Source: Chthoniobacteraceae bacterium
GTDB lineage: Bacteria; Verrucomicrobiota; Verrucomicrobiia; Chthoniobacterales; Chthoniobacteraceae
Direction of reading: 5' to 3'
Assembly (NCBI GenBank): GCA_947471505.1
Contig: CANIWM010000013.1
Span: forward strand, 1 to 64,000
Length of the DNA: 64,000 nt
Part shown: one piece after another, positions 1 to 64,000 of the stretch
Position numbering within the stretch: the first letter of the stretch is position 1
Layout of the letters: each line of letters starts with the position of its first letter
The notes under the pieces: generated by a model
Database searches by the model: none
What the model saw: the letters and a program-made list of their open reading frames with translations, nothing else
Told to the model about the DNA's origin: nothing
Translations under genes and position numbers: made by a program

Positions 1-145
1 CCTAAAAACGGCAGTTGACCCCGTTTTTGAGGCCGAAAAATAGGGTATTTTACTCTGGAAATTGCCAACTGCGGAGCAGTTGAAAATCACTCACCCGTCC
101 AAGGCTCATTTTTCTCTGAAAATCCGTTCAACTGCCGTTTTTAGG
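1..145. repeat. Long intergenic inverted repeat
   Basis: The first 18 bases (CCTAAAAACGGCAGTTGA) recur as their exact reverse complement at 128-145, so the segment can fold into a long hairpin with a loop of about 110 nt. It lies downstream of the last gene of the respiratory cluster and contains no open gene. It may be a non-autonomous mobile hairpin or a transcript end structure; the sequence alone does not decide. Confidence 0.8.
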
Positions 146-273
146 TTGAACCGCAGATAAGCGCAAATCTCCGCAGATAACCGAGAAGTCAGCGCCTATT
201 TACTCACGAGAGAATGGTGTGGAACCCTTAGTGCCACAACATCTGCGTTGATTCGCGTTTATCTGCGGTTCAA
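146..273. repeat. Second inverted repeat, abutting the first
   Basis: The arms start TTGAACCGCAGATAAGCGCA on the left and end with the matching complement at 241-273; 29 of 33 arm bases pair. The repeat begins at the base after the first inverted repeat ends and stops 14 bp before the stop codon of the cytochrome oxidase subunit II gene. A related arm type (TGAACCGCAAAG) recurs in the tRNA array at 48109-48201, which suggests a dispersed repeat family. Confidence 0.8.
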
Positions 274-287
274 TCGCGGTGTTCGGC

Positions 288-1142
288 CTAGTGGTGCTCG
301 CCGTGGGCGGGGGCGGGCTGTTCGGCGGCGCGCTTTTTGAGGAGTTCGCGTTGGGCGGCGAAGATTTTCTGCGTGGCGTCTTGTTGGTCTTTGAACCAGA
401 CGTCGAAGTCTTTCTTTTCCTCGGAGGTGTAGTCGGCGCGCATCCCGAAGTGGCCGGCTCCGCAGAGCTGGGCGCAGATGATGTCCCATGCGCCGGTGGT
501 GATAGGGCGGAACCAGAGCGGGGCTTCGAGGCCGGGGGTGGCGTCTTGCTGGACGCGCATTTGCGGGAGGCAGAAGCCGTGGATGACGTCGCGGCTGCTG
601 ACGCGGATGACGGTGGCAAGCCCGTTTTGGAGGTGCATGTTGCTGGTGGCGATCATGTCGTCGGCGGAGTTGGGGTCGTTCGGGTCGATGCCGAGGTTGT
701 TGCCGTCGCCGACGAAGCGTGGGTTTTGTGCGCCGAACTTTTGGTCGGGCCCGGAGTAGTGGAAGAACCAGCCGAATTGGTAGCCGATGGCGCGGATGCG
801 GAGGGGGTTCTTTTCTTCGGTGGGGGCGTCGTTGACGCGCTTGCCCCAGAGCGGGATGGCGAAGCCGAGGAGGATGACGGCTTCGATGATGACGACGCTG
901 GCTTCGAGGTGGGTGGAGACGTGGTTGGTGACGCCGTGGTAGCTGGCCTTGGGGTTCTTGGACGCGCGGAAGCGCCAGACGGTGTAGAGGAAGTAGGTGA
1001 TCCAGCCGATGAAGAGGATGAACATGAACCAGTGGCAAAAGTTCAGCATGTGGTCGATCTCTTTGCCATGCTCGGAGTGGTTGGGCACGATGCCCATGAG
1101 CTTGTTGAGGTCGAACAGGTCGGTAAATGCGGCGAGCGTCAT
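288..1142 (-). CDS. coxB: Cytochrome c oxidase subunit II (CuA subunit)
   Basis: This 284-residue protein takes electrons from cytochrome c through its binuclear CuA centre and passes them to subunit I. Two N-terminal membrane segments (about residues 35-55 and 80-100) precede a periplasmic cupredoxin domain. The CuA ligands are visible: a His in VIHGFC near residue 185 and CAQLCGAGHFGM near 223-234, which supplies the CxxxCxxxHxxM set. The C-terminus is His-rich (PAPAHGEHH) and there is no fused haem domain. It is the last gene of the respiratory cluster. Subunit II usually comes first in cox operons, so its place after subunits I, III and IV is unusual. The family assignment is firm. Confidence 0.95.
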   Translation of the reverse strand: MTLAAFTDLFDLNKLMGIVPNHSEHGKEIDHMLNFCHWFMFILFIGWITYFLYTVWRFRASKNPKASYHGVTNHVSTHLEASVVIIEAVILLGFAIPLWGKRVNDAPTEEKNPLRIRAIGYQFGWFFHYSGPDQKFGAQNPRFVGDGNNLGIDPNDPNSADDMIATSNMHLQNGLATVIRVSSRDVIHGFCLPQMRVQQDATPGLEAPLWFRPITTGAWDIICAQLCGAGHFGMRADYTSEEKKDFDVWFKDQQDATQKIFAAQRELLKKRAAEQPAPAHGEHH

Positions 1143-1143
1143 A

Positions 1144-1365
1144 TCAGGCGTTGGAAGTGGTTGGTGCGGCTAGGGCTTTGCGCCATAGGAAAATTGCGGT
1201 GGCTGCGGTGGCGAGGAAGATGAAGCAGACGAGGGCGAGGAGGACCCAGAGGGTGGAGTTGGAGGCGTTGCGCAGGGTGGCATCATCGCTGCCCATGCAG
1301 ACGGCGCAGGCGGAGGCGCGGGTTTGGAGGGCGGCGAACGTGGTGAGTGCGAGGAGTGTGCGCAT
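1144..1365 (-). CDS. Small membrane protein of the oxidase cluster
   Basis: A 73-residue protein with a signal-like N-terminus, a CAVCMG motif near residues 20-25 and one strong membrane helix (about 39-61), followed by a short basic tail. It lies 1 bp upstream of coxB and 1 bp downstream of another tiny membrane gene, so it is almost certainly cotranscribed with them. No known family is recognised. The two nearby Cys could bind a metal or a haem edge, but the motif is CxxC without His, so it is not a c-type haem site. An accessory oxidase subunit or assembly factor is an inference from position only. Confidence 0.7.
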   Translation of the reverse strand: MRTLLALTTFAALQTRASACAVCMGSDDATLRNASNSTLWVLLALVCFIFLATAATAIFLWRKALAAPTTSNA

Positions 1366-1366
1366 A

Positions 1367-1549
1367 TTATACGAGGCTCTTGCTCCTTTTCATAAAGCGG
1401 ATGCCGTAGATGGGGAGGAGGGCTGCGATGGTGGCGAAGCCGTAGGTCATTTCACTGGTGCCGCTGTTTTCTACGTTCCACCACGCGACTCCGGCGCAGA
1501 GAAGGGCGCTGAGGAGGATGAAGAAGATGTGGAAGTATCGGAGCGACAT
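1367..1549 (-). CDS. Very small two-helix membrane protein
   Basis: A 60-residue protein made of two hydrophobic stretches (about residues 6-24 and 34-50) and a basic C-terminus (RFMKRSKSLV). It sits between the subunit IV gene and the 73-residue membrane gene with gaps of 1-9 bp. The tight spacing supports a real gene. No family is recognised. Tiny single- or double-helix subunits are common in bacterial haem-copper oxidases, so a structural accessory subunit is plausible. Confidence 0.65.
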   Translation of the reverse strand: MSLRYFHIFFILLSALLCAGVAWWNVENSGTSEMTYGFATIAALLPIYGIRFMKRSKSLV

Positions 1550-1558
1550 GGTGTGCGT

Positions 1559-1972
1559 TTAGTGGTGCCAGTGGACGCTGCCGGGGATAGGGTCCGAGTG
1601 GGCGAGGAGGAAGAGGAGGAAGAGCGCGGTGACAAAGAAGAAGGTGAAGAGGAGCGGACGCCAGATGACGGCTTTCTCTTGCTTCAAGTGCATGAACCAC
1701 GCGCCGACGAGGCAGACTTTGAACGTGGCGACGGTGAGGCCGATGACCATGTTGATGGCGGCTCCGTGGACGCCGATTTTGTTGAACGCCCAGATGAAGA
1801 CGGCGATTTTATCGAAATCGATGTAAGAAAGGCCGACGGTGATGGCGGTAAAGATGAAGAGGAGTGCGCCGATGATGAGATAGACCTTCACATGGGCAAA
1901 CATGCTCCCGTGTGCGGCGTCGTGGCCGTGGTCGTCGGCTTTATGGTCAACAGTTGCGGTGTGGTCGGACAT
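1559..1972 (-). CDS. Cytochrome c oxidase subunit IV
   Basis: A 137-residue protein with a His/Asp-rich N-terminus (HDHGHDAAHG type, residues 3-22) and three membrane helices (about 30-50, 70-95 and 105-125). The core resembles the prokaryotic caa3-type subunit IV family, including the WFMHLK segment after the second helix, a hallmark of that family. It follows the subunit III gene with a 6-bp gap. It probably stabilises subunits I and III and has no redox centre. The assignment rests on helix pattern, motif and position. Confidence 0.85.
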   Translation of the reverse strand: MSDHTATVDHKADDHGHDAAHGSMFAHVKVYLIIGALLFIFTAITVGLSYIDFDKIAVFIWAFNKIGVHGAAINMVIGLTVATFKVCLVGAWFMHLKQEKAVIWRPLLFTFFFVTALFLLFLLAHSDPIPGSVHWHH

Positions 1973-1978
1973 GGTGCG

Positions 1979-3109
1979 CTACAGGAGATAGAAGATTGGG
2001 AATACGAAGATCCAGATAAGGTCCACCAAGTGCCAGAAGAGGCCGGAGACTTCGATTCGGTTGCAGAGTTGCTCGGGGTTGGTGTGGAAGAGCTTCGCGC
2101 CGCCTTTGATGGGGAGCCAGAAGTAGATGAAGCAGATACAGCCCGCGAGGACGTGGGCACCGTGGAGGCCGGTGATCATGAAGTAGGTGGCCAAGTAGGT
2201 GTTGAGCTTGGGGACGAGCGGGCCGTGGCCGTGGTTGAGGTCGCGCTTGTCGAGCGTTCCTTTGCCGTGTTCGACGGGCACTTGTGGGACTGGCCAGAAG
2301 TGGGCTTTGTCGTTTTCGGGGTTGTAAGGGTTGGCGTTCTCGGCATCGATGGCGTGAAGCTCGATAGTGTTCATCCGGTGAAGGATTTCGGCTTTCTTGG
2401 CTGGGTCGATGTGCTCTTTGTTCAGCTCTGCAATGTCGGCGTCGCGGACGACGATTCCTTTGAGGGTGACTTCGCGGGTGTGGAGAAGCTTGGCTTTCTT
2501 GGCGGGGTCTTTTTCGTCTTTGCCGAGGGCTATGACGGCATCGAGGTTTGCCTCTGGGACAAACGGGACGCTGGCGGAGGTCATCGCATCCTTGTCGTGG
2601 TCGGTGTCGAGATGCCCACCGATGAAGAGGCGTGGATAGCCTTTGCGGGCCTGGTGCCCATCAATGAGTTTGCCGTCTTGCTCGTGGGCTTCATTGCCGA
2701 GGAGTGGCTCGTATTTGTGGGCAGCTTCTTTTTGGACGTAGGCACCGAAGTGCTTGAACTTCGCGGGCCACTCGTAGGAGAGCTTGATCGTTAAGAAGAG
2801 CAATCCGCACATGAATGTGATGAAGAGCCACACTTTGTACATCCTCAGGTTCCGCATCTTGAGCGACTCCCACGCGAGGATGACGGTCACGGACGATGCG
2901 ATGAGCACGAAGGTGTTGAACGTGCCGACTGGGACGTTGAGCCAGCCTTTTGGCCACATGCCTGGGTCTGCGCCGAGGCGCATGAAGATGTAGCCGGCGA
3001 AGAGACCGCCGAAGAGCATGACTTCGGAGGCGAGGAAGAGCCAGATGCCGAGCTTTGGATTCGCGAGGCCCGTATCGGGACGAGGCCGGACTGTGTATGG
3101 GATTTCCAT
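1979..3109 (-). CDS. coxC: Cytochrome c oxidase subunit III with large hydrophilic insertion
   Basis: A 376-residue subunit III, where the heme-copper family norm is about 200-290. The N-terminal part (LASEVMLFGGLFAGY, residues 26-40) and the C-terminal part (ITGLHGAHVLAG, FWHLVDLIWIFVFPI) are typical. Between them, residues about 120-300 form a charged, helix-free insertion containing two related units, DPAKKAKLLHTREV and DPAKKAEILHRMNT. The insertion falls in the loop between two membrane helices and would project from the membrane. The gene lies 7 bp after coxA. The core family is certain; the role of the insertion is unknown. Confidence 0.9.
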   Translation of the reverse strand: MEIPYTVRPRPDTGLANPKLGIWLFLASEVMLFGGLFAGYIFMRLGADPGMWPKGWLNVPVGTFNTFVLIASSVTVILAWESLKMRNLRMYKVWLFITFMCGLLFLTIKLSYEWPAKFKHFGAYVQKEAAHKYEPLLGNEAHEQDGKLIDGHQARKGYPRLFIGGHLDTDHDKDAMTSASVPFVPEANLDAVIALGKDEKDPAKKAKLLHTREVTLKGIVVRDADIAELNKEHIDPAKKAEILHRMNTIELHAIDAENANPYNPENDKAHFWPVPQVPVEHGKGTLDKRDLNHGHGPLVPKLNTYLATYFMITGLHGAHVLAGCICFIYFWLPIKGGAKLFHTNPEQLCNRIEVSGLFWHLVDLIWIFVFPIFYLL

Positions 3110-3116
3110 GTTTTCT

Positions 3117-5030
3117 TTAGTGTGCTGGCGGCGGCGGCGTGCCCGCTGGCGGCTCGGTTTGCGGTGTGAAGTCTTTTTCGGCTCCGGGGACGCTGTATTC
3201 GTAGGCGGCGCGATAGACGACGATGGGCTTTATGAAATTGCCGTGCGGCGGTGGAGTTGGGGTGTCCCACTCGACGGTGGTGGCGTTCCACGGGTTGTCG
3301 TTGGGGATTTTCTTCCCACGGAAGATGCTGTAGCAGAAGTTGAAGATGAAGACGAGCTGGAACAAGCCGAGCATCCACGCTCCGAAGGAAACCGTGTGGT
3401 TCATGTCGAGATACTTCTGAGGGACGGTGTTGGCGTAGGTGATGCCGCCATCCCACCAGCGGCGATGCACACCAGCCATGCCTTGCAGGAACATCGGGAA
3501 GAAGAGCACGTTGATGAAGACGAGCGACCCCCAGAAGTGAACTTTCCCCAAGAACTCGCTCATAAAGCGGCCCGTCGCTTTGGGATACCAATGATAGCAC
3601 CCTGCGAAGATGGCGAAGATAGTGCCCGGCGCGACGACGTAGTGGAAATGCGCGATGACGTAATACGTATCGTGCATGAAGAGGTCGATGGCGTTGAAGG
3701 CGAGCGGGATGCCGGTGAGGCCGCCGATTCCGAACATCGGCAGGAAGGCGGTGGCAAAGAGCATCGGGGTATTAAATCGGATCGATCCTCCCCATAGCGA
3801 TAGGAGCAGTGCCGTGAGCAAAATGACCGACGGTACGGAAATCATGATCGTTGTCGTCTGGAAAAAGGCGGACACTTTCGGCCCCATGCCCGTCATATAC
3901 ATGTGGTGCGCCCACACGATGAACGACAGGAACGCCAGCACGAACAGCGCGCCGACCATGGCCTTGTAGCCCCAGATGGGTTTGCGGGTGTTGCAGGCGA
4001 TGATCTCGGTAATCATGCCGATACCCGGCAAGATGAGCACATAGACCTCCGGATGCGCGAGGAACCAAAAGAGATGCTGCCACAGAATCGGCGAGCCGCC
4101 GCCAGAGTATTGGGGTACGAGCCCAGCGGCGGTACCTCCTTGCGTGACGACGAGGCCGGTCGGCTGGAAGAACGAGGAGCCGAACACGCGGTCGAACAGA
4201 TTCATCACGGCTGCGGATTCGAGCGGCGGAAAGGCCAGCAGGAGCAGGTAGGCGGTAATGAACTGCGCCCAGCAGAAGAACGGAAGGCGCCCCCAAGTCA
4301 TGCCCGGTGCGCGGAGCTGGACGATGGTGGTGATGAAGTTAATCGATCCGAGCAGGGAGCCAGTGATGTTAAATACCATGCCGAGCAGCCAGAGCGTGCC
4401 GCCATTGGTCCACACGCCGAGCAGATCGCCGTAGGCATCGACACTGCCGGGAAGGTCGGCGATGCCTGCGAGCGGCGGGTAATTGGTCCAGCCCGACTTC
4501 GCGGCACTGCCGGGGACGAAGAAGCTCGCCACCATGAAAATACAACTGACGAAGAAGCTCCAGAAGCTCGCCATGTTCAGGCGAGGGAAGGCCATATCCA
4601 CCGCGCCGATTTGGAGCGGCATGACGAAGTTACCGAAGCCCGCCATCGCGATTGGCACGATGCCGAAGAACACCATGATGGTGCCGTGCATGGCTCCAAA
4701 GACGTTGTAGCCTTGCGAAGAGAGCGTGTAGCCTTTGACTCCGTCCTTCACGACTTCGACGAATACGTTGTCGCCGAAGATCGTGTGCATCAAGCTCCCG
4801 AGCGTGCCCGGCAGCGGCGTGGCACCGCCTTGGGCGATGGTCCAGCGCATGAGCATCATGAGGCAGAACCCGAAGAACAGGAACGCGAGTCCTGTGACGG
4901 TGTACTGCATTCCGATGACTTTGTGGTCGGTCGAGAAGACCCACTTGCGCCAAAAGCCTAGCTCGTGGTGGTCGTCGTGACCGTGGTCGTCGTGATGCCC
5001 GTGGGCGTCATGCGCGTGATCGTGAGCCAT
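3117..5030 (-). CDS. coxA: Cytochrome c oxidase subunit I (aa3-type)
   Basis: A 637-residue catalytic subunit with twelve predicted helices. It holds all the expected ligands: the low-spin haem His in GAMHGTIM, the HPEVY motif with the CuB His and its cross-linked Tyr, the HH pair in WAHHMY, and the high-spin and low-spin haem His residues in IAHFHYV. This is the A-family pattern, so it should reduce O2 and pump protons. The N-terminal 24 residues are very rich in His and Asp (MAHDHAHDAHGHHDDHG), and the C-terminus is Pro-rich. It follows the small cytochrome c gene with a 12-bp gap. The assignment is firm. Confidence 0.97.
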   Translation of the reverse strand: MAHDHAHDAHGHHDDHGHDDHHELGFWRKWVFSTDHKVIGMQYTVTGLAFLFFGFCLMMLMRWTIAQGGATPLPGTLGSLMHTIFGDNVFVEVVKDGVKGYTLSSQGYNVFGAMHGTIMVFFGIVPIAMAGFGNFVMPLQIGAVDMAFPRLNMASFWSFFVSCIFMVASFFVPGSAAKSGWTNYPPLAGIADLPGSVDAYGDLLGVWTNGGTLWLLGMVFNITGSLLGSINFITTIVQLRAPGMTWGRLPFFCWAQFITAYLLLLAFPPLESAAVMNLFDRVFGSSFFQPTGLVVTQGGTAAGLVPQYSGGGSPILWQHLFWFLAHPEVYVLILPGIGMITEIIACNTRKPIWGYKAMVGALFVLAFLSFIVWAHHMYMTGMGPKVSAFFQTTTIMISVPSVILLTALLLSLWGGSIRFNTPMLFATAFLPMFGIGGLTGIPLAFNAIDLFMHDTYYVIAHFHYVVAPGTIFAIFAGCYHWYPKATGRFMSEFLGKVHFWGSLVFINVLFFPMFLQGMAGVHRRWWDGGITYANTVPQKYLDMNHTVSFGAWMLGLFQLVFIFNFCYSIFRGKKIPNDNPWNATTVEWDTPTPPPHGNFIKPIVVYRAAYEYSVPGAEKDFTPQTEPPAGTPPPPAH

Positions 5031-5042
5031 AGTTTTATAGAG

Positions 5043-5531
5043 TTACTTTGCGGGGGCGGCACCTTTGGCCGGAAATGCTTTGAGTTCTGCTTCCGTCCAC
5101 TGCGTCGTGCGAGCGGCGAATTCTTTGCGGACTTCGGCGACGAACTCAGGCGTGACGGCCTCTTTGATTTCGTTGCCGAAATTGGTGCGGACGTAGTTGA
5201 TCACGTCGGCGATGTTTTTGTCGTCTTTCAAAATGGGGAAGGTCAGTTCGGGCTGGGGCATTCCGGTCGCATAGACTTTGCCGTCGATGGTGATGACGCC
5301 CGAGATTCCTTTCAGCACGATTGCCACGACCCGCCGGGCGTCACCGGTGACGTATTCCGTTTTTGAGAGCGGAGGAAATGCGCCGGGGATGCCTTGGCCG
5401 GTAAGTTGATGGCAGGCCATGCAGGTCTGTAAATAGACCATCTTTCCACGGTCGGCGGAGACTTTGATGTCCTCCTGCGCGAATGCAGCGGTCGAAACGG
5501 TAAGAGCGAGGGCGAAGATGATGTTTTTCAT
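5043..5531 (-). CDS. Exported monohaem cytochrome c
   Basis: A 162-residue protein starting MKNIIFALALTV, a clear signal peptide ending near AFA-QED. The start at 5531 is preferred over an upstream frame extension because the extension overlaps the preceding gene and lacks a signal sequence. One haem site, CMACHQ, is followed by a typical class I cytochrome domain with a distal TGMP methionine. It is closely related to the second domain of the adjacent dihaem protein (both carry YVTGD, LKGI and NYVR motifs), so the two probably arose by duplication. It is a likely electron carrier to CuA. Confidence 0.88.
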   Translation of the reverse strand: MKNIIFALALTVSTAAFAQEDIKVSADRGKMVYLQTCMACHQLTGQGIPGAFPPLSKTEYVTGDARRVVAIVLKGISGVITIDGKVYATGMPQPELTFPILKDDKNIADVINYVRTNFGNEIKEAVTPEFVAEVRKEFAARTTQWTEAELKAFPAKGAAPAK

Positions 5532-5541
5532 GATGGCGATG

Positions 5542-6765
5542 CTATTTGGCTGCGGGGAAGTTGAGAAGGTCTGCCTCGGTCCATTGGTCGGCCTTGGTTT
5601 CAAATTCTTTGCGGACTTTCGTGACGAAGTCCGGCGTGATGATGGGCTCGGGTTTGTTGCCCCAGTTGCTGCGGACGTAGTTCAAAACGTCGGCCACGTT
5701 TTTGTCGTTGGCGAGGACGGGAAATGTCAGCGATGGGTTTGGCATTCCGGTGGCGAAAACGGCGTTACCGACTTTGATCGGGCCGACGATTCCTTTGAGG
5801 ACAATGGCCGTGAGGCGACGTGTGTCGCCCGTGACGTAATCCGTTCCGATGAGCGGCGGAAATGCGCCGGGGACGCCGGCGCCGGTGAGTTGGTGGCAAG
5901 CCATGCACGACTGCATATAGACGTTCTTGCCGTTCGCGACGGAGGCGGCGAGGTCGTACGTTTCTGTGACTGGTGCGGGCGCTGGTGAAGCGGCAGGAGG
6001 CGTAGTCGGCTTCGCATCTGCGGACGGTGCGGCTGCGGGCTTTGCAGCAGGAGCAGCGGCAGGCGCTCCGGCGTCGAGCTGGTCGGCTACGGGGATGGCC
6101 TTGATCTCAGCTTCGGTGTAAGGCCCGACTTTATCGGCAAATGCTTTCTTGGCGGCAATTACTTGCGCTTCGGTGACTTCGCCAGCTTTGTTGCCCCATG
6201 CTTGGCGGACGTAAGTGAGGACGCCTGCGAGTTCACGCGGCTTCATTTGCGCGCCAAAGCCCTGCATCGCGGGACTGTTGAAAGTGTTGCCTTTGACGTT
6301 GATGGGGCCGTTCAAACCACGAAGCAAAATAGCGAGTGCGCGCTTCTCGCTGGCTTCGCTGCCGTCCACCCATTCGGAACCTGCGAGCGGCGGGACTGCG
6401 CCGGGCTGCCCTACGCCGGTCGGCTGATGGCAGACTGCGCAGTTGCGGCTGTAAATCTTTTCGCCGAGTGCGACGAGCGGGAGTTCCTCCGCCGCGCCAC
6501 CCGCGCCGCCGGATGCGGGAAGCGGGAAAAACGCCGCAGGGTTACTCTCGTATTCGTTGTAAACCGACGCGCTGAACCCGCCGTGAAACATCCCCACATA
6601 CACGCCTGCCCAGCAGAGCGTCGCTGCGGTGAGTACGCCGAGCCACATTGGGATGGGCATGGTGCCCGCCTGCGGCTCCGCGTGTTCGCGGGCGATGGCG
6701 GCGTGGACTTCGGTAATGTCCGCTGTTTCGCGGTAATCAATACGTTCTTCGTTCGGCTGGCTCAT
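5542..6765 (-). CDS. Membrane-anchored dihaem cytochrome c (CcoP-like position)
   Basis: A 407-residue protein with one membrane helix (about 42-62), then two cytochrome c domains with haem sites CAVCHQ and CMACHQ. The domains are joined by a roughly 50-residue Ala/Pro-rich linker. It overlaps the start of the CcoO-like gene by 4 bp, which fits translational coupling. In cbb3 oxidases the third subunit (CcoP) is also a membrane-anchored dihaem cytochrome, and the neighbours are CcoN- and CcoO-like, so it probably plays that part here. The second domain closely matches the downstream monohaem cytochrome. Confidence 0.85.
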   Translation of the reverse strand: MSQPNEERIDYRETADITEVHAAIAREHAEPQAGTMPIPMWLGVLTAATLCWAGVYVGMFHGGFSASVYNEYESNPAAFFPLPASGGAGGAAEELPLVALGEKIYSRNCAVCHQPTGVGQPGAVPPLAGSEWVDGSEASEKRALAILLRGLNGPINVKGNTFNSPAMQGFGAQMKPRELAGVLTYVRQAWGNKAGEVTEAQVIAAKKAFADKVGPYTEAEIKAIPVADQLDAGAPAAAPAAKPAAAPSADAKPTTPPAASPAPAPVTETYDLAASVANGKNVYMQSCMACHQLTGAGVPGAFPPLIGTDYVTGDTRRLTAIVLKGIVGPIKVGNAVFATGMPNPSLTFPVLANDKNVADVLNYVRSNWGNKPEPIITPDFVTKVRKEFETKADQWTEADLLNFPAAK

Positions 6766-7463
6766 TTCTTTGCCTCCTTAGATTTGGCGACCGGTGCTTC
6801 TTTCAGCTCGTGGCTGCGGTCTAGCGAAAGGAGATACGCTGCGAGGTTGCGAGCGGCTGCAGTGGGCAGCCATTGTTTTTTGCCTTCCACGGCGACGGCG
6901 TCGGGCGAGACACCGGCTCCGATGTCGTGCTTCTCGAAAAGGCCGGGGTTCGACGGGCAGTTCGACGCTTCGGTGCGTGCCCGTGGATTAAAGAGGTGTT
7001 TGTAGATGAACGCTGCATCGCGAACGGCAGGTTTGGTCGGGTCGTTTGGTTGTTCGTTCCTCCAAAAGCGTTTTCCTTCGGAGTCGCGCCAGCCGTAGTT
7101 CCCGAGGTCCGGGCCCATGCGGGTCGCGCCGAGCAGCGGGGTGTCGTTGTAGATGAAATCGCGCGCTACCGTGCGGCGAGCGCCCCAGCCGCGTTCAATG
7201 TCGGGGCCAAACTGCGGGTCGCGGATGTCCTGCGTGTGGCAGTAGTAACAGCCGTTCTCCACATAGATGCGTTCGCCGTGGCGATGGCCGAGGCTGTGCT
7301 CGATCTTCACAGGATACATGTCGCTCGGTGAGTTCTGCCCTTCTTCCCAAACGATTTGCGGCTGGAGCCCGCTGAGTTGGCTATTGGGCAGCAGGACCAT
7401 CACGCTAGTCGAGACGAGGAATGCGCCGAAGATGCCGGTGAAAAGTGTGCTCGGTTTATCCAT
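6762..7463 (-). CDS. CcoO/FixO-like monohaem cytochrome c subunit
   Basis: A 233-residue protein with an N-terminal membrane helix (about 10-27) and one haem site, GCYYCHTQ, in the context typical of the cbb3 oxidase second subunit (IYVENGCYYCH, GPDLGNYG). FixO-family proteins normally pass electrons from CcoP to CcoN. The gene starts immediately after the CcoN-like stop codon. Because that CcoN-like partner lacks its metal ligands, this protein may work in electron relay between complex III and the aa3 oxidase instead of in O2 reduction. The family call is good; the role is inferred. Confidence 0.85.
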   Translation of the reverse strand: MDKPSTLFTGIFGAFLVSTSVMVLLPNSQLSGLQPQIVWEEGQNSPSDMYPVKIEHSLGHRHGERIYVENGCYYCHTQDIRDPQFGPDIERGWGARRTVARDFIYNDTPLLGATRMGPDLGNYGWRDSEGKRFWRNEQPNDPTKPAVRDAAFIYKHLFNPRARTEASNCPSNPGLFEKHDIGAGVSPDAVAVEGKKQWLPTAAARNLAAYLLSLDRSHELKEAPVAKSKEAKK

Positions 7464-9089
7464 TTAGTGTGCCTCCCCTGGGTTGGACATGAGCGTCGGC
7501 TCACCAGCCGGTTGGCCGATGCGCAGGCGCATAAAGATGAAGTGAATCGCGAAAATAATCTGCGCCACGCCAAAGAAGACGTAGCCGATGTAGGTGCGGA
7601 TGACGTGCTGCCAGCCGCCGTTTGCCATGACGTTGGTGAAGATAAACTCGCGTCCGGGATTGGAAGGCGAAGCATCCACTGCGGATTCATTCAGCGTGAA
7701 GCCAGCGGCGAGTCCGCCAAACAGGAACAGCGCAATAATAGTCGCGCCGCCGTAAGCCGTGCCGAGGAAGTGCAGCTTGATGAACGTGCGGGAGAGCCAT
7801 TCGCAGCCGACGAGGCGCGGGGTGATGTAGTAAATCGCCCCAAACATCACCATACTGAAGAAGCCCATGAGCAGCGTATGCTTTACCCCGTAATCCCAAG
7901 TCGTGAAGTGCGTGAAGCTGTCCACTCCGCGCAGCGCGCCGAGCACGCCGAGCCCGGCGGCAATGGCGAAGAACACCGTGCCGACATACGTGAAGCGCAA
8001 GGTAGGGGACGACGCCATTTTATCCGTATGGCCGATCATCGTTCGCCCGATATTCACCGTGAGGCAGGCGATGGGGATAATCGAAAGGATGCTGGCCGCG
8101 ACGCTGATGGTGACGAGATACGCGGGCACCGGACCGCCGCTCAGCTTGGTCATCGCCGTGAGTCCACCAAGGAACACCCAGCCCCAAAACCCGATTTTCG
8201 CGAGGTTGTAGCTGTAGATGGGTTTGTTGATGACTTTCGGGATGAAGTAATAGGCGGAAGCTAGACCGAGGCAGCCGAACCAGAGGTTGAAGAGCCCGCC
8301 TTGATACCAGGCGTTCACGACGTTTTTCATCACGCCGGGCGTCGGGGCGCTGGAGAGCAGGTCCGCGGCTCCGAAGAACCACGGGAAAAGGAAGAACCCA
8401 GCGACCAGATACGACACTGAGATATACGGGGCGACGGTCCTTTTATACCGGAAAAGGATGAGCCCCCAGATGCCGATGCAGAGGTAGCCGATGAACATCA
8501 GCACCCTCGCGCCTCGCACCATCTCGAAGTATTCGAGCCCGGTGTTGTGCCCGCCAAGAATCATGATGACGCCGACCGCGACGCCCGCATTCCAGAACCA
8601 AGCGCCGAGCTGAAGCACGGCGGGAGCCTGAATCGCCACGCGGCAGAGGCGCCCGATGAGCCAAGTGGCGACGCCCATTCCCGCCAGCGAGCACCATCCG
8701 TAAATGAGCGCCGTATTGTAGGCAGGCCAGACGCGGCCATAGGTGAAATTGGAGTCAAAAATCGAGCGGAACAGCCCATCCACGCCGAGCATCCGGTAAA
8801 GCCACTCGGGGCCGAGAATGAAATCGGGGTCGTGCAGCCGCTTCGAGGCGATGTAGCCGAGAACGGTGGAGACGAGCAGCCAGAAAATCGCCGTGCTGAA
8901 GAAAGTAAGGACGGGGCCGCGAGCCGATTGGTCGATGATCGAGCGTTCGATGGCCTCGTTGCTGTGCTGTGGTTCGGCAGGTTTGGCCGGGGCGGCGACT
9001 TTCGCAGGAGCGATGGATGATGGAGGAAGCGCCGCCTTTGCGGGAGGCGAAGGCAATGTCGCGAGCAAGATGGTTTGAGAATCAGTCAT
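7464..9089 (-). CDS. CcoN-like haem-copper oxidase subunit I lacking metal ligands
   Basis: A 541-residue polytopic protein with a Pro/Ala-rich N-terminal extension (residues 1-45) and about 12 helices. The order and framing match cbb3 subunit I (for example SAYYFIPK and MFGAIYYITPRL). The catalytic histidines are missing. There is no HH pair and no histidine in the WYQGGLFNLW segment where CcoN has a CuB His. The helix II haem His is replaced in WPAYNTALIY, and only one His (VKHTLLMG) remains of the HVH haem pair. It therefore cannot bind CuB or a standard high-spin haem. A structural or quinone/haem-relay subunit is more likely than an oxidase. Confidence 0.8.
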   Translation of the reverse strand: MTDSQTILLATLPSPPAKAALPPSSIAPAKVAAPAKPAEPQHSNEAIERSIIDQSARGPVLTFFSTAIFWLLVSTVLGYIASKRLHDPDFILGPEWLYRMLGVDGLFRSIFDSNFTYGRVWPAYNTALIYGWCSLAGMGVATWLIGRLCRVAIQAPAVLQLGAWFWNAGVAVGVIMILGGHNTGLEYFEMVRGARVLMFIGYLCIGIWGLILFRYKRTVAPYISVSYLVAGFFLFPWFFGAADLLSSAPTPGVMKNVVNAWYQGGLFNLWFGCLGLASAYYFIPKVINKPIYSYNLAKIGFWGWVFLGGLTAMTKLSGGPVPAYLVTISVAASILSIIPIACLTVNIGRTMIGHTDKMASSPTLRFTYVGTVFFAIAAGLGVLGALRGVDSFTHFTTWDYGVKHTLLMGFFSMVMFGAIYYITPRLVGCEWLSRTFIKLHFLGTAYGGATIIALFLFGGLAAGFTLNESAVDASPSNPGREFIFTNVMANGGWQHVIRTYIGYVFFGVAQIIFAIHFIFMRLRIGQPAGEPTLMSNPGEAH

Positions 9090-9095
9090 TTCAGA

Positions 9096-9764
9096 TCAGA
9101 CGATTTGCGGTGCTGCGTGTGAATGTTTGGAAGTCGGGGCCGATCCATTTAATAGTGGGGGCCGATCCGGCGCTGGGACGGCATCCGACTGCGCTGCTGG
9201 GACGTTTGACGGCGCGGGTGTTGCCGGAACCGGAGGAGCGGAGATTACCGGGGTCGGAAATGTTATCGTCTTAGCTCCGCCACCCTGCAAGTTCGGCATG
9301 GAAACCGGCGCGTCTGCCGCCGGTGTGATTAAATCCACCTTCACGGCGCTTGCGGCGGGTTTCTTGGCGGCTATTTCAGTAGCTACCGCCGCCATGGCTG
9401 CTTCGAGGACGTTTTTGCCTTCGACAGTCGATTTAGCCGCCAAAAGAGCGTGAGCTTCTTTGTGCGACTTGTCAGCCTCCCGGTAGCGGACAACTCCACG
9501 GAGGTCGTCGAGGTTGTCGAGATTCGGGGTCTTTCCGCCGTTGTAATCCTTCGCCGCGCTCGCAAGAAGGGAGTTGATGCCCTTCTGCTTGTCGGCCTCA
9601 TTACTCTTGGCGAGCAGACCGAGCGCCGTCTTTTGCGGCTCCAGTTCGTTGCTGGCGGTTGGTTTATCCACCCAGCAATAAACGGCGGCAGCCACGGCGC
9701 AGAACGCAGCGATTCCGCCAAGTCCTACGAAAAATCCTCCTGGTGTTGTTACGTTGTGGCGCAT
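9096..9764 (-). CDS. Unknown anchored Ala/Pro-rich protein
   Basis: A 222-residue protein with one N-terminal membrane helix (about residues 9-32), a middle region that is probably helical and charged, and a low-complexity Pro/Ala C-terminal third (about 140-222). No Cys-based haem or metal motif is present. It sits between actF and the CcoN-like gene with gaps of 1-6 bp, so it belongs to the respiratory cluster. No family is recognised. It could tether complex III to the oxidase modules or assist assembly, but that is a guess from position. Confidence 0.7.
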   Translation of the reverse strand: MRHNVTTPGGFFVGLGGIAAFCAVAAAVYCWVDKPTASNELEPQKTALGLLAKSNEADKQKGINSLLASAAKDYNGGKTPNLDNLDDLRGVVRYREADKSHKEAHALLAAKSTVEGKNVLEAAMAAVATEIAAKKPAASAVKVDLITPAADAPVSMPNLQGGGAKTITFPTPVISAPPVPATPAPSNVPAAQSDAVPAPDRPPLLNGSAPTSKHSHAAPQIV

Positions 9765-9765
9765 G

Positions 9766-10971
9766 TTAGTTGGTGAGTTTCAGTGATTCCGCAAGGCGCG
9801 GGTCTTTTGTCGGGAAAGTATATCCTTCGCCGACGTTGCGCAGGAAGCCGAGGCCGAGAATGCCGACGACGCCGACGAGAGTGATGGCGCAGGCAATGAA
9901 CCCGCTAAACGAGAACCCGCCCGGTGCATACTCGGGGATGATGATGATGAAGAGGTCCAAGCACTGCATGAAGATAATCCATGATGCGCAGAAGATGATG
10001 CCACGGTTCTTTTTGAGTCCTTGGAACAGGAGCGGGACAAACATGAAGAAGAACCGACCAAAAACGAGGAAGTGGCTGAAGTAGTTCCACGAACCCGTGT
10101 TCCGCAGGCGGAAGTAGATCGTTTCTTCATCAATGTTCGCGTAGGTGATGAGCATGTATTGGCTGAAGCCGATGTAGCCCCAGAATACAGTGAAGGCGAA
10201 GATGAACTTGCCCATTGTGTGGAAGTGCTCCTGCGTCACGGGCTTGAGGTAGCCGAGGCTTTTCAGCCATTTGCAGACGAGGATGGTCACAGCCATCGAG
10301 CTGCCCGCCGCACCAGCGAAGAGATAGACGCCCCACATGGTCGAATACCAGTGATGGTTCAGCGATTTGAGCCAATCAATACCGCCAAACGTGACTGAGA
10401 GTGCCATGACGGGGATGCCCGCGATGGATGCGGCCCGCATTTTGAACGTGTGTTTCGCCGCACCATCCGTATCTTGCGCCATGCTGCGATTGCGCAGGGT
10501 GCGGGAGAGGATAAAGAGGAGGCCGAAGATGCCAATCGCACGGACCCAGAAATAGGAGATATTTAGATACCAGCCTTTGGTCCCTTTCATCAGCGAATCC
10601 TCCACGACTGGCTGAATCCACGAGTAAAGGAGGTGGGGATTGACGATTAAGATGATGGCAATCGGGATGAAGAGGAGGGCTACACACTTCAGAAGATCTG
10701 CCACGTTTTCATACTGCCGCCGGATGACCACGGACCACTCAGAATCGGTGGCGTGATGGAGACAGTTCCAGAAGAAACACCCAATGCAGATGGTGAAGGC
10801 GAAGAAGAACGCGAACAGCCAGCTAAAAGCGAAGAGCTTCGCGCTGATGAAGGCGATGACGATGGTGCCGACGACGCCCGCAGCGGCCATCCCTTGAAAG
10901 ATGGTTTTCAGCGTGGCTGCCTTTTTGGAATCGAACTTCTCAGAGTTCGGTATGGCGATGTGGTGGCTCAT
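9766..10971 (-). CDS. actF: Alternative complex III subunit F (membrane)
   Basis: A 401-residue integral membrane protein with about ten helices, related to ActC of the same complex. ActF packs against ActC in the membrane domain of alternative complex III, which oxidises quinol and reduces a c-type cytochrome or oxidase. The HHATDSEW and FSQYMLITYANI segments fit the ActF family. It starts 4 bp inside the end of actE (ATGA-type overlap). Its position at the end of an actA-B-C-D-E-F series makes the assignment strong. Confidence 0.9.
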   Translation of the reverse strand: MSHHIAIPNSEKFDSKKAATLKTIFQGMAAAGVVGTIVIAFISAKLFAFSWLFAFFFAFTICIGCFFWNCLHHATDSEWSVVIRRQYENVADLLKCVALLFIPIAIILIVNPHLLYSWIQPVVEDSLMKGTKGWYLNISYFWVRAIGIFGLLFILSRTLRNRSMAQDTDGAAKHTFKMRAASIAGIPVMALSVTFGGIDWLKSLNHHWYSTMWGVYLFAGAAGSSMAVTILVCKWLKSLGYLKPVTQEHFHTMGKFIFAFTVFWGYIGFSQYMLITYANIDEETIYFRLRNTGSWNYFSHFLVFGRFFFMFVPLLFQGLKKNRGIIFCASWIIFMQCLDLFIIIIPEYAPGGFSFSGFIACAITLVGVVGILGLGFLRNVGEGYTFPTKDPRLAESLKLTN

Positions 10972-11630
10972 TTCTTTTCGACGAAGTTCAGTTTCCCCTC
11001 AGCGACTTTTTGCAGCGCGCGGACGTAGGAGACGATGGCCCAGCGGTCTTCCACCGTGATGATCGGTCCGTGGGCTCCCATGGTGTTTTTGCCGTGGGTA
11101 ATGGTGTTAAAGATTTGTCCGTCCGGTTGCTTGCGGATGGGCTCGCTGGTGATGTCGGCGATGGTCATCAAACCAAACGCTTTCACTGGCCCCGTGCCGC
11201 GTCCTGCGAGGCCGTGGCAATGGGAGCAGTTGATGTCGTAGCGTTGCGCGCCCCGACTGACGAGGTCTGCGCCGCGTGTTGCGAGGTTTTCGGGGATGCC
11301 GTCGCCATACATTTCACCGATGCGACCGGTGTTGAAATAGTCGGGCTGATTGGCAAAGCCTCCGGTTCCGCTGACGAGGTTGTTCCCCTCGGTCTGGTAG
11401 TAAGCGCCGGGCAGGATGTAGCCGATAGGCACTGTGCCGGGGATGTGTGCCCGCTCAGCCCGCCCGTCCGCAAAGAAACTACTGCGAACCTGCGCGTTGA
11501 CGCGGGGCTGATGGGCCATGTCGTTGAACCACTCGATGTGGGTCTTTTCGCCCTTTTGGTCGCGGAAACCCGCGATGCCCAAAATGGTCACGACTAAAAT
11601 GATGAATGCTCCAAATCCGATTTTTAGCAT
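10968..11630 (-). CDS. actE: Alternative complex III monohaem cytochrome c, subunit E
   Basis: A 220-residue protein with an N-terminal membrane or lipid anchor helix (residues 4-21) and one haem c site (CSHCHG) in a class I cytochrome fold. ActE is one of the two haem c subunits of alternative complex III and is thought to hand electrons onward from pentahaem ActA. The family-typical PGTVPIGYI region precedes the haem site. It lies 3 bp after actD and overlaps actF by 4 bp. Confidence 0.92.
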   Translation of the reverse strand: MLKIGFGAFIILVVTILGIAGFRDQKGEKTHIEWFNDMAHQPRVNAQVRSSFFADGRAERAHIPGTVPIGYILPGAYYQTEGNNLVSGTGGFANQPDYFNTGRIGEMYGDGIPENLATRGADLVSRGAQRYDINCSHCHGLAGRGTGPVKAFGLMTIADITSEPIRKQPDGQIFNTITHGKNTMGAHGPIITVEDRWAIVSYVRALQKVAEGKLNFVEKK

Positions 11631-11633
11631 GGC

Positions 11634-12197
11634 TTACTCCTGGTCGTAAACAGGCGTGATGTGTGCGCCGCCGAGTGATTCGAGCAACGCTTGGGTTTTA
11701 GTCTCCGAGAACTGTGGGTCGCGGCTCTCAATGATGATGAAGAACTTGTCGTCCGTAACTTTGGCGAATCGGCTCCAGTTAAAGAGCGGATGGTTCAACC
11801 GTGGTAGCCCGTTGCGGAAAATCATACCGAAGACCGCTCCGAATGAGCTGAACAAAATGGTCAGCTCATACATGACGGGGAAGAAAAACTGGAGCGCCTT
11901 GAGTCCGTGCTCCCAGTCGTTCGGCTTGCCGTTTACGATCGTGGGGTAAAGGCCAAAGCTAGTGATGGTGACGAGCCCGAGCCCGGTCAGGAAGCCCGTG
12001 ACTCCGCATACGAAGACGAATGCAGAGAGCCACGATTTTTTCATGCCCATCGCGCCGTCCATCCCGTGAACAGGGAACGGAGTATGGCAATCCCATACGG
12101 TGTAGCCTGCATCGCGGACTTTTTCCGCTGCGTTGTAGATTTCGCGCGCGCTGTTGAATTCCGCGCCGAGTGCGAAGATGCGTTTGTATTCGGCCAT
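11634..12197 (-). CDS. actD: Alternative complex III subunit D (DUF3341)
   Basis: A 187-residue protein with two membrane helices (about 56-80 and 95-120) and the DUF3341 opening in which an N-terminal ferredoxin-like domain reads YTVWDCHTPFPVHGMD. This motif is characteristic of ActD. It helps to hold the complex together and may shape a proton path; it carries no cofactor. It follows actC with a 1-bp gap. Confidence 0.93.
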   Translation of the reverse strand: MAEYKRIFALGAEFNSAREIYNAAEKVRDAGYTVWDCHTPFPVHGMDGAMGMKKSWLSAFVFVCGVTGFLTGLGLVTITSFGLYPTIVNGKPNDWEHGLKALQFFFPVMYELTILFSSFGAVFGMIFRNGLPRLNHPLFNWSRFAKVTDDKFFIIIESRDPQFSETKTQALLESLGGAHITPVYDQE

Positions 12198-12198
12198 G

Positions 12199-13653
12199 TT
12201 AGTGAGCCTCCTTCAGCGTTTCGGGGGCGTGGTCGCCCTCGGGATGATGGTGTGGGTCTGCCTCGGGAATCACGGCTTTGACCTCGAAGATGGTAATCAT
12301 CGGCAGGAAGCGCATGAAAAGCAGGAAGAGCGAGATGAACATCCCGAACGTACCAACGAAGGTGAACACTTCCACCCATGACGGCGTGTAATGCCCCCAT
12401 GATGACGGGAGGAAGTCCTGCGCCAGCGTGGTGCCGATGATGACGAACCGCTCGAACCACATACCCGCATTGACGAACTGGCAGATGACGAAAACCCAGA
12501 TGTAGTTGTGCCGGATTTTCTTAATCCAAAAGAACTGCGGGATGATCACGTTGCACGTCATCATCGCGTAGTAATGCCACGCATACCAGCCAGTCGCTCG
12601 GTTGTAGAACGCGTTGTATTCGTAGAAATTGCCCGCATAGACGAGCGCCACGAACAGCTCCATGAGGTAGGCGTATCCGACGATAGAGCCAGTGAGCAGG
12701 ATGATTTTCGCCATCTTGTCCACGTGGTTCCGCGTCATCATCTTATCGAGCTGCGGATAGAAAAGCCGAGCCGGCAGAAGGAGCGTGAGCACCATCGCGA
12801 AACCGCCAAAGATGGCGCCTGCGACGAAGTAAGGCGGGAAGATAGTCGTGTGCCAGCCGGGAATGACCGACGTTGCGAAGTCGAACGACACAATCGAGTG
12901 AACCGACAACACCAACGGCGTTGATAGGCCCGCGAGGATGAGGTAAGCCATCTCGTAGTGTTGCCAGTGGCGATTACCGCCGCGCCAGCCGAGTGCGGCG
13001 ATGCCGTAAGCGATACGCTTGATTTGTCCCTTCGCGCGGTCGCGAAGCGTCGCGAGGTCAGGAATCAGGCCGACATACCAGAAGAGCACGGAGACGGTGA
13101 AGTAAGTCGAGACCGCGAACACGTCCCAGAGCAACGGCGAACGGTAGTTCTGCCAGATGCCGTTCCAGTTCGGAATCGGGAACAGGAACCAAGCCTTCCA
13201 GAAGCGTCCGACGTGGAAGCCGGGGTAAAGTCCGGCGCACATCACCGCGAAAAGCGTCATGGCTTCCGCCGCGCGGTTAATGGAGGTGCGCCACTTTTGT
13301 CTCGTGAGGAACAAAATCGCCGAAATCAAAGTGCCTGCATGACCGATACCGATCCAGAACACGAAGTTCGTAATGTCCCACGCCCAACCAAACGGCTGGT
13401 TTTCACCCCAGACGCCGACGCCGTTCCCAACTTGGTAGGCGAGCAACGTCGGGACGAGCAGCGCGATCGGCGAGAAGAAGAAGAATGCGATCCACCAGTA
13501 ACGGCGGGTCTTTTCTTCGCAGATGGAAGCCACGTTTTCCGTGATCCACGCGAGTGATTTTCCGTCGTTGACCAGCGGAATCTTCGCGAGTTCCGGCGGG
13601 CAATGCAGGACGACGATTCCGTCCTCAGATGTGTTGTGTGCAGCGGAGGCCAT
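12199..13653 (-). CDS. actC: Alternative complex III subunit C (NrfD-like quinol-binding)
   Basis: A 484-residue NrfD/PsrC-family membrane protein with about ten helices that provides the main quinol-binding site of alternative complex III. It includes family motifs such as [27 protein letters not shown] and WFERFVII. The C-terminus is His-rich ([16 protein letters not shown]). The start codon shares one base with the actB stop, so the two are translationally coupled. The assignment is firm. Confidence 0.95.
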
Positions 13654-16600
13654 TAGGCGTTTGCTCCTTCCTCAAGCGGCTGGCTCCATGCGGGCATGGC
13701 CTTGTTTGGGTTCATGATACGGGCGAGATAATGCACGCGCGGTTTGACACCGAGGTAGTCAAACACTCGGTAAGCACGTGGGTTTTCGATGTCGCGGTTC
13801 ACGGCGCTCTTCGCGTCGGCTTTGTTGCCGAAGGTGATCGCACCGGTCGGGCAGACTTGCTGGCAGGCGACCTTGAAGGCGTCTGTCGGCACTTGGACGT
13901 CGGCGCTGTCCTTGGCTTTCACCTTGGTCGCGATTTTCGCCTCCTGCACGCGCTGCACGCAGAACGTGCATTTTTCCATGACGCCGCGCATACGGACGGT
14001 GACATTCGGGTTCTTCGAGAGCTGAAGCGTGTCCGCCATGCCCTTTTCGTTCACAAGGTTTTGACGGAAATACTTGTCCTTCTGGCGCTCATTGAAGTCG
14101 AAGAAGTTGAAGCGCCGCACCTTAAACGGGCAGTTGTTCGCGCAATATCGGGTGCCGATGCAACGGTTGTAGGCCATCACGTTGATGCCGTCGTCGCTGT
14201 GGACGGTGGCATTGACGGGGCAGACCGTTTCGCACGGGGCGTTTTCGCAATGCTGGCAAGGCATCGGCTGCATGACCATGCGGGCTTCGCCGAGGTCGAT
14301 CTTCTTGTTGTCGCGAGCATTCATTGGCGTCGCGAAGTAACGATCCATGCGAATCCAGTGGAGTTCGCGGCCTTCGATCACTTGCTCTTTGCCGACCACG
14401 GGAATGTTGTTCTCGCTTTGGCAGGCAATCATGCAAGCGGAGCAACCAGTGCAGACCGAAAGATCCACAGCCATCGCCCATTGATGATTTTTATCGTTCA
14501 GCGTCGGGTGGACGTAAGCGCTGCGCGAAACCGGGTAACCCTGCTTGTCGAACTCTTCGGCGTGGGCGTCCATCGCCTTGTGCTCGTGCAGCCAGTCCTT
14601 GTCGCGAGCGTTAAATTTCGGGTCGATGCTTTCGCGGAGAACATCCGGCCCGCGCCCTTCGAGCGCGCCGTGCTCTTGCGTGACTGCCAGCTTGTAGCAG
14701 GCGCGTGCGGACTTTTTCACCGTCGCCGTGGCGACGTAATGATTCGCCGTCGTGCGCAGCGGGTAAGCGTTAAAGCCGACCTCGCCCTTATTCGAAAGCC
14801 AGCCGCCGTGGGACATATAGTTGCCCCGACGACCACCGACACGCCCCTCACTCCCGCGACCGTAGCCAAGTGCAATCGTGATACTGCCATCTGCCGTACC
14901 GGGGATAATGACCGCCGGAATCTCCAGCACGACACCGTTCGCCTCAATGGACAGGAATGCGCCGTTGTCGAAATCAAAGTGCCCATTCCCTTGCTTCGCG
15001 CCGAGTCCGAGCTTCTCAGCGGTCGCAGGGCTCACGATCGCCGCGTTATCCCAAGTGATCTTGGTGATCGGGTCGGGAAGCTCCTGAATCCATGCGTTAT
15101 TGGAGAACCGTCCGTCGTCCACTTTTGCACACGGTGCGAATACGACTTCATATTCCCCCTCCGAAACCTTGTATCCCTCGGCCAGCTTCTGGGCTCCGTC
15201 GGCATTAAATGCCAGCGGCTCTTTTGCTGCGGGGTTTGGCAAGAATCCATCGTGAAGGAATTTCGCCCACGAGACTGCATCAATTCCCCGCGCAACGCCA
15301 TTAAATGTCTCCTGCACCAGTTCCAGACCGTCCGCCTTCTTGCCCTTCGCGATGAAATTGAGGAGTTGAATCTCCGACCATCCTCCGAAGAGCGGTAGAA
15401 TCATCGGCTGCTGCGAAACGTAGCTGCCGTCCGAAGCTGTCCCGTCGCCCCACGCTTCGAGGTAATGAGCAGCAGGAACGTGCCATTTCACAAAGCGGCG
15501 CTTTACCACCTCGCCCGCTTCATCGGCATCGATCGAATAAGTCGTCTCGTCTTCGTAAAAACCGTGCCGCACGACTTCCACGCCCTTCAACAGTGCGCCG
15601 AAGTTCAAATCCGCCGGAGCATTGTAAACCGGATTGCCGCCGAGAATGAAGAGCGTCTTGATCGCGCTCGGACCATTCGCGGGAACGGGATGGCTCGTCT
15701 TGTTGATGACGTTTTCCGCCGTGAGCTTATCCACGCGAGCCTTCTTCTGCTCGGCCGTCTCAAGACCCAGCTTCACAGCCAAATCTTTAATCGTCGCGCC
15801 GCCGCCGTGGCCATGGGTTTTGCGTCCGATGACTGTTTCACCGAGCGCACCAAGCGCTGCATTGATCGCATGACCGAGCGCTTGCACCGCTGCTGGCTGA
15901 CGATAGCCGACGAGCACGAGCGCCTTGCCTTTTTGTGCGACCAAATCTTTCGCTGCTTCGGCCACCCACGCGGTCGCTTGCTCGGGCAACGCCGCGATTG
16001 AAAACTTGCCCACGACAGCATTCAGAGCCGCGTCGTTCGTAGCCGCCGCAATCGCTTTTGCAAAAGCAACCGCCACAGCCCCGACCTTCCCTGCCTGCGA
16101 GCGCAGACGATGGTCCGCCATGCCGCCCGTCGTCGTGTAACGATTCTCGACGACGTAAAGCCGATTCATTTTTTGCTCCGGCTTGCGACGCGCAGAGAAA
16201 GCACGGATACCTTCCAATCGCCCTTCATCAAACCCAAGGAAATCGCAGTCCAGCGACAAAATCACGTCCGCTTTGTCGATCTGCGGCACCGCCCGGAACC
16301 CTTCGCCGAACACCGCGTTGTTCGCGGCTGAGGCCTCCGAACCGCCCAGCGGCTCGTAAGTGACCCACATCGCCTTCGGCAGTTTCGCCGCGACCAATTT
16401 CTGCAACCGCCCGTAGGTCGGCGACGTGAAATGCTCGCTCAAGAAAGCGATCCCCTCCCCGTCCCCTGCCTTAGCGACAACGTCGGCCAACCATTTAGTA
16501 AATTCTGTCTCGTTCGACTCCTTGCCCGCGTGTTGGAAAATCCGCGAACGGTCCGGGTCGTAAAGGTCCAGCAATGACGCTTGGCTCTGCGTATCCGTCG

Positions 16601-17003
16601 CACCTTTATTCGTGGCGTGTCCGGGATTTCCGTCCACCTTCGTAGGCCGCCCATCATGCGTTGTCGCAACCAGCGGGATCGCCCCGCGACGATGCGGACG
16701 CGACGTCGCATAAAACACGGGCTTCCCAGGAACACTCCACTCGGAGCTCTGCGCAAAAGGCACCAGCGTCTTCTCCTCGCGACGGCACGCGCTCAGCGAG
16801 AGGCCCGCCAGCGCAGCACTCGCCGCCATATACTTCATGAAGCCACGACGGCCCACCTCAGAATTCAACTCATGCGCGCCCGGCGAAAACTCGCGGTCCT
16901 GCCACTCCTTAAATTCCGGCGTCTTCGCCAGTTGCCCAAAGCTACGCCAATACTGCGGCCCATTGGCCTCTTCCTGCGGATGTTCAAAAACTCGTTTGCT
17001 CAT
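13653..17003 (-). CDS. actB: Alternative complex III subunit B (molybdopterin-type fold plus iron-sulfur domain)
   Basis: An 1116-residue fusion. The N-terminus has a Tat-type signal ([17 protein letters not shown], residues 52-68) followed by a lipobox-like LSLSAC. Residues about 80-800 resemble molybdopterin oxidoreductases, but ActB proteins bind no Mo cofactor. The C-terminal part holds four ferredoxin-type Cys groups: [11 protein letters not shown] near 850, [13 protein letters not shown] near 912, [11 protein letters not shown], and CTFC with CQQVCP near 1010-1050. These carry electrons from the quinol site to the ActA and ActE haems. It follows actA by 12 bp. Confidence 0.96.
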
Positions 17004-17015
17004 GGTCCGTATCGG

Positions 17016-17750
17016 TTAGCGGTGGCAGCCAGCACAATTGCTGTCCGGCGGATGCACCCCGCGTTGCGCCTTGAAGTGTTCGCCCATGATTTCCTGGGCA
17101 TTTGCAGGCGACAACTTTGCCCCCGCTTTTAGTTTCAAATCTTCCGGCTTCTTGCCCAGCAGCGCCGCCAGCTCTGTCGAGTCCGTCGGGGCCTTCCATC
17201 CGAGGTCCGTCACCTTATCCAGCGGGCGCAGTTCCGACTCCGGCTTCCGATGGCAATCCACGCAAAACTCCATCGTCAGCGACTTCGCCTGATACACCAC
17301 ATCCATCTGGTCCACTCGTCCGTGACACGTCACGCACGACACCCCGCGATTGATATGCACCGAGTGATTAAAATATGCGTAGTCCGGCGTCTTGTGAATC
17401 TGCACCCACTGCACACCCTTGCCCGACGCCCACGCCTGCCGAAGCGGCTCCAACTTCGGGTTATCTTTCTGCACCTGCGAGTGGCAGCTCATACACACCT
17501 GCGACGACGGCAAATTGGAATGCGCCGCCGTCTCCACAAAGCTGTGGCAATACCGGCAATCGATCCCGATTTGCCCCGCATGGACCTTGTGAGAAAATGG
17601 AATCGGCTGAGCGGGCTGATAGCCGATCTTCGTGTATTTCGGGGTGAAATACATCCACACCGCACCCAGAGCGCATGTGGCAAACGCCCCGAGAATCAGG
17701 GCAATTTTAAGCGGCACGAGGTTCGCCCCGCGTTGGAAAATCTGCGGCAT
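17016..17750 (-). CDS. actA: Alternative complex III pentahaem cytochrome c, subunit A
   Basis: A 244-residue protein with an N-terminal membrane anchor (about 12-34) and five CxxCH haem sites: CRYCH (65), CMSCH (86), CVTCH (139), CVDCH (163) and CAGCH (239). Five haems plus first position in an actA-F series identify ActA, which accepts electrons from the ActB clusters. It is the first gene of the cluster, so the promoter should lie in the roughly 150 bp upstream, where a CRP-type palindrome is found. Confidence 0.95.
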   Translation of the reverse strand: MPQIFQRGANLVPLKIALILGAFATCALGAVWMYFTPKYTKIGYQPAQPIPFSHKVHAGQIGIDCRYCHSFVETAAHSNLPSSQVCMSCHSQVQKDNPKLEPLRQAWASGKGVQWVQIHKTPDYAYFNHSVHINRGVSCVTCHGRVDQMDVVYQAKSLTMEFCVDCHRKPESELRPLDKVTDLGWKAPTDSTELAALLGKKPEDLKLKAGAKLSPANAQEIMGEHFKAQRGVHPPDSNCAGCHR

Positions 17751-17838
17751 TTGGTTAGTAAGTAAGGTGGAAAAAGCGGTTCACTTTTCGTCGAAACGGA
17801 CGGCACTTTGGGAAAAACACGGAAACGATGCAAGGACT

Positions 17839-17856
17839 TTGTGAAAAATTTCACAA
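17839..17856. promoter_or_regulatory. CRP/FNR-type operator upstream of the respiratory cluster
   Basis: The palindrome TTGTGAAAAATTTCACAA contains TGTGA-N6-TCACA, the full consensus of CRP-family regulators, here 89-106 bp upstream of the actA start. A perfect match to both half-sites in the leader of a cluster of about 16 genes is unlikely to be chance, but no regulator gene is in the window and no -35/-10 pair could be assigned with confidence. Confidence 0.55.
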
Positions 17857-17859
17857 GCC

Positions 17860-18754
17860 CCCTTTCCGGCGACCCACAATCAAGGTTTTTCGTAAATGAA
17901 CGAAAAAGGAATGACGAACCCGCAAACCGTAAGCCGCAACCCCGTCATTTCCGTGCAAGCCATCCTCTCCGATAGCCTCAAGCAGCATTCTAACTCTACA
18001 GGAAGTGTAGTCGCAAATCTCCGTCTCCACACATCAAGTCGCAAACGGAATCAGCAATTCGCTGACGGTTACAGGGCGGAGAAAGGGGGCGTCTATTTTG
18101 CGGTAAGTTCATTGCCGGGGAGCGGAAGAAATGGACACGGACCGCGAAGGAGCGTCCCGAGCCATGCAGACGAGCTTTCCTTCCTCGGAAGGCGGCTCCC
18201 GGTTCATCGAAGCAGCCTTCCTGTTCCACAAAGGAGCCTCCCCGAAGCGCAAGCGCATACCTTCCCGAGGCACACGACGGGATCTGCGCTGCGCGTAAAA
18301 CTTTTCACGCGGAGGGCCACGTGAGCCACGATTCCGCGCAATGATTCAAAGTGCGCCGCATCTCCCCGGCAGGTGCTCATCGCCACCCCGGCACCCACGA
18401 CTTCGGGAAGTTGGGCTCCGTCGCCGGAGATCCGGGCATCGGCCTCGCACCTTTCGGCCATCGCCGGCGAACCTCCGGGCATCGACCCGCCACCCCGCTC
18501 GGCACCGATTGCCTGCCCGGAAGGCCCCAGATGACCACCCCAATGGCACCCCTGTTTCGCCTTGCAAGGTATTCATTCCGTGTGTTTTGCAGCGGATTAC
18601 AGGCTATTCCTATGGGGTTAGTGGAGTGGGCTCCTCAGGGTCGCCCGCGACACCGGGAAAGCGCGCCTTCAATTCGTCATACACCGAATCCGACCCCGCC
18701 ACATCACGACGCGCCGCCTGGCGCACCGTCTGGTAAAACGACAGGTCCTGCCCC
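17860..18754. other. Roughly 0.9 kb without a convincing gene
   Basis: Several short open frames on both strands here have no recognisable family, no clear start context and no agreement in composition with neighbours. The right part (18610-18750, minus strand) reads as a plausible protein C-terminus without a start codon (see findings). Imperfect small inverted repeats occur around 18150-18330. Nothing else is recognised. Confidence 0.5.
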
Positions 18755-19294
18755 CTAGAACCCCGGCAACACAGGCTTCACCCCCGGAGGTTTCGGCATT
18801 TTCCCCAGCTTCTTCTCCAAGTCGTCAGCATCGCGCGACTCCAGCTTCAGCACCAGCCCGAGAGCCGTCTCGGCCTTCGCTTTATCGGAGCGCTCCCACT
18901 TGTTCAGCTTAAACGCGCCTTTGATCCCCTGCTCCAGCCCCTTGAACTGCGGCGGCGTCTTGGACTTCTCTTCCTTCCATGAGAACTTCCCCTTTTCCGC
19001 CTCCAGAATCTTCGCCACCTCGGCATCCGTAAGCTGCACTGGCACCCCATCCACCGGTAAATGCGCATACTCGATCCGGTGGCAAATCCCATCGACATAC
19101 GACGCACGGACTCGCCAGCCCTGATACTCGTAGGCCTTCTCCAGCCCGCCCGCGATTAGCGGCTTATCATTCGGCCCGGTTAAATCCTCCCTCGGCTGCC
19201 CGTAACGGAGCTGGGCCTGCCCAACCGTCTCCCCGAGACGAGCGTGAGCGGTGATGGTGACGAGGAGCGCGGCGGAAATGGCGAGTATCTTCAT
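18755..19294 (-). CDS. Exported protein of unknown function
   Basis: A 179-residue protein with a signal peptide (MKILAISAALLVTITAHA). The mature part contains an RYGQP motif, a YDGICHRIEY-like strand pattern and a Lys/Glu-rich C-terminal half ending in a Pro-rich tail. No enzyme motif or membrane segment is seen. It is divergent from the large CotH gene, with 131 bp between the starts. It may be a small periplasmic protein; no function can be given. Confidence 0.75.
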   Translation of the reverse strand: MKILAISAALLVTITAHARLGETVGQAQLRYGQPREDLTGPNDKPLIAGGLEKAYEYQGWRVRASYVDGICHRIEYAHLPVDGVPVQLTDAEVAKILEAEKGKFSWKEEKSKTPPQFKGLEQGIKGAFKLNKWERSDKAKAETALGLVLKLESRDADDLEKKLGKMPKPPGVKPVLPGF

Positions 19295-19425
19295 AGATTC
19301 ACAAAAAGACGCCCCAGAGCGTTGGAAGGTTACGCAATTCGTTGAACGTCGGAAGCGTGTCAGGACGACCCCGTTCTCACCGCCGGGCTTGACGCTCTTG
19401 CAAGTCTGAAGGACACAGCAGGGAC

Positions 19426-22400
19426 GTGTATTACTTACGGATCATCGTCGCGTTCCTCGCACTGACCGTCTTCGGCTCAGTCGCCTTAGCCGTTCCGGTC
19501 ATCTCCGAATTCGTCGCGAAGAATACTGTGGGGCTCATGGACGAGGATGGTGCGCGTGGCGACTGGATCGAGATACACAATCCGACCTCTATCGCACAGA
19601 GTATGGACGGCTGGTATCTTACTGACGCCGTTGACCAAAAGACGAAGTGGAAATTTCCCGCCGTCACGATCGAGCCAGGCGGCTTTTTGCTCGTGTGGGC
19701 CGATGGGAAAGATCGCCGCGCACCGGGCGCGCCGTTGCACACGAACTTCTCGCTGAACAGTGATGGCGAATATCTCGCGCTCGTTCGCCCCGATGGCATC
19801 ACTGCCCAGCAAGAGCTCACCTTTCCGCCGCAGGATGCGAATCGCTCGTATGGCTTGATCTTTGACCGCACCACGCTCGTCGCCGTGGGTGCGAATGCCG
19901 ATTACCGCGTGCCGACGAACGCGACGCAGATCGCGGCAAATTGGAAGACAGCCACGGCAACCCCGGCTGGCTGGACGTTGCGAAAACCTACGGGGCTCGG
20001 CTTCGGTTTCGCCGTGCCGGGTATGACGGTTACCGTGCGCGCGATGAACCCTGCGAATGGCTCGCTAGACAGTCAGGCTGCGGCGGAGTCACTCCTCGCG
20101 CGACCCAGCGGCCACGCGGACATCGCTTCGGAGACGGTGAGCGTGCAGCCGACGTTCAATGTGCTCGGTGAAGGCGGCGACGGCCACTATGATGGCAGCA
20201 GCGCGCTGCCCGCCGACGTGCTCGACAACTACGTCTGCCGCGGCACCGGCACGCTCACGATCCCGACCGCAGGCGTGTGGACGTTCGGGCTGAACAGCGA
20301 CGACGGCGGGCGCATCGTGATCGACGGCCTGACGGTGATGAACGACGACACTTTCCACGGACCCGAGGATCACGTCGCGAGCGTAACGCTCAGCGCAGGC
20401 GCGCACACCTTCGAGGTTTGGTTTTGGGAGAATGGGGGCGGCGACGAGGGTGAGTTTTACGCCGCATACGGAACCTTCACGGATTGGGATGCCAGTATGG
20501 TGCTTGTCGGCGACACCGCGAACGGCGGACTGGCGTGCTTCACCACTCCGCTCGCCCAAGTCGGCGGCGGCGCAGCGCAGACGGATGTCTCGACAGCGAT
20601 GCTCGGCGTGAATCCGTCGCTGTTCGCCCGCGTGCCCTTCACCGCGAGCGGCGCGGGCTTCACGAGTTTGAATTTGCTGGTGCGCTACAACGACGGTTTC
20701 AGCGCGTGGCTAAATGGCACGCTGCTCGCCTCGGCGAACACGCCTGCTTCACCTGGGTGGGATTCCGCCGCGACCGCCGCCCGCACGAACGCGGAATCGC
20801 TTGAGACGATGGCATTCAACATCACCGCACAGCTACCCGCGCTCGTGAGCGGCGCAAACGTCCTCGCCGTGCAAGGGTTGAATGCCAGCGGGGGGGACGG
20901 CACGTTCCTAATCGAGCCGGAGCTGGTCGCGGGGCGTCTGCCCGCGTCGCCAGTCGCGGCGTTCTTCGATAAGCCGACGCCGGGCGCGATCAACTCCGCT
21001 GCGTCCTCGCTCGGCAAAGTGGCGACGCTCGACTTTAGCCCGAAGCGAGGCGTGTATCCTGATGCCGTCATCACTACGACGCCATTTAATGTCGCCCTCG
21101 CGACTACGACACCAACTGCGAAAATCCGCTTCACCACCGACGGCACGCTCCCGACTGAAACTGCAGGCACGCTCTACACCGGGCCCATTGCAGTCTCCAA
21201 GACGACGACGCTGCGCGCCATCGCATATCTCGCGGGCTGGGAGTCGTCGAAGGTGAGCACGCACACCTACCTCCTTCCCGCCGACGTGATCACGCAAAGC
21301 CCGACCGGCGGGCCCCCGAACGCGAACTGGCCCACGCCCGACGTCGGCTTCGTGAACGGCCAGCGCATCGATTACGGCATGGACCCCGCAATCGTGAACA
21401 GCACAGACGAAACCATCGGCGGCGCGGCGCAGGTGAAGACGGCACTGCGCGCCCTCCCGAGCCTCTCCATCGTCCTGCCTCTGCACGATCTTTTCGACCC
21501 TACCGATGGCATCTACGTGAACCCCGGCGGACGCGGCCTCGCTTGGGAACGCGCTTGCTCGCTCGAATGGCTAGGCGATCCCGCGGGCAGCTTCCAACAA
21601 GACGTCGGTCTGCGCATCCGCGGCGGATTCAGCCGCAGCGGTGACAATCCGAAGCACGGATTCCACACCTTTTTCCGCAAGAAGTATGGCGACAGCACAC
21701 TCCAGTTTCCGTTCTTCGGCGGCAGCGGCGCGGACACTTTCGGGCAGATCGATTTTCGCACGGCAGAGAACTACGCATGGTCCTTTGGCGGCGACGGCAA
21801 CAACACTTTCCTGCGCGAAGAGTTCTGCCGCCAGACACAGCTCGACATGGGCTGGACGGGCAGTCACCCGCGCTACTGCCACCTCTATCTCGACGGCCAA
21901 TACTGGGGCCTCTACGACATCGACGAGCGCACCGAGGCCGAGCACTGCGCGACGTATCTCGGCGGGAAAAAAGCCGATTGGGACGTGGTCAAAGCGGAGC
22001 AGGACAGCGGCTATATCACCGGTGCGACGGATGGCAACCTCACCGCCTGGCATCTCCTTTTCGAGAAAGCGAACCCTCTCACCGCGCCCGGCACCTACAC
22101 GCGGCGAGCGCTCACCAGCGCCGATTACTACGACATGATGGGTCTCGCCGCCGATGGCGTCACCCGCACCACTTCGCCCGTGCTGCTCGATGCGGACAAC
22201 CTGATCGACTACATGATGGTCACCTTCTGGACCGGCAATCTCGACGGTGCGACGTCAGCATTCCTCGGCGAGGAGCACGCGAATAATTGGTTCGGCGCGC
22301 GCGACCGCACCGGCACGCACGGTTTCATCTTTTTCGTCCACGATTCCGAGCACACGCTCTTCAGCGTGGATGAAGATCGCACCGGCCCGTTCGTCCCCGT

Positions 22401-25329
22401 CTTCACCGACCAGGGCAACTACGACTCGAAGCGCGATAACTACAACCCGATGTTCCTCCACTCCGATTTACTCGACGTGCCGGAGTATCGCCAGCGCTGG
22501 CATGACCGTGTGCAGCGCCACTTTTTCAATGGCGGTGCGCTGAGCCTCGCGGCCAATCGCGACCGCATCAACCGCCTCGCCGCGACCGTCGAGAGCGCGA
22601 TCATCGCCGAGTCCGCACGATGGGGCGATGAAGCCATCGATCCACCGCGCAATCGCAACGACTGGCGGGCTGCGCGCGACACCATCATCAATGACTATCT
22701 CCCGCTGCGCACAGCGAGCGTGCTCGCGCAACTCCGCGCGGACGGGCTCTATCCCTCCGTCGATGGAGTGATCATCACACCGCCCGGTGGCTATGTCAGC
22801 AGTGGCGCGCAGGTCAACATGAGTGGCGTCAGCGCGGGCACGATCTACTACACGATCAATGGCGCGGATCCGATGCGCACCGACGGCTCGGTCGATCCGG
22901 ACGCGCACGTCTTCACCGCCGCAGGGGATTTCCGCGACACACTCATCGCCGACAGTTCCGCCTGGAAATATCGTGAACCGAGCGCCGACCTTGGCTCGAG
23001 CGATGTCGTCGCTGGCGCTGGCGGATGGAGCGCGACAAATTGGAAACACCCCGCTTACGATGACAGCGCTACGGTGTGGAAAACGGGCAGCGCGGAACTG
23101 GGCGGCGGTGATGGCGACGAGGCGACCGCCATCGACATCGGCCCAACCGACGCCCGTTATCCAGCGATTTACTTCCGCAAAAAATTCACCGTCACCGACC
23201 CATCACAATACACTGCTTTGGAAGTCGATCTGAGACGGGACGACGGCGCAATCATCTACATCAATGGCCAAGAAGTCGGCCGCAGCAATATGCCCGGTGG
23301 CGCCATCGGCTACGACTACTCAGGGCTCGGCGCAGGCGATGAGACGACGTTCTTCCCCGTGCAGGATTCGCGACTCGTGCCGAACGTGCTCGTCGCGGGC
23401 GAAAACACGATCGCCGTCGAGATTCACCAGGTCTCCGCGACGAGCAGCGACATCAGCTTCGACCTGCGACTGCGCGGCGTGCGGCAGACCTTCGCGAATC
23501 CCGTCACGCTTCCCGCCGGGCCGGCCTTGGTTCGGGCGCGAGCGCGCGATGGAGCGGACTGGGGCGCGCTCAGCGAGGTCTCGTTTTTCACCGAAGTCGA
23601 GCCAGCCAGTGCGGCCAATCTCGTCGTCAGCGAACTGCACTACCATCCCACCGCCAGCAGCCAGGCGGAGAACGCCGCTGGCTACAACGACGATTCGTTT
23701 TTTGAGTATATCGAGCTGATGAATATCGGCGCGAAGAACATAGACCTATGGGGCGTGCAGTTTACATCCGGCATCGTGTGGACTTTCGATGCCAGCGCCA
23801 CCGCACGACGCTTGCTCGCGCCTGGCGAGCGCGTGCTCATCGTCGGGAACCGTACTGCTTTCAACTTACGCTACGGCGCGGGGCGCAATGTGGCGGGGAA
23901 ATTCAGCGGCACGCTCGCGAATAGCGGCGAGCGGCTCGTTTTGCGCGATCCGAGCGGAACAGTGATTCGGGACTTTACCTACGGCACGCTCGCACCGTGG
24001 CCCGAAGAAGCTGACGGCTTCGGCCCCGCCCTCGTCCTGAAGACGCCGCTCGCGAATCCCGATCACACCAACTCCGCAAGCTGGGCCGCGAGTGCCGGCG
24101 ACTCAGGTGGCTTCGCGCTGATGGCAGACACCTTTGCCATCGAAAGCAACGGACCGAACGTCCTCGACGTAATGGCAAACGATACCGCCCCGGGCGGCAC
24201 AATTAGGATCATCGGCCTCGGCACGCCGACGCACGGCACCGTCGCGCTCGACGCTGGAGGTATCGCCTACACGCCGGGGCCGACGTTCGTGACGACTGAC
24301 CGCTTTACATACACCGCAGAGGATGGGCTCGGGCACACCGCAAGCGCGCCGGTGATGATCATGAACTCGCTCATGGCGCGGCCCGGCGCTTACGCAAGCA
24401 CCATCACCCTCGGTGGTGTCCCCAGAGGCGCGCTGACTTTCCTGCTGAGTCGCACCCGTTCCATCACCGGAAAGCTCGTCCTCGATGGCAGAGTCTTTGC
24501 CTTCAAAACCAAGCTGGGTGATGATGGCACGCTGGTACTCCACTTTAAGCGCCCGCGCCTTCCCGACCTCGTCCTCTCTCTCAATGTCTTCAGTCTTGGC
24601 GGCTTCGGCCAAACTGGCGGCTTGCTCACGGACGGAGCGAACGCATTCTTCATTGAGCCTCACCGCCAACTCGCCAACTCGCTCCCCGCCGGAGTCGATG
24701 CGGGGAAATTCACCGCGCGGCTAACGGGCGGCCCCGGCGGCGACGGCTATGCAGCATTCACCCTCAATAAGTCATCCCGGATCAAGCTCATTGGCCACCT
24801 CGGCGACGGAACGCCGCTCGCGCTGGGCACCACGCTCCGAAGCGATTCAACATTCACCCTCCAGCGCACACTCTACAAGGCGCCGCACGGATACCTCTTC
24901 GGCGTCGTATCACTCACGCGTCAGCGCGGAGCGCTCGCATGGGTAAAGCCAGCGCAGCAGGTGGCCTCCTCGCAGCTCTTCCCTAACGGCTTTAGCGCGA
25001 GCGTGGACTTCACAACGAGCGCTTACGCGGCGAAGACTCCCACGCTTACCTACACAAACGGCCACGCGAACGTGACGCTCAGCGGCGTCGCTCTCACACA
25101 TCGCGTATCGATCAGCGCGCAGGATCGCATCACCATCGACGCGCCTGCCACCGACGCGCTTGAGCTGAAAATCAATCGCACGACGGGCGTGCTCACCGGC
25201 AGCTTCAAACATCCCGCCTTCGGTAAGCGCACGGCGATCCGCGGAGTAGTCTTCCAGAGCGGAAACCGTGCGGATGGCCTGTTCGTCGCACCCGGCGAGG
25301 CGGGGCACTTCGAACTCGTGCCAGAGTAG
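19426..25329 (+). CDS. Giant secreted CotH / lamin-tail-domain protein
   Basis: A 1967-residue exported protein that starts at GTG and has a signal peptide (about 1-23). In order it has: a lamin-tail-like domain (about 25-140; VISEFVAKN, WIEIHNPT); a PA14-like beta domain (about 245-345); a chitobiase C-terminal-like Ig module (about 541-617; IRFTTDGTLPT); a CotH kinase-like domain (about 670-990; LRIRGGFSR, YLDGQYWGLYDIDE, HDSEHTLF); a second lamin-tail domain (about 1390-1480; ELMNIGAKNIDLWGV); a cadherin-like Ig repeat (about 1585-1640); and a beta-rich C-terminus. Such proteins are common in Verrucomicrobiota and Planctomycetota and are probably cell-surface. CotH kinases phosphorylate protein in spore formers; activity here is unproven. 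Confidence 0.9.
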   Translation: MYYLRIIVAFLALTVFGSVALAVPVISEFVAKNTVGLMDEDGARGDWIEIHNPTSIAQSMDGWYLTDAVDQKTKWKFPAVTIEPGGFLLVWADGKDRRAPGAPLHTNFSLNSDGEYLALVRPDGITAQQELTFPPQDANRSYGLIFDRTTLVAVGANADYRVPTNATQIAANWKTATATPAGWTLRKPTGLGFGFAVPGMTVTVRAMNPANGSLDSQAAAESLLARPSGHADIASETVSVQPTFNVLGEGGDGHYDGSSALPADVLDNYVCRGTGTLTIPTAGVWTFGLNSDDGGRIVIDGLTVMNDDTFHGPEDHVASVTLSAGAHTFEVWFWENGGGDEGEFYAAYGTFTDWDASMVLVGDTANGGLACFTTPLAQVGGGAAQTDVSTAMLGVNPSLFARVPFTASGAGFTSLNLLVRYNDGFSAWLNGTLLASANTPASPGWDSAATAARTNAESLETMAFNITAQLPALVSGANVLAVQGLNASGGDGTFLIEPELVAGRLPASPVAAFFDKPTPGAINSAASSLGKVATLDFSPKRGVYPDAVITTTPFNVALATTTPTAKIRFTTDGTLPTETAGTLYTGPIAVSKTTTLRAIAYLAGWESSKVSTHTYLLPADVITQSPTGGPPNANWPTPDVGFVNGQRIDYGMDPAIVNSTDETIGGAAQVKTALRALPSLSIVLPLHDLFDPTDGIYVNPGGRGLAWERACSLEWLGDPAGSFQQDVGLRIRGGFSRSGDNPKHGFHTFFRKKYGDSTLQFPFFGGSGADTFGQIDFRTAENYAWSFGGDGNNTFLREEFCRQTQLDMGWTGSHPRYCHLYLDGQYWGLYDIDERTEAEHCATYLGGKKADWDVVKAEQDSGYITGATDGNLTAWHLLFEKANPLTAPGTYTRRALTSADYYDMMGLAADGVTRTTSPVLLDADNLIDYMMVTFWTGNLDGATSAFLGEEHANNWFGARDRTGTHGFIFFVHDSEHTLFSVDEDRTGPFVPVFTDQGNYDSKRDNYNPMFLHSDLLDVPEYRQRWHDRVQRHFFNGGALSLAANRDRINRLAATVESAIIAESARWGDEAIDPPRNRNDWRAARDTIINDYLPLRTASVLAQLRADGLYPSVDGVIITPPGGYVSSGAQVNMSGVSAGTIYYTINGADPMRTDGSVDPDAHVFTAAGDFRDTLIADSSAWKYREPSADLGSSDVVAGAGGWSATNWKHPAYDDSATVWKTGSAELGGGDGDEATAIDIGPTDARYPAIYFRKKFTVTDPSQYTALEVDLRRDDGAIIYINGQEVGRSNMPGGAIGYDYSGLGAGDETTFFPVQDSRLVPNVLVAGENTIAVEIHQVSATSSDISFDLRLRGVRQTFANPVTLPAGPALVRARARDGADWGALSEVSFFTEVEPASAANLVVSELHYHPTASSQAENAAGYNDDSFFEYIELMNIGAKNIDLWGVQFTSGIVWTFDASATARRLLAPGERVLIVGNRTAFNLRYGAGRNVAGKFSGTLANSGERLVLRDPSGTVIRDFTYGTLAPWPEEADGFGPALVLKTPLANPDHTNSASWAASAGDSGGFALMADTFAIESNGPNVLDVMANDTAPGGTIRIIGLGTPTHGTVALDAGGIAYTPGPTFVTTDRFTYTAEDGLGHTASAPVMIMNSLMARPGAYASTITLGGVPRGALTFLLSRTRSITGKLVLDGRVFAFKTKLGDDGTLVLHFKRPRLPDLVLSLNVFSLGGFGQTGGLLTDGANAFFIEPHRQLANSLPAGVDAGKFTARLTGGPGGDGYAAFTLNKSSRIKLIGHLGDGTPLALGTTLRSDSTFTLQRTLYKAPHGYLFGVVSLTRQRGALAWVKPAQQVASSQLFPNGFSASVDFTTSAYAAKTPTLTYTNGHANVTLSGVALTHRVSISAQDRITIDAPATDALELKINRTTGVLTGSFKHPAFGKRTAIRGVVFQSGNRADGLFVAPGEAGHFELVPE

Positions 25330-25568
25330 TGCCGACATTCGAGCAACGACGCCTCGCCGGGTTGCGTAGGACGGATCAGGCGAAGAAAAGAGACGCAATT
25401 GATCCTCCATTGAAATTTGCGGATGTTTTCTCTGAAACTCATCCGATCCCTGCGGCTAGTTGCCTCTGAGATTTCCCTCCTTCGACGTCGAAATGTGTGA
25501 ATGGACGACCACGTTCTCACTTCCCCTCCCGAGCGAACCACACTAGGGTCACAATCCTTTTTCCATTT

Positions 25569-28352
25569 ATGGCTATTACTTTCGCAACCCGTTTTAACGC
25601 TGATGTGCTGGATGATGCGTATGCCCGTTGGCAGCGCGATCCGCTTTCGGTGGAGTCCTCTTTTGCTGCATTTTTTGAGGGCTTTGAGCTGGGGTCGGTG
25701 CAGTCGCCGCAGAAGAATGGGAGCACGGCGGGGGCTGGGACTTGTGGGGATGGGGGGTTGCAGACGCGGGTGGATGGGTTGGTGTATAGTTACCGGACGT
25801 TGGGGCATTTGAACGCGCTGACGAATCCACTACAGGAGACGGCGACGGAGCATCCGCTGTTGGCTTTGCGGGAGCTGGGGTTTGAGGAAAAGGATTTGGA
25901 TTTGGTGGTGTCGTCGAAGTTTTTCCTCGGGGGGCAGTCGATGAAATTGCGGGAGATGATTGCGAAGTTGCGGGCGATTTACTCCAGCGAGATCGGGTTT
26001 GAATACATGCACATTCAGAACCCTCGTGTGCGGAATTGGCTGCGGGAGAAGATCGAGGCGCGCGGGGCGTGGACGCTGGATGTGCCGACGCAATTGCGGA
26101 TGCTCCGGCACTTGGTCAAGGTGGAGGCTTTCGAGCAATTCCTGCACACCCGCTTTCTCGGGGTGAAGCGATTCAGTATTGAGGGCGGGGAGACGCTTTT
26201 CTCGGCGCTGGATGGGGTGTTGGAGAATTGTCCGCGCTTTGGGGTGGAGGAGATTTGTATGGGGATGGCGCACCGGGGGCGGCTGGCGGTGATTGTGGAG
26301 TTTTTGAAGAAGCCGTATGCGCTGATGTTTAAGGAGTTTGATCCGAACTACATCCCAGACTCGGTGTTCGGGGATGGGGATGTGAAGTATCATCTCGGCT
26401 ATGTGAATGAGCGCGTCATCAAGCCCAGCGGGGCGAAAGTGGACGTGCGCCTCGCTGCGAATCCGAGCCATCTCGAAGCGGTAAATCCCGTCGTCATGGG
26501 AATGGCGCGGGCTCGTCAGCGCATTCGGGGTGATGCGACGGAGCGGACCAAGGTGGTGCCGATTTTGATCCACGGAGACGCGGCGTTTGCTGGGCAGGGA
26601 ATCGTCACGGAAGTGCTGAATATGTCGCAACTCCCCGGCTACAAAGTGGGAGGGACGATCCATATCGTGACGAATAACCAGATCGGCTTCACCACGTTGC
26701 CCGCCGACGCGCGAAGCACGGAGTATTGCACGGATGTGGCGAAGATGATCGAGGCGCCGATTTTCCATGTGAATGGGGATGATCCAGCGGCGGTGCGGTT
26801 TTGCGCGGAGTTGGCGTTTGAGTTCCGCCAGCAGTTTAAGCGCGATGTGGTGATGGACATCGTCTGCTATCGCCGCCACGGGCATAACGAGACGGATGAG
26901 CCCGCTTTTACCCAGCCTGATATGTATCGCGAGATCGCCGCGCAGCCGACGACGGCGACGGTTTATCGCGACCGTTTAATCGCCGCTGGTGTGATCTCAG
27001 CCGAGGCTGCAGCAGCCATGCGGCAAGAAATTGCGGACCGCCACGAAACCGCGCTGGCAGAAGCGAAAAAGGCGGCGGAAGCGAAGAAGACGGGCAAGGC
27101 AAAAGCGGATGGGAAACTCGCAGGGAGCACTGCCGCACCGCAGCCGCCATACACTCACGATGCGGTGAAGACTGCGGTGAGCAAGGAGCGCCTGGCGGCG
27201 ATAGTGAAAGGGCTGACGACGACGCCGGAGGGCTTCAATGTCTTGCCAAAGCTGAAGCGCGGCGTGTTGGAGAAACGTGCGGCGGTGTTCGCAAAAGGCG
27301 AGGGCTTCGACTGGGCATTCGCGGAGACGCTGGCGTGGGGCACGCTGCTGCTGGAGGGCACTCCGGTGCGCCTCAGCGGGCAGGATGTGCGGCGCGGGAC
27401 GTTCAGCCAACGCCATGCCGTCGTGTATGATGAAAAGACGCGTGACGCCTACGTGCCTCTGCAAAATCTCGCGCCCGACCAAGCGCGGCTCTGCATTTAC
27501 AACTCGCTGCTTAGCGAAGCGGCGGTGCTCGGCTTCGACTACGGCTACTCGCTGAACTACCCGGAGATGCTGTGCCAGTGGGAGGCGCAGTTCGGCGATT
27601 TCGTCAACGGCGCGCAGGTGATCATCGACCAGTTTATCGCCAGCGCGGAGAGCAAGTGGCAGCGCCCGAGCGGCATTGTCCTGCTGCTCCCGCACGGCTA
27701 CGAGGGCCAAGGTCCCGAGCACAGCAGCGCGCGGGTGGAGCGGTTCCTCCAGCTCTGCGCGGAGGACAATATCCAAGTGGCGAACCTCACTTCGCCAGCG
27801 CAGTATTTCCACATCCTTCGCAGGCAGATGAAGCGGAAGTTTAGCAAGCCGCTCATCATCATGACGCCGAAGTCCATGCTTCGCCTAGATGCCGCTGGAT
27901 CAAAGCTGGCAGACTTTACCGACGACACGTTCCACGAGATTCTCGACGATGCGACTGTTGAAAAGAAGGCCGCGGCCGAGCGGGTAAAGCGCGTCATTTT
28001 CTCCACGGGAAAAGTGTACTACGACCTGATCAATTTCCGCGCCGAGCAATGCATCGGCGACACAGCCATCGTGCGCATTGAGCAACTCTATCCGCTGAAC
28101 GACAAGGTGCTCGCGAAGATTTGCGCGCGTTACCCGAACGCCGTGAAATGGGTGTGGTGCCAGGAAGAGCCGCAGAACATGGGTGCGTGGAATTTCATCC
28201 ACCCGCGCCTCCGTGTTGTGCTCGACGGCATCGGCAACAAACACCGCGTGCTCTACGCTGGCCGCGACGAGGCCGCGAGCACGGCGGTGGGCTCGAAGGG
28301 AATGAGCGACATCGAGCAAAAGCAGCTCATCACGGCAGCGTATAGCTTGTAG
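25569..28352 (+). CDS. sucA: 2-oxoglutarate dehydrogenase E1 component
   Basis: A 927-residue thiamine-diphosphate enzyme that decarboxylates 2-oxoglutarate in the TCA cycle. The start at 25569 is chosen because MAITFATRFNADVLDDAYARW matches the family N-terminus, whereas the longer frame adds 24 unrelated residues. Signature motifs are present: HGDAAFAGQG, NGDDPAAV, RRHGHNETDEPAF, EAQFGDFVNGAQ and PHGYEGQGPEHSSAR. A Lys/Ala-rich insertion lies near residues 500-530 (AKKAAEAKKTGKAK). The usual partners sucB and lpd are not beside it. The gap to the upstream gene is 239 bp. Confidence 0.96.
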   Translation: MAITFATRFNADVLDDAYARWQRDPLSVESSFAAFFEGFELGSVQSPQKNGSTAGAGTCGDGGLQTRVDGLVYSYRTLGHLNALTNPLQETATEHPLLALRELGFEEKDLDLVVSSKFFLGGQSMKLREMIAKLRAIYSSEIGFEYMHIQNPRVRNWLREKIEARGAWTLDVPTQLRMLRHLVKVEAFEQFLHTRFLGVKRFSIEGGETLFSALDGVLENCPRFGVEEICMGMAHRGRLAVIVEFLKKPYALMFKEFDPNYIPDSVFGDGDVKYHLGYVNERVIKPSGAKVDVRLAANPSHLEAVNPVVMGMARARQRIRGDATERTKVVPILIHGDAAFAGQGIVTEVLNMSQLPGYKVGGTIHIVTNNQIGFTTLPADARSTEYCTDVAKMIEAPIFHVNGDDPAAVRFCAELAFEFRQQFKRDVVMDIVCYRRHGHNETDEPAFTQPDMYREIAAQPTTATVYRDRLIAAGVISAEAAAAMRQEIADRHETALAEAKKAAEAKKTGKAKADGKLAGSTAAPQPPYTHDAVKTAVSKERLAAIVKGLTTTPEGFNVLPKLKRGVLEKRAAVFAKGEGFDWAFAETLAWGTLLLEGTPVRLSGQDVRRGTFSQRHAVVYDEKTRDAYVPLQNLAPDQARLCIYNSLLSEAAVLGFDYGYSLNYPEMLCQWEAQFGDFVNGAQVIIDQFIASAESKWQRPSGIVLLLPHGYEGQGPEHSSARVERFLQLCAEDNIQVANLTSPAQYFHILRRQMKRKFSKPLIIMTPKSMLRLDAAGSKLADFTDDTFHEILDDATVEKKAAAERVKRVIFSTGKVYYDLINFRAEQCIGDTAIVRIEQLYPLNDKVLAKICARYPNAVKWVWCQEEPQNMGAWNFIHPRLRVVLDGIGNKHRVLYAGRDEAASTAVGSKGMSDIEQKQLITAAYSL

Positions 28353-28408
28353 CTGCTAAGAATCCGCGCTGCGGCAGGTCTGAGCCTCTGCACAAAATCC
28401 ACCAATCT

Positions 28409-29434
28409 ATGAACCGCATCCTTACCTTCGCTCTTGCCTGCTTCGCGGGCGTCTCATTTGCCGCTGAAAAGAAACGCGTCGTCGTCTGCACCGTCACGAC
28501 CGGCTTCCGGCACTCATCCATTCCGTTCGCGGAGAAAACCATCGAGAAGCTCGGCGCAGAGAGCGGCCTCTACGAAGTCGTCGGGTGGGCTCGCCAGCCC
28601 AGCGCAGAGGCACCGAAGAAGCCCGAGAAGCCAAAGCCCCTCAAGCCGCTTGACCCCGCCGCCGATGATAAAACGAAGGCGCTCTACGAAGTCGCCAAAC
28701 AAAAGGCAGCGGAGGCCGACGCAAAGTACGAAGCCGAACTCGCGAAATGGGGCCCCGAGCAGGACGCCGCTGTGAAAGCAGCGCAGGGCAAGCGCGAGGA
28801 CCAGATGAAGGCCAGCATGGCCATCCTCGCTCCCGACCAACTCAAAGCCAACAAAGTGGACCTCGTCATTTTCGCCAACACCACCGGCGACCTCCCGCTA
28901 CCGGACCGCGATGGCTTTATCAAATGGATCGCAGACGGCGGGAACTTCGCAGCCATGCACAGCGGCGGGGATACATTCCACGGCTTCAAGGGCTACCTCG
29001 ATACGCTCCAGGCGGAGTTCAAAACCCACGGCGCACAAGTCCCCGCCGATCTCGTCGCGGGCGATAAAACGCACCCGGCCAACGCGGGCATCGGCGAAAC
29101 TTGGAACATCGCGCTGGAGGAGATGTATGAGTTCAAAGACGGCAGCCACGATCGCGCGAAGATTCACGCGCTCTGGTATCTCCGCCACCACCCACAGCGC
29201 AAAGACGACCTCGGCTACAACCCCGTGAGCTGGTGCCGCAACGAAGGCAAAGGCCGCGTATTTTACACCAGCCTCGGCCACCGCGAAGACCTCTGGAGCG
29301 ACGATCCCGCGATGCCCGGACGCAAGAACTCCGTGGAAGTGAGCAAGCAATACCAAGCGCACATCCTCGGCGGCATCAAGTGGGCGCTCGGCCTCGTCCC
29401 CGGCGACGCGACACCGAATCCTGACGTGAAGTAG
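28409..29434 (+). CDS. Exported ThuA-like protein
   Basis: A 341-residue protein with a signal peptide (MNRILTFALACFAGVSFA) and a ThuA-type class I glutamine-amidotransferase-like fold (VVCTVTTGFRHSS, FIKWIADGGNFAAMHSGGD, GRVFYTSLGHREDLW). ThuA-like proteins are linked to sugar metabolism and are abundant in Planctomycetota and Verrucomicrobiota. Residues about 60-125 are an unusual Lys/Ala/Pro-rich insertion. It lies 56 bp after sucA and may be cotranscribed. The catalytic role is uncertain because the nucleophile Cys of amidotransferases is absent in ThuA proteins. Confidence 0.85.
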   Translation: MNRILTFALACFAGVSFAAEKKRVVVCTVTTGFRHSSIPFAEKTIEKLGAESGLYEVVGWARQPSAEAPKKPEKPKPLKPLDPAADDKTKALYEVAKQKAAEADAKYEAELAKWGPEQDAAVKAAQGKREDQMKASMAILAPDQLKANKVDLVIFANTTGDLPLPDRDGFIKWIADGGNFAAMHSGGDTFHGFKGYLDTLQAEFKTHGAQVPADLVAGDKTHPANAGIGETWNIALEEMYEFKDGSHDRAKIHALWYLRHHPQRKDDLGYNPVSWCRNEGKGRVFYTSLGHREDLWSDDPAMPGRKNSVEVSKQYQAHILGGIKWALGLVPGDATPNPDVK

Positions 29435-29452
29435 AAGTCGTGGCGCGAGTGC

Positions 29453-31063
29453 CTACCGCCACAACACTTCGCCCTTGAGCCCCGCGAGCGTCGTGGGCTC
29501 GGAGGAGTGGACTTGGAACTCGTTGCTGCCGTTCTTCAGCCGGAGGAGCGGCAGCTCGGCGAACTGAAAATCGCTGATGAGCTGCGGCGGCGCGTCGAAT
29601 TTCAGCAGCCCGCCCGCTGGGACAAAGATGCGTAGCGTGAATGCGGTGGTCGGCTGCTTGGCGACTTGCGTGACCGCGCTTTCCAGCGGGATTTCGCGCC
29701 CCGGTTTGAGCCGCACTTTTCGCCCCGAAGCGCGATCCTCAAACTCCAGATCCACCGCCACGGAACTCGTCAAAACTCCGCCAACAATCGGGAACGGGTA
29801 TTCGACCCAAACCGCGACGGTTTGCGGCTCCGTGGTCGAGTTTGCGATGGTGAACGACTCTCCATCGCGGCGAATCTCAACGCCCGCTGGCAGGCTAAAA
29901 GACTCCGCGGGAAGTGGCCGGGAGAAGTATCCGTTGAAGTAACGCGGGACGCGCTGTGGATATGCGCCGAGGAAGTAGGAGCCCCAGTTGAAGTTGGAAA
30001 AAACGATCTTCTCGCCAGGGGCGAGGCTTCCGGCGATGCGGTGCTCGGAGCGGGCCTCCACGGGCCACGGTTTATTGTCCGCAGTGGTGAGGAAAAATTC
30101 GGCGTATCCTCCCTCGAACTCGCCGCCTGAACCGAGCTGGACAGCATTCTTAAAAGCGGCTCGATCCTTCGCCAATTCCTCCACGCCCAATATCGCACGG
30201 GGTTCGGCGGGCTTGTGGAAATAGACGGCAAAATCCGCATCGAGGAGCATCCAGCGCCCATCGGCAAATATCTCCGGCACGACGTGGCCTTCGAGCCCCC
30301 AGATGCGCGCTTTGAGGCCGCAGAGCTTTGCGAGCCCGGCGACTCCCTGCGAGGCGTCGTCGCAAAATCCATAGCCGTAGCAGGAGAAGAATTTCACCGT
30401 GTCGTGTTCCTCGGCACCCTCCGTCACGGGCTTGGCGTGGTAACGGTGCTTGGAGACAAATTGCCAGATTGCGATGGCGCGGTCCGTTTCATCCGAGATG
30501 CTGCGAAGCCCCGCGCTCTCGACCATTTTCTCCGCATCGTCCCAGCGAATGCCGGAGTGCAAGATCGGCAGCGGGACGGCGACGCTGGTGGGATTGGAAA
30601 TCGCGTATTGATACAGCGTCGGCTCGCCGTCGAGTTCGATGCGGCCTTTGTCCACGGCAAACGTGACCTCCTTCATATCGGCGAGCGTGCGCTGCGGCAT
30701 CGTCCTCGGCGGCGGCGGGAGCCACGGCGTCCTTGCGGTGCTGTATTCGGCGGGGATGGCGCGGTTGAGTTCCGTGTTCATTTTCACGGCGAGCGAGACG
30801 ACATCGTGGACTTGGATGTTGTCCTTCGGCGCGAGCCCGTATCGCTCGGAAAGCGCGTGCACATACGTCTTATCCTCCTGGGATACCCGCAGGGAACGGT
30901 CTGCGGCACTACGACCCTGCTCTTTTGCAATGGCGCTCTCGGCGTTGCGCGCGCGCCCTCGGTAGTGAGTTGCGAGCAGCGCATTCGACGCGGCGGCTGC
31001 GGCGAAAATGAAACACAGGAATGTAGGAACAGATTTTTTCAAAGGACGTGTGAAAGGAGCCAT
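29453..31063 (-). CDS. Transglutaminase-like domain protein, membrane-anchored
   Basis: A 536-residue protein with an N-terminal helix (about 12-30). The middle region carries a transglutaminase-like triad: Cys in YGFCDDASQG, His in GLEGHVVPEI and Asp in LLDADFA, spaced as in the papain-like transglutaminase superfamily. N- and C-terminal parts are beta-rich with no known family. Its start lies 25 bp inside the end of the asparagine synthase gene, so the two form one transcription unit. It may act as a protease or peptidase-like enzyme in the periplasm. It is convergent with the ThuA-like gene (18 bp apart). Confidence 0.8.
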   Translation of the reverse strand: MAPFTRPLKKSVPTFLCFIFAAAAASNALLATHYRGRARNAESAIAKEQGRSAADRSLRVSQEDKTYVHALSERYGLAPKDNIQVHDVVSLAVKMNTELNRAIPAEYSTARTPWLPPPPRTMPQRTLADMKEVTFAVDKGRIELDGEPTLYQYAISNPTSVAVPLPILHSGIRWDDAEKMVESAGLRSISDETDRAIAIWQFVSKHRYHAKPVTEGAEEHDTVKFFSCYGYGFCDDASQGVAGLAKLCGLKARIWGLEGHVVPEIFADGRWMLLDADFAVYFHKPAEPRAILGVEELAKDRAAFKNAVQLGSGGEFEGGYAEFFLTTADNKPWPVEARSEHRIAGSLAPGEKIVFSNFNWGSYFLGAYPQRVPRYFNGYFSRPLPAESFSLPAGVEIRRDGESFTIANSTTEPQTVAVWVEYPFPIVGGVLTSSVAVDLEFEDRASGRKVRLKPGREIPLESAVTQVAKQPTTAFTLRIFVPAGGLLKFDAPPQLISDFQFAELPLLRLKNGSNEFQVHSSEPTTLAGLKGEVLWR

Positions 31064-32913
31064 GTTTCGAGAACGAGCAAGGCCCAGATTTTCTTCCCGT
31101 GGTCAAACCGCCCACTGCGGTTTTCTTCGATGAGTTTGCTGATATTTTCCGCGCGGAGGTAGCGATGGCACCGCGCACCGGGGCCGAGGAGATCGCACAC
31201 GGCGGCGTAGTTTGGCCCGGCAAACCAGCGGGCGAGCGGGACGGAAAAGCCGAGCTTCCCGCGGCCCGCGATCTTCGGCGGGAGGAAGTCGGCGAACAGA
31301 TCACGGAGGATCCATTTCGTCGTAGTGCCGCGGACTTTCCACCACGCTGGGAGACGCGCGGCAAGCTCCAGCAGCTCGTGGTCGAGAAAGGGCGAGCGGG
31401 CCTCCAGCGAGTGCGCCATCGTCACGCGGTCGGCCTTCACGAGCAGCGCGCCGGGGAGGTAATGGTGGAGGTCGGTGTAGAGCGTGCGGTCGAGGCGATT
31501 GTCCGCGAGCGCAGCGGCGAACGTGTGCTCCATCGCGGCGTGGCTGGGCGCGAAGTCGGCGTCGAACTCGGGCGTGTAAAGCGCGGCCTTTTCCGCCTCG
31601 GTGAAGTAAGAGCCCCAGCGGACGACGCTTGCGCCGCTGCCCATCGTCGCGGCGTGGCCGAGCTTGCGCAGCGCGGCGAGCGGGCTTTTTTCCACGGGCT
31701 TGTTTGGGTTTGCGGGGAGGCGGGAGAGCACGGTGTCGGCGGCGTTGCGGAGGAAGGCGGGGACGATGCCGTAGAAATTGGCGACGGCATCCGCGTAGTA
31801 ACGCTGGTAGCCGGCGAACGCCTCATCGCCGCCGTCGCCGTTCAGCGCGACGGTGACGTGCTGGCGCGTGAGCTTGCTGAGATACCACAGCGGGATGGCG
31901 GCGGAGTCGGCGAAGGGCTCGTCGAAATGCGCGACGAGCGGCCCGAGCACGTCGAACGCCGATGGGCTGACGATGAACTCTTCGTGCTCCGTGCCAAACT
32001 TCTCCGCGACGGCGCGGGCGTGGTCTGTTTCGTTAAAAGCGGCTTCCTCAAAGCCAATCGCGAACGTCTTCACCGGGCGCGAAGACATCCCGGCCATGAG
32101 CCCGACGATGACGCTGGAATCCACACCCCCACTAAGATGCGCGCCGAGCGGCACCTCGCTCATCAGCCGGATGCGGACGCTCTCCTCGATCTTCGCGCGC
32201 ACCTTTTCCCGCAAGTCAGCGCCGCTTTCTTTCTCGCGAAAGTCCAAGTCCCAATACCGCCGCAGCGTCACCTTCCCGCCCTCGCAAACCAGCGTGTGCG
32301 CAGGCGGCAGCTTCCTCGCTGCGCGAAAGCCCGTGAGCGGGTCCGGCACGTATTGGAGCGTGAGGTAGTGATGCAGCGCCGCGTGCTCCAGCTCGCGGGG
32401 GAAGCCGGGATACGCCAGCAGGCACTTCAGCTCCGAGCCGAACAAAAGCCCGCCGTCGTGCTCCGCAAAATAGAGCGGCTTTTTCCCCACACGGTCGCGT
32501 GCGATGAAGAGCCGCCGCCGCTTTTGATCCCAAATGGCGAAGGCAAACATCCCGCGCAAATGCCGCACGCAATCGTCCCCGTATTCCTCATACGCATGGA
32601 CGATGCACTCGGTGTCGCTGTGCGTCTTGAAGACGTGCCCGCGCTGCTCCAGCGCCGCTCGCAGCGCCGGGTGATTGTAGATTTCGCCGTTGAAAACAAT
32701 CCACACCGAGCCGTCTTCGTTGCAGAGCGGCTGCCGCCCGCTCGCCACATCAATAATCGCCAGCCGCCGCATCGCGATACCGACCGCACCATCGAGGTGA
32801 AAGCCATCGCTATCCGGCCCGCGATGCGTGATCGCCGCATTCATCACCGCGAGGATGCGCTGCTCCGCCGGGCGTGCCGCATCGTGGTAAATATAGCCCG
32901 CAATCCCGCACAT
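31039..32913 (-). CDS. asnB: Asparagine synthase (glutamine-hydrolysing)
   Basis: A 624-residue enzyme that converts aspartate, ATP and glutamine to asparagine. It begins MCGIAGYIYH, so Cys2 is the glutaminase nucleophile, and the amidotransferase domain includes HRGPDSDG and NGEIYNH. The synthase domain has the PP-loop SGGVDSSVIVG and FAGYQRYYADA. Length and motif order fit the AsnB family. Related copies in capsule and exosortase loci amidate sugars, but no such genes flank this one. It is cotranscribed with the transglutaminase-like gene. Confidence 0.93.
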   Translation of the reverse strand: MCGIAGYIYHDAARPAEQRILAVMNAAITHRGPDSDGFHLDGAVGIAMRRLAIIDVASGRQPLCNEDGSVWIVFNGEIYNHPALRAALEQRGHVFKTHSDTECIVHAYEEYGDDCVRHLRGMFAFAIWDQKRRRLFIARDRVGKKPLYFAEHDGGLLFGSELKCLLAYPGFPRELEHAALHHYLTLQYVPDPLTGFRAARKLPPAHTLVCEGGKVTLRRYWDLDFREKESGADLREKVRAKIEESVRIRLMSEVPLGAHLSGGVDSSVIVGLMAGMSSRPVKTFAIGFEEAAFNETDHARAVAEKFGTEHEEFIVSPSAFDVLGPLVAHFDEPFADSAAIPLWYLSKLTRQHVTVALNGDGGDEAFAGYQRYYADAVANFYGIVPAFLRNAADTVLSRLPANPNKPVEKSPLAALRKLGHAATMGSGASVVRWGSYFTEAEKAALYTPEFDADFAPSHAAMEHTFAAALADNRLDRTLYTDLHHYLPGALLVKADRVTMAHSLEARSPFLDHELLELAARLPAWWKVRGTTTKWILRDLFADFLPPKIAGRGKLGFSVPLARWFAGPNYAAVCDLLGPGARCHRYLRAENISKLIEENRSGRFDHGKKIWALLVLETWLLSHVL

Positions 32914-33021
32914 AGCCTACCGCGCCGCGAGTGCCCTTTCTGGGCGAAGTGATTGCCTGAACATGCCGCCGTTATACGGAGTGCCGCCGTGAGTTGTCCA
33001 CGGCAGACAAATAGTGGCAGG

Positions 33022-33426
33022 CTACGGCACGTGTGCGCCGATGACCAATTCGCCCAGCACCTCAGCGGCGCGGGCGTTATTGTCGGCGACGAGGCTAGCG
33101 ATGCTCACCCCGGCGTCGCGGCGGACGATGTGCATGGAGCGGAGGTCGATGCCGGCGTCTTTCAAACGGACTGCGACCTTCGCCAGCGCGCCCGGTTTGT
33201 CTTCGAGGCGGACGAGCAGCGTGTCTTGCGTCACCGCCTTGAAACCCGCATCCAGCAACAGCCGGAGCGCGTCGCCGTAGCGGTCCACGGTGAGGACGAT
33301 GACGCCGTCGGCCCCGTGCGTGGCTACGTCGAAGCTCTCGATGTTCACCCCGCCCGCTGCGAGCGCTTCGGCGATGGCGGCGAGTTGACCGGGCTTGTTG
33401 GGCGCGAGGACGGTGAGCTGTTTCAT
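33022..33426 (-). CDS. Tandem ACT-domain protein
   Basis: A 134-residue protein with two ACT domains in series (MKQLTVLAPNKPGQLAAIAE at 1-20 and LLVRLEDKPGALAKVAVRL near 72-90). ACT domains bind small ligands, usually amino acids. The start at 33426 is chosen because the ACT fold begins there; a 16-residue longer frame would run into the divergent mtnP promoter. It is probably a regulator of amino-acid metabolism. It lies 108 bp upstream of asnB on the same strand. Confidence 0.85.
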   Translation of the reverse strand: MKQLTVLAPNKPGQLAAIAEALAAGGVNIESFDVATHGADGVIVLTVDRYGDALRLLLDAGFKAVTQDTLLVRLEDKPGALAKVAVRLKDAGIDLRSMHIVRRDAGVSIASLVADNNARAAEVLGELVIGAHVP

Positions 33427-33504
33427 GACGCTATTATCGGGCAACGCGCCGTGTTCGCCAAGTTCGCTTTCCAAATGGCCGCTCGCTCTGCTTTCCTCCG
33501 CGCC

Positions 33505-34359
33505 ATGTCAGCACACATCGGAATCATCGGAGGCAGCGGCCTTTATCAAATCGACGGACTCACCCACATCACGGAGCACAACGTGGACACGCCGTTCGGC
33601 CCGCCGTCCGACACCATCTTCAGCGGCGAACTCGGCGGGCGGCGCATCTTCTTCCTCCCTCGCCACGCGCGCGGCCACCGCATTTTGCCGCATGAATTGC
33701 CGCACCGCGCGAACATCTGGGCGCTGCGTTCGCTCGGCGTGCGCTTCATCATTTGCGTCACCGCCGTCGGCTCGCTCCAGCAGCAGTATGAGCCCCGCCA
33801 CATCGTTCTACCGTCGCAATTTTTCGACCGCACTTCGCAGATTCACACCTTCTTCGGCGCGGGCATCGTCGCCCACGCTTCCTTTGCCGAGCCCATCTGC
33901 GAGCCGCTCCAGCACTTGCTCTACGAGGCGGGCACCGCTGCGGGCTACACGCTGCACAAGGGCGGCACTTACGTAAATATGGACGGCCCACAGTTCAGCA
34001 CGCGCGCCGAGAGCGAGACGAATCGCAAGCTCGGCTTCGACGTGATCGGCATGACGAATCTCGCCGAGGTGAAGCTCTGCCGCGAAGCGGAAATCGCCGT
34101 CGCCACGATGGCCATGATCACCGACTACGACTGCTGGAAAGTCGAAGAAGAGCCCGTCACCGCCGACGCCGTCATCGCGCATCTCATGGCCAATGCCGCT
34201 GCCGCAAAAGCCATCCTCGCCCGCGTCGTCCCGCACATCCCCGCCGAGGCAAACTGGCCCGAGCACCGCGCGCTCGACAGCGCCCTCGTCACCGACCGCG
34301 CGCTCTGGCCCGCCCAGACCGCCGAGAACCTCCGCCCCATCCTCGCGCGCTTCCTGTAG
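33505..34359 (+). CDS. mtnP: S-methyl-5'-thioadenosine phosphorylase
   Basis: A 284-residue phosphorylase of the methionine salvage pathway, which splits methylthioadenosine into adenine and methylthioribose-1-phosphate. The start MSAHIGIIGGSGLYQ at 33505 matches the family N-terminus; the frame stays open much further upstream but only as noise. Key motifs are GGTYVNMDGPQFSTRAES, MTNLAEVKLCREA and TDYDCW, the last favouring methylthioadenosine over 6-oxopurine nucleosides. It is divergent from the ACT gene with 78 bp between the starts. Confidence 0.95.
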   Translation: MSAHIGIIGGSGLYQIDGLTHITEHNVDTPFGPPSDTIFSGELGGRRIFFLPRHARGHRILPHELPHRANIWALRSLGVRFIICVTAVGSLQQQYEPRHIVLPSQFFDRTSQIHTFFGAGIVAHASFAEPICEPLQHLLYEAGTAAGYTLHKGGTYVNMDGPQFSTRAESETNRKLGFDVIGMTNLAEVKLCREAEIAVATMAMITDYDCWKVEEEPVTADAVIAHLMANAAAAKAILARVVPHIPAEANWPEHRALDSALVTDRALWPAQTAENLRPILARFL

Positions 34360-34412
34360 CCCCATCTTTTAGAAATAAAGAGACTAGAGCGGCGGAGGCG
34401 GATGGCGCGATA

Positions 34413-34503
34413 GGAGCGGGGCTTTCCTAAGCCCCGTTGCCGCGATAGCGGCAATGGCATTGCGCCACTGACGTGGCAACGGGGCTCAGGAAAGCCCCGC
34501 TCC
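34413..34503. repeat. Intergenic inverted repeat after mtnP
   Basis: Left arm GGAGCGGGGCTTTCCTAAGC and its continuation pair with the right arm GCTCAGGAAAGCCCCGCTCC ending at 34503, giving about 27 paired bases with one short mismatch run and a loop of about 35 nt. It lies 54 bp after the mtnP stop. Each arm also contains a small self-complementary GGGGCTT/AAGCCCC hairpin. No gene is present in it. Confidence 0.75.
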
Positions 34504-34590
34504 CATTCGGTTTCACGCGTTCCCCTATTTCTGGAAGATGGTATAAAACGCGAGGCACCGACAAACTCTGAACTCTCAACGCTCAACTCC

Positions 34591-37356
34591 ATGAAAACAT
34601 TCGCCTTCCTCGCACTCGCCATCACCGCATCCGCTGCGGACATGTTTCCGTTTCAACTCCCGTGGGACGACGCCACGCCCTCGATCACAAATGTGTCGTG
34701 GCTGAACGACAAACCCGCCGGGCGCGACGGCTTCGTTTCGGTGAAAGACGGGCATCTTTTCGCCGGGGAAAAGCGTCTGCGCATCTTCGGCGTGAACATG
34801 TGCTTTTCGGCGAACTTCCCCAAGCACGACGATGCGGAAAAGGTCGCCACTCGGATGGCAAAATTTGGCATCAACTGCGTCCGCTTTCACCACATGGATA
34901 TGTTCAGCGCCCCGAGCGGCATCTTTGCAAAAGACGGGCGCACGCTCGACGCCGAGCAACTCGACCGGCTGGACTATTTCATCGCCGAGCTAAAAAAGAA
35001 CGGCATCTACGCCGACCTTAATCTCCACGTCTCCCGCACCTACCCCGACCGCACGAAGGACGAGAAAAAAGGCAACCCTCAGTTTGATAAAGGCGTGGAC
35101 AATTTCCACGCCCCCATGATCGCTCTGCAAAAGGACTACGCCCGCGACCTCCTCACGCACGTCAATAAATACACGGGAAACCCATACACCGCCGAACCCG
35201 CCGTCGCTCTCGTCGAAATCAACAACGAGAACGCCCTCGGCTTCCAGTGGTTCGCTGGAGAACTGGACAATCTGCCGCAACCATACCACGAAGACCTCGA
35301 AGCACAGTGGGGTGCGTGGATCTTAAAGAAGCACGGCACGGATGAAGCGGCCCGCAAGTCGTGGGCAGAAGGCGCTCGCACGGGTGGAGAAGAGCTTTTG
35401 GCTTTCACAGCGTCCACTTCCACATCAGCACCGGACGGAAACGCGCCTTTAACAATCAAAAGTGCGTTGTTAGCGACCGATAACGCCTACATAACGACCG
35501 AAGACAGTTTTTCGGAAACCATCGAGACATTATCAATTCCCGCTAATGCCTTAGCAAAGACCAACAACGCATTTGCAGAAACTTTTTCCTCATTTGCAGA
35601 AACCATTAACACATGCGCAGATACGGTTCCTGAAAAAGCAGAAACCGATAAGCCTTTAGCAACCTCAGGAGAAGGAAAGAGTCCTTGGTTTTTTGAAACC
35701 CATTCCCAAGCAAGCGCCAAGGGAACTACACAAGAGGGCAAAGTGTCTCTGATTGTGGAACGCGAGGGCGCAGAAACGTGGAACGTGCAGTTCTCAAGAA
35801 GCATCGGATCGTTAAAAGAGGACAGCTACGAGGTAAAGTTCCGCGTAAAGGCACCTAAAATGATGCAAGTGTCCGTGCTACTCCAGCAAGCGCAGCCGCC
35901 GTGGAAGGTCTTGTCTTCGGCAAATGTGAAAGCGGGGCCGGAGTGGCGGGAAGTGTCGGTGAATTTGAAGCCCTCGGCCCCGGATGAGAAGGCAAGGCTG
36001 ACCATTAGCGGCATGGGGCGGACTGTGGGGACGTTTGAGTTTTCGGATTTTTCCATGCGCACGGCAACGATTGATGGCGCTCTGGTGCGCGATGACAAAG
36101 GGCGCGTTCCAATGCTGAAAAAGGGCAATCTTCCCCGCTCCACCACGGCAAAACAGCGCGATTGGCAGGAGTTTATTTGGGACACGGAGACGGTGTATTG
36201 GAACGGGATGCGCGATTTTCTCCGCAAAGAGCTGGGGGTGAAGGTGCCTATCGTCGGGACGCAGGGATTTTGGAGTCCGGGGCATGTGCAGGCGGGCATG
36301 GATGTGATCGATTCGCACGCATATTGGCATCATCCGAACTTCGAGGGCGGCGACTGGAATCTGGAGAAGTGGACGATCAAAAACGAGCCGATGGCCGGGG
36401 CAAAAGACGGAGGCACGTTGCCGGGATTGGCCGCGCAGCGCGTGGCAGGGAAGCCGTTCATCTGCACGGAATACAACCACTCCGCGCCGAACACTTACGG
36501 TGCCGAGACGGCCCCGCTACTGGCGGCGTTTGCGGCGTTGCAGGATTGGGATGGGGTGTTCCTTTTCGCCTACTCGCACGGCGACAAGTGGCAGCAGGAG
36601 CACTTCGACAGCTTCTTCGACATCGCGAGGCATCCGGTGAAGATGGCGACGCTGCCGGGGGCGGCGGTGAGTTTTAGGAGGGGGGATGTGGAGCGCCATT
36701 GGGAGACGTGTCGTGTTGAAATTCCGTTTAGGGATGCCCTCACTACGGCACTGCGGAGCGGCCCTATCGTATCAAACAAGTTTAAGGAACCGGTTTTGCC
36801 ATCCACGGTCTGGCAGCGGCAGCTCGCATACCGAATTAGCAGGGATGTGGCATCGCTCAAGGTCGTTCACGAACCACCATACAAAGGGTTTCGACACCGT
36901 GATTGGTGGCAGGCAGCGGCAACATCGATGCCATATGTCGCAACGGCGGGGCTCATTATTTTTGATACCCGGCTGAGTCCGACGTTCGGGTCAGGAACAG
37001 TAATCTCAACCCGGCAAAACTGGATCTGTCTTCAAGAGACAATTCTCGATCCGCAGCCTGGCGACATATTCTCCGAGAATTGCAAACACATCCTCATCAC
37101 CGCCACCGGCGACATCGCGAATACCGACATGGGCTGGAAGAATGCGGAGAAGACCACGGTGGGGCGCGATTGGGGGAAGGCGCCGGTGTTGGTCGAGGGG
37201 CCGGCGGCAAAGATTGAGTTGCGGCGGGGCGGGAAGTTTAAGGCGTGGGCGCTGGATGAACGCGGTCAGCGCCGCGAGGAAATCACGGTGATGGATGGGA
37301 AATTGGAAATCGGCCCGCAGTTTAAGACGCTGTGGTATGAGGTGGAGCGGCAGTAG
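34591..37356 (+). CDS. Exported glycoside hydrolase (GH5-like) with heptad repeat linker
   Basis: A 921-residue protein with a signal peptide (1-16). The N-terminal half resembles a (beta/alpha)8 clan A glycosidase: RIFGVNMCF, FGINCVRFHHMD and VALVEINNENA (probable acid/base Glu). The second half of the barrel follows at about 520-700 with ICTEYNHSAP (probable nucleophile Glu). Between them, residues 294-363 form a degenerate seven-residue repeat, then a carbohydrate-binding-like beta domain (about 375-500; FRVKAPKMMQVSVLLQQ). A beta domain ends the protein. It probably degrades a plant or algal polysaccharide; the substrate is unknown. Confidence 0.82.
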   Translation: MKTFAFLALAITASAADMFPFQLPWDDATPSITNVSWLNDKPAGRDGFVSVKDGHLFAGEKRLRIFGVNMCFSANFPKHDDAEKVATRMAKFGINCVRFHHMDMFSAPSGIFAKDGRTLDAEQLDRLDYFIAELKKNGIYADLNLHVSRTYPDRTKDEKKGNPQFDKGVDNFHAPMIALQKDYARDLLTHVNKYTGNPYTAEPAVALVEINNENALGFQWFAGELDNLPQPYHEDLEAQWGAWILKKHGTDEAARKSWAEGARTGGEELLAFTASTSTSAPDGNAPLTIKSALLATDNAYITTEDSFSETIETLSIPANALAKTNNAFAETFSSFAETINTCADTVPEKAETDKPLATSGEGKSPWFFETHSQASAKGTTQEGKVSLIVEREGAETWNVQFSRSIGSLKEDSYEVKFRVKAPKMMQVSVLLQQAQPPWKVLSSANVKAGPEWREVSVNLKPSAPDEKARLTISGMGRTVGTFEFSDFSMRTATIDGALVRDDKGRVPMLKKGNLPRSTTAKQRDWQEFIWDTETVYWNGMRDFLRKELGVKVPIVGTQGFWSPGHVQAGMDVIDSHAYWHHPNFEGGDWNLEKWTIKNEPMAGAKDGGTLPGLAAQRVAGKPFICTEYNHSAPNTYGAETAPLLAAFAALQDWDGVFLFAYSHGDKWQQEHFDSFFDIARHPVKMATLPGAAVSFRRGDVERHWETCRVEIPFRDALTTALRSGPIVSNKFKEPVLPSTVWQRQLAYRISRDVASLKVVHEPPYKGFRHRDWWQAAATSMPYVATAGLIIFDTRLSPTFGSGTVISTRQNWICLQETILDPQPGDIFSENCKHILITATGDIANTDMGWKNAEKTTVGRDWGKAPVLVEGPAAKIELRRGGKFKAWALDERGQRREEITVMDGKLEIGPQFKTLWYEVERQ
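35470..35679 (+). repeat. 21-bp tandem coding repeat in the glycosidase gene
   Basis: Ten consecutive 21-bp units encode heptads such as SETIETL, AKTNNAF, AETFSSF, AETINTC and AETDKPL, with loose consensus A-[EKD]-T-x-x-x-[FL]. The block is richer in A and T than the surrounding gene. It falls in the linker before the carbohydrate-binding-like domain. The units have diverged, so this is an old expansion, not a fresh slippage event. Confidence 0.75.
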
Positions 37357-37362
37357 CGAATG

Positions 37363-37436
37363 TTTGGAGTTCCGCCTTTAGCGGTTCCTCGCTCACATTT
37401 CACGCAGCCACAGCCGCCTGAAGGCGGAACTCCGAA
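37363..37436. repeat. Intergenic inverted repeat between hydrolase and HAD genes
   Basis: Arms TTTGGAGTTCCGCCTTTA (37363-37380) and TGAAGGCGGAACTCCGAA (37419-37436) pair at 16 of 18 positions. The element fills most of the gap and begins 7 bp after the hydrolase stop codon. It could act as a transcript end structure or be a small mobile hairpin. Confidence 0.7.
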
Positions 37437-37487
37437 CGGCCCTTTTTGCCCTTTGCCACGCACCGCGAAGCTCGCCATCCTACCCGC

Positions 37488-38369
37488 ATGTCCGTGCCAC
37501 AAAACACCATCGCCATCGTCTATGATTACGACCAGACGCTCTCGCCCAATTACATGCAGGACGAGGTGCTCTTTCCTGCCTTCGGGATTGATCCTCCGAA
37601 GTTCTGGGCGCGCTGCCAGGCGCTCGTCCGCGAGGATGGCTACGACAGCGAACTGGCCTACCTGAAGGCGCTGCTCGATTGCCTCGACCTCGACCGCCCC
37701 ACGAACGCACGGCTCGCCGAGCTAGGCGCAGGGCTGAAGTTTTACCCCGGCCTGCCGGAGATGTTCGACGAGATGCGCACCGGCCTCCTGCGCCCCGATC
37801 ACGAGATGCTGGGGATCAAAGTGGAGCATTACATCATCAGCAGCGGGCTCAAGGCGCTCATTGATGGCTCACGCATCGCGCCTTACATCAAGGCCGTGTT
37901 CGGCTGCGAGTTTGCCGAGGATAAAAGCGGGCACATCGTTTTCCCCAAGCGCGTCATCAGCCACACGCAGAAGACGCAGTTCCTCTTCCGCATCAACAAA
38001 GGGCTCCTCGACTACACGCAGGACGTGAACGACCACATGCCGCCGGAGATGCGCCCCGTGCCGTTCGACCACATGATTTACGTCGGCGACGGCCCCACCG
38101 ACGTGCCGTGCTTCACCGTCGTCCGCCAATACGGCGGGCACGCCATCGCCGTGTATAATCCGGGGGATAAATCGCGGACGAGCTTTCGCAAATGCTACCA
38201 GCTCGTCGGCACCGCAGACCGAGTCCGCCACATCGCCCCCGCCGATTACCGGGCAGGCAGCCACCTCCGGCTCTTGCTGGATCAAATGGTCGGCGAAATC
38301 GCGGACCGCATCGTCGCGCGGCGTCAGCGCGACGTGGAGGAAACCACCGTGCGAGCGCCGAAGCACTGA
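37488..38369 (+). CDS. HAD-superfamily phosphatase
   Basis: A 293-residue cytoplasmic protein with HAD motif I (VYDYDQTLS, residues 9-17: nucleophile Asp and acid/base Asp), motif II-like ISSGLKALI, and motif IV VGDGPTDVPC. The overall arrangement resembles phosphoserine phosphatase-like HAD proteins. The start at 37488 is chosen because the HAD core begins 8 residues later and the upstream extension is read from the inverted-repeat region. The substrate cannot be told. Confidence 0.85.
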   Translation: MSVPQNTIAIVYDYDQTLSPNYMQDEVLFPAFGIDPPKFWARCQALVREDGYDSELAYLKALLDCLDLDRPTNARLAELGAGLKFYPGLPEMFDEMRTGLLRPDHEMLGIKVEHYIISSGLKALIDGSRIAPYIKAVFGCEFAEDKSGHIVFPKRVISHTQKTQFLFRINKGLLDYTQDVNDHMPPEMRPVPFDHMIYVGDGPTDVPCFTVVRQYGGHAIAVYNPGDKSRTSFRKCYQLVGTADRVRHIAPADYRAGSHLRLLLDQMVGEIADRIVARRQRDVEETTVRAPKH

Positions 38370-38449
38370 GCTTGCTCCCCGCAGCCGACTGCGCTATCCA
38401 TCCTGCATCCAGGCCAATCCGGCAGGGACAAACAACACATACAAATCAT

Positions 38450-38602
38450 ATGAAACACATCATCGCACTCGTCGCCATCGCCTTCACACTCGGAGCTTGC
38501 TGCTCGAAAGACGGCACATGCCCACTCACCGGCAAGAAGAAGGCAGCCGCAGCCGATAGCTGCTGCGCCGCCAAAGGCCCTGCCTGCAAGCACAAGCATT
38601 AA
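38450..38602 (+). CDS. Small Cys-rich lipoprotein
   Basis: A 50-residue peptide with a lipoprotein signal (MKHIIALVAIAFTLGAC, lipobox LGAC) and a mature part of about 33 residues holding six Cys in total (ACC, TC, SCC, AC) plus Lys and a His-Lys-His end. It is too small for most gene callers. The Cys/His content suggests metal binding at the membrane surface. A strong terminator follows 25 bp after the stop, which supports a real transcript. Confidence 0.7.
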   Translation: MKHIIALVAIAFTLGACCSKDGTCPLTGKKKAAAADSCCAAKGPACKHKH

Positions 38603-38626
38603 TCTCGGCCCACAAAGCTGACTCAC

Positions 38627-38662
38627 AAAAGGCGCACTGGAAACGGTGCGCCTTTTCGTTTT
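38627..38662. terminator. Bidirectional Rho-independent terminator
   Basis: Stem AAAAGGCGCAC / GTGCGCCTTTT with an 8-nt loop, followed by CGTTTT on the plus strand and flanked by A-runs, so it can stop both the small lipoprotein transcript (plus) and the sigma-factor transcript (minus). It lies exactly between the two convergent genes. Confidence 0.85.
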
Positions 38663-38663
38663 C

Positions 38664-39287
38664 TCACCCCTCCAGATACACCCGCAGCTTCTCGCGCAGA
38701 TCACTCCGCGCACGGAAGAGCAGGCTCTTCACCGCTGGCACGCTCAGCTTCAAAATCTCCGCGATCTCCTCATAGCTCACATCCTGATAGCGCCGCAGCA
38801 CCAGCGCCATCCGCTGAGACTCCGGCAGCTCCTGAATCGCCCGCTCGATAGCGTCCTGATGCTCCGCATCCAGCATCGCACGGTCCGGCGATTTCACCGA
38901 CTCATCGGCGTGCTGAAACTGGAAGTCCTCCCCGTCGTCCTTCGTCTCCAGCGGCAGCGTCCCGCGCCGAATCCGGCGGCGCGATTCATTAAAGACGAGG
39001 TTCTTCATGATCGTGAACGCCCACGTCGTGAACTTTGCCGCAGGCTCCCAGCGCGGCGCGCTTTTCCAAATGCGCAAAAACACCTGCTGCGCGATGTCTT
39101 CGGCCTCCGTCGCATCGTCAATCATCCGCGCCACCGTATTCACGATGCGACTTTGATGCGTCTCCACAAGCTCCCGAAACGCATCCACATCGCCATCCTT
39201 CACACGCAGCATCAGCCGAAGATCGCGCGCAGCGTCTTCCTCGGCGGGAGATGTTGGGTCGGTGCTGGCTTCTTCGTTCATGTGCAA
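38664..39287 (-). CDS. ECF-type RNA polymerase sigma factor
   Basis: A 207-residue sigma-70 family protein with region 2 (RIVNTVARMIDDATEAEDIA, FLRIWKSAPRWE, FTTWAFTIMKN) and region 4 (LPESQRMALVLRRYQDVSYE, LKLSVPAVKSLLFRAR). It lacks regions 1.1 and 3, as expected for extracytoplasmic-function sigma factors. No anti-sigma gene with a transmembrane segment lies next to it. It probably redirects transcription under an envelope or nutrient signal. Confidence 0.93.
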   Translation of the reverse strand: MHMNEEASTDPTSPAEEDAARDLRLMLRVKDGDVDAFRELVETHQSRIVNTVARMIDDATEAEDIAQQVFLRIWKSAPRWEPAAKFTTWAFTIMKNLVFNESRRRIRRGTLPLETKDDGEDFQFQHADESVKSPDRAMLDAEHQDAIERAIQELPESQRMALVLRRYQDVSYEEIAEILKLSVPAVKSLLFRARSDLREKLRVYLEG

Positions 39288-39354
39288 CTGCGCGGCAGGC
39301 CAGCGCAGGTTGAGAGATGAACCCGCGCCGTGGCAAATGGTTTCACGGATTCTG

Positions 39355-40626
39355 TCATTCAGCCGACAGCTCCACTAGCCGCTCCGCCAGCCGCGTCATG
39401 GAAAAATCGCGCGCGACTGCGGCACGGCCTGCGTCTCCGAGAGCCCGAGCGCGAGCTGGATCGCGCAGTAGCGCTTGCAGTGCAGCGGCGAGATTTTCCA
39501 CGAAAGCGTCTGTCTCGAACAGCACGCCGCCGCCCGTCGCCTCCACGATTTCTGGGAATGCCGAAGACGCCGGGAGCACCACAGGTGTGCCCGCCGCGAG
39601 CGCCTCGATGACATACATCCCGAACGCCTCGCTATACGTCGCCGGAACAGAAAACACCGTGACGCTGGCAAGAAACGCCTGCTTCTCCGGGAGCGAAACA
39701 TTGGGCAGCCACTCCACCGCATCCGCGCAACCCGCCGCACGCAAACGCGCCTTCAGCGTCTCCACGTACTTCGCATCGCCATCCGTCATCGAGCCCGCAC
39801 AGCGGAGGCGAACTTCGGGCATTGCAGCGTGGAGTAAAATGAACGCCTCGACGAGCATCCCGATCCCCTTCCCCGGCACGAATCGCGCGAGATACCCGAT
39901 AGTGAGTTGCGAGTCGCGCGGCAGTGGTTCGGGGATCGTCACACCGTTGGGAATCACGCGCAACTCATCCGCCGCCCAGCCGAGCCGACGCGCCATCAGC
40001 TCGGCAAAATAGCGGCTCGGCGCGACCCACGCCGTCGCATCGCGCATTCGCTCGGAGAGGAGCTTCCACGTCTCGCTCGCAGCCGGGCCGAGTCCGTCAA
40101 TGAAGCTGTCTTCGCCTTGCAAGAAGCCGATCACTGGCACGCCAAGCTCCGCTCGAATGCGCCGCGCCAGCCCGGCTTGCAGCGCGGTGGAGAGCCACAC
40201 GACATCGGGCTTTGCACCGTCGAAGGCGATGCGCAGCCACGCGATGAGTTCCTCGATTTCCGATGCCTGATTCCCCAGCTCGCCGCGCAACATCGAGAGC
40301 GTCATCCCGGCAACTTCCGGCCCGCCCGTGCGTGCTGCTTTTCCCGCGAGCAGTCGCAGCAGTGGACGTGCGCTGAGCAGCCGGTCGAGCCAGCGCGGCA
40401 TCTTGCGGAGGAAGGGCACTTTCTCCCGCAGATACGTGCTCACACCGCCAAAGAAGATCGGCGTCTCCGGCGTCGCCGCGCTCTCGTCGAGCGTGAGCGG
40501 GAGATACATCGGCAGCATCACCGCGCGATGCCCGAGGCGGTTGAGTTCCTTCGCCAGCGCATTGTCGCGCATACAAACTCCGCAGTGGTAGCTGCCCGTG
40601 CCGGGCGTGAGCAGGACGATGTTCAT
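39355..40626 (-). CDS. GT4-type glycosyltransferase
   Basis: A 423-residue glycosyltransferase with the GT-B fold. The start MNIVLLTPGTGSYHCGVCMR at 40626 overlaps the stop of the PQQ-like gene in an ATGA arrangement, so translation is coupled. C-terminal family motifs are present: IGYLARFVPGKGIGMLVEAF, SEAFGMYVIEALAAGTPVV and the E-x7-E pattern. An unusual CGVCMRDNALAKEL segment follows the N-terminal strand. Donor and acceptor sugars are unknown; a surface glycan is likely. Confidence 0.9.
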   Translation of the reverse strand: MNIVLLTPGTGSYHCGVCMRDNALAKELNRLGHRAVMLPMYLPLTLDESAATPETPIFFGGVSTYLREKVPFLRKMPRWLDRLLSARPLLRLLAGKAARTGGPEVAGMTLSMLRGELGNQASEIEELIAWLRIAFDGAKPDVVWLSTALQAGLARRIRAELGVPVIGFLQGEDSFIDGLGPAASETWKLLSERMRDATAWVAPSRYFAELMARRLGWAADELRVIPNGVTIPEPLPRDSQLTIGYLARFVPGKGIGMLVEAFILLHAAMPEVRLRCAGSMTDGDAKYVETLKARLRAAGCADAVEWLPNVSLPEKQAFLASVTVFSVPATYSEAFGMYVIEALAAGTPVVLPASSAFPEIVEATGGGVLFETDAFVENLAAALQALLRDPARARALGDAGRAAVARDFSMTRLAERLVELSAE

Positions 40627-41906
40627 TTCGCGCGCAGGTCGTAGCAGACGAGCCGCCGCTTCCCTTCGTTCTGCGAGACGTAGAGCCGCCCATCGGCGAG
40701 CGCAGGCAGCGTCCACGTCTCCGGCGCGTGGAAGAGCTTCGTGCGAGAGATCACGCGCCCGCCGCTTCGCGTCAGCTCCAGCCACGCGAGGTCGCCAAAT
40801 TCCCCGAGGCACAGCACCCCGTCGCCCGTCGCCAGCAAGCTTGCCCGGCCAAACGCGCCGCCGAGGTCATCGCGCCATAATTGCTTCCCCGTCGCCACGT
40901 CGTGCGCGGTGAATTCCGCCAGCCGCTCGCTCATTCCGGCGGAGCCGAAAACCGCGCCGTCGCGCACCAGAGGCGTCATCCAGTAAAGCCCGAGTTGCGC
41001 ATCCATCCATGCCGTCTTCGTGGAGAAATCAGGCGCGATTTCCACGCACAGCCCGCCCGCCGTATATGCCTCGGAGACAAACACCCGTGCCGGATTCGCA
41101 GACACAAGCACGGGCGACGATGCGTTCACCGACTCCGCCATTTCCGCACGATGGGCCGCGCTGGCCAGCACCTTGCCCGTCGCCGTCTCGATGACGAGCA
41201 GCCCGCCCGTCGGCGGACGACTCTGCCCGCCCGCAAACACCAGCACGCACTCCTTCCCGTGAATCGTCGCAGGCACCGACGACGCATAGCTGGCACCCCA
41301 CTCGTGCGTCGTCGTCCAGAGCTTCTTCCCCGTCGCCACATCGAGCGCCGCAGTCTGGAGCGGTAGCCCATTTTCCTTCCCGCCGAGCTGCACGATGAGC
41401 CGCTGCCCGACGACAAGCGGCGTCGAGCCGAAGCCGAAAAATGCAGGCTGCATCTCGAACTCCCGCGCACAATCGCGCTGCCAAATCACCTTCCCCGTTG
41501 CCAGCTCCAGCGCCGTCAATTTCCCCGTGACGCCAAACGTGAACACGCGCCCTTCCGCCACGACCGGGCTCGTCCTTGGCCCCAGCCCGCCTCCGTAGCG
41601 AGGCTGATACCGCGCCGGGGAACGCTGCACCCACTGCTGCTCTCCCGTCGTCGCATCGCGGCTCTCGATCACCTCGTTTTCTCCCTGCCGGTGAAACACA
41701 ATCACGCGCCCGCCCACAATCGCCGGACCGCCCATGCCCTCGCCCTTTTCCATCTCCCAAAGCACGGGCAACTTCTCCGGCAGCTCGCGGCGGAGGCCTG
41801 TTTCCGGCGTGGTGCAATTATCCACCGGCCCCAAAAGGCGCGGCCAATCAGCGGCGTGAGTGGCAGCAGCGAGCGCAGCGGTGACGAGCAAAAGACGGAG
41901 TATCAT
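40623..41906 (-). CDS. Exported PQQ-like beta-propeller protein
   Basis: A 427-residue protein with a signal peptide (MILRLLLVTAALAAATHA) and at least six PQQ-type repeats (DATTGEQQWVQ, ELATGKVIWQ, DVATGKKLWTT, ETATGKVLAS, DVATGKQLWRDD). This is the fold of BamB and of quinoprotein dehydrogenases, but no PQQ ligand set is evident. It probably acts as a periplasmic scaffold. It is translationally coupled to the glycosyltransferase. Confidence 0.88.
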   Translation of the reverse strand: MILRLLLVTAALAAATHAADWPRLLGPVDNCTTPETGLRRELPEKLPVLWEMEKGEGMGGPAIVGGRVIVFHRQGENEVIESRDATTGEQQWVQRSPARYQPRYGGGLGPRTSPVVAEGRVFTFGVTGKLTALELATGKVIWQRDCAREFEMQPAFFGFGSTPLVVGQRLIVQLGGKENGLPLQTAALDVATGKKLWTTTHEWGASYASSVPATIHGKECVLVFAGGQSRPPTGGLLVIETATGKVLASAAHRAEMAESVNASSPVLVSANPARVFVSEAYTAGGLCVEIAPDFSTKTAWMDAQLGLYWMTPLVRDGAVFGSAGMSERLAEFTAHDVATGKQLWRDDLGGAFGRASLLATGDGVLCLGEFGDLAWLELTRSGGRVISRTKLFHAPETWTLPALADGRLYVSQNEGKRRLVCYDLRAK

Positions 41907-41957
41907 GCCCGCTGTGATACGCAGCGCGCTCCGCCGCGTAAATGCGTGAGTGCGGCG

Positions 41958-43361
41958 CTAATCCTCCGCCTTCTCCCCCGCTGGAGCCATCTTCACGAGC
42001 TTCGGCGAAAATTGGCCCATCACATCCACGAGGTCCGTCTGTGCGGCCATGACGGTGTGGATGTCTTTATAAACGCCGGGATTTTCATCCAGCCCCGCGC
42101 TGAGCAGCTCCACACCAGCGGCGGCGAGCTGCTTCTTCACGGCACTCCAAGTGAACGACTGCATCGCTTTCGTCCGGCTCATCACGCGGCCTGCGCCGTG
42201 CGATGCGCTGTTCAGCGAATCGGCGTTTCCGCGTCCTCGCACGACGAAACCGGGCGTCGCCATGGAGCCGGGAATGACTCCCATGACGCCAGCTCCGGCG
42301 GGTGTCGCGCCTTTGCGGTGGACGATCACTTCCCGCCCGAAGTGCTGCTCTTTCCACGCGAAGTTGTGGTGGTTTTCAATATCCAGCAGCACGGCGGCGC
42401 TCACCTTTTTCGTGATGTGGCGATGGATGCACGCGTGGTTCGCTGCGGCGTAGCGGCCCATCAGCTCCATCGCCGCCCAATACTCCGCGCCCGGCTCGCT
42501 CGTGAGATCGAGCCACGCGAGATGCTTGAGCTGCGCGGGGAGCTTCGCGTGGCGGTCCATCGCGATGCGGCTGTAGTGCTGGCAAACTTGCGCACCCGTC
42601 CCCCGCGATCCGCTGTGCGAGAGCAGCGCGAGATACGCACCGGGGGGGATGTCGCGCCCGTCTTCCGCAAAACGCAGCGACTCCGCCGCGTTCACCGTGA
42701 ACTCGCCGAATTCGACGAAGTGATTCCCAGTGCCGGACGTGCCGAGCTGCTTCCACGCTTTCTCGCGAAGGTGCTTGGTGATTGGCGAGACGCTCCAATC
42801 GTCGTCCATGACATCGTGATTCCGCCGCGCCTGAAACTCTGCGCCCATGCCGAAGCGCGTTTCGTCTTCGATGATGTTTGCCAGCCGGTCGCGCATCCCC
42901 GCCAGCGTGCTCGCCTTCCGCTCAAAAACGGTCAGCTTCATCCGGCAAGCGATGTCCACCCCGACGGCGTAAGGAATCACCGCGCCCTCTGTCGCCAGCA
43001 CACCGCCGATGGGCAAGCCGTAGCCCACATGCGCATCGGGCATGAGCGCGCCGGCAACGGAGATCGGTAGCGTGCAAGCATTCGCAAGCTGCGCGACCGC
43101 AGCCGCATCGAGCCCCTCGCCCCATTGACGCCACGGCGCAGGAACCTCGCGCATGGAAAATGAAGGCTCATAAAGCTCGCGCGCCAGCGCTGCACGCAGC
43201 GGGTCGCCGAGAAAAGCCTCCGGCTGCGCGACAATCGCCGCCATCTCCTCCGGCAGCCGAGCCATCGCCCCGCCACTCTCCCGCAGCGCCACGATGAAGG
43301 CCCCAGCCTCCGCCAGCGCCGTCTCCGGCACTCCCAATTCGATCAGTTGTTTTGTGTTCAT
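41958..43361 (-). CDS. rtcB: RtcB-family RNA ligase
   Basis: A 467-residue RNA-splicing ligase that joins 2',3'-cyclic phosphate or 3'-phosphate ends to 5'-OH ends using GTP and Mn2+. Active-site motifs are intact: GVDIACRM (metal Asp and Cys), GTSGTGNHFVEFG, SHSGSRGTG, HRKGATPAG and ASHGAGR, whose His is the guanylylated residue. The start at 43361 (MNTKQLIELG) is favoured over a 23-residue longer frame read through the upstream repeat. It is a short form without an archease gene beside it. The adjacent tRNA array suggests a tRNA-repair role. Confidence 0.92.
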   Translation of the reverse strand: MNTKQLIELGVPETALAEAGAFIVALRESGGAMARLPEEMAAIVAQPEAFLGDPLRAALARELYEPSFSMREVPAPWRQWGEGLDAAAVAQLANACTLPISVAGALMPDAHVGYGLPIGGVLATEGAVIPYAVGVDIACRMKLTVFERKASTLAGMRDRLANIIEDETRFGMGAEFQARRNHDVMDDDWSVSPITKHLREKAWKQLGTSGTGNHFVEFGEFTVNAAESLRFAEDGRDIPPGAYLALLSHSGSRGTGAQVCQHYSRIAMDRHAKLPAQLKHLAWLDLTSEPGAEYWAAMELMGRYAAANHACIHRHITKKVSAAVLLDIENHHNFAWKEQHFGREVIVHRKGATPAGAGVMGVIPGSMATPGFVVRGRGNADSLNSASHGAGRVMSRTKAMQSFTWSAVKKQLAAAGVELLSAGLDENPGVYKDIHTVMAAQTDLVDVMGQFSPKLVKMAPAGEKAED

Positions 43362-43387
43362 ATTTGTAAAAGTAATCCAGCCGAGCC

Positions 43388-43467
43388 GTAGCTGCGACGC
43401 CCTCGTCGCAGTAAGTGCCAGCGGCGCCACGCCGCACCAAGCTCCGGCGACGAGGCGTCGCAGCTAC
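43388..43467. repeat. Inverted repeat overlapping the HNH stop codon
   Basis: Arms GTAGCTGCGACGC (43388 on) and its complement ending at 43467 pair over 21 bases with a single bulged C. The right arm, read on the minus strand, contributes the TAG stop codon of the HNH endonuclease gene (43464-43466). It fills the gap between HNH and rtcB. Confidence 0.8.
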
Positions 43468-44045
43468 ACTAAAAAGTGCTCCCAGTCCCGCACCCCGTGC
43501 GGATTCCGAATCAGCACCGTCGCAGGCATCGTCTTCGGCACCGCAGGCTTGCGCAGCAGCGTGAGTCCAGCCTCCGCAGGCGTCTTGTTTGCCTTCCGGC
43601 TATTCACCTCGCGATGCGCCAGCACGCAGTTCTCCCAATCCGTCCGCCCGCCCCGCGAGCGCGGCACGACGTGGTCAATGTTCCCCTCCCCCACCTTCAG
43701 CCGCTGCCCCGTATATTGGCACACGCCGCTATCCCGCTCCCACAGCGCCCGCCCGGAAAACGCCCGCCGCCGCATCGGCACGCGCGCATAATTCGCAGCC
43801 ACCACCACCGTCGGCACCCGCAGCTCCCCGCGCACCGTCTTCACCGCCCGGTCCTGCTCGCGCACCGCCAGCGCCAGCCAATCCGCCCACAGCACCGGAG
43901 TCATCGCGCCATCCGCCCCAATATCCAGCCCCGAAGCCGCCCCGCTCGCCATCATACAAAACGCCTCCGCAGGCGTCTTCACATGGATCGCCTGCCACGC
44001 GCGGTTGAGCACGAGCACTACGGGGAGTTGAAGAAAATCTTGCAT
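43464..44045 (-). CDS. HNH endonuclease
   Basis: A 193-residue protein whose C-terminal third carries the HNH nuclease core: CQYTGQRL, NIDHVVPRSRGGRTDWENC and AHREVNSRKANKTP. The N-terminal part (LPVVLVLNRAWQAIHV) matches a common stand-alone HNH family. The start at 44045 (MQDFLQLPVV) is chosen because that family begins there. Only one CxxC-type Cys pair is partly retained. DNA cleavage specificity is unknown. It lies between rtcB and an ExbD-like gene. Confidence 0.88.
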   Translation of the reverse strand: MQDFLQLPVVLVLNRAWQAIHVKTPAEAFCMMASGAASGLDIGADGAMTPVLWADWLALAVREQDRAVKTVRGELRVPTVVVAANYARVPMRRRAFSGRALWERDSGVCQYTGQRLKVGEGNIDHVVPRSRGGRTDWENCVLAHREVNSRKANKTPAEAGLTLLRKPAVPKTMPATVLIRNPHGVRDWEHFLV

Positions 44046-44135
44046 GGTAAAAATAGATGAGCGCCAAGCGACGGGCACACCACGAGTGCAGAGCGGTGTT
44101 CGTTCGTTTGTTTTGGGGAGAAAAGAGCGCACGGG

Positions 44136-44762
44136 TTAGCGCCGAGGAACTTTAGGCGGCTCGGGATGAGGCTCAGGTGCGCAGACTCGCACAAAACGGC
44201 CCCCAAGCCTGAGAGAATAGACCCGAGATAAATCTCCGAGAGCCTCTCCGCCCTCGAAGATCGGGCTAAGTTGATCTCCAAACCCTGCGTCAACAATCGC
44301 CCGAGCAACAGGCTCGACGGACGACAACGGAGCATCGAGTGGAACTCGAAACAGGATCGGAGAAAGTTCGGTCTGGCCCTCGAATAGCCTCTTTAGAATG
44401 ACGACGAGTTCCTCCGACTTCATCGGTGTTGCGTTAAGGAAAACCCCGCCCTGCGCGCTGATATCGACGATTGGCGGGCAGCGGATAATATCATCCTGCG
44501 GAAACAGCGGGTCCGGCGGACACTTCTCGCCCTCCGTTAGCAACTCCGCCTCCACATGCGCAAGCCAGCCGTCGTAGCCCTTTGGCAAAGCGCCGATTTC
44601 ATGAAGCGACGCAACGATCTGCCGCTTCGGTTCATTCGTCCCCGTAGAAGTCGAAGTGCGCCAGTAGTGCACGGACGCAGTAACGAGCAGGAGCAAAGCT
44701 CCAATGATCATTACCAATCTGCGGTTCGCGGTGGTCACGTATCGAATCCTTGTAGCAGCCAT
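44136..44762 (-). CDS. Single-pass membrane protein, ExbD/TolR-like periplasmic part
   Basis: A 208-residue protein with a short N-terminus, one membrane helix (MIIGALLLLVTASVHYW, about 18-34) and a periplasmic domain. The segment GGVFLNATPMKSEELVVILK followed by APLSSVEPVARAIVDAGFGD resembles the ExbD/TolR periplasmic fold, but the membrane Asp of ExbD is not seen. The start at 44762 (MAATRIRYV) gives a normal membrane topology; a longer frame exists. The function is uncertain. Confidence 0.65.
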   Translation of the reverse strand: MAATRIRYVTTANRRLVMIIGALLLLVTASVHYWRTSTSTGTNEPKRQIVASLHEIGALPKGYDGWLAHVEAELLTEGEKCPPDPLFPQDDIIRCPPIVDISAQGGVFLNATPMKSEELVVILKRLFEGQTELSPILFRVPLDAPLSSVEPVARAIVDAGFGDQLSPIFEGGEALGDLSRVYSLRLGGRFVRVCAPEPHPEPPKVPRR

Positions 44763-44963
44763 TCGCAATGTCAAAGCCTGCGGTTTGGAGAGTGCGCCCC
44801 CCAGACTAATGATGATTCGGCGGATGGTGCGTGTGCAAATCGCGCAGCACCGCGCCCGGCCCACATGGGTCGTCGAGCAATTTCCGCAGCGGCTTTGCGG
44901 GCGAGCGTCGCCGCATTGTGGAAAGTGCCAGCGATACGCCGAGCCCGAGGAAAAGTGCCGCGC

Positions 44964-45347
44964 TCACGTCACCGCCTCCGTTTCCTCCAGCACGGCCTCT
45001 AGCTCGGCAAAAAGCGCACGCGCCTTCTCCGCGCTGCCCGCATAGATGCAGCCGTCGCCGCGCTCATGCACGATGACAAACACGTCCCGCGCAAAGCGCA
45101 AAACCAGCCGCCCCAGCCGCCCATCGGCACCCGCCCGCTGCGCCCGGAAGATGCGATACGCATACACCTCCGCCAGCGTCACCAGCCCCGCCTCTGGCGA
45201 TAGCTCGAAAGCCACCGCGTGCAGTTCCCCGCCCGCAAATGCAGCCCCGAGTTCGGCGAGGTCCGAGTGGATGTCATCGTTCGCAAAAGCCGTCCGGCCC
45301 CGCCCGCGCACATCCGGCGCGAATTGATTTAGTGTGTGTGTGTTCAT
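44964..45347 (-). CDS. Unknown protein next to the tRNA array
   Basis: A 127-residue, Ala- and Glu-rich soluble protein starting MNTHTLNQFAPDVRGRGRTA, with alternating strands and helices and no Cys. No family is recognised. Its leader, GATTACTTTTATGAACACA, is almost the same as the rtcB leader (GATTACTTTTA, a CAAAT insertion, then ATGAACACA), which suggests a shared origin or regulation. A start 12 bp upstream (MITFMNTH) is possible. It lies in the same orientation as rtcB and the HNH gene. Confidence 0.6.
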   Translation of the reverse strand: MNTHTLNQFAPDVRGRGRTAFANDDIHSDLAELGAAFAGGELHAVAFELSPEAGLVTLAEVYAYRIFRAQRAGADGRLGRLVLRFARDVFVIVHERGDGCIYAGSAEKARALFAELEAVLEETEAVT

Positions 45348-45603
45348 AAAAGTAATCATCGGCTTCCGCCGGAACGACGCGACACGGAGAGTTTGCGGCG
45401 TATTTTCAAAAAGGAGCGTGGCTTTACGTAGTAATCCCGGCTCCGAGAGCGAAAGCCTCGCGGACCGTAGCCGCCGGAAAACCCGCCGAACGCCGCCGCT
45501 ACCGCCCCTGCTTTTGAGACGGCGCACCGACGAACGTGTGGACGACGACGGAGGAAATCGCAGTCGGCGCGAGTTAAGAAAACCACTCGCTCGTAAAAAT
45601 CCA
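45348..45603. other. Non-coding gap before the plus-strand membrane gene
   Basis: About 250 bp without a convincing reading frame. Frames open on both strands are Arg/Pro-rich and have no family resemblance. It may hold the promoter of the 127-residue protein (minus). I looked for tmRNA or RNase P hallmarks and saw none. Confidence 0.5.
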
Positions 45604-45644
45604 GCGGGGCCGTGTGCTCGACACGCGGCCCCGCTTTTGGTTTT
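45604..45644. terminator. GC-rich hairpin with T-tract
   Basis: Stem GCGGGGCCGTGT / ACACGCGGCCCCGC around a GCTCG loop, followed on the plus strand by TTTTGGTTTT and on the minus strand by GGATTTTT. It can act in either direction. No plus-strand gene ends just before it. On the minus strand it could stop transcripts leaving the tRNA array. Confidence 0.65.
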
Positions 45645-45665
45645 GTGCATCTGCAATTGAGAACA

Positions 45666-46268
45666 ATGACCGACACCGAGTATGAACAGATAATGAACGA
45701 TGTGGACGTGGGAAGGGTGGAAATAGTCCCGCACATGGCCGGGGCAAAAAATCTGTTCCTCACCGTTTCACCGAGCCGCTTTAAGGCGCAAACAGGGTGC
45801 TCTGTTTGGGTGTCCTGCCACTTGACTCGAACAGTCGTGTATCTGCTGGATCCGCTGTTGGTTATAGCATCCGCAGTATTTGGATTTCACTGGGTTGGCG
45901 TCTATGGACTGCTGCTGTCATTGCCGTGTCTATTTCTCTGGAGTTGGACGAAAATGTATTTCAGCACGGTCCTCCCTACAGGATGGACTGCTCTCTTCAT
46001 GAGCGCCGGGATTACGTGCATTGGTGAGGCTTTCTTTAAGTCGCCTGTGGCACTGCCTTATTTTGGCTGTCTGGGTATGATGATCTTTCAAAATTACCTT
46101 CTCTACGCCGTCCCGCTCTCGGATGTTTTGAAGTGCGCTCATCGCAGCAAAGCAGCCTTTGAATTGTTTTGTGCGATAAGCAAAAACACAATCTCCCCAA
46201 TCGTGACTGTAATTGAACGGCGCGAATATGTAGGGGACGAGGCAAAGAGAAGAATGGGCCGAAACTAG
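45666..46268 (+). CDS. Membrane protein of unknown function
   Basis: A 200-residue protein with four probable membrane helices (about 58-75, 76-96, 103-120 and 122-150) and hydrophilic ends. The start ATG follows the GC-rich hairpin by 21 bp. Base composition is lower in GC than neighbouring genes, which may indicate acquisition. No family is recognised. It is convergent with the tRNA array, whose last gene ends 21 bp away. Confidence 0.6.
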   Translation: MTDTEYEQIMNDVDVGRVEIVPHMAGAKNLFLTVSPSRFKAQTGCSVWVSCHLTRTVVYLLDPLLVIASAVFGFHWVGVYGLLLSLPCLFLWSWTKMYFSTVLPTGWTALFMSAGITCIGEAFFKSPVALPYFGCLGMMIFQNYLLYAVPLSDVLKCAHRSKAAFELFCAISKNTISPIVTVIERREYVGDEAKRRMGRN

Positions 46269-46289
46269 CTGAGCCATGAGAATGTAAAC

Positions 46290-46365
46290 TGGTAGTCGCG
46301 GAAGGATTCGCACCTTCACTGGCGGCGTTCTCAACGCCGTGCCTCTGCTGTTGGGCTACGCGACC
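46290..46365 (-). tRNA. tRNA-Leu(GAG)-like, short variable loop
   Basis: Acceptor GGTCGCG/CGCGACT, anticodon stem CGGCG with loop TTGAGAA (anticodon GAG), T-stem GAAGG/CCTTC, discriminator A and encoded CCA. The T-loop is TGCGAAT, with G at position 55, and the D-loop lacks GG. A Leu anticodon on a class I body without the long variable arm is atypical, so the amino-acid identity is uncertain. Confidence 0.75.
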
Positions 46366-46372
46366 GTTTGGG

Positions 46373-46446
46373 CATCTGCAGCCGGACTCGCACCGGCTAG
46401 GACACGCTTGAAAGGCGTGGCGCTCGACTACTTTGCATTCGCAGAC
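46373..46446 (-). tRNA. tRNA-Glu(TTC)
   Basis: Acceptor GTCTGCG/TGCAGAT with two G-U ends, anticodon stem CACGC/GCGTG with loop CTTTCAA (TTC), T-stem GCCGG/CCGGC, T-loop TGCGAGT (G55). The D-stem is weak and the D-loop lacks GG. The 3' end reads G then CCC, so CCA is not encoded. Confidence 0.72.
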
Positions 46447-46457
46447 GTTTTGAAATA

Positions 46458-46548
46458 TGGCGGAATGCGGAGGGCATGCTCCCCTTGCGCTTTGGGCGCA
46501 CGATGTCTTTAGCACAGACTCCCGGCTCGCTGGTCCGGTTCACGTTCC
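46458..46548 (-). tRNA. tRNA-Ser(GCT), class II
   Basis: Acceptor GGAACGT/GCATTCC (one mismatch), anticodon stem GTCT/AGAC with loop GTGCTAA (GCT), and a clear long variable arm TGCGC/GCGCA with loop CCAAA, as serine tRNAs require. T-loop AGCATGC (G55, C56). Discriminator G and CCA are encoded. Confidence 0.8.
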
Positions 46549-46559
46549 GTTTTCGAAGT

Positions 46560-46699
46560 TGGTCCCGACGGTAGGAGTTGCCGCACCAGCGGCTACGCAG
46601 TATGCGCTCCGCGTGCGTAGAAAGGCGCTTTCGCGCCACGCGTTACACCCACACTATCCGAGGTCTGAGCTCGGTGCCTCTGCATTGGGCTACGTCGGG
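46560..46699 (-). tRNA. tRNA-Leu(CAG)-like with a long insertion
   Basis: The 5' half is clean: acceptor CCCGACG paired with CGTCGGG, D-arm, anticodon stem CCGAG/CTCGG with loop CTCAGAC (CAG), discriminator A and CCA. About 70 nt lie between the anticodon stem and the T-arm, against 12-20 in normal class II tRNAs. They hold a GGCGC-GAAA-GCGCC hairpin and a CTACGCA/TGCGTAG stem. The T-arm is poorly defined. It could be intron-containing or degenerate. Confidence 0.45.
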
Positions 46700-46703
46700 G
46701 AAA

Positions 46704-46780
46704 TGGTGCTCGCGGCAGGACTCTAACCTGCAACCGCTGCGTTCGAAGCGCAGAACTCTATACAATTGAGCTACGCGAGC
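46704..46780 (-). tRNA. tRNA-Arg(TCG)
   Basis: Acceptor GCTCGCG/CGCGAGC, D-stem GCTC/GAGT, anticodon stem CTGCG/CGCAG with loop CTTCGAA (TCG), T-stem GCAGG/CCTGC, discriminator A and CCA. The T-loop is TTAGAGT, so U55 is kept but C56 is A. The D-loop lacks GG. Confidence 0.85.
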
Positions 46781-46859
46781 ATTTTGAAAATCGGGAGGAC
46801 TGCTGATTTGAAGACTGTTTGCCCGCGCGGGTCGAGCGGCAACTTGTTTCATTAAAAAG

Positions 46860-46936
46860 TGGAGTGAGCCCCCGGAGTCGCACCGGGTAAGAGCGGGGTT
46901 GCAGCCCGCCGCCTCCACGACTTTGGCATGGCTCAC
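46860..46936 (-). tRNA. tRNA-Cys(GCA)
   Basis: Acceptor GTGAGCC/GGCTCAC, anticodon stem GCGGG/CCCGC with loop CTGCAAC (GCA), T-stem CCCGG/CCGGG, T-loop TGCGACT (G55), discriminator T as expected for cysteine, CCA encoded. Confidence 0.85.
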
Positions 46937-46948
46937 GTTTTCGGAAAA

Positions 46949-47025
46949 TGGGGAGGCCAGTGGGATTCGCACCCGACACAACGGAATTCACAGTTCCGTA
47001 TGCTCACTCTTACATTATGGCCTCC
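46949..47025 (-). tRNA. tRNA-His(GTG)
   Basis: Anticodon stem CGGAA/TTCCG with loop CTGTGAA (GTG). The acceptor has the extra G(-1) paired with C73 that marks bacterial histidine tRNAs, and CCA is encoded. T-loop TGCGAAT (G55). The T-stem is only three clean pairs, weaker than in the neighbours. Confidence 0.8.
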
Positions 47026-47040
47026 ATTTGAAAATTGCCC

Positions 47041-47090
47041 GGTCGGAGGGGCGCGCGGCCGGTGTGCCGCGCCCCCTACTTTCTCCGACC
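47041..47090. repeat. Spacer hairpin in the tRNA array (His-Phe gap)
   Basis: Outer arms GGTCGGAG and CTCCGACC enclose a GC-rich inner stem (GGGGCGCG / CGCGCCCC), filling the gap between tRNA-His and tRNA-Phe. Confidence 0.7.
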
Positions 47091-47095
47091 TCATC

Positions 47096-47171
47096 TGGCC
47101 GCTGGACCCGGAATCGCACCGGGATCGCCCGCTTTTCAGACGGGTGCATTGACTGACTCTGCCATCCAGCG
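47096..47171 (-). tRNA. tRNA-Phe(GAA)
   Basis: Acceptor CGCTGGA/TCCAGCG, anticodon stem CCCGT/GCGGG with loop CTGAAAA (GAA), T-stem CCCGG/CCGGG, T-loop TGCGATT (G55), discriminator G, CCA encoded. The D-loop lacks GG. Confidence 0.83.
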
Positions 47172-47175
47172 AAAT

Positions 47176-47249
47176 TGGTCCTTGGGCGTGGTAACGCTCC
47201 ACGGTCTTGCGGTTATCGGCCGCGTGCTCTGCTTTTGAGCTACTCAAGG
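47176..47249 (-). tRNA. tRNA-Ile(GAT)
   Basis: Acceptor CCTTGAG/CCCAAGG (one mismatch), D-stem GCTC/GAGC, anticodon loop CCGATAA (GAT, with C instead of U at 33), T-stem CGTGG/CCACG, T-loop AGCGTTA (G55, C56), discriminator A, CCA encoded. Confidence 0.78.
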
Positions 47250-47257
47250 AAAAGCGG

Positions 47258-47329
47258 CACCAGCGCTTGGCATCGCACCAAGACCTCAAGCCTTAACAGG
47301 GCCGCAGACTACTGTTATCCCACACTGGT
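47258..47329 (-). tRNA. tRNA-Asn(GTT)
   Basis: Acceptor ACCAGTG/CGCTGGT, anticodon stem GGCC/GGCT with loop CTGTTAA (GTT), T-stem CTTGG/CCAAG, T-loop TGCGATG (G55), discriminator G. The next bases are CCG, so the CCA is not exactly encoded. Confidence 0.78.
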
Positions 47330-47334
47330 AAAGA

Positions 47335-47409
47335 TGGAGCGTCCGGCGGGTGCTTCCCCCGCGTGATTCGATTTGGAAGATCGATGCCTGGATGTTCGGC
47401 CACAGACGC
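47335..47409 (-). tRNA. tRNA-Gly(TCC)
   Basis: Acceptor GCGTCTG/CGGACGC, anticodon stem TCGAT/ATCGA with loop CTTCCAA (TCC), T-stem GCGGG/CCCGC, T-loop GGAAGCA, discriminator T, CCA encoded. The T-loop departs most strongly from the standard sequence, and the D-loop has no GG. Confidence 0.78.
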
Positions 47410-47418
47410 TTTTGAAAT

Positions 47419-47494
47419 TGGTCGCGCGCCCCGGTGCTGCCCCGGGTATCCCCTGATCCCAAATCAGGTGGGTTCGCTGTCTCCCTCGCACGCG
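47419..47494 (-). tRNA. tRNA-Pro(TGG)
   Basis: Acceptor CGCGTGC/GCGCGCG, anticodon stem CCTGA/TCAGG with loop TTTGGGA (TGG), T-stem CCCGG/CCGGG, T-loop GGCAGCA (G55), discriminator A, CCA encoded. Confidence 0.83.
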
Positions 47495-47500
47495 TTTTCC

Positions 47501-47597
47501 ATCGAACCCACAGCCGACAAGAAGAGCCCAGAGCCCCCACGTTCACTCCGTATTCAGGCCGCTCCTCCGAGCCCCTCGTGTCGGCTGTGGATTCGAT
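47501..47597. repeat. Spacer inverted repeat in the tRNA array (Pro-Tyr gap)
   Basis: Arms ATCGAACCCACAGCCGACA and TGTCGGCTGTGGATTCGAT pair at 18 of 19 positions around a roughly 59-nt loop, filling the gap between tRNA-Pro and tRNA-Tyr. Confidence 0.8.
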
Positions 47598-47609
47598 GAT
47601 GAAATTAAA

Positions 47610-47694
47610 TGGTGCGGCGTCCGGGTAATGCTCCCGACCGGCGAGGTGCGCCGAGGTTACAGCTCGGTTCGCGTCTTTAGCGATCTACCGCCGC
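47610..47694 (-). tRNA. tRNA-Tyr(GTA), class II
   Basis: Acceptor GCGGCGG/ACGCCGC (one mismatch), anticodon stem CCGAG/CTCGG with loop CTGTAAC (GTA), extended variable region of about 13 nt as in bacterial tyrosine tRNAs, T-stem TCGGG/CCCGG, T-loop AGCATTA (G55, C56), discriminator A, CCA encoded. Confidence 0.82.
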
Positions 47695-47698
47695 AATT

Positions 47699-47755
47699 TT
47701 GGCCCGCGAAATACGCGAAAAAGCACGAAAGAATTTCGCGCTTTTCGCGGGCCAA
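47699..47755. repeat. Spacer inverted repeat in the tRNA array (Tyr-Met gap)
   Basis: Arms TTGGCCCGCGAAA and its complement TTTCGCGGGCCAA-like end at 47755; about 20 of 25 bases pair. It fills the gap between tRNA-Tyr and tRNA-Met. Confidence 0.75.
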
Positions 47756-47763
47756 ATGAAAAT

Positions 47764-47839
47764 TGGTCGCAGGGGCGGGGATCGAACCCGCGCGTGGACG
47801 GCTTATGAGGCCGTTGCCTTTCCTCTTGGCGACCCTGCA
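47764..47839 (-). tRNA. tRNA-Met(CAT), canonical body
   Basis: Acceptor TGCAGGG/CCCTGCG, D-arm GCC/GGC with GG in the loop, anticodon stem ACGGC/GCCGT with loop CTCATAA (CAT), T-stem GCGGG/CCCGC and the normal T-loop TTCGATC, discriminator A, CCA. It is the only array member with a standard elbow. It could be elongator Met or Ile decoding AUA after lysidine modification. Confidence 0.88.
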
Positions 47840-47854
47840 AAATGAATAAGGTTC

Positions 47855-47902
47855 CGCAGAGGGAGGCGTGCGATTCCAACAACCACGCACCCTCCCTCTG
47901 CG
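47855..47902. repeat. Spacer inverted repeat in the tRNA array (Met-Trp gap)
   Basis: Arms CGCAGAGGGAGGCGTGCG and ACGCACCCTCCCTCTGCG form a near-perfect stem around a short loop. Confidence 0.8.
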
Positions 47903-47942
47903 TTCCCCTCACAAAACTCCGACACTCGTCGGAAAAGAAAAC

Positions 47943-48016
47943 TGGCACGGCGTCCCGGTGATGCTCCGGGCGGATCTGGTTTTGGAGACCTGACTGCGCA
48001 AGCTGGCGCACGCCGT
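47943..48016 (-). tRNA. tRNA-Trp(CCA)
   Basis: Acceptor ACGGCGT/ACGCCGT, anticodon stem CAGGT/ACCAG with loop CTCCAAA (anticodon CCA), T-stem CCCGG/CCGGG, T-loop AGCATCA (G55, C56), discriminator G as in bacterial Trp tRNAs, 3' CCA encoded. Confidence 0.83.
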
Positions 48017-48026
48017 ATGTAAATCT

Positions 48027-48095
48027 GGCCAGGCAGGCCGCGAATGACCGAGCACTGCTGAAAGCTCCCGGAGCCCACTCGCGTCCTGCGTGGCT
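48027..48095. repeat. Spacer inverted repeat in the tRNA array
   Basis: Arms GGCCAGGCAGGCCGCGA and TCGCGTCCTGCGTGGCT pair at about 14 of 17 positions, upstream of tRNA-Trp. Confidence 0.65.
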
Positions 48096-48108
48096 GATAA
48101 GAAAACTG

Positions 48109-48201
48109 ATGAACCGCAAAGGGCGTGAAGAGCTCGGAGCAACCAACCTCACTTGTCTTGCCGACCTCACCTCCGCGCCCCTCACGTCCTTTGCGGTTCA
48201 T
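48109..48201. repeat. Spacer inverted repeat of the AACCGCAAAG type
   Basis: Arms begin ATGAACCGCAAAGGGCGTGA and end with the complement at 48201; 20 of 22 bases pair. The arm sequence resembles the repeat at 146-273, which points to one dispersed family placed inside the array. Confidence 0.75.
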
Positions 48202-48239
48202 TATATAAAAAGAACGAACACCGCTGCCAGTCGTCGGCC

Positions 48240-48310
48240 CACTCGGGCCGGGACTCGCACCCGCAGGATTTCTCGGCGGATGTTTCGGTGTTTCAGGCAC
48301 ACCTCCCGTC
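48240..48310 (-). pseudogene. tRNA-like remnant with CTG anticodon
   Basis: A clear T-arm (GCGGG-TGCGAGT-CCCGG, G55) and an anticodon arm (GGTGT-GCCTGAA-ACACC, anticodon CTG, Gln) are present. The D-arm appears to be missing and the acceptor pairs over only about four bases. No CCA is encoded. It lies at the upstream end of the array and is probably decayed. Confidence 0.4.
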
Positions 48311-48429
48311 GGCGCGGTGACGCGCCAAAAGCCCTCAGAATGTAAAAAAGATGATCGATAGATTCATCGGAAGCGTGAGAGCCGGGCAGGGCGGTGCGTG
48401 AGCGTATTCACGCTATCGCTATATGATAG

Positions 48430-48578
48430 CCATGACTTCGCTTGACACTACGTATGGGTATGGCACCGTGGTTGCGGTTGCCGTTCCTTAAGCTGTTCCT
48501 TGCTGGGATATGCCGGACCTGGTGGCCGACTCAGACCTCGTCGTCAGTTTGCGCTGACGGCGGGGTCGCTTCTTTTTT
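48430..48578 (+). ncRNA. Possible small RNA ending in a strong terminator
   Basis: A perfect 14-bp hairpin at 48534-48567 (GACCTCGTCGTCAG paired with CTGACGGCGGGGTC), followed by TCTTTTTT, is a textbook Rho-independent terminator on the plus strand, but no plausible gene precedes it. A TATGAT element at 48422-48427 could serve as a -10 box, giving a transcript of about 145 nt. No known RNA family is recognised; SRP, 6S and tmRNA hallmarks are absent. Confidence 0.35.
48534..48578 (+). terminator. Rho-independent terminator
   Basis: A 14-bp perfect stem with a TTTGCG loop and a T-rich tail (TCTTTTTT). It marks the end of a plus-strand transcript of unknown content. Confidence 0.8.
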
Positions 48579-48705
48579 GGATGAATGCGTTTCGTTCGTT
48601 ACTCGATGGATGGATTCCTTTCGTTTGGTTGATTGATAAAATTTCGGTCTAGCGGGATGTTTCGGTTCTGCGGGTGACGGTTTCGGTTTTGGAAGGTCTT
48701 TCTGG

Positions 48706-48745
48706 GAAACAAAAAACCCTGTCCGCCTTTTAGCGAACAGGGTTT
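48706..48745 (-). terminator. Rho-independent terminator (minus strand)
   Basis: Read on the minus strand, AACCCTGTTCGC pairs with GCGGACAGGGTT and is followed by TTTTTTG. It lies about 32 bp downstream of the small minus-strand reading frame at 48777-48971 and supports it as a transcribed gene. Confidence 0.75.
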
Positions 48746-48776
48746 TCTGGAAAAATTGGTTTCCTGAAAGTTGCGG

Positions 48777-48971
48777 CTATAATGCCGCCCTGTTCGCCTC
48801 CGTAATGAGCATCGGGTTGAGTTCAAATTTGCCGGACCCATTCACGACTGGATGCCAGTCTGCCCGAACAAAACTCGTCGCCGCATAGCCGCACCCATTC
48901 ATACGGACCATCCCGACAGCGGATGCTATCGGAGCGGTTTGCGTTGAAATGATGTTGCGTAGCGAGTTCAT
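48777..48971 (-). CDS. Possible small protein
   Basis: A 64-residue frame (MNSLRNIISTQTAPIASAVG...) with ordinary amino-acid composition and no known family. It has no clear ribosome-binding site. The minus-strand terminator directly after it is the main support. It might also be a fragment of a longer decayed gene. Confidence 0.4.
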   Translation of the reverse strand: MNSLRNIISTQTAPIASAVGMVRMNGCGYAATSFVRADWHPVVNGSGKFELNPMLITEANRAAL

Positions 48972-49145
48972 TGAATTTGAAAGTGCAGCGACGAATACAC
49001 GGCCATCTATATGTCGTCAATAGATTTTTTACGTTTTCTGACAGATTTCTTTTCGCATAGGGAATTTCATCTTTCGCCCGAGCCGGGGATATATTGCGGC
49101 TAGTTCGCTTTGACGCGCCGCCGCTCGCCGCGATACACGCAGCGG

Positions 49146-50480
49146 ATGCAGCAGTCTCATCTCGACGATCTTTTCGCTTTCATCCCCTTCCCCAGTGTCT
49201 CCACCGAGCCTCGCCACAAGGACGATGTCGCCGCTTGCGCATCGTGGCTGGCGGGGAAACTGACCGCCATCGGGCTGACGGCACACATTCACCCGACGGC
49301 AGGGCACCCCATCGTCACCGCCCGCAATACTCACAAGCCGGAGCGCAAAACGGTGATGATTTACGGGCACTACGATGTGCAGCCGGTGGACCCGGTGAAC
49401 GAGTGGACGAGCCCGCCGTTCGAGCCCGTCATCCGCGATGGAATCATCTATGCGCGGGGCTCGACGGACAATAAGGGGCAAATCCTCGGCCACGTTCTCG
49501 GCGTCGGTGAGACGATTCAGGAGAAAGGCGACGTGCCGGTGAACATCATCTTTCTCATCGAGGGCGAGGAAGAGGTCGGGAGCAAAAATCTGGAGTCCTT
49601 TTTGCGCGAAAATCGCGAGCTGCTGGCGTGCGACATCATCGCCATCAGCGACACCGGGATGGTCGCGCGCAACACGCCGACTTTCACCTACGGCCTGCGC
49701 GGAATCGCGGCGATGGAGCTGCGGGTGAGCGGCCCGGCGGTGGACCTCCACAGCGGCATTTACGGCGGCGCGGTGATGAATCCCGCCACCGCCATCGCGC
49801 GCATCGTCGCCTCGCTCCACGGCGCGGATGGCCGCGTGGCGGTGCCCGGCTTTTACGATGAAGTCGCGCCGCTCCAGCCGTGGGAACGCGAGGCATGGCA
49901 GCGGCTCCCTTTTGGCGATACGCAGATACAGGCGGTCACGGGCGTGCCGGAGCTTTTCGGCGAAGCGGGATACAGCAACGTCGAGCGCATCGGGGCGCGA
50001 CCCACGGCGGAGGTGAACGGCATTTGGGGCGGCTTCCAAGGCACGGGCAGCAAGACCGTCATCCCCCGCGAAGCCTTTGCCAAACTGACTTTCCGGCTCG
50101 TCCCCAGCCAGCGCCCCGCCGACGTGGTGGCGAAAGTGCGCGCTCATTTAGAAAGGAACACGCCGCCCGGCATCCGGCTGGAAATCACCGACGGGCATTG
50201 CGGCGAGCCCTACGCGACGGACCCGCATTCCGCCTTCGGAAAAGCCGCGCAACGAGCGTTGGCGACTGCATTTCCCGGCAAGGAACTCGCGCTCATCCGC
50301 GAGGGCGGCAGCATCCCCATCGTGAACACGTTTAAGCGCATCCTCGGCGTCGAGACGCTCCTGCTCGGCCTCGCGATGCCCGAGTGCCGCGCCCACGCGC
50401 CCGACGAAAACTTCCCCGTGGAAAACTTCGAGTCCTGCATCCGGCTCAACCGCGCACTGCTCGCAGAACTCGGAATGTGA
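49146..50480 (+). CDS. M20-family metallopeptidase (dipeptidase-like)
   Basis: A 444-residue cytoplasmic peptidase. Di-zinc ligands and catalytic residues are visible: GHYDVQPVD (metal His, catalytic Asp), GSTDNKGQ (bridging Asp), EGEEEVGS (catalytic Glu plus metal Glu), SDTGM (metal Asp) and ECRAHAPDEN (metal His). The lid domain (GIAAMELRVSGPAVDLHSG) lies between. The start at 49146 (MQQSHLDDLFAF) is chosen because the family begins there. Its stop overlaps the GTG start of comF by 4 bp. Confidence 0.93.
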   Translation: MQQSHLDDLFAFIPFPSVSTEPRHKDDVAACASWLAGKLTAIGLTAHIHPTAGHPIVTARNTHKPERKTVMIYGHYDVQPVDPVNEWTSPPFEPVIRDGIIYARGSTDNKGQILGHVLGVGETIQEKGDVPVNIIFLIEGEEEVGSKNLESFLRENRELLACDIIAISDTGMVARNTPTFTYGLRGIAAMELRVSGPAVDLHSGIYGGAVMNPATAIARIVASLHGADGRVAVPGFYDEVAPLQPWEREAWQRLPFGDTQIQAVTGVPELFGEAGYSNVERIGARPTAEVNGIWGGFQGTGSKTVIPREAFAKLTFRLVPSQRPADVVAKVRAHLERNTPPGIRLEITDGHCGEPYATDPHSAFGKAAQRALATAFPGKELALIREGGSIPIVNTFKRILGVETLLLGLAMPECRAHAPDENFPVENFESCIRLNRALLAELGM

Positions 50481-51205
50481 TCGCCCGGTTTGCGAGCTGG
50501 CTGGGCGGCAGTTTCGTGTCGCTGTGCTTCCCCGCGCACTGCGTCGTTTGCCGCGATGCCACGCCCGACGGCTGTCACCTCTGCGAGACTTGCGAGCAAG
50601 ACGTAGAGCCGATCCGAGCGCCGCGTTGCGAAAAATGCTCATCGCCATTTCCCGGCGCGATCACCGAGCAATTCACCTGCGCAAACTGCGGCGAACGCGA
50701 CCTGCACTTCGACTGCGCCATCGCCTGCTATGTGAGCAGCGGCCCCGTGCGCGACTTCATCCACGGCTTCAAATACTTCGGCCAAACGCACCTCCGCCAC
50801 ACCCTCGCCGCGTGGCTCGCTGAGACGCTCGACGACCCTCGCATGACGGCGAAGCCCTTCGACGCGCTCGTGCCCGTCCCGCTCCACCATGTGCGGCAGC
50901 GAGAGCGCGATTTTAACCAAGCCGAAGTCCTCGCCCGCCTCATCGCCCCACGCGCCCAGCGCCCCGTCTGGAACGCCCTCAAGCGCATCCGCAAAACGCC
51001 TACGCAAACTCGCCTCGACCGCAGCGAGCGCATGGAAAATCTACGCGGCGCATTCAAAGTCCGCCGTCCCGCGCAGGTGAAAGGGAAGCATCTCGTGCTC
51101 GTGGACGACGTCTTCACCACCGGCAGCACCGTGGAGGAATGCAGCCGCGTCCTGCGAAAAGCTGGAGCCGCCTCCGTGCGAGTCATCACCATCGCGAGGG
51201 CGTAA
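50477..51205 (+). CDS. comF: ComF-family phosphoribosyltransferase-like protein
   Basis: A 242-residue protein starting at GTG inside the end of the peptidase gene. The N-terminal half has zinc-ribbon Cys pairs (CFPAHCVVC, CHLCETC, CEKC, CANC) and the C-terminal half a PRTase loop (LVLVDDVFTTGSTVEEC). ComF proteins take part in DNA uptake in competent bacteria, but homologues are widespread and often of unknown role. No other competence gene is nearby. Confidence 0.9.
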   Translation: MIARFASWLGGSFVSLCFPAHCVVCRDATPDGCHLCETCEQDVEPIRAPRCEKCSSPFPGAITEQFTCANCGERDLHFDCAIACYVSSGPVRDFIHGFKYFGQTHLRHTLAAWLAETLDDPRMTAKPFDALVPVPLHHVRQRERDFNQAEVLARLIAPRAQRPVWNALKRIRKTPTQTRLDRSERMENLRGAFKVRRPAQVKGKHLVLVDDVFTTGSTVEECSRVLRKAGAASVRVITIARA

Positions 51206-51256
51206 ATTCCGCGTCTTCCGTGGACAACGCTCCGCGCGCCCCCTTATAGAAGCGGC

Positions 51257-52006
51257 ATGTCTTGGCAATCGCTTCGCCCTGAATGGGGGCTCGTTCTTGG
51301 CTCTGGGCTCGGCAGTTTTGTCGAGCGCATGGAGATCCTCGCGTCGGTCCCTTATTCGGAAATTGCAGGTCTCCCGCAGTCTTCCGTGCCCGGTCATGCG
51401 GGGCGGTTTGTGTTCGGGAAAATCGGCACCACCACTGTCGTCGCGGCCCAAGGGCGAGTTCACCTTTATGAAGGAAAATCGGCAGCGGAAGTGACAGCAG
51501 GTGTCCGCTGGATGCAGTCCCTCGGAGTGCAGCGGCTCGTCCTCACGAACGCGGCAGGCACGTGCAACCCCACGTTTTCTCCCGGCTCGTGGATGATACT
51601 GAACGACCATCTCAACCTCACGCACACGACGCCGCTCCTCGGTGGCGCGAACTTTTTCGACATGAGTGAAGTGTATTCCAAAACCCTGCGCGCTCGCTTT
51701 TCTAAAGTGGCCGCCGAGCTGGGCACGACGCTGCACGAGGGCGTGTATGCCGGGCTGCTCGGCCCGCAATACGAGACGCCCGCTGAGGTGCGAATGCTTC
51801 GCACGCTGGGCGCGGATGCCGTCGGCATGAGCACCGTTCTGGAGGCAATCCAAGCCCGTGCGCTGGGGATGGAAGTCGCGGGTTTCTCGTGTCTCACAAA
51901 TTGGGCAGCCGGACTCCACCCCGGCACGCTCGGCCATGCGGAAGTGCTGGAGACGGGCAAAGCCGCGGCGGCGCAACTCGCGGCAGTGCTGGAGCGGGCG
52001 CTGTAG
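51257..52006 (+). CDS. punA: Purine nucleoside phosphorylase (trimeric type)
   Basis: A 249-residue enzyme that phosphorolyses purine nucleosides. Motifs of the trimeric class are present: LGSGLGSF (phosphate-binding Ser), GHAGRFVFGK, AAQGRVHLYEG, TNAAGT, GPQYETPAEVRML with its base-binding Glu, DAVGMSTVLEAI and TNWAAG, where family members have TNxA. It belongs to the same superfamily as the mtnP product in this window but lacks the TDYDCW motif. It lies 51 bp after comF. Confidence 0.93.
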   Translation: MSWQSLRPEWGLVLGSGLGSFVERMEILASVPYSEIAGLPQSSVPGHAGRFVFGKIGTTTVVAAQGRVHLYEGKSAAEVTAGVRWMQSLGVQRLVLTNAAGTCNPTFSPGSWMILNDHLNLTHTTPLLGGANFFDMSEVYSKTLRARFSKVAAELGTTLHEGVYAGLLGPQYETPAEVRMLRTLGADAVGMSTVLEAIQARALGMEVAGFSCLTNWAAGLHPGTLGHAEVLETGKAAAAQLAAVLERAL

Positions 52007-52240
52007 GCTGTCATAGAAGTCGGACGCCCCAGCGCATCCACTGTCGTCCCCGTCAGCCCATTCAGCTTCCTCCGCGTGCCTCCCCTCTCACCACTCGTCC
52101 CCTGCCACCACACCCCATTTGATCAAACACAGTCGGGCTTTCAGTCCTGCGCTGTTCCACTTTTAATCACACCCCCTTGCCATCGCCCCCCGCATTCCCT
52201 AAAGCACCACCCGCCCGCCGGGACACCACTCACATCGCCC

Positions 52241-52945
52241 ATGACTCCACTCACGCTACCGCCCGATTACCCACGCATCAAACTGGTGAACAGCTTCCAC
52301 GAACTCATCACCACCCCATTTGCAGACGGCATCAACGCCCTCTGCTGGCCCCGCACACTCCCCGGCGACTTCCGCGAAATCATCCAGCACCTCACCATTA
52401 GCCCAGGCATCACCAACCTCGACGACGCACTCCTCCTCAGCCTCCCCCTCAGCCCAGCCGGCCGCACCGCCATCGACATCCTTCTTGAAGACCAGCGGCT
52501 CCTCCGCGAGCACGGCCTCGACCCCATCCTCAACTGCATCGACGGCTACCCCCGCGACGAAGACCCCATCCCCACCCACGTCTTCTCCTTCCACGCCGAC
52601 AGCGCGCCCGTAGAAGCCGAGACCTGGCTCTGCACCTACCACGGTTTCCCCAGCGAGGGCCTCCGCAACGACCAAGCCCAACGCCGCATCGACATCCCCG
52701 ACACCCGCGCCCAACTCCTCAAGCTCTACGGCGGCGATGAAAACCACGACTTCCTCGAATACCTCACCGACCACTGCTACGACCTCCACTACGCCCCAGC
52801 CCCCCACGCCCAACCCTTCTCCTTCGGCCTCGGCAACCTCTGGCGCATCGCCGTGGACTGGCCTGGCAGCCCCGTCCCCCCCTGCATCCACCGCGCCCCC
52901 GACACCCGCCCCGGCGACCCGCCCCGCCTCCTTCTCATCAGCTAG
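52241..52945 (+). CDS. DUF1826-like protein
   Basis: A 234-residue soluble protein. The pattern VFSFHADSAP, ETWLCTYHGFPSEGL and, near the end, IHRAPDTRPGDPPRLLLIS matches the order seen in the DUF1826 family (FHxD, TYxG, HRxP and RLLL). Two conserved His could bind a metal. DUF1826 has no established function. The start at 52241 is chosen because the longer frame is Pro/His-rich noise. The coding sequence is extremely C-rich. Confidence 0.7.
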   Translation: MTPLTLPPDYPRIKLVNSFHELITTPFADGINALCWPRTLPGDFREIIQHLTISPGITNLDDALLLSLPLSPAGRTAIDILLEDQRLLREHGLDPILNCIDGYPRDEDPIPTHVFSFHADSAPVEAETWLCTYHGFPSEGLRNDQAQRRIDIPDTRAQLLKLYGGDENHDFLEYLTDHCYDLHYAPAPHAQPFSFGLGNLWRIAVDWPGSPVPPCIHRAPDTRPGDPPRLLLIS

Positions 52946-53034
52946 AGCGATTTCGGAGGGTTGGGCGTCGGAGGAGGGCGTTTGGGAGGGGAATGAGGCG
53001 GGTTCTCTCTGACGGGGCCGGTCCCATTTGCCGG

Positions 53035-53196
53035 AACCACCGGGTTCCCGTCGGCAACCACCGGGCTCCCGTCGGCAACCACCGGGCTCCCGTCGGCAAC
53101 CACCGGGTTCCCGCCGCCAACCACCGGGTTCTGACCGTCAACCGCGGGGTTCTGACCGGCAACCGCCGGGTTCCGACCGGCAACCGCGGGCCCCCG
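53035..53196. repeat. 21-bp tandem repeat
   Basis: About 7.5 copies of a 21-bp unit with consensus AACCACCGGGTTCCCGTCGGC. The first four units are nearly identical and the later ones have diverged. Because 21 is a multiple of three, frames stay open on both strands and read as seven-residue repeats, but no gene context supports coding. Confidence 0.8.
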
Positions 53197-53376
53197 AGCG
53201 GGAGGAAAGCGGTGGAAAAGGGCAACTCCCGTCCTGCTTTCCCCGCCCTTCGGAGCGCCCCGCGCGACGGCGGTCCCATCTTTTCCCACCCCCGGACTGC
53301 AATCCTCACCTCGGAGCGGAAGCGCAATTCCATCTGCCGAAAACAAAGAGACTCAAACTGCGGGAATGACTGACGC

Positions 53377-53523
53377 GGGGTAGCGCACGCTTCTAGCGTG
53401 CTGGTCCCGGCTTCCAGCCGGGACCACAGGGCGGACACGCCCGCGTTCCCTGTTCTCAACGTTCTCCCGCTGCATGTGCCCGGCTGGAAGCCGGACACGG
53501 CACGCTGGAAGCGTGCGCTACCC
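53377..53523. repeat. Nested intergenic inverted repeat
   Basis: Outer arms GGGTAGCGCACGCTTCTAGC and its complement (ending GCGTGCGCTACCC at 53523) enclose further palindromes GGTCCCGGCTTCCAGCC and GTGCCCGGCTGGAAGCC. The whole 147-bp element can fold into a cruciform. It lies between the DUF1826-like gene and the deacetylase gene, 157 bp before the latter, and contains no gene. Confidence 0.8.
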
Positions 53524-53679
53524 AGCGTCAGTCTTTTTGCCTGCTCACATCGTCCCGTTATTTAGAGAAGACGGTGTAAGTCGCCGGAGAGTCTCGGCCC
53601 CGCGCTCGCAGTCTTCCACTTTTCGCTTCACGGGAAGCTCGACACTTCGCCGTGGAGCGCATCTTTTTCCTGCCTCGCT

Positions 53680-54534
53680 ATGAAGCTGCATTTTCCGACC
53701 GCCGATATTTTCATCCCCGATGGACGCCCAATTGCCGATGCGCTGGGGCGCGTGACGCATCTCGCCGTGGGGGCGCATCAGGACGATTTGGAGTTCATGG
53801 CGTTTCGCGGGATCATCGAGTGTTTCCACAGCGCGACGGATTGGTTCGGAGGGGTGACTTGCACGAACGGGGCGGGGAGTTCGCGGGTGGGAAATTATGC
53901 GCGGTTTTCCGATGAGGAGATGATGGCGGTGCGGCGCGATGAGCAAAAGCAGGCGGCGATCGTCGGGCGGTATAGTGCGATGGTGCAGCTCGATTACCCG
54001 AGCGCCGTGGCGAAGGCTCCGGGGGATGTGCGGCTGCGGGAGGATTTGCGGGCAATTTTGCAGGCGTCGAAGCCGCGCGTGGTCTATACGCACAACCCCG
54101 CCGACAAGCACGAGACGCACATCGCGGTGGTCGTCCCGCTCATCCAAGCGATCCGCGATTTGCCCCGCGCGGAGCGACCCGCCGCGGTGCACGGCTGCGA
54201 GGTTTGGCGCGATCTGGACTGGCTACCCGACGGGGAGAAAGTGATCCATGATCTGACCGGCTACGATAATCTCGCTGCTGCGGTGAACGGGATTTTTGAC
54301 AGCCAGATCGCCGGTGGCAAACGCTACGACCTCGCCGTGCTGGGGCGTCGCCGGGCAAATGCGACGTTCTTTTCCAGCCACACGACGGATGCGAGCGATG
54401 CGCTGGCGTTTGCGATGGACCTGACGCCGCTGGCGCACGATGAGTCGCTAGACATCGTGGAGTATGTGACGGGTGCGATCGACCGCTTCCGCGCCGATGT
54501 GGCGGGGAAACTGAGAGCGCGCCTTGGTGTGTAA
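53680..54534 (+). CDS. PIG-L (LmbE) family deacetylase
   Basis: A 284-residue enzyme of the zinc-dependent N-acetylglucosaminyl deacetylase family. The zinc motif is VGAHQDDLEF, a variant of the usual AHPDD, and the second metal His lies in YTHNPADKHETH. These proteins deacetylate GlcNAc-containing sugars or thiol precursors. The substrate here is unknown. It is convergent with the following minus-strand gene (3 bp apart). Confidence 0.88.
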   Translation: MKLHFPTADIFIPDGRPIADALGRVTHLAVGAHQDDLEFMAFRGIIECFHSATDWFGGVTCTNGAGSSRVGNYARFSDEEMMAVRRDEQKQAAIVGRYSAMVQLDYPSAVAKAPGDVRLREDLRAILQASKPRVVYTHNPADKHETHIAVVVPLIQAIRDLPRAERPAAVHGCEVWRDLDWLPDGEKVIHDLTGYDNLAAAVNGIFDSQIAGGKRYDLAVLGRRRANATFFSSHTTDASDALAFAMDLTPLAHDESLDIVEYVTGAIDRFRADVAGKLRARLGV

Positions 54535-54537
54535 GGG

Positions 54538-55380
54538 CTACCGTTTGGGGAGTGGGAGCGGGCCTTCGTCCGCTGCGGTATTCGCCGTGGCGATGGCTTG
54601 GTCGGCGGGTGCGGTGTCGGAGCCTTCGACCCAGAATACAAGGTCGGAAAATACGTCTGACTTTGTGCCGGCCTTGGTGGTGGGCTGGGTCGCGGTGCGC
54701 TTCTTTACATCGGCGAGCACTGCGCCTTCGCGCCGGATGGCGTGGCCGTCGGCATGCTCGCCCCAGTAGCTCGTGGCGAAGGCCAGCGAACGATCCGGCG
54801 CAGCTTCATCGAACATGAAGAGGAAGCCGTAGCGAGTGTTGGGCTTGAGCGAGATGCGGTCGCCCTCGCGGAAGTTGAGGACCACGAATTGCCCCGGCAT
54901 CAGGAATGCGGGCATCCGTGCTTTCGTCGCCGTCGCGAGCGTCGTGTAACGCTCGCCCACGATGAAGTCATCGACGCGCGGATCATCGCTCCAGCTCGCG
55001 AGCTTGCCGGTTTTCGTGCCGTTATCGTTCACGGTCGCCGTGCCGGAAATCTCGAAGAGCTGCACGGAAACTTTCGCCCCGAAAACGCTGGGGGCGATGG
55101 GCTGCGCGCCGAGGAGGAAGGTGATGCGGTCGAGGAAAAAGCCTTCGTCGCCAGTGATGAACGTCTGCCCGAGATCGCGGTCACTTTCCCCCGCCCCGTC
55201 GCGCACGGTTTTGTTGCCCTTGAAGCGCGCACTCGTCGCTGAGAGCGGCCCATGCGCAGGCTGCGCGAGTTTCACCGCCGCGCCGTCTGGCTCGGTCCCG
55301 CGCAGAGTCACGACGAGGTCCGCCGAAGCCGATCCGACAAGTGCGGATGTGGCGAACAGGAATGCAAGAGTGGTCTTCAT
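54538..55380 (-). CDS. Exported protein of unknown function
   Basis: A 280-residue protein with a signal peptide (MKTTLAFLFATSALVGSASA) chosen over a 22-residue longer frame. The mature part looks like a beta-sandwich (LGQTFITGDEGFFLDRITFL, PNTRYGFLFMF). It ends in a disordered Ala/Pro tail. A role in extracellular binding is possible, but no family is recognised. Confidence 0.75.
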   Translation of the reverse strand: MKTTLAFLFATSALVGSASADLVVTLRGTEPDGAAVKLAQPAHGPLSATSARFKGNKTVRDGAGESDRDLGQTFITGDEGFFLDRITFLLGAQPIAPSVFGAKVSVQLFEISGTATVNDNGTKTGKLASWSDDPRVDDFIVGERYTTLATATKARMPAFLMPGQFVVLNFREGDRISLKPNTRYGFLFMFDEAAPDRSLAFATSYWGEHADGHAIRREGAVLADVKKRTATQPTTKAGTKSDVFSDLVFWVEGSDTAPADQAIATANTAADEGPLPLPKR

Positions 55381-55488
55381 CCGTCCCGCCCTCCGCAATA
55401 TGTATGCCGTCAGCCACTGCCCGAGCTTCACACGCGACGCCATCACGGACGTTAAGCCGTTCCGGTTTAACGAAGACGTGCGCGGAAA

Positions 55489-57312
55489 TTAGGGGCGCTC
55501 GGCGGCGAAGTTATCGAACACTACGGTGCCGACGTTGGATTCCGGCGTCCAAGAACCGCCGCTGAGTTCGACGGTGATGCTGCTCATCGGCAGGCGACGC
55601 GGGGTGGTGCGCTGCGCGGTCCAAGTCGCGCCGTCGGGGCTGGTCTCGAAGACGATGGTGTCGTTCACGGCGTTGTGGCGGATGCGCCAGTGGCGGTGCT
55701 GCGTGGCGTTGTAGTTGATGAGCGTGTAGTCGCGATGTCCGGCGATCGTTTGGTCGAAGAACATGACTCCGCCCTCGTAGCCCATGAGCAGGAAGTTCTG
55801 GCTGTCCTTGGTGAGCGAGAGGAGGGCGTTTGCGCTGCCGCCGGGGACTTGGACGCATTGCACGCGGGCGCTCGCGGCGGTGAGGTCGAGCGCGTTTGTC
55901 ATGTAGCCGTAGTAGCGGTCGCCGGGGACGTTGACGCGTGGGACGATTTCGAGGCGTCCGTTGCGCTCAAAGACTCCGACGAGTGGGTCCGCCGCGCCAG
56001 CGCCCTCGTAGATTGTGCCCATGATTGCGCCGAGCCGCCATTTGAGGGCGTCGCGAGTGTTGTCGTTGAAGTCATCGGCAATCAACGTGGTGGGGCCTCC
56101 GCCTGCGATGGTGATCGTCGCCGTCGCCGTAGCGCTGTGGGTCGCGCCGAGGTTGTCGGTCACGGTAAGCGTCACCGTGTAGGAGCCCGCAGCGGCGTAG
56201 GTTTTAGAAACCGTCGCGCCGGTGCCCGTGGTGCCGTCGCCGAAGGTCCATGCGTAAGTGGCGATTGTGCCGTCGGGGTCCGAAGAGGTGCTGCCATTGA
56301 GCGCGACCGCCGTTCCCGCGATTCCGCTATAAGGTCCGCCGGGACGCGAGACGGGGGGCTGGTTTACGGGAGCGGTGATCGTCGCCGCCGCCGTCGCACT
56401 GTGGGTCGCGCCGAGGTTGTCGGTCACGGTGAGCGTGACGGTGTAAGAGCCAGCGGCGGCGTAGGTTTTGGAAACCGTTGCGCCGGTCCCCGTAGTGCCG
56501 TCGCCGAAGGTCCATGCGTAAGTCGCGATAGTGCCGTCGGGGTCCGACGAGGTGCTGCCATTGAGCGCGACCGCCGTTCCCGCGATGCCGCTGTAGGGCC
56601 CGCCGGGACGCGAGACCGGTGGCTGGTTTACGGGAGCGGTGATGGTCGCCGTCGTCGTCGCGCTGTGCGTCGCACCAAGGTTGTCCGTTACGGTGAGCGT
56701 GACGGTGTAAGAGCCAGCGGCGGCGTAGGTTTTGGAAACCGTCGCACCCGTCCCCGTGGTGCCATCGCCGAAGGTCCATGCGTATGTCGCGATGCTGCCG
56801 TCGGGGTCCGACGATGTGCTGCCGTTGATCGCGACCGCCGTTCCCGCGATGCCGCTGTAAGGTCCGCCGGGACGCGCAACCGGTGGCTGGTTTACGGGAG
56901 CGGTGATCGTCGCCGCCGCCGTCGCACTGTGGGTCGCGCCGAGGTTGTCGGTCACGGTAAGCGTCACCGTGTAGGAGCCCGCAGCGGCGTAGGTTTTGGA
57001 AACCGTCGCGCCCGTCCCCGTGGTGCCATCGCCGAAGGTCCATGCGTATGTCGCGATGCTGCCGTCGGGGTCCGACGAAGCGCTGCCGTTGAGCGCGACC
57101 GCCGTCCCCGCGATTCCGCTGTAAGGTCCGCCGGGACGCGAGACAGGTGGCTGGTTTGGCACGACGCTGGTCGTGATCGCGACCGTGGTCGTCTCTTCGC
57201 TAAACGCGCCGATGTCATCCGTCGCGCGGAGGAGGACGGTGTAGTTTCCAGGGGCACCGTATGTTTTCGCCACGCTCACGCCAGAGCCCGTCGTGCCTCG
57301 CCAAAGTTCCAC
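55489..57312 (-). CDS. PKD-repeat protein, 3' part of a frameshifted gene
   Basis: A 607-residue frame with no proper start of its own: its first residues (GTTGSGVSVAKTYGAPGNYT) complete a PKD domain whose beginning lies in the upstream frame. It then carries four further PKD domains of 88 residues each, nearly identical (SRPGGPYSGIAGTAVALNG, TYAWTFGDGTTGTGATVSK), followed by a concanavalin-like domain (DDFNDNTRDALKWRLG ... VVFDNFAAERP). It is the C-terminal half of the sugar-dehydrogenase-like gene. A single missing base at about 57297/57298 separates them. Confidence 0.8.
   Translation of the reverse strand: MELWRGTTGSGVSVAKTYGAPGNYTVLLRATDDIGAFSEETTTVAITTSVVPNQPPVSRPGGPYSGIAGTAVALNGSASSDPDGSIATYAWTFGDGTTGTGATVSKTYAAAGSYTVTLTVTDNLGATHSATAAATITAPVNQPPVARPGGPYSGIAGTAVAINGSTSSDPDGSIATYAWTFGDGTTGTGATVSKTYAAAGSYTVTLTVTDNLGATHSATTTATITAPVNQPPVSRPGGPYSGIAGTAVALNGSTSSDPDGTIATYAWTFGDGTTGTGATVSKTYAAAGSYTVTLTVTDNLGATHSATAAATITAPVNQPPVSRPGGPYSGIAGTAVALNGSTSSDPDGTIATYAWTFGDGTTGTGATVSKTYAAAGSYTVTLTVTDNLGATHSATATATITIAGGGPTTLIADDFNDNTRDALKWRLGAIMGTIYEGAGAADPLVGVFERNGRLEIVPRVNVPGDRYYGYMTNALDLTAASARVQCVQVPGGSANALLSLTKDSQNFLLMGYEGGVMFFDQTIAGHRDYTLINYNATQHRHWRIRHNAVNDTIVFETSPDGATWTAQRTTPRRLPMSSITVELSGGSWTPESNVGTVVFDNFAAERP
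56097..57152. repeat. Four near-identical 264-bp units encoding PKD domains
   Basis: Identical blocks such as GGTTTACGGGAGCGGTGAT recur at 56361, 56625 and 56889, exactly 264 bp apart, with few substitutions. Each unit encodes one 88-residue PKD domain. Such recent duplication makes copy number unstable and assembly error-prone. Confidence 0.85.
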
Positions 57313-60300
57313 GAGTACCCCGCTACGGTGCCATCGAAATCGAGCGACTCCCCGCCATCGAGCAGCACCGGCTGTCCGACGATCCCTGCGTAAGGCCCGC
57401 CGGGATCGGCGATTGGCGCTTCATTCGCAGGTGCGGGTGGCTCAGCTCCACCGCGTTCCATTTTGAAATTATCGAACACGGCCATCCCCGGCGCAGCTTC
57501 GTTGAGCCACGTGCCCGCGCTGATTTCCGGGCGAAGCGCGGTGACAGCAAATTGCACGTTGTCCCTCCGCAACGTCTGCCAATTTACCCCATCCGGGCTG
57601 GCCTCAAAAACGAACATCCGCGTGGATGCAACGTGGCGGATGCGCCAGAAACGGTGCGCCACCGGGTTGAAAGCGAGGCCTGTCGCGTTGCGCCCGCCAA
57701 AGACAGTGTGGTCGAGATACAGCTCGCCCGATTCTACGACCATGAGGAGGAAGTTATTCCTGTCGAGGCTCACGCCGAGCATCGTGTTCGAGTAGCCCGC
57801 GCCCACTTGCACGACCTCCACACTGGCGCTGGCATCGGTGAAGTCTCGGGCTGTGGCGGCCACGTAGCCATTGAAGCGATCTCCATTTTGCCCAGCCCTC
57901 AACGGGATTTCCAAACGCTGGTTGCGCTCCACGATTCCGACCGCGAGATCGATAGCTGAAGCACCCGAGTATATCGTCCCGGCGATGGTTCCGAGCGTCC
58001 ATTTTACCGTATCCCGGGCGTTGTCGTTGAAGTCGTCCAACAGCAGCGAAGTGGATGTAGATGTGACGCGGATTTGCAGATAGGGAGACCAGACTTTCGT
58101 CCCCCGGTTGTCCGTCGCGCGAGCGCGCAAATTGAACGTGCCAGCGGGCGCATTGGCCCAAGTGATTGCGTAAGGCGCGGTCGTATCCTCGCCGATCTTC
58201 GTGCTCCCTCGGTAGAACTCCACCTTCGTCACAGTCCCGTCCGCATCCGCAGCGTCCGCAGTGATCACGACATTCGCTGGCGCAGTAAAAAGCGCGCCCA
58301 CCGAGGGGCTCGTGATACTTACCGTCGGCGCGAGATTGCCGCCCGTGGAGGTGACGGAAAGATTAGCCGCGGCGCTGGTTCCCCCGTCACCATCCTTCAG
58401 CGTGGCGCGAATCGTGTGCGCTGTGGATTGCGACACCGTCGAGAGATACGCCACATTGCGCAGCGCGGCCTGCGCGGCATCGGGAGTCGCGCTGGTATTG
58501 AAGCTAATGACGAGCGGCGTGCGATTGTTGGAGATGGAGAGAGTGCCAATCACGACACCGCCAAAGGTCACATTTGTCCCGCTGAGGCCGATTTGTCCGG
58601 CACCGTTTCCTTCGTTGCGGAGGGAGAGCGATTCATTCGTCCCGCCGCCGATCACTTCCACACGTAGCTCGCCATTTCCGACATCGGGGCTGTCGCTGTC
58701 GTTGGCCGTCGCGGTCGGAGAAAGCACGGTCGCCGTCCCGGTGGCTACTTGCTTGCTGGCGATGGCCCACGCGACAGCGGGCGCTACGTTCCCGAGATTG
58801 GGGAAGAGGTTCACCGTGTAGTTCACGGTGAGGCCGAGGTCGTCGGTGACACTGAGAATGTTCGCGTAATAAAAGCCTGCCCCATCGCCTCCCACGCGGA
58901 CGCTGCCATTGGGCCCAGCAATCGGCGGGTCTTCGTGGGTGTGTACCTCGTGGTGTAAAATCGTCTGCCAAGTGCTGCTGACGGGATGCCCCGGCTGCGG
59001 GGTGATGGTGGCGCTGAGAGGATAGGTGGTCGTCACTCCCACGGGATACTTCGCGCCATCCACGGGGCTCGTGATATTCACCACGGGCGGCGCGTGATTT
59101 ACAAAGACCGGGATGTTGTCCGTCGCCGTCGCGCCTCCGCTATCGGTCACGCGGAGGGTCACATTAAATTTCCGCGTTCCCGTCGCCGTAAAGGTCTTCA
59201 GCGGGTTGGCCGCGGTGCTCGTCGTGCCGTCGTCGAACGTCCACAGATAGGTGAGCGTCGCGCCGTCGGCATCATAGGAGCCCGTGCCGGTAAACTGCAC
59301 GGTGAGCGGCGAAGGCCCGTAGTTCGGCGTGGAAACTCCCACCGCGACCGGCGGCTGATTCCCCCCCGGTGCATAGACGATCCGCTGCACCGCGCCGCCT
59401 AAGTTCACGTAGTAAAGCCCGCCCGTCGTCGGGTGCGTGGTGACGAATACGACCGACGGCACGCCCGAGGCAAACGGGCGCACCTCCGTGGGCCGGTTAT
59501 TCGCGTCTATCACGATATTTTTGATCCACTGCCCGCCGATATCCGCGTGGAAATAGGTGCCCTCATACTGCGCCGGAAAATCGCCGGTGAGATAAAAGAC
59601 GCCGCCTGTGGACGTGTTGCCGTTAAAGACGGGCCCCGCGACCGGGCATCCCGGGGTGCCCATGTCGCTCGTCGTAGCGGCGTTCCCATTAAAGACCCCA
59701 GTCCGAGGAGCCACACCTGCCGCGCGGCTGTAATCGAGGATCGGGCGGCTGTGGACCCACTTGGCTATCGAGCTGGGCACTTGCTGGGCGGGGTTCGCAG
59801 GGTTCGGCCACGATGGCGTGCCGAGCGTTTCCTGGATGAGCAGGTCTTTGAATTTGAAGAACCCTCCCAGCGGATTCGGCGCATCGAGATTCACGGCGGA
59901 CGACGCCTGATAGTTGAAGTTCGCATCCAGCCCTTCGTAAATCGGCCAGCCGCAATTCAGCCCTGGGCCATTCACAATATGCACATCCTCGCGCGTCCCA
60001 TACCCCACATCGCCGAGGTATATCGTGCCGGGATTTGCCGCGTTTCGATTGTGCGAACCGGTGTCCGAGCGGAGCGACATGCGGTAAGGATTGCGCAGCC
60101 CGAGCGTCCAGACGCGCGACTTCGCCGAGCGCGGATTGGCCGAGTCAAAATACGGATTACTCGGGATCGCGTCGCCCGTCGCAGGGTCAATGCGGAGGAT
60201 TTTCCCATTCAGCGAACTCAAAAGCTGCGAGCGAAACGCGCCCACATCTTCTGCCGCCGTGATGACGCCCTCCGCACGAGCCTGCGACGCGAAGCTTCCA

Positions 60301-60941
60301 CCCACATCACCGCCGATATCCGTCGCGCTATAGCTCGCCCCATCGCCGCACGAGGCCAGCAGCGTGCCGTCCGTGCCAAAGATCAGCGACCCCGTGCCGT
60401 GCGACTCATGGAGGATCGGGAAGCCCGTATTCACCGCCTCGCCCACCAGCACCCGGCGGCTCGCGGGGTCCACCGTGCGAAGGCCATCGCTCACCCGCGC
60501 CGTATAGCGCGTGATGCGCCCGATCGTCGGCGCAGAATTGATATTCGCCGTCGCGCTATAGCTCGGTGTCCCGAAATACAGCAGGTGGTGCCGGTCCACC
60601 ACATAGAGCAGGTAAATATAGCCGTTCTGCTGAAACATCGGATCGAGCGCCACGCCGAGCATCCCGAAATCCCGCCACGACATCACCTCCTCACTAATAT
60701 CCACCATCGGCGTCGCCAGCTTCACCCCATTTTCCACGATCCACACCTTCCCGCCCCGCTCCCAGACATAATGCCGGTTATTTGGCCCGCTCGTATCGAA
60801 AGTGAGACCCACCGGGCTATTCCACCCGCTCCCGATGGGCTGCTCAATGAACCCCGTAGGCAGCGAAATCACGGCAAAAGCCGACATCACATGGAGCGCA
60901 AAAAGAGCAACGAACACAGATGAACTGAAGAGTTTTTTCAT
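57276..60941 (-). CDS. Exported sugar-dehydrogenase-like / PKD protein, 5' part of a frameshifted gene
   Basis: A 1221-residue frame with a signal peptide (1-24) and a glucose/sorbosone dehydrogenase-type propeller (about 30-530; LGVALDPMFQQNGYIYLLY, LNGKILRIDPATGD, GLRNPYRMSL). A PKD domain (about 545-630), Ig-like beta modules and a concanavalin-like domain (about 985-1175) follow. The last residues read a PKD start (ADPGGPYAGIVGQPVLLDGG ... GYSWNFG) that breaks into EARRALA and a stop. Restoring one C before GGCACGACGGGC joins it to the downstream PKD frame, giving about 1815 residues. Confidence 0.88.
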   Translation of the reverse strand: MKKLFSSSVFVALFALHVMSAFAVISLPTGFIEQPIGSGWNSPVGLTFDTSGPNNRHYVWERGGKVWIVENGVKLATPMVDISEEVMSWRDFGMLGVALDPMFQQNGYIYLLYVVDRHHLLYFGTPSYSATANINSAPTIGRITRYTARVSDGLRTVDPASRRVLVGEAVNTGFPILHESHGTGSLIFGTDGTLLASCGDGASYSATDIGGDVGGSFASQARAEGVITAAEDVGAFRSQLLSSLNGKILRIDPATGDAIPSNPYFDSANPRSAKSRVWTLGLRNPYRMSLRSDTGSHNRNAANPGTIYLGDVGYGTREDVHIVNGPGLNCGWPIYEGLDANFNYQASSAVNLDAPNPLGGFFKFKDLLIQETLGTPSWPNPANPAQQVPSSIAKWVHSRPILDYSRAAGVAPRTGVFNGNAATTSDMGTPGCPVAGPVFNGNTSTGGVFYLTGDFPAQYEGTYFHADIGGQWIKNIVIDANNRPTEVRPFASGVPSVVFVTTHPTTGGLYYVNLGGAVQRIVYAPGGNQPPVAVGVSTPNYGPSPLTVQFTGTGSYDADGATLTYLWTFDDGTTSTAANPLKTFTATGTRKFNVTLRVTDSGGATATDNIPVFVNHAPPVVNITSPVDGAKYPVGVTTTYPLSATITPQPGHPVSSTWQTILHHEVHTHEDPPIAGPNGSVRVGGDGAGFYYANILSVTDDLGLTVNYTVNLFPNLGNVAPAVAWAIASKQVATGTATVLSPTATANDSDSPDVGNGELRVEVIGGGTNESLSLRNEGNGAGQIGLSGTNVTFGGVVIGTLSISNNRTPLVISFNTSATPDAAQAALRNVAYLSTVSQSTAHTIRATLKDGDGGTSAAANLSVTSTGGNLAPTVSITSPSVGALFTAPANVVITADAADADGTVTKVEFYRGSTKIGEDTTAPYAITWANAPAGTFNLRARATDNRGTKVWSPYLQIRVTSTSTSLLLDDFNDNARDTVKWTLGTIAGTIYSGASAIDLAVGIVERNQRLEIPLRAGQNGDRFNGYVAATARDFTDASASVEVVQVGAGYSNTMLGVSLDRNNFLLMVVESGELYLDHTVFGGRNATGLAFNPVAHRFWRIRHVASTRMFVFEASPDGVNWQTLRRDNVQFAVTALRPEISAGTWLNEAAPGMAVFDNFKMERGGAEPPAPANEAPIADPGGPYAGIVGQPVLLDGGESLDFDGTVAGYSWNFGEARRALA

Positions 60942-61350
60942 AATCGGAGAAGTGAATCCAGCGCGTCACCGAAGCACTCCCGGGACGCAACAAGGCGTGA
61001 GAACTATAATTACCATATTTCCATGGCAAGACTTTTGCATCGCAGACTTAGGGATTCTTAAACACGAACGCCGCGATTGACTCGGAAGACGTGTGGAGAA
61101 AAACGGGGCGTAAACCGCGTCGTGGCTCCCGCCGCCCCGGTGGGAATCCCCGACACGCGAAGCGCACACTATTAGCGCGTGCCACCGAGAGAATGGCGCT
61201 GCGCGTAAAGGGGGTTCCCGTCGAGGGCGACGGGAGCCACGACGCGCTATCGCGAGTTCGTCAGAGAAATTAAGATGCGTGAACCCTGGACGCACGAGGC
61301 TAGAAGTTGACACTCGCGAGTGAATCCCACTAAGAGCCCCGCACTCGCTC
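60942..61350. other. Intergenic region between divergent genes
   Basis: About 400 bp between the sugar-dehydrogenase-like gene (minus) and the SGNH/TPR gene (plus). It contains a 131-bp inverted repeat (61116-61246) and presumably both promoters. No gene is seen. Confidence 0.6.
61116..61246. repeat. Intergenic inverted repeat, GTCGTGGCTCCCG type
   Basis: Arms CGCGTCGTGGCTCCCGCCGC and its complement ending at 61246 (GACGGGAGCCACGACGCG) pair at about 20 of 22 positions around an inner region with further partial pairing. It contains no gene. Confidence 0.75.
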
Positions 61351-64000
61351 CATGAATCTTCCGACCCACGCGAAACGTCTGTTTCCATCCACCGCGATCG
61401 CGTTTGCGATATTGTGGATCGGCGATTTTTGGGTTCGCTGCGTGTGGAGGCCCCCGGTGGCGTTTGCGCCCGGCGACCTTTGGGGGCCGGGTGATGGGGC
61501 AGAGCCAGGCATTGGATGGCTGTTGCTCGGACAGGTCATTATTGCGGTGATTTGGTCCATCCGCTTCGCCTCGCCCAAGTCGGCAAAAAGAGCGGCGATT
61601 ACTTGCCTGTCTGCGGGGCTGGTGAGCCAGGCGTGTTCGCTCGTTGCTCATGGCGCTTCGCCGTGGACGCTGGGTCTCGCGATGAAGGGGTTCGTCGCGG
61701 GGGTTTTTCAAGGGACGCTGCTCGCCGTGGCATTCCTCACTGCTGCGCGGTGCCGCACTTCTCGGACGGTTCGGATGTGGGTGTTGCGTTTCGCGTTGGC
61801 GTCGGTGCCGCCGTCGTTACTGCTCGTCGGGGCGGAAGTCGCGCTGCGAATTTCCGGCTACGGGTTTGACCCTCATCTTTTTGTCCGCGCCACGGACGGA
61901 GCGCTCCGTGCGAACGAGCGATTCGCATGGCGATTTATGCCGAGTGCCTTGGCGCGGTCCCCTGCTCCGGAACGGCTCGCGGTGCCCAAGCCGCCCGGAA
62001 CCCGGCGTGTTTTCCTGCTCGGGAGCTCGGCGGCGATGGGCTACCCGAGTCCGGCGTTCGGCGTAGGGCGAGTGCTTGAGGTGATGCTCCAGGCTGCGCA
62101 TCCCGACGTGCGGGTCGAGGTCATCAACACCGCGATGACGGCGATCAATTCCCACGTCGTGGCAGAAATTGCGCGCGAGTGCCGAGACTACGAACCAGAC
62201 CTGTTCATCGTGTACACGGGGAACAACGAAGTCGTGGGTCCATATGGCCCCGGCACTGTCCTCAGCGCCGTGCAGAGCAACCGCTTGTTCATCCGCGCCG
62301 GGGTCGCGATGTCGTCACTGCGGGTTGGTCAATGGATGAGTCGGCTGACGTCCGGGAGCGGGCCGGTGCGCTGGGGCGGGATGGAGATGTTCGCGAGCAA
62401 CGCCATTTCCGCAGGCGATTCGCGGCTGCTGGGTGTGGTTGAAAACTATCGGGCAAACCTCGCCAGTATCTGCGCCAGCGGCGGGAGTGCGGGAGCGCGC
62501 GTCATTCTATGCACTGTGCCGGTGAACCTCCGCGACCTCGCGCCGTTTGGCTCGCCCGAAGCCGCCACTCGCTACGCACGCGGGCGGGAGTTGCTGGACG
62601 CTGGGAAGGTCGTGGAAGCCGGCGAAAGCTTTGCCGCCGCTCGGGATATGGATTCGGTGCGCTTCCGAGCCGACTCAGCGCTGGTATCCGCCGCCCGCAG
62701 GGTGGCGGAAGCGGAGGCCCGTCCAGGGCTGGCGCTCGCCGATCTCGCAGCGGGACTGGAGAAACGCTCCGGCGGAGCGCCAGGGGACGACTTTTTCCTC
62801 GAACACGTGCATTTGAACTTTGCCGGAAATTACGCCGCCGCGCTCATCATCCTTGACGCGATCGAGCCGGGCGCAGTGGGTCGCGCTCCGGACGCTGAGA
62901 CTTGCGCAACGGCGCTCGCCTTTACTCCTTGGGACGCTGCGGCGGGCGCAAAGATGGTGCTCGATTTACTGGCGCGCCCGCCATTTGGCCCGCAACACGA
63001 AAACCTGCGGCAGAAGGCGCGCGAATCCCTCGCCGAGGCGCAGGCAAAAATACGCGCGACGGGCGCTGTCGCTGCTGCACGAGCGGTGTACGAAAAGGCC
63101 GCAAGCGAGCGACCGAACGACTTCTGGATCGCGTCGAACTTCGCCAGCTTCCTCTCCCAGACGGGCGATACCGTTGCCGAAACCACCGTCCGCCGCCGCA
63201 CCGTGGAACTGCGCCCCGAGGTCGCATCGAGCAAGGTGGAGCTGGCACGGGTGCTTTGGAAATCCGGCAGGGAATCGGAGTCGCGCGAGCTTTTTGAAAA
63301 TGCAGAAACGCAGATGCCGGAGAACGCGGCACTTCGCAAATCGATCGCCGATGTCTTTCTTGAAAACAACCAACTCGACGCTGCCGAAAAGCAGTTGCGC
63401 GCCACGCTCGCCATCCAGCCGGAATTTCCTTCGGCGCAGGTCAATCTCGCCGCTATCGCGCAATCAAAAGGCAATTTTTCGGAAGCGGAGCAACTGTTGC
63501 TCGCCGCCCTCGCAGTGAGGAGTGATGCCGCCGCTCACGCAAATCTCGGCAACTTGCTCGTCCGCCAGAATCGCACCGAGGAAGCGCTGCCGCACTTCGA
63601 ATGCGCGGCCAAACTTGAGCCGCGCGACATCGGCGCGAGCCAGAATCTCGGCGCCGCATTGCTCGCCGTTGGGAAGCTCGCCGAAGCGGAGGCTGCCTTT
63701 CGCAAAGTGCTGGAACTCGACGTGCGCAATGTCCGCGGCGAGTTCAGCCTCGGGCAAGTCAGCGCGCGACGCGGCGACTGGCTCGATGCCGAACTCCGCT
63801 GGCGCGCAATCCTTTCGCGCCAACCCGGATTTCTCCCCGCAGCACGCGAACTTGCCTGGCTGTTTGCCACCGCTCCCGACGATTCCGTCCGCCGGGCCGA
63901 CGAAGCCATCGCAATCGCCGAGCGTCTGCGACAAGCCGCAGCAGATGCTCCAGCCGTGCTCGATGCGTTAGGTGCCGCTTACGCAAATGCGGGTCGTTTC
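61351..64000 (+). CDS. SGNH-hydrolase / TPR protein, incomplete at the window end
   Basis: An open frame of at least 883 residues that runs off the right edge. The N-terminus has four or five membrane helices (about 12-160). The SGNH hydrolase part follows: VFLLGSSAAMGY (nucleophile Ser), IVYTGNNEVVGPYG (oxyanion Asn) and DDFFLEHVHLNFAGN (catalytic Asp/His). From about residue 550 on, at least eight TPR-like units occur (AANLGNLLVRQNRTEEALPH type). SGNH-TPR fusions of this kind are known in Verrucomicrobiota and Planctomycetota; the substrate is unknown. Confidence 0.88.

Follow-up and report, generated by a model that had tools for sequence, protein, structure and literature searches.

A CcoN-type oxidase subunit I that has repeatedly lost its metal ligands is kept in alternative complex III operons of Verrucomicrobiota

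The respiratory operon of the window

The window, that is, the whole stretch of DNA analysed here (64,000 nt), covers positions 1-64,000 of the forward strand of contig CANIWM010000013.1 from a Chthoniobacteraceae bacterium (GCA_947471505.1). It carries a complete alternative complex III (ACIII) operon, with ActA to ActF all present and in order. The genes run ActABCDEF-X-N-O-P-c1-CoxA-CoxC-CoxD-CoxB, all on the minus strand:

17016..17750 (-): ActA, pentahaem cytochrome c with five CXXCH motifs
13653..17003 (-): ActB, ACIII iron-sulfur protein with 4Fe-4S domains
12199..13653 (-): ActC, NrfD family (PF03916, 1.4e-23)
11634..12197 (-): ActD (PF11821, 1.2e-55)
10968..11630 (-): ActE, monohaem cytochrome c with one CXXCH
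9766..10971 (-): ActF, assigned by position and by conservation in ACIII loci; no Pfam match
9096..9764 (-): X, located between ActF and N, apparently with a single helix and with no known domain
7464..9089 (-): N, haem-copper oxidase subunit I of the CcoN type, 541 aa, lacking the catalytic Tyr and the residues that bind CuB and haem b3
6762..7463 (-): O, FixO/CcoO-like monohaem cytochrome c (PF02433, 7.8e-12), one CXXCH at residue 72
5542..6765 (-): P, CcoP-like cytochrome c, two CXXCH at residues 109 and 287
5043..5603 (-): c1, small cytochrome c with one haem; in the longest frame its CXXCH is at residue 61
3117..5030 (-): CoxA, aa3 oxidase subunit I, all haem and CuB ligand motifs present
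1979..3109 (-): CoxC, subunit III, COX3 matched in two separate stretches
1559..1972 (-): CoxD, subunit IV (PF03626)
288..1142 (-): CoxB, subunit II, with a CuA motif and no fused haem c

From ActA to CoxD the intergenic gaps are -4 to 12 bp, the start of c1 excepted, and O and N adjoin with zero gap; 416 bp precede CoxB. The true start of c1 probably lies inside the listed frame. Among the ACIII loci compared, X is restricted to the close clade of the window. In Methylacidiphilum kamchatkense Kam1 this place between ActF and N is occupied by a 123-aa frame that contains a single hydrophobic stretch (8698-9069 of locus L047). The split COX3 match suggests an internal insert in CoxC, which is 376 aa long in the window and 263 aa in Kam1. 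Outside the respiratory cluster, 19426-25329 is a frame of 1967 aa whose large product looks secreted.

The first-pass annotation of this DNA had placed N with FixO-like and dihaem partners, complex III and a complete aa3 oxidase. This is borne out by the PF02433 match, the CXXCH counts, the Act genes, the CoxA ligands and the CuA motif. The genome of the window has three COX1 genes, namely CoxA, N and a CcoNO.

N has the CcoN fold and lacks the catalytic residues

N belongs to the COX1 family (PF00115, E=1.3e-35, Pfam profile search). Against the ccoN model TIGR00780 it scores 101 bits, below the equivalog cut-off of 583, a threshold that the full-ligand relatives tested also fail to reach (216-254 bits; ligand-less proteins, 22-159 bits). 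In a sequence search of solved structures its best relatives are CcoN chains (E about 2e-22), and no NorB (cNOR-type nitric oxide reductase) is among the matches. The AlphaFold2 model of N (mean pLDDT 84, pTM 0.85), in which residues 1-40 are of low confidence, superposes on CcoN of the cbb3 oxidase (3mk7) with Z 45.7 and 2.2 Å over 451 residues, whereas NorB structures reach Z 39.7 and 37.7. Fold, sequence family and the CcoO and CcoP partner genes all mark N as CcoN-type, and the earlier claim that the fold signatures are retained holds in both the profile match and the model.

The reference for ligands was the intact CcoNO that this genome encodes at a separate locus (L053, contig C119). 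In the alignment, the helix II haem b His corresponds to Y124 of N, and the three CuB His are replaced by Gly, T314 and K315, the latter two in place of the HH pair. The catalytic Tyr of helix VII, of IYIWAGPHH, has become G308, and the His of high-spin haem b3 has become V402. The sole metal ligand left is H404, the helix X haem b His, so that one of the two low-spin haem b ligands remains. This agrees with the first-pass annotation, which had noted no HH pair, no CuB His and at most one haem His, and had proposed structure prediction and alignment against CcoN as a check; both give a CcoN fold with its ligands replaced. Alternative conserved ligands for haem and copper would have spoken against it. 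A list of the conserved His of the window clade and its sister lineages contains no clade-specific substitute set, and the claim stands.

Ligand-less N across Verrucomicrobiota

Homologues were collected from 241 genomes of the phylum and from 80 loci of GTDB genomes, and ActABCDEF-N-O-P is the ACIII arrangement that recurs among them. In an alignment of 130 N sequences, including a few other C-type oxidases as outgroups, we scored seven catalytic residues, the six His and the Tyr. All seven are kept in 46 proteins and at most three in the other 84; none keeps four to six. Because ligand-less states occur in 84 homologues, the state of N in the window is not a chance occurrence. Lys or Arg occupies one of the two CuB HH positions in 72 of the 84, and 34 of the 84 keep both low-spin haem b His while the CuB and b3 ligands are gone; many of these proteins come from one soil Chthoniobacterales clade, so neither count is a number of events. 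A possible reading of the Lys/Arg replacement is a buried positive charge that stands in for copper.

The haem c sites of the partners are maintained. The CXXCH of O is present at 142 of 142 loci with an O gene (95/95 ligand-less, 47/47 full), and that of P at 84 of 85 ligand-less loci, the exception being a 104-aa partial frame.

Two more groups of full-ligand C-type oxidases occur in the phylum (L039, L043, L044, L045, L046 and L052); they belong neither with canonical CcoNO nor with the ACIII-linked family. Several members lie in MAGs labelled Prosthecobacter, Acidobacteriota, Blastochloris or Akkermansia (L054, L056, L059, L088, L124, L128 and L130). They are close to members from Chthoniobacterales or Opitutaceae, and the labels look wrong.

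Independent losses of the ligands

Trees of ACIII subunits (ActC+ActF; ActB+C+F) give 11 state changes, a Dollo count of 11 losses, and the ACIII tree has eight independent pairs of full and lost loci on well-supported branches. The figure of 11 depends on the ACIII genes tracking the descent of N, since the tree of N alone with all rows gives only three changes. In that tree most ligand-less proteins group together, several of them on very long branches. When the longest branches are left out, the N tree has five losses and places L034 beside L132 and L116 with 99% clade support.

A single origin of the ligand-less form was rejected for this reason: the three-change tree had joined long branches. 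It is also countered by pairwise scores, in which the nearest N of L034, L149, L115, L142, L035 and L036, their own duplicates apart, are full-ligand proteins. We take five independent losses as a safe minimum and 11 as the likely number on these trees, in which some placements, above all that of the Methylacidiphilum row, are uncertain.

Rate of change and selection

Loss of the ligands coincides with rapid change of N. Between L034 and L132, the latter with all ligands, ActC is 94% and ActF 91% conserved, and N 48%. Where both loci of a pair are full-ligand, the conservation of N is close to that of ActF or higher, as in a pair with 74% vs 59%. In full/lost pairs N falls far under ActF (48/91, 59/77, 57/73 and 38/68%). 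In lost/lost pairs the two are again similar, with N at 67-94% and ActF at 65-97% (N/ActF 80/84, 82/88, 94/97 and 74/71). Between the window and its 97% relative L054, dN/dS is 0.056 for N, 0.046 for ActC and 0.040 for ActF. In addition, the reading frame of N is full-length in most homologues. The burst at loss with constraint thereafter, together with the dN/dS of 0.056, points to a remaining function and not to decay. N thus combines lost catalytic residues with persistent purifying selection, as a pseudoenzyme does.

Other oxidases in the same genomes

Genomes G001 and G146 (99% and 98% complete) have no COX1 gene besides a full-ligand N, and no cytochrome bd. By elimination, full-ligand N is the oxidase there, and on this gene content it is most likely an active one. 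Their loci, L157 (G001, 1.7 Mb) and L158 (G146, 1.3 Mb), each encode a candidate for a C-type oxidase that receives its electrons from ACIII and has no other haem-copper or bd oxidase beside it. At least one other COX1 gene is present in every ligand-less genome examined; that no genome has ligand-less N alone is statistically weak, because only two of about 18 full-ligand genomes rely solely on N.

The first-pass annotation had suggested that N became a structural or electron-relay unit linking complex III to the aa3 oxidase. Such a unit is still the preferred interpretation, but the adjacent aa3 as the general reason for the loss is not upheld. Of the ligand-less loci with sufficient flank, 33 of 55 have aa3 genes downstream of N, as do 3 of 21 full ones, yet the independent pairs on the ACIII tree show no link between adjacent aa3 and ligand loss, and we rejected the tie that the raw counts had suggested. 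Since adjacency is neither the rule nor linked to loss, joining a neighbouring aa3 cannot be the general cause. Elsewhere in the phylum, therefore, electrons may go to an oxidase whose genes lie at a different locus.

Discussion

Judged by its sequence, ligand-less N is a real, recurrent pseudo-oxidase, and loss of catalysis with retention in an ACIII-oxidase operon is strongly supported; the mechanism that we propose for it is moderately supported. We consider it fairly probable that N, once the core of an oxidase, has been retired to a non-catalytic module of ACIII, in which it holds O and P in place so that they can transfer electrons to aa3. According to this proposal, N-O-P would go back to an oxygen reductase of the C family (cbb3-like), and its genes would have become part of the ACIII operon early in the history of Verrucomicrobiota. 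N would then have lost its binuclear centre in many lineages, that of the window among them, while another oxidase reduced oxygen, and N-O-P would have stayed as a non-catalytic part of ACIII. N would serve as a membrane platform for the c-type cytochromes O and P, here perhaps also c1. O and P would receive electrons from the haem wire of ActA and ActE and hand them on to CuA of aa3, with or without a soluble cytochrome in between. We infer this relay role of N-O-P, and with it the docking of O and P on N, the electron path and the association with ACIII and aa3. Since one haem b ligand is left in N of the window, the relay cofactors would hardly lie in N; the c-haems of O, P and c1 would take this part, and through them electrons from ACIII could reach CuA. 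A broader claim, that a non-catalytic subunit I with 5 to 11 or more independent origins is widespread as a dedicated coupling subunit of complexes III and IV (a supercomplex linker), we hold at about even chances.

Four rival explanations were weighed. N might be an assembly or stability factor only, required for inserting or maturing O and P or ACIII but taking no part in steady-state electron flow. In canonical cbb3 oxidases CcoN is the platform for CcoO and CcoP, and an N without most cofactor ligands, as in the window clade, would suit such a factor. However, its operon position and a constraint like that of ActC and ActF are better suited to a permanent subunit, and we think this explanation unlikely. 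We are more doubtful still that N holds a single low-spin haem b with a redox or quinol-related role of its own. The 34 ligand-less proteins with both low-spin His would permit it, but the window clade has Tyr at the helix II position, and some sister lineages Cys or Phe there, so that one His is left; many other losses retain neither.

The remaining two explanations appear very improbable, and to a similar degree. Accelerated change at each loss is what might be seen in a decaying relic retained only through its operon, but the low dN/dS, the mostly full-length frames, the renewed slowing and the retention of N after 5 to 11 losses all contradict decay. An active enzyme with replacement ligands, be it an oxidase, an NO reductase or another enzyme, has precedent in haem-copper relatives with altered active sites, and a few members of the family keep one or two ligands (HHGQHFI, YHVYYHH, YAYAHEH). 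No new His is conserved, however, the substitutions vary by lineage, and Lys or Arg stands at the HH pair in 72 of 84.

Haem-copper oxidases are defined by their binuclear centre. Its repeated loss with the subunit kept reveals a second, selectable role of the protein. This role can be put directly to the test in close pairs that share the operon, one member having the centre and the other not (L034/L132, L149/L145 and L115/L071). In addition, ligand-less members pass the Pfam COX1 profile, and annotation that relies on it will miscount terminal oxidases. The ACIII and C-type neighbourhood has already been reported; ligand loss is not described in the literature searched. That search, which covered few subscription papers, returned no description of a ligand-less CcoN or pseudo-oxidase.

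Comparison with known systems

The nearest relative of known structure is CcoN of cbb3 oxidases (3mk7, 8smr, 6xkw). N shares its fold (451 residues, Z 45.7), the COX1 family and CcoO- and CcoP-like partners, and differs in having no CuB or b3 ligands, no catalytic Tyr and one haem b ligand.

A C-type oxidase neighbouring ACIII was already known in Opitutaceae (Refojo et al. 2010, as cited in PMC8498564), and in verrucomicrobial methanotrophs a cbb3 oxidase beside ACIII has been described (PMC6688271, PMC8498564) and connected with high oxygen affinity (PMC6688271). These loci have the same ActABCDEF-N-O-P order, and their full-ligand members are homologous to N. Both papers take the protein as a working cbb3 oxidase, but many members lack the ligands, including that of Kam1 (G152:C1:355000-374500, L047), where the order is ActABCDEF-N-O-P-CoxA-CoxC-CoxB. 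N of Kam1 has S, E, S, H, F and V at the six His positions. The other COX1 genes of this genome are two A-type (one is CoxA of the ACIII cluster), one B-like and one unmatched in NCBIfam, presumably the reported NorB; no second CcoN gene was found among them. As encoded, the ACIII-linked subunit I of Kam1 cannot form the known active site, and its sequence lends no support to an active cbb3 oxidase. The gene-based physiology that credits Methylacidiphilum with a cbb3 oxidase (PMC6688271, PMC8498564) is corrected accordingly by the Kam1 sequence.

Pseudoenzymes in general (reviewed in PMC10211241) have likewise lost catalytic residues while the gene is kept under selection, and our literature search found no haem-copper oxidase among them. 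In ACIII-oxidase supercomplexes, electrons are transferred via bound haem c domains (PMC5928083, PMC8361435). The ACIII-aa3/caa3 supercomplexes of Flavobacterium johnsoniae and Rhodothermus marinus (PMC8361435, PMC5928083) pair ACIII with an adjacent A-type oxidase, as in the window. In those complexes cytochrome domains of ActA or of subunit II form the link, whereas the window has the extra N-O-P and a CoxB without fused haem c. N-O-P probably supplies the link between ACIII and the oxidase here, with N as its membrane platform.
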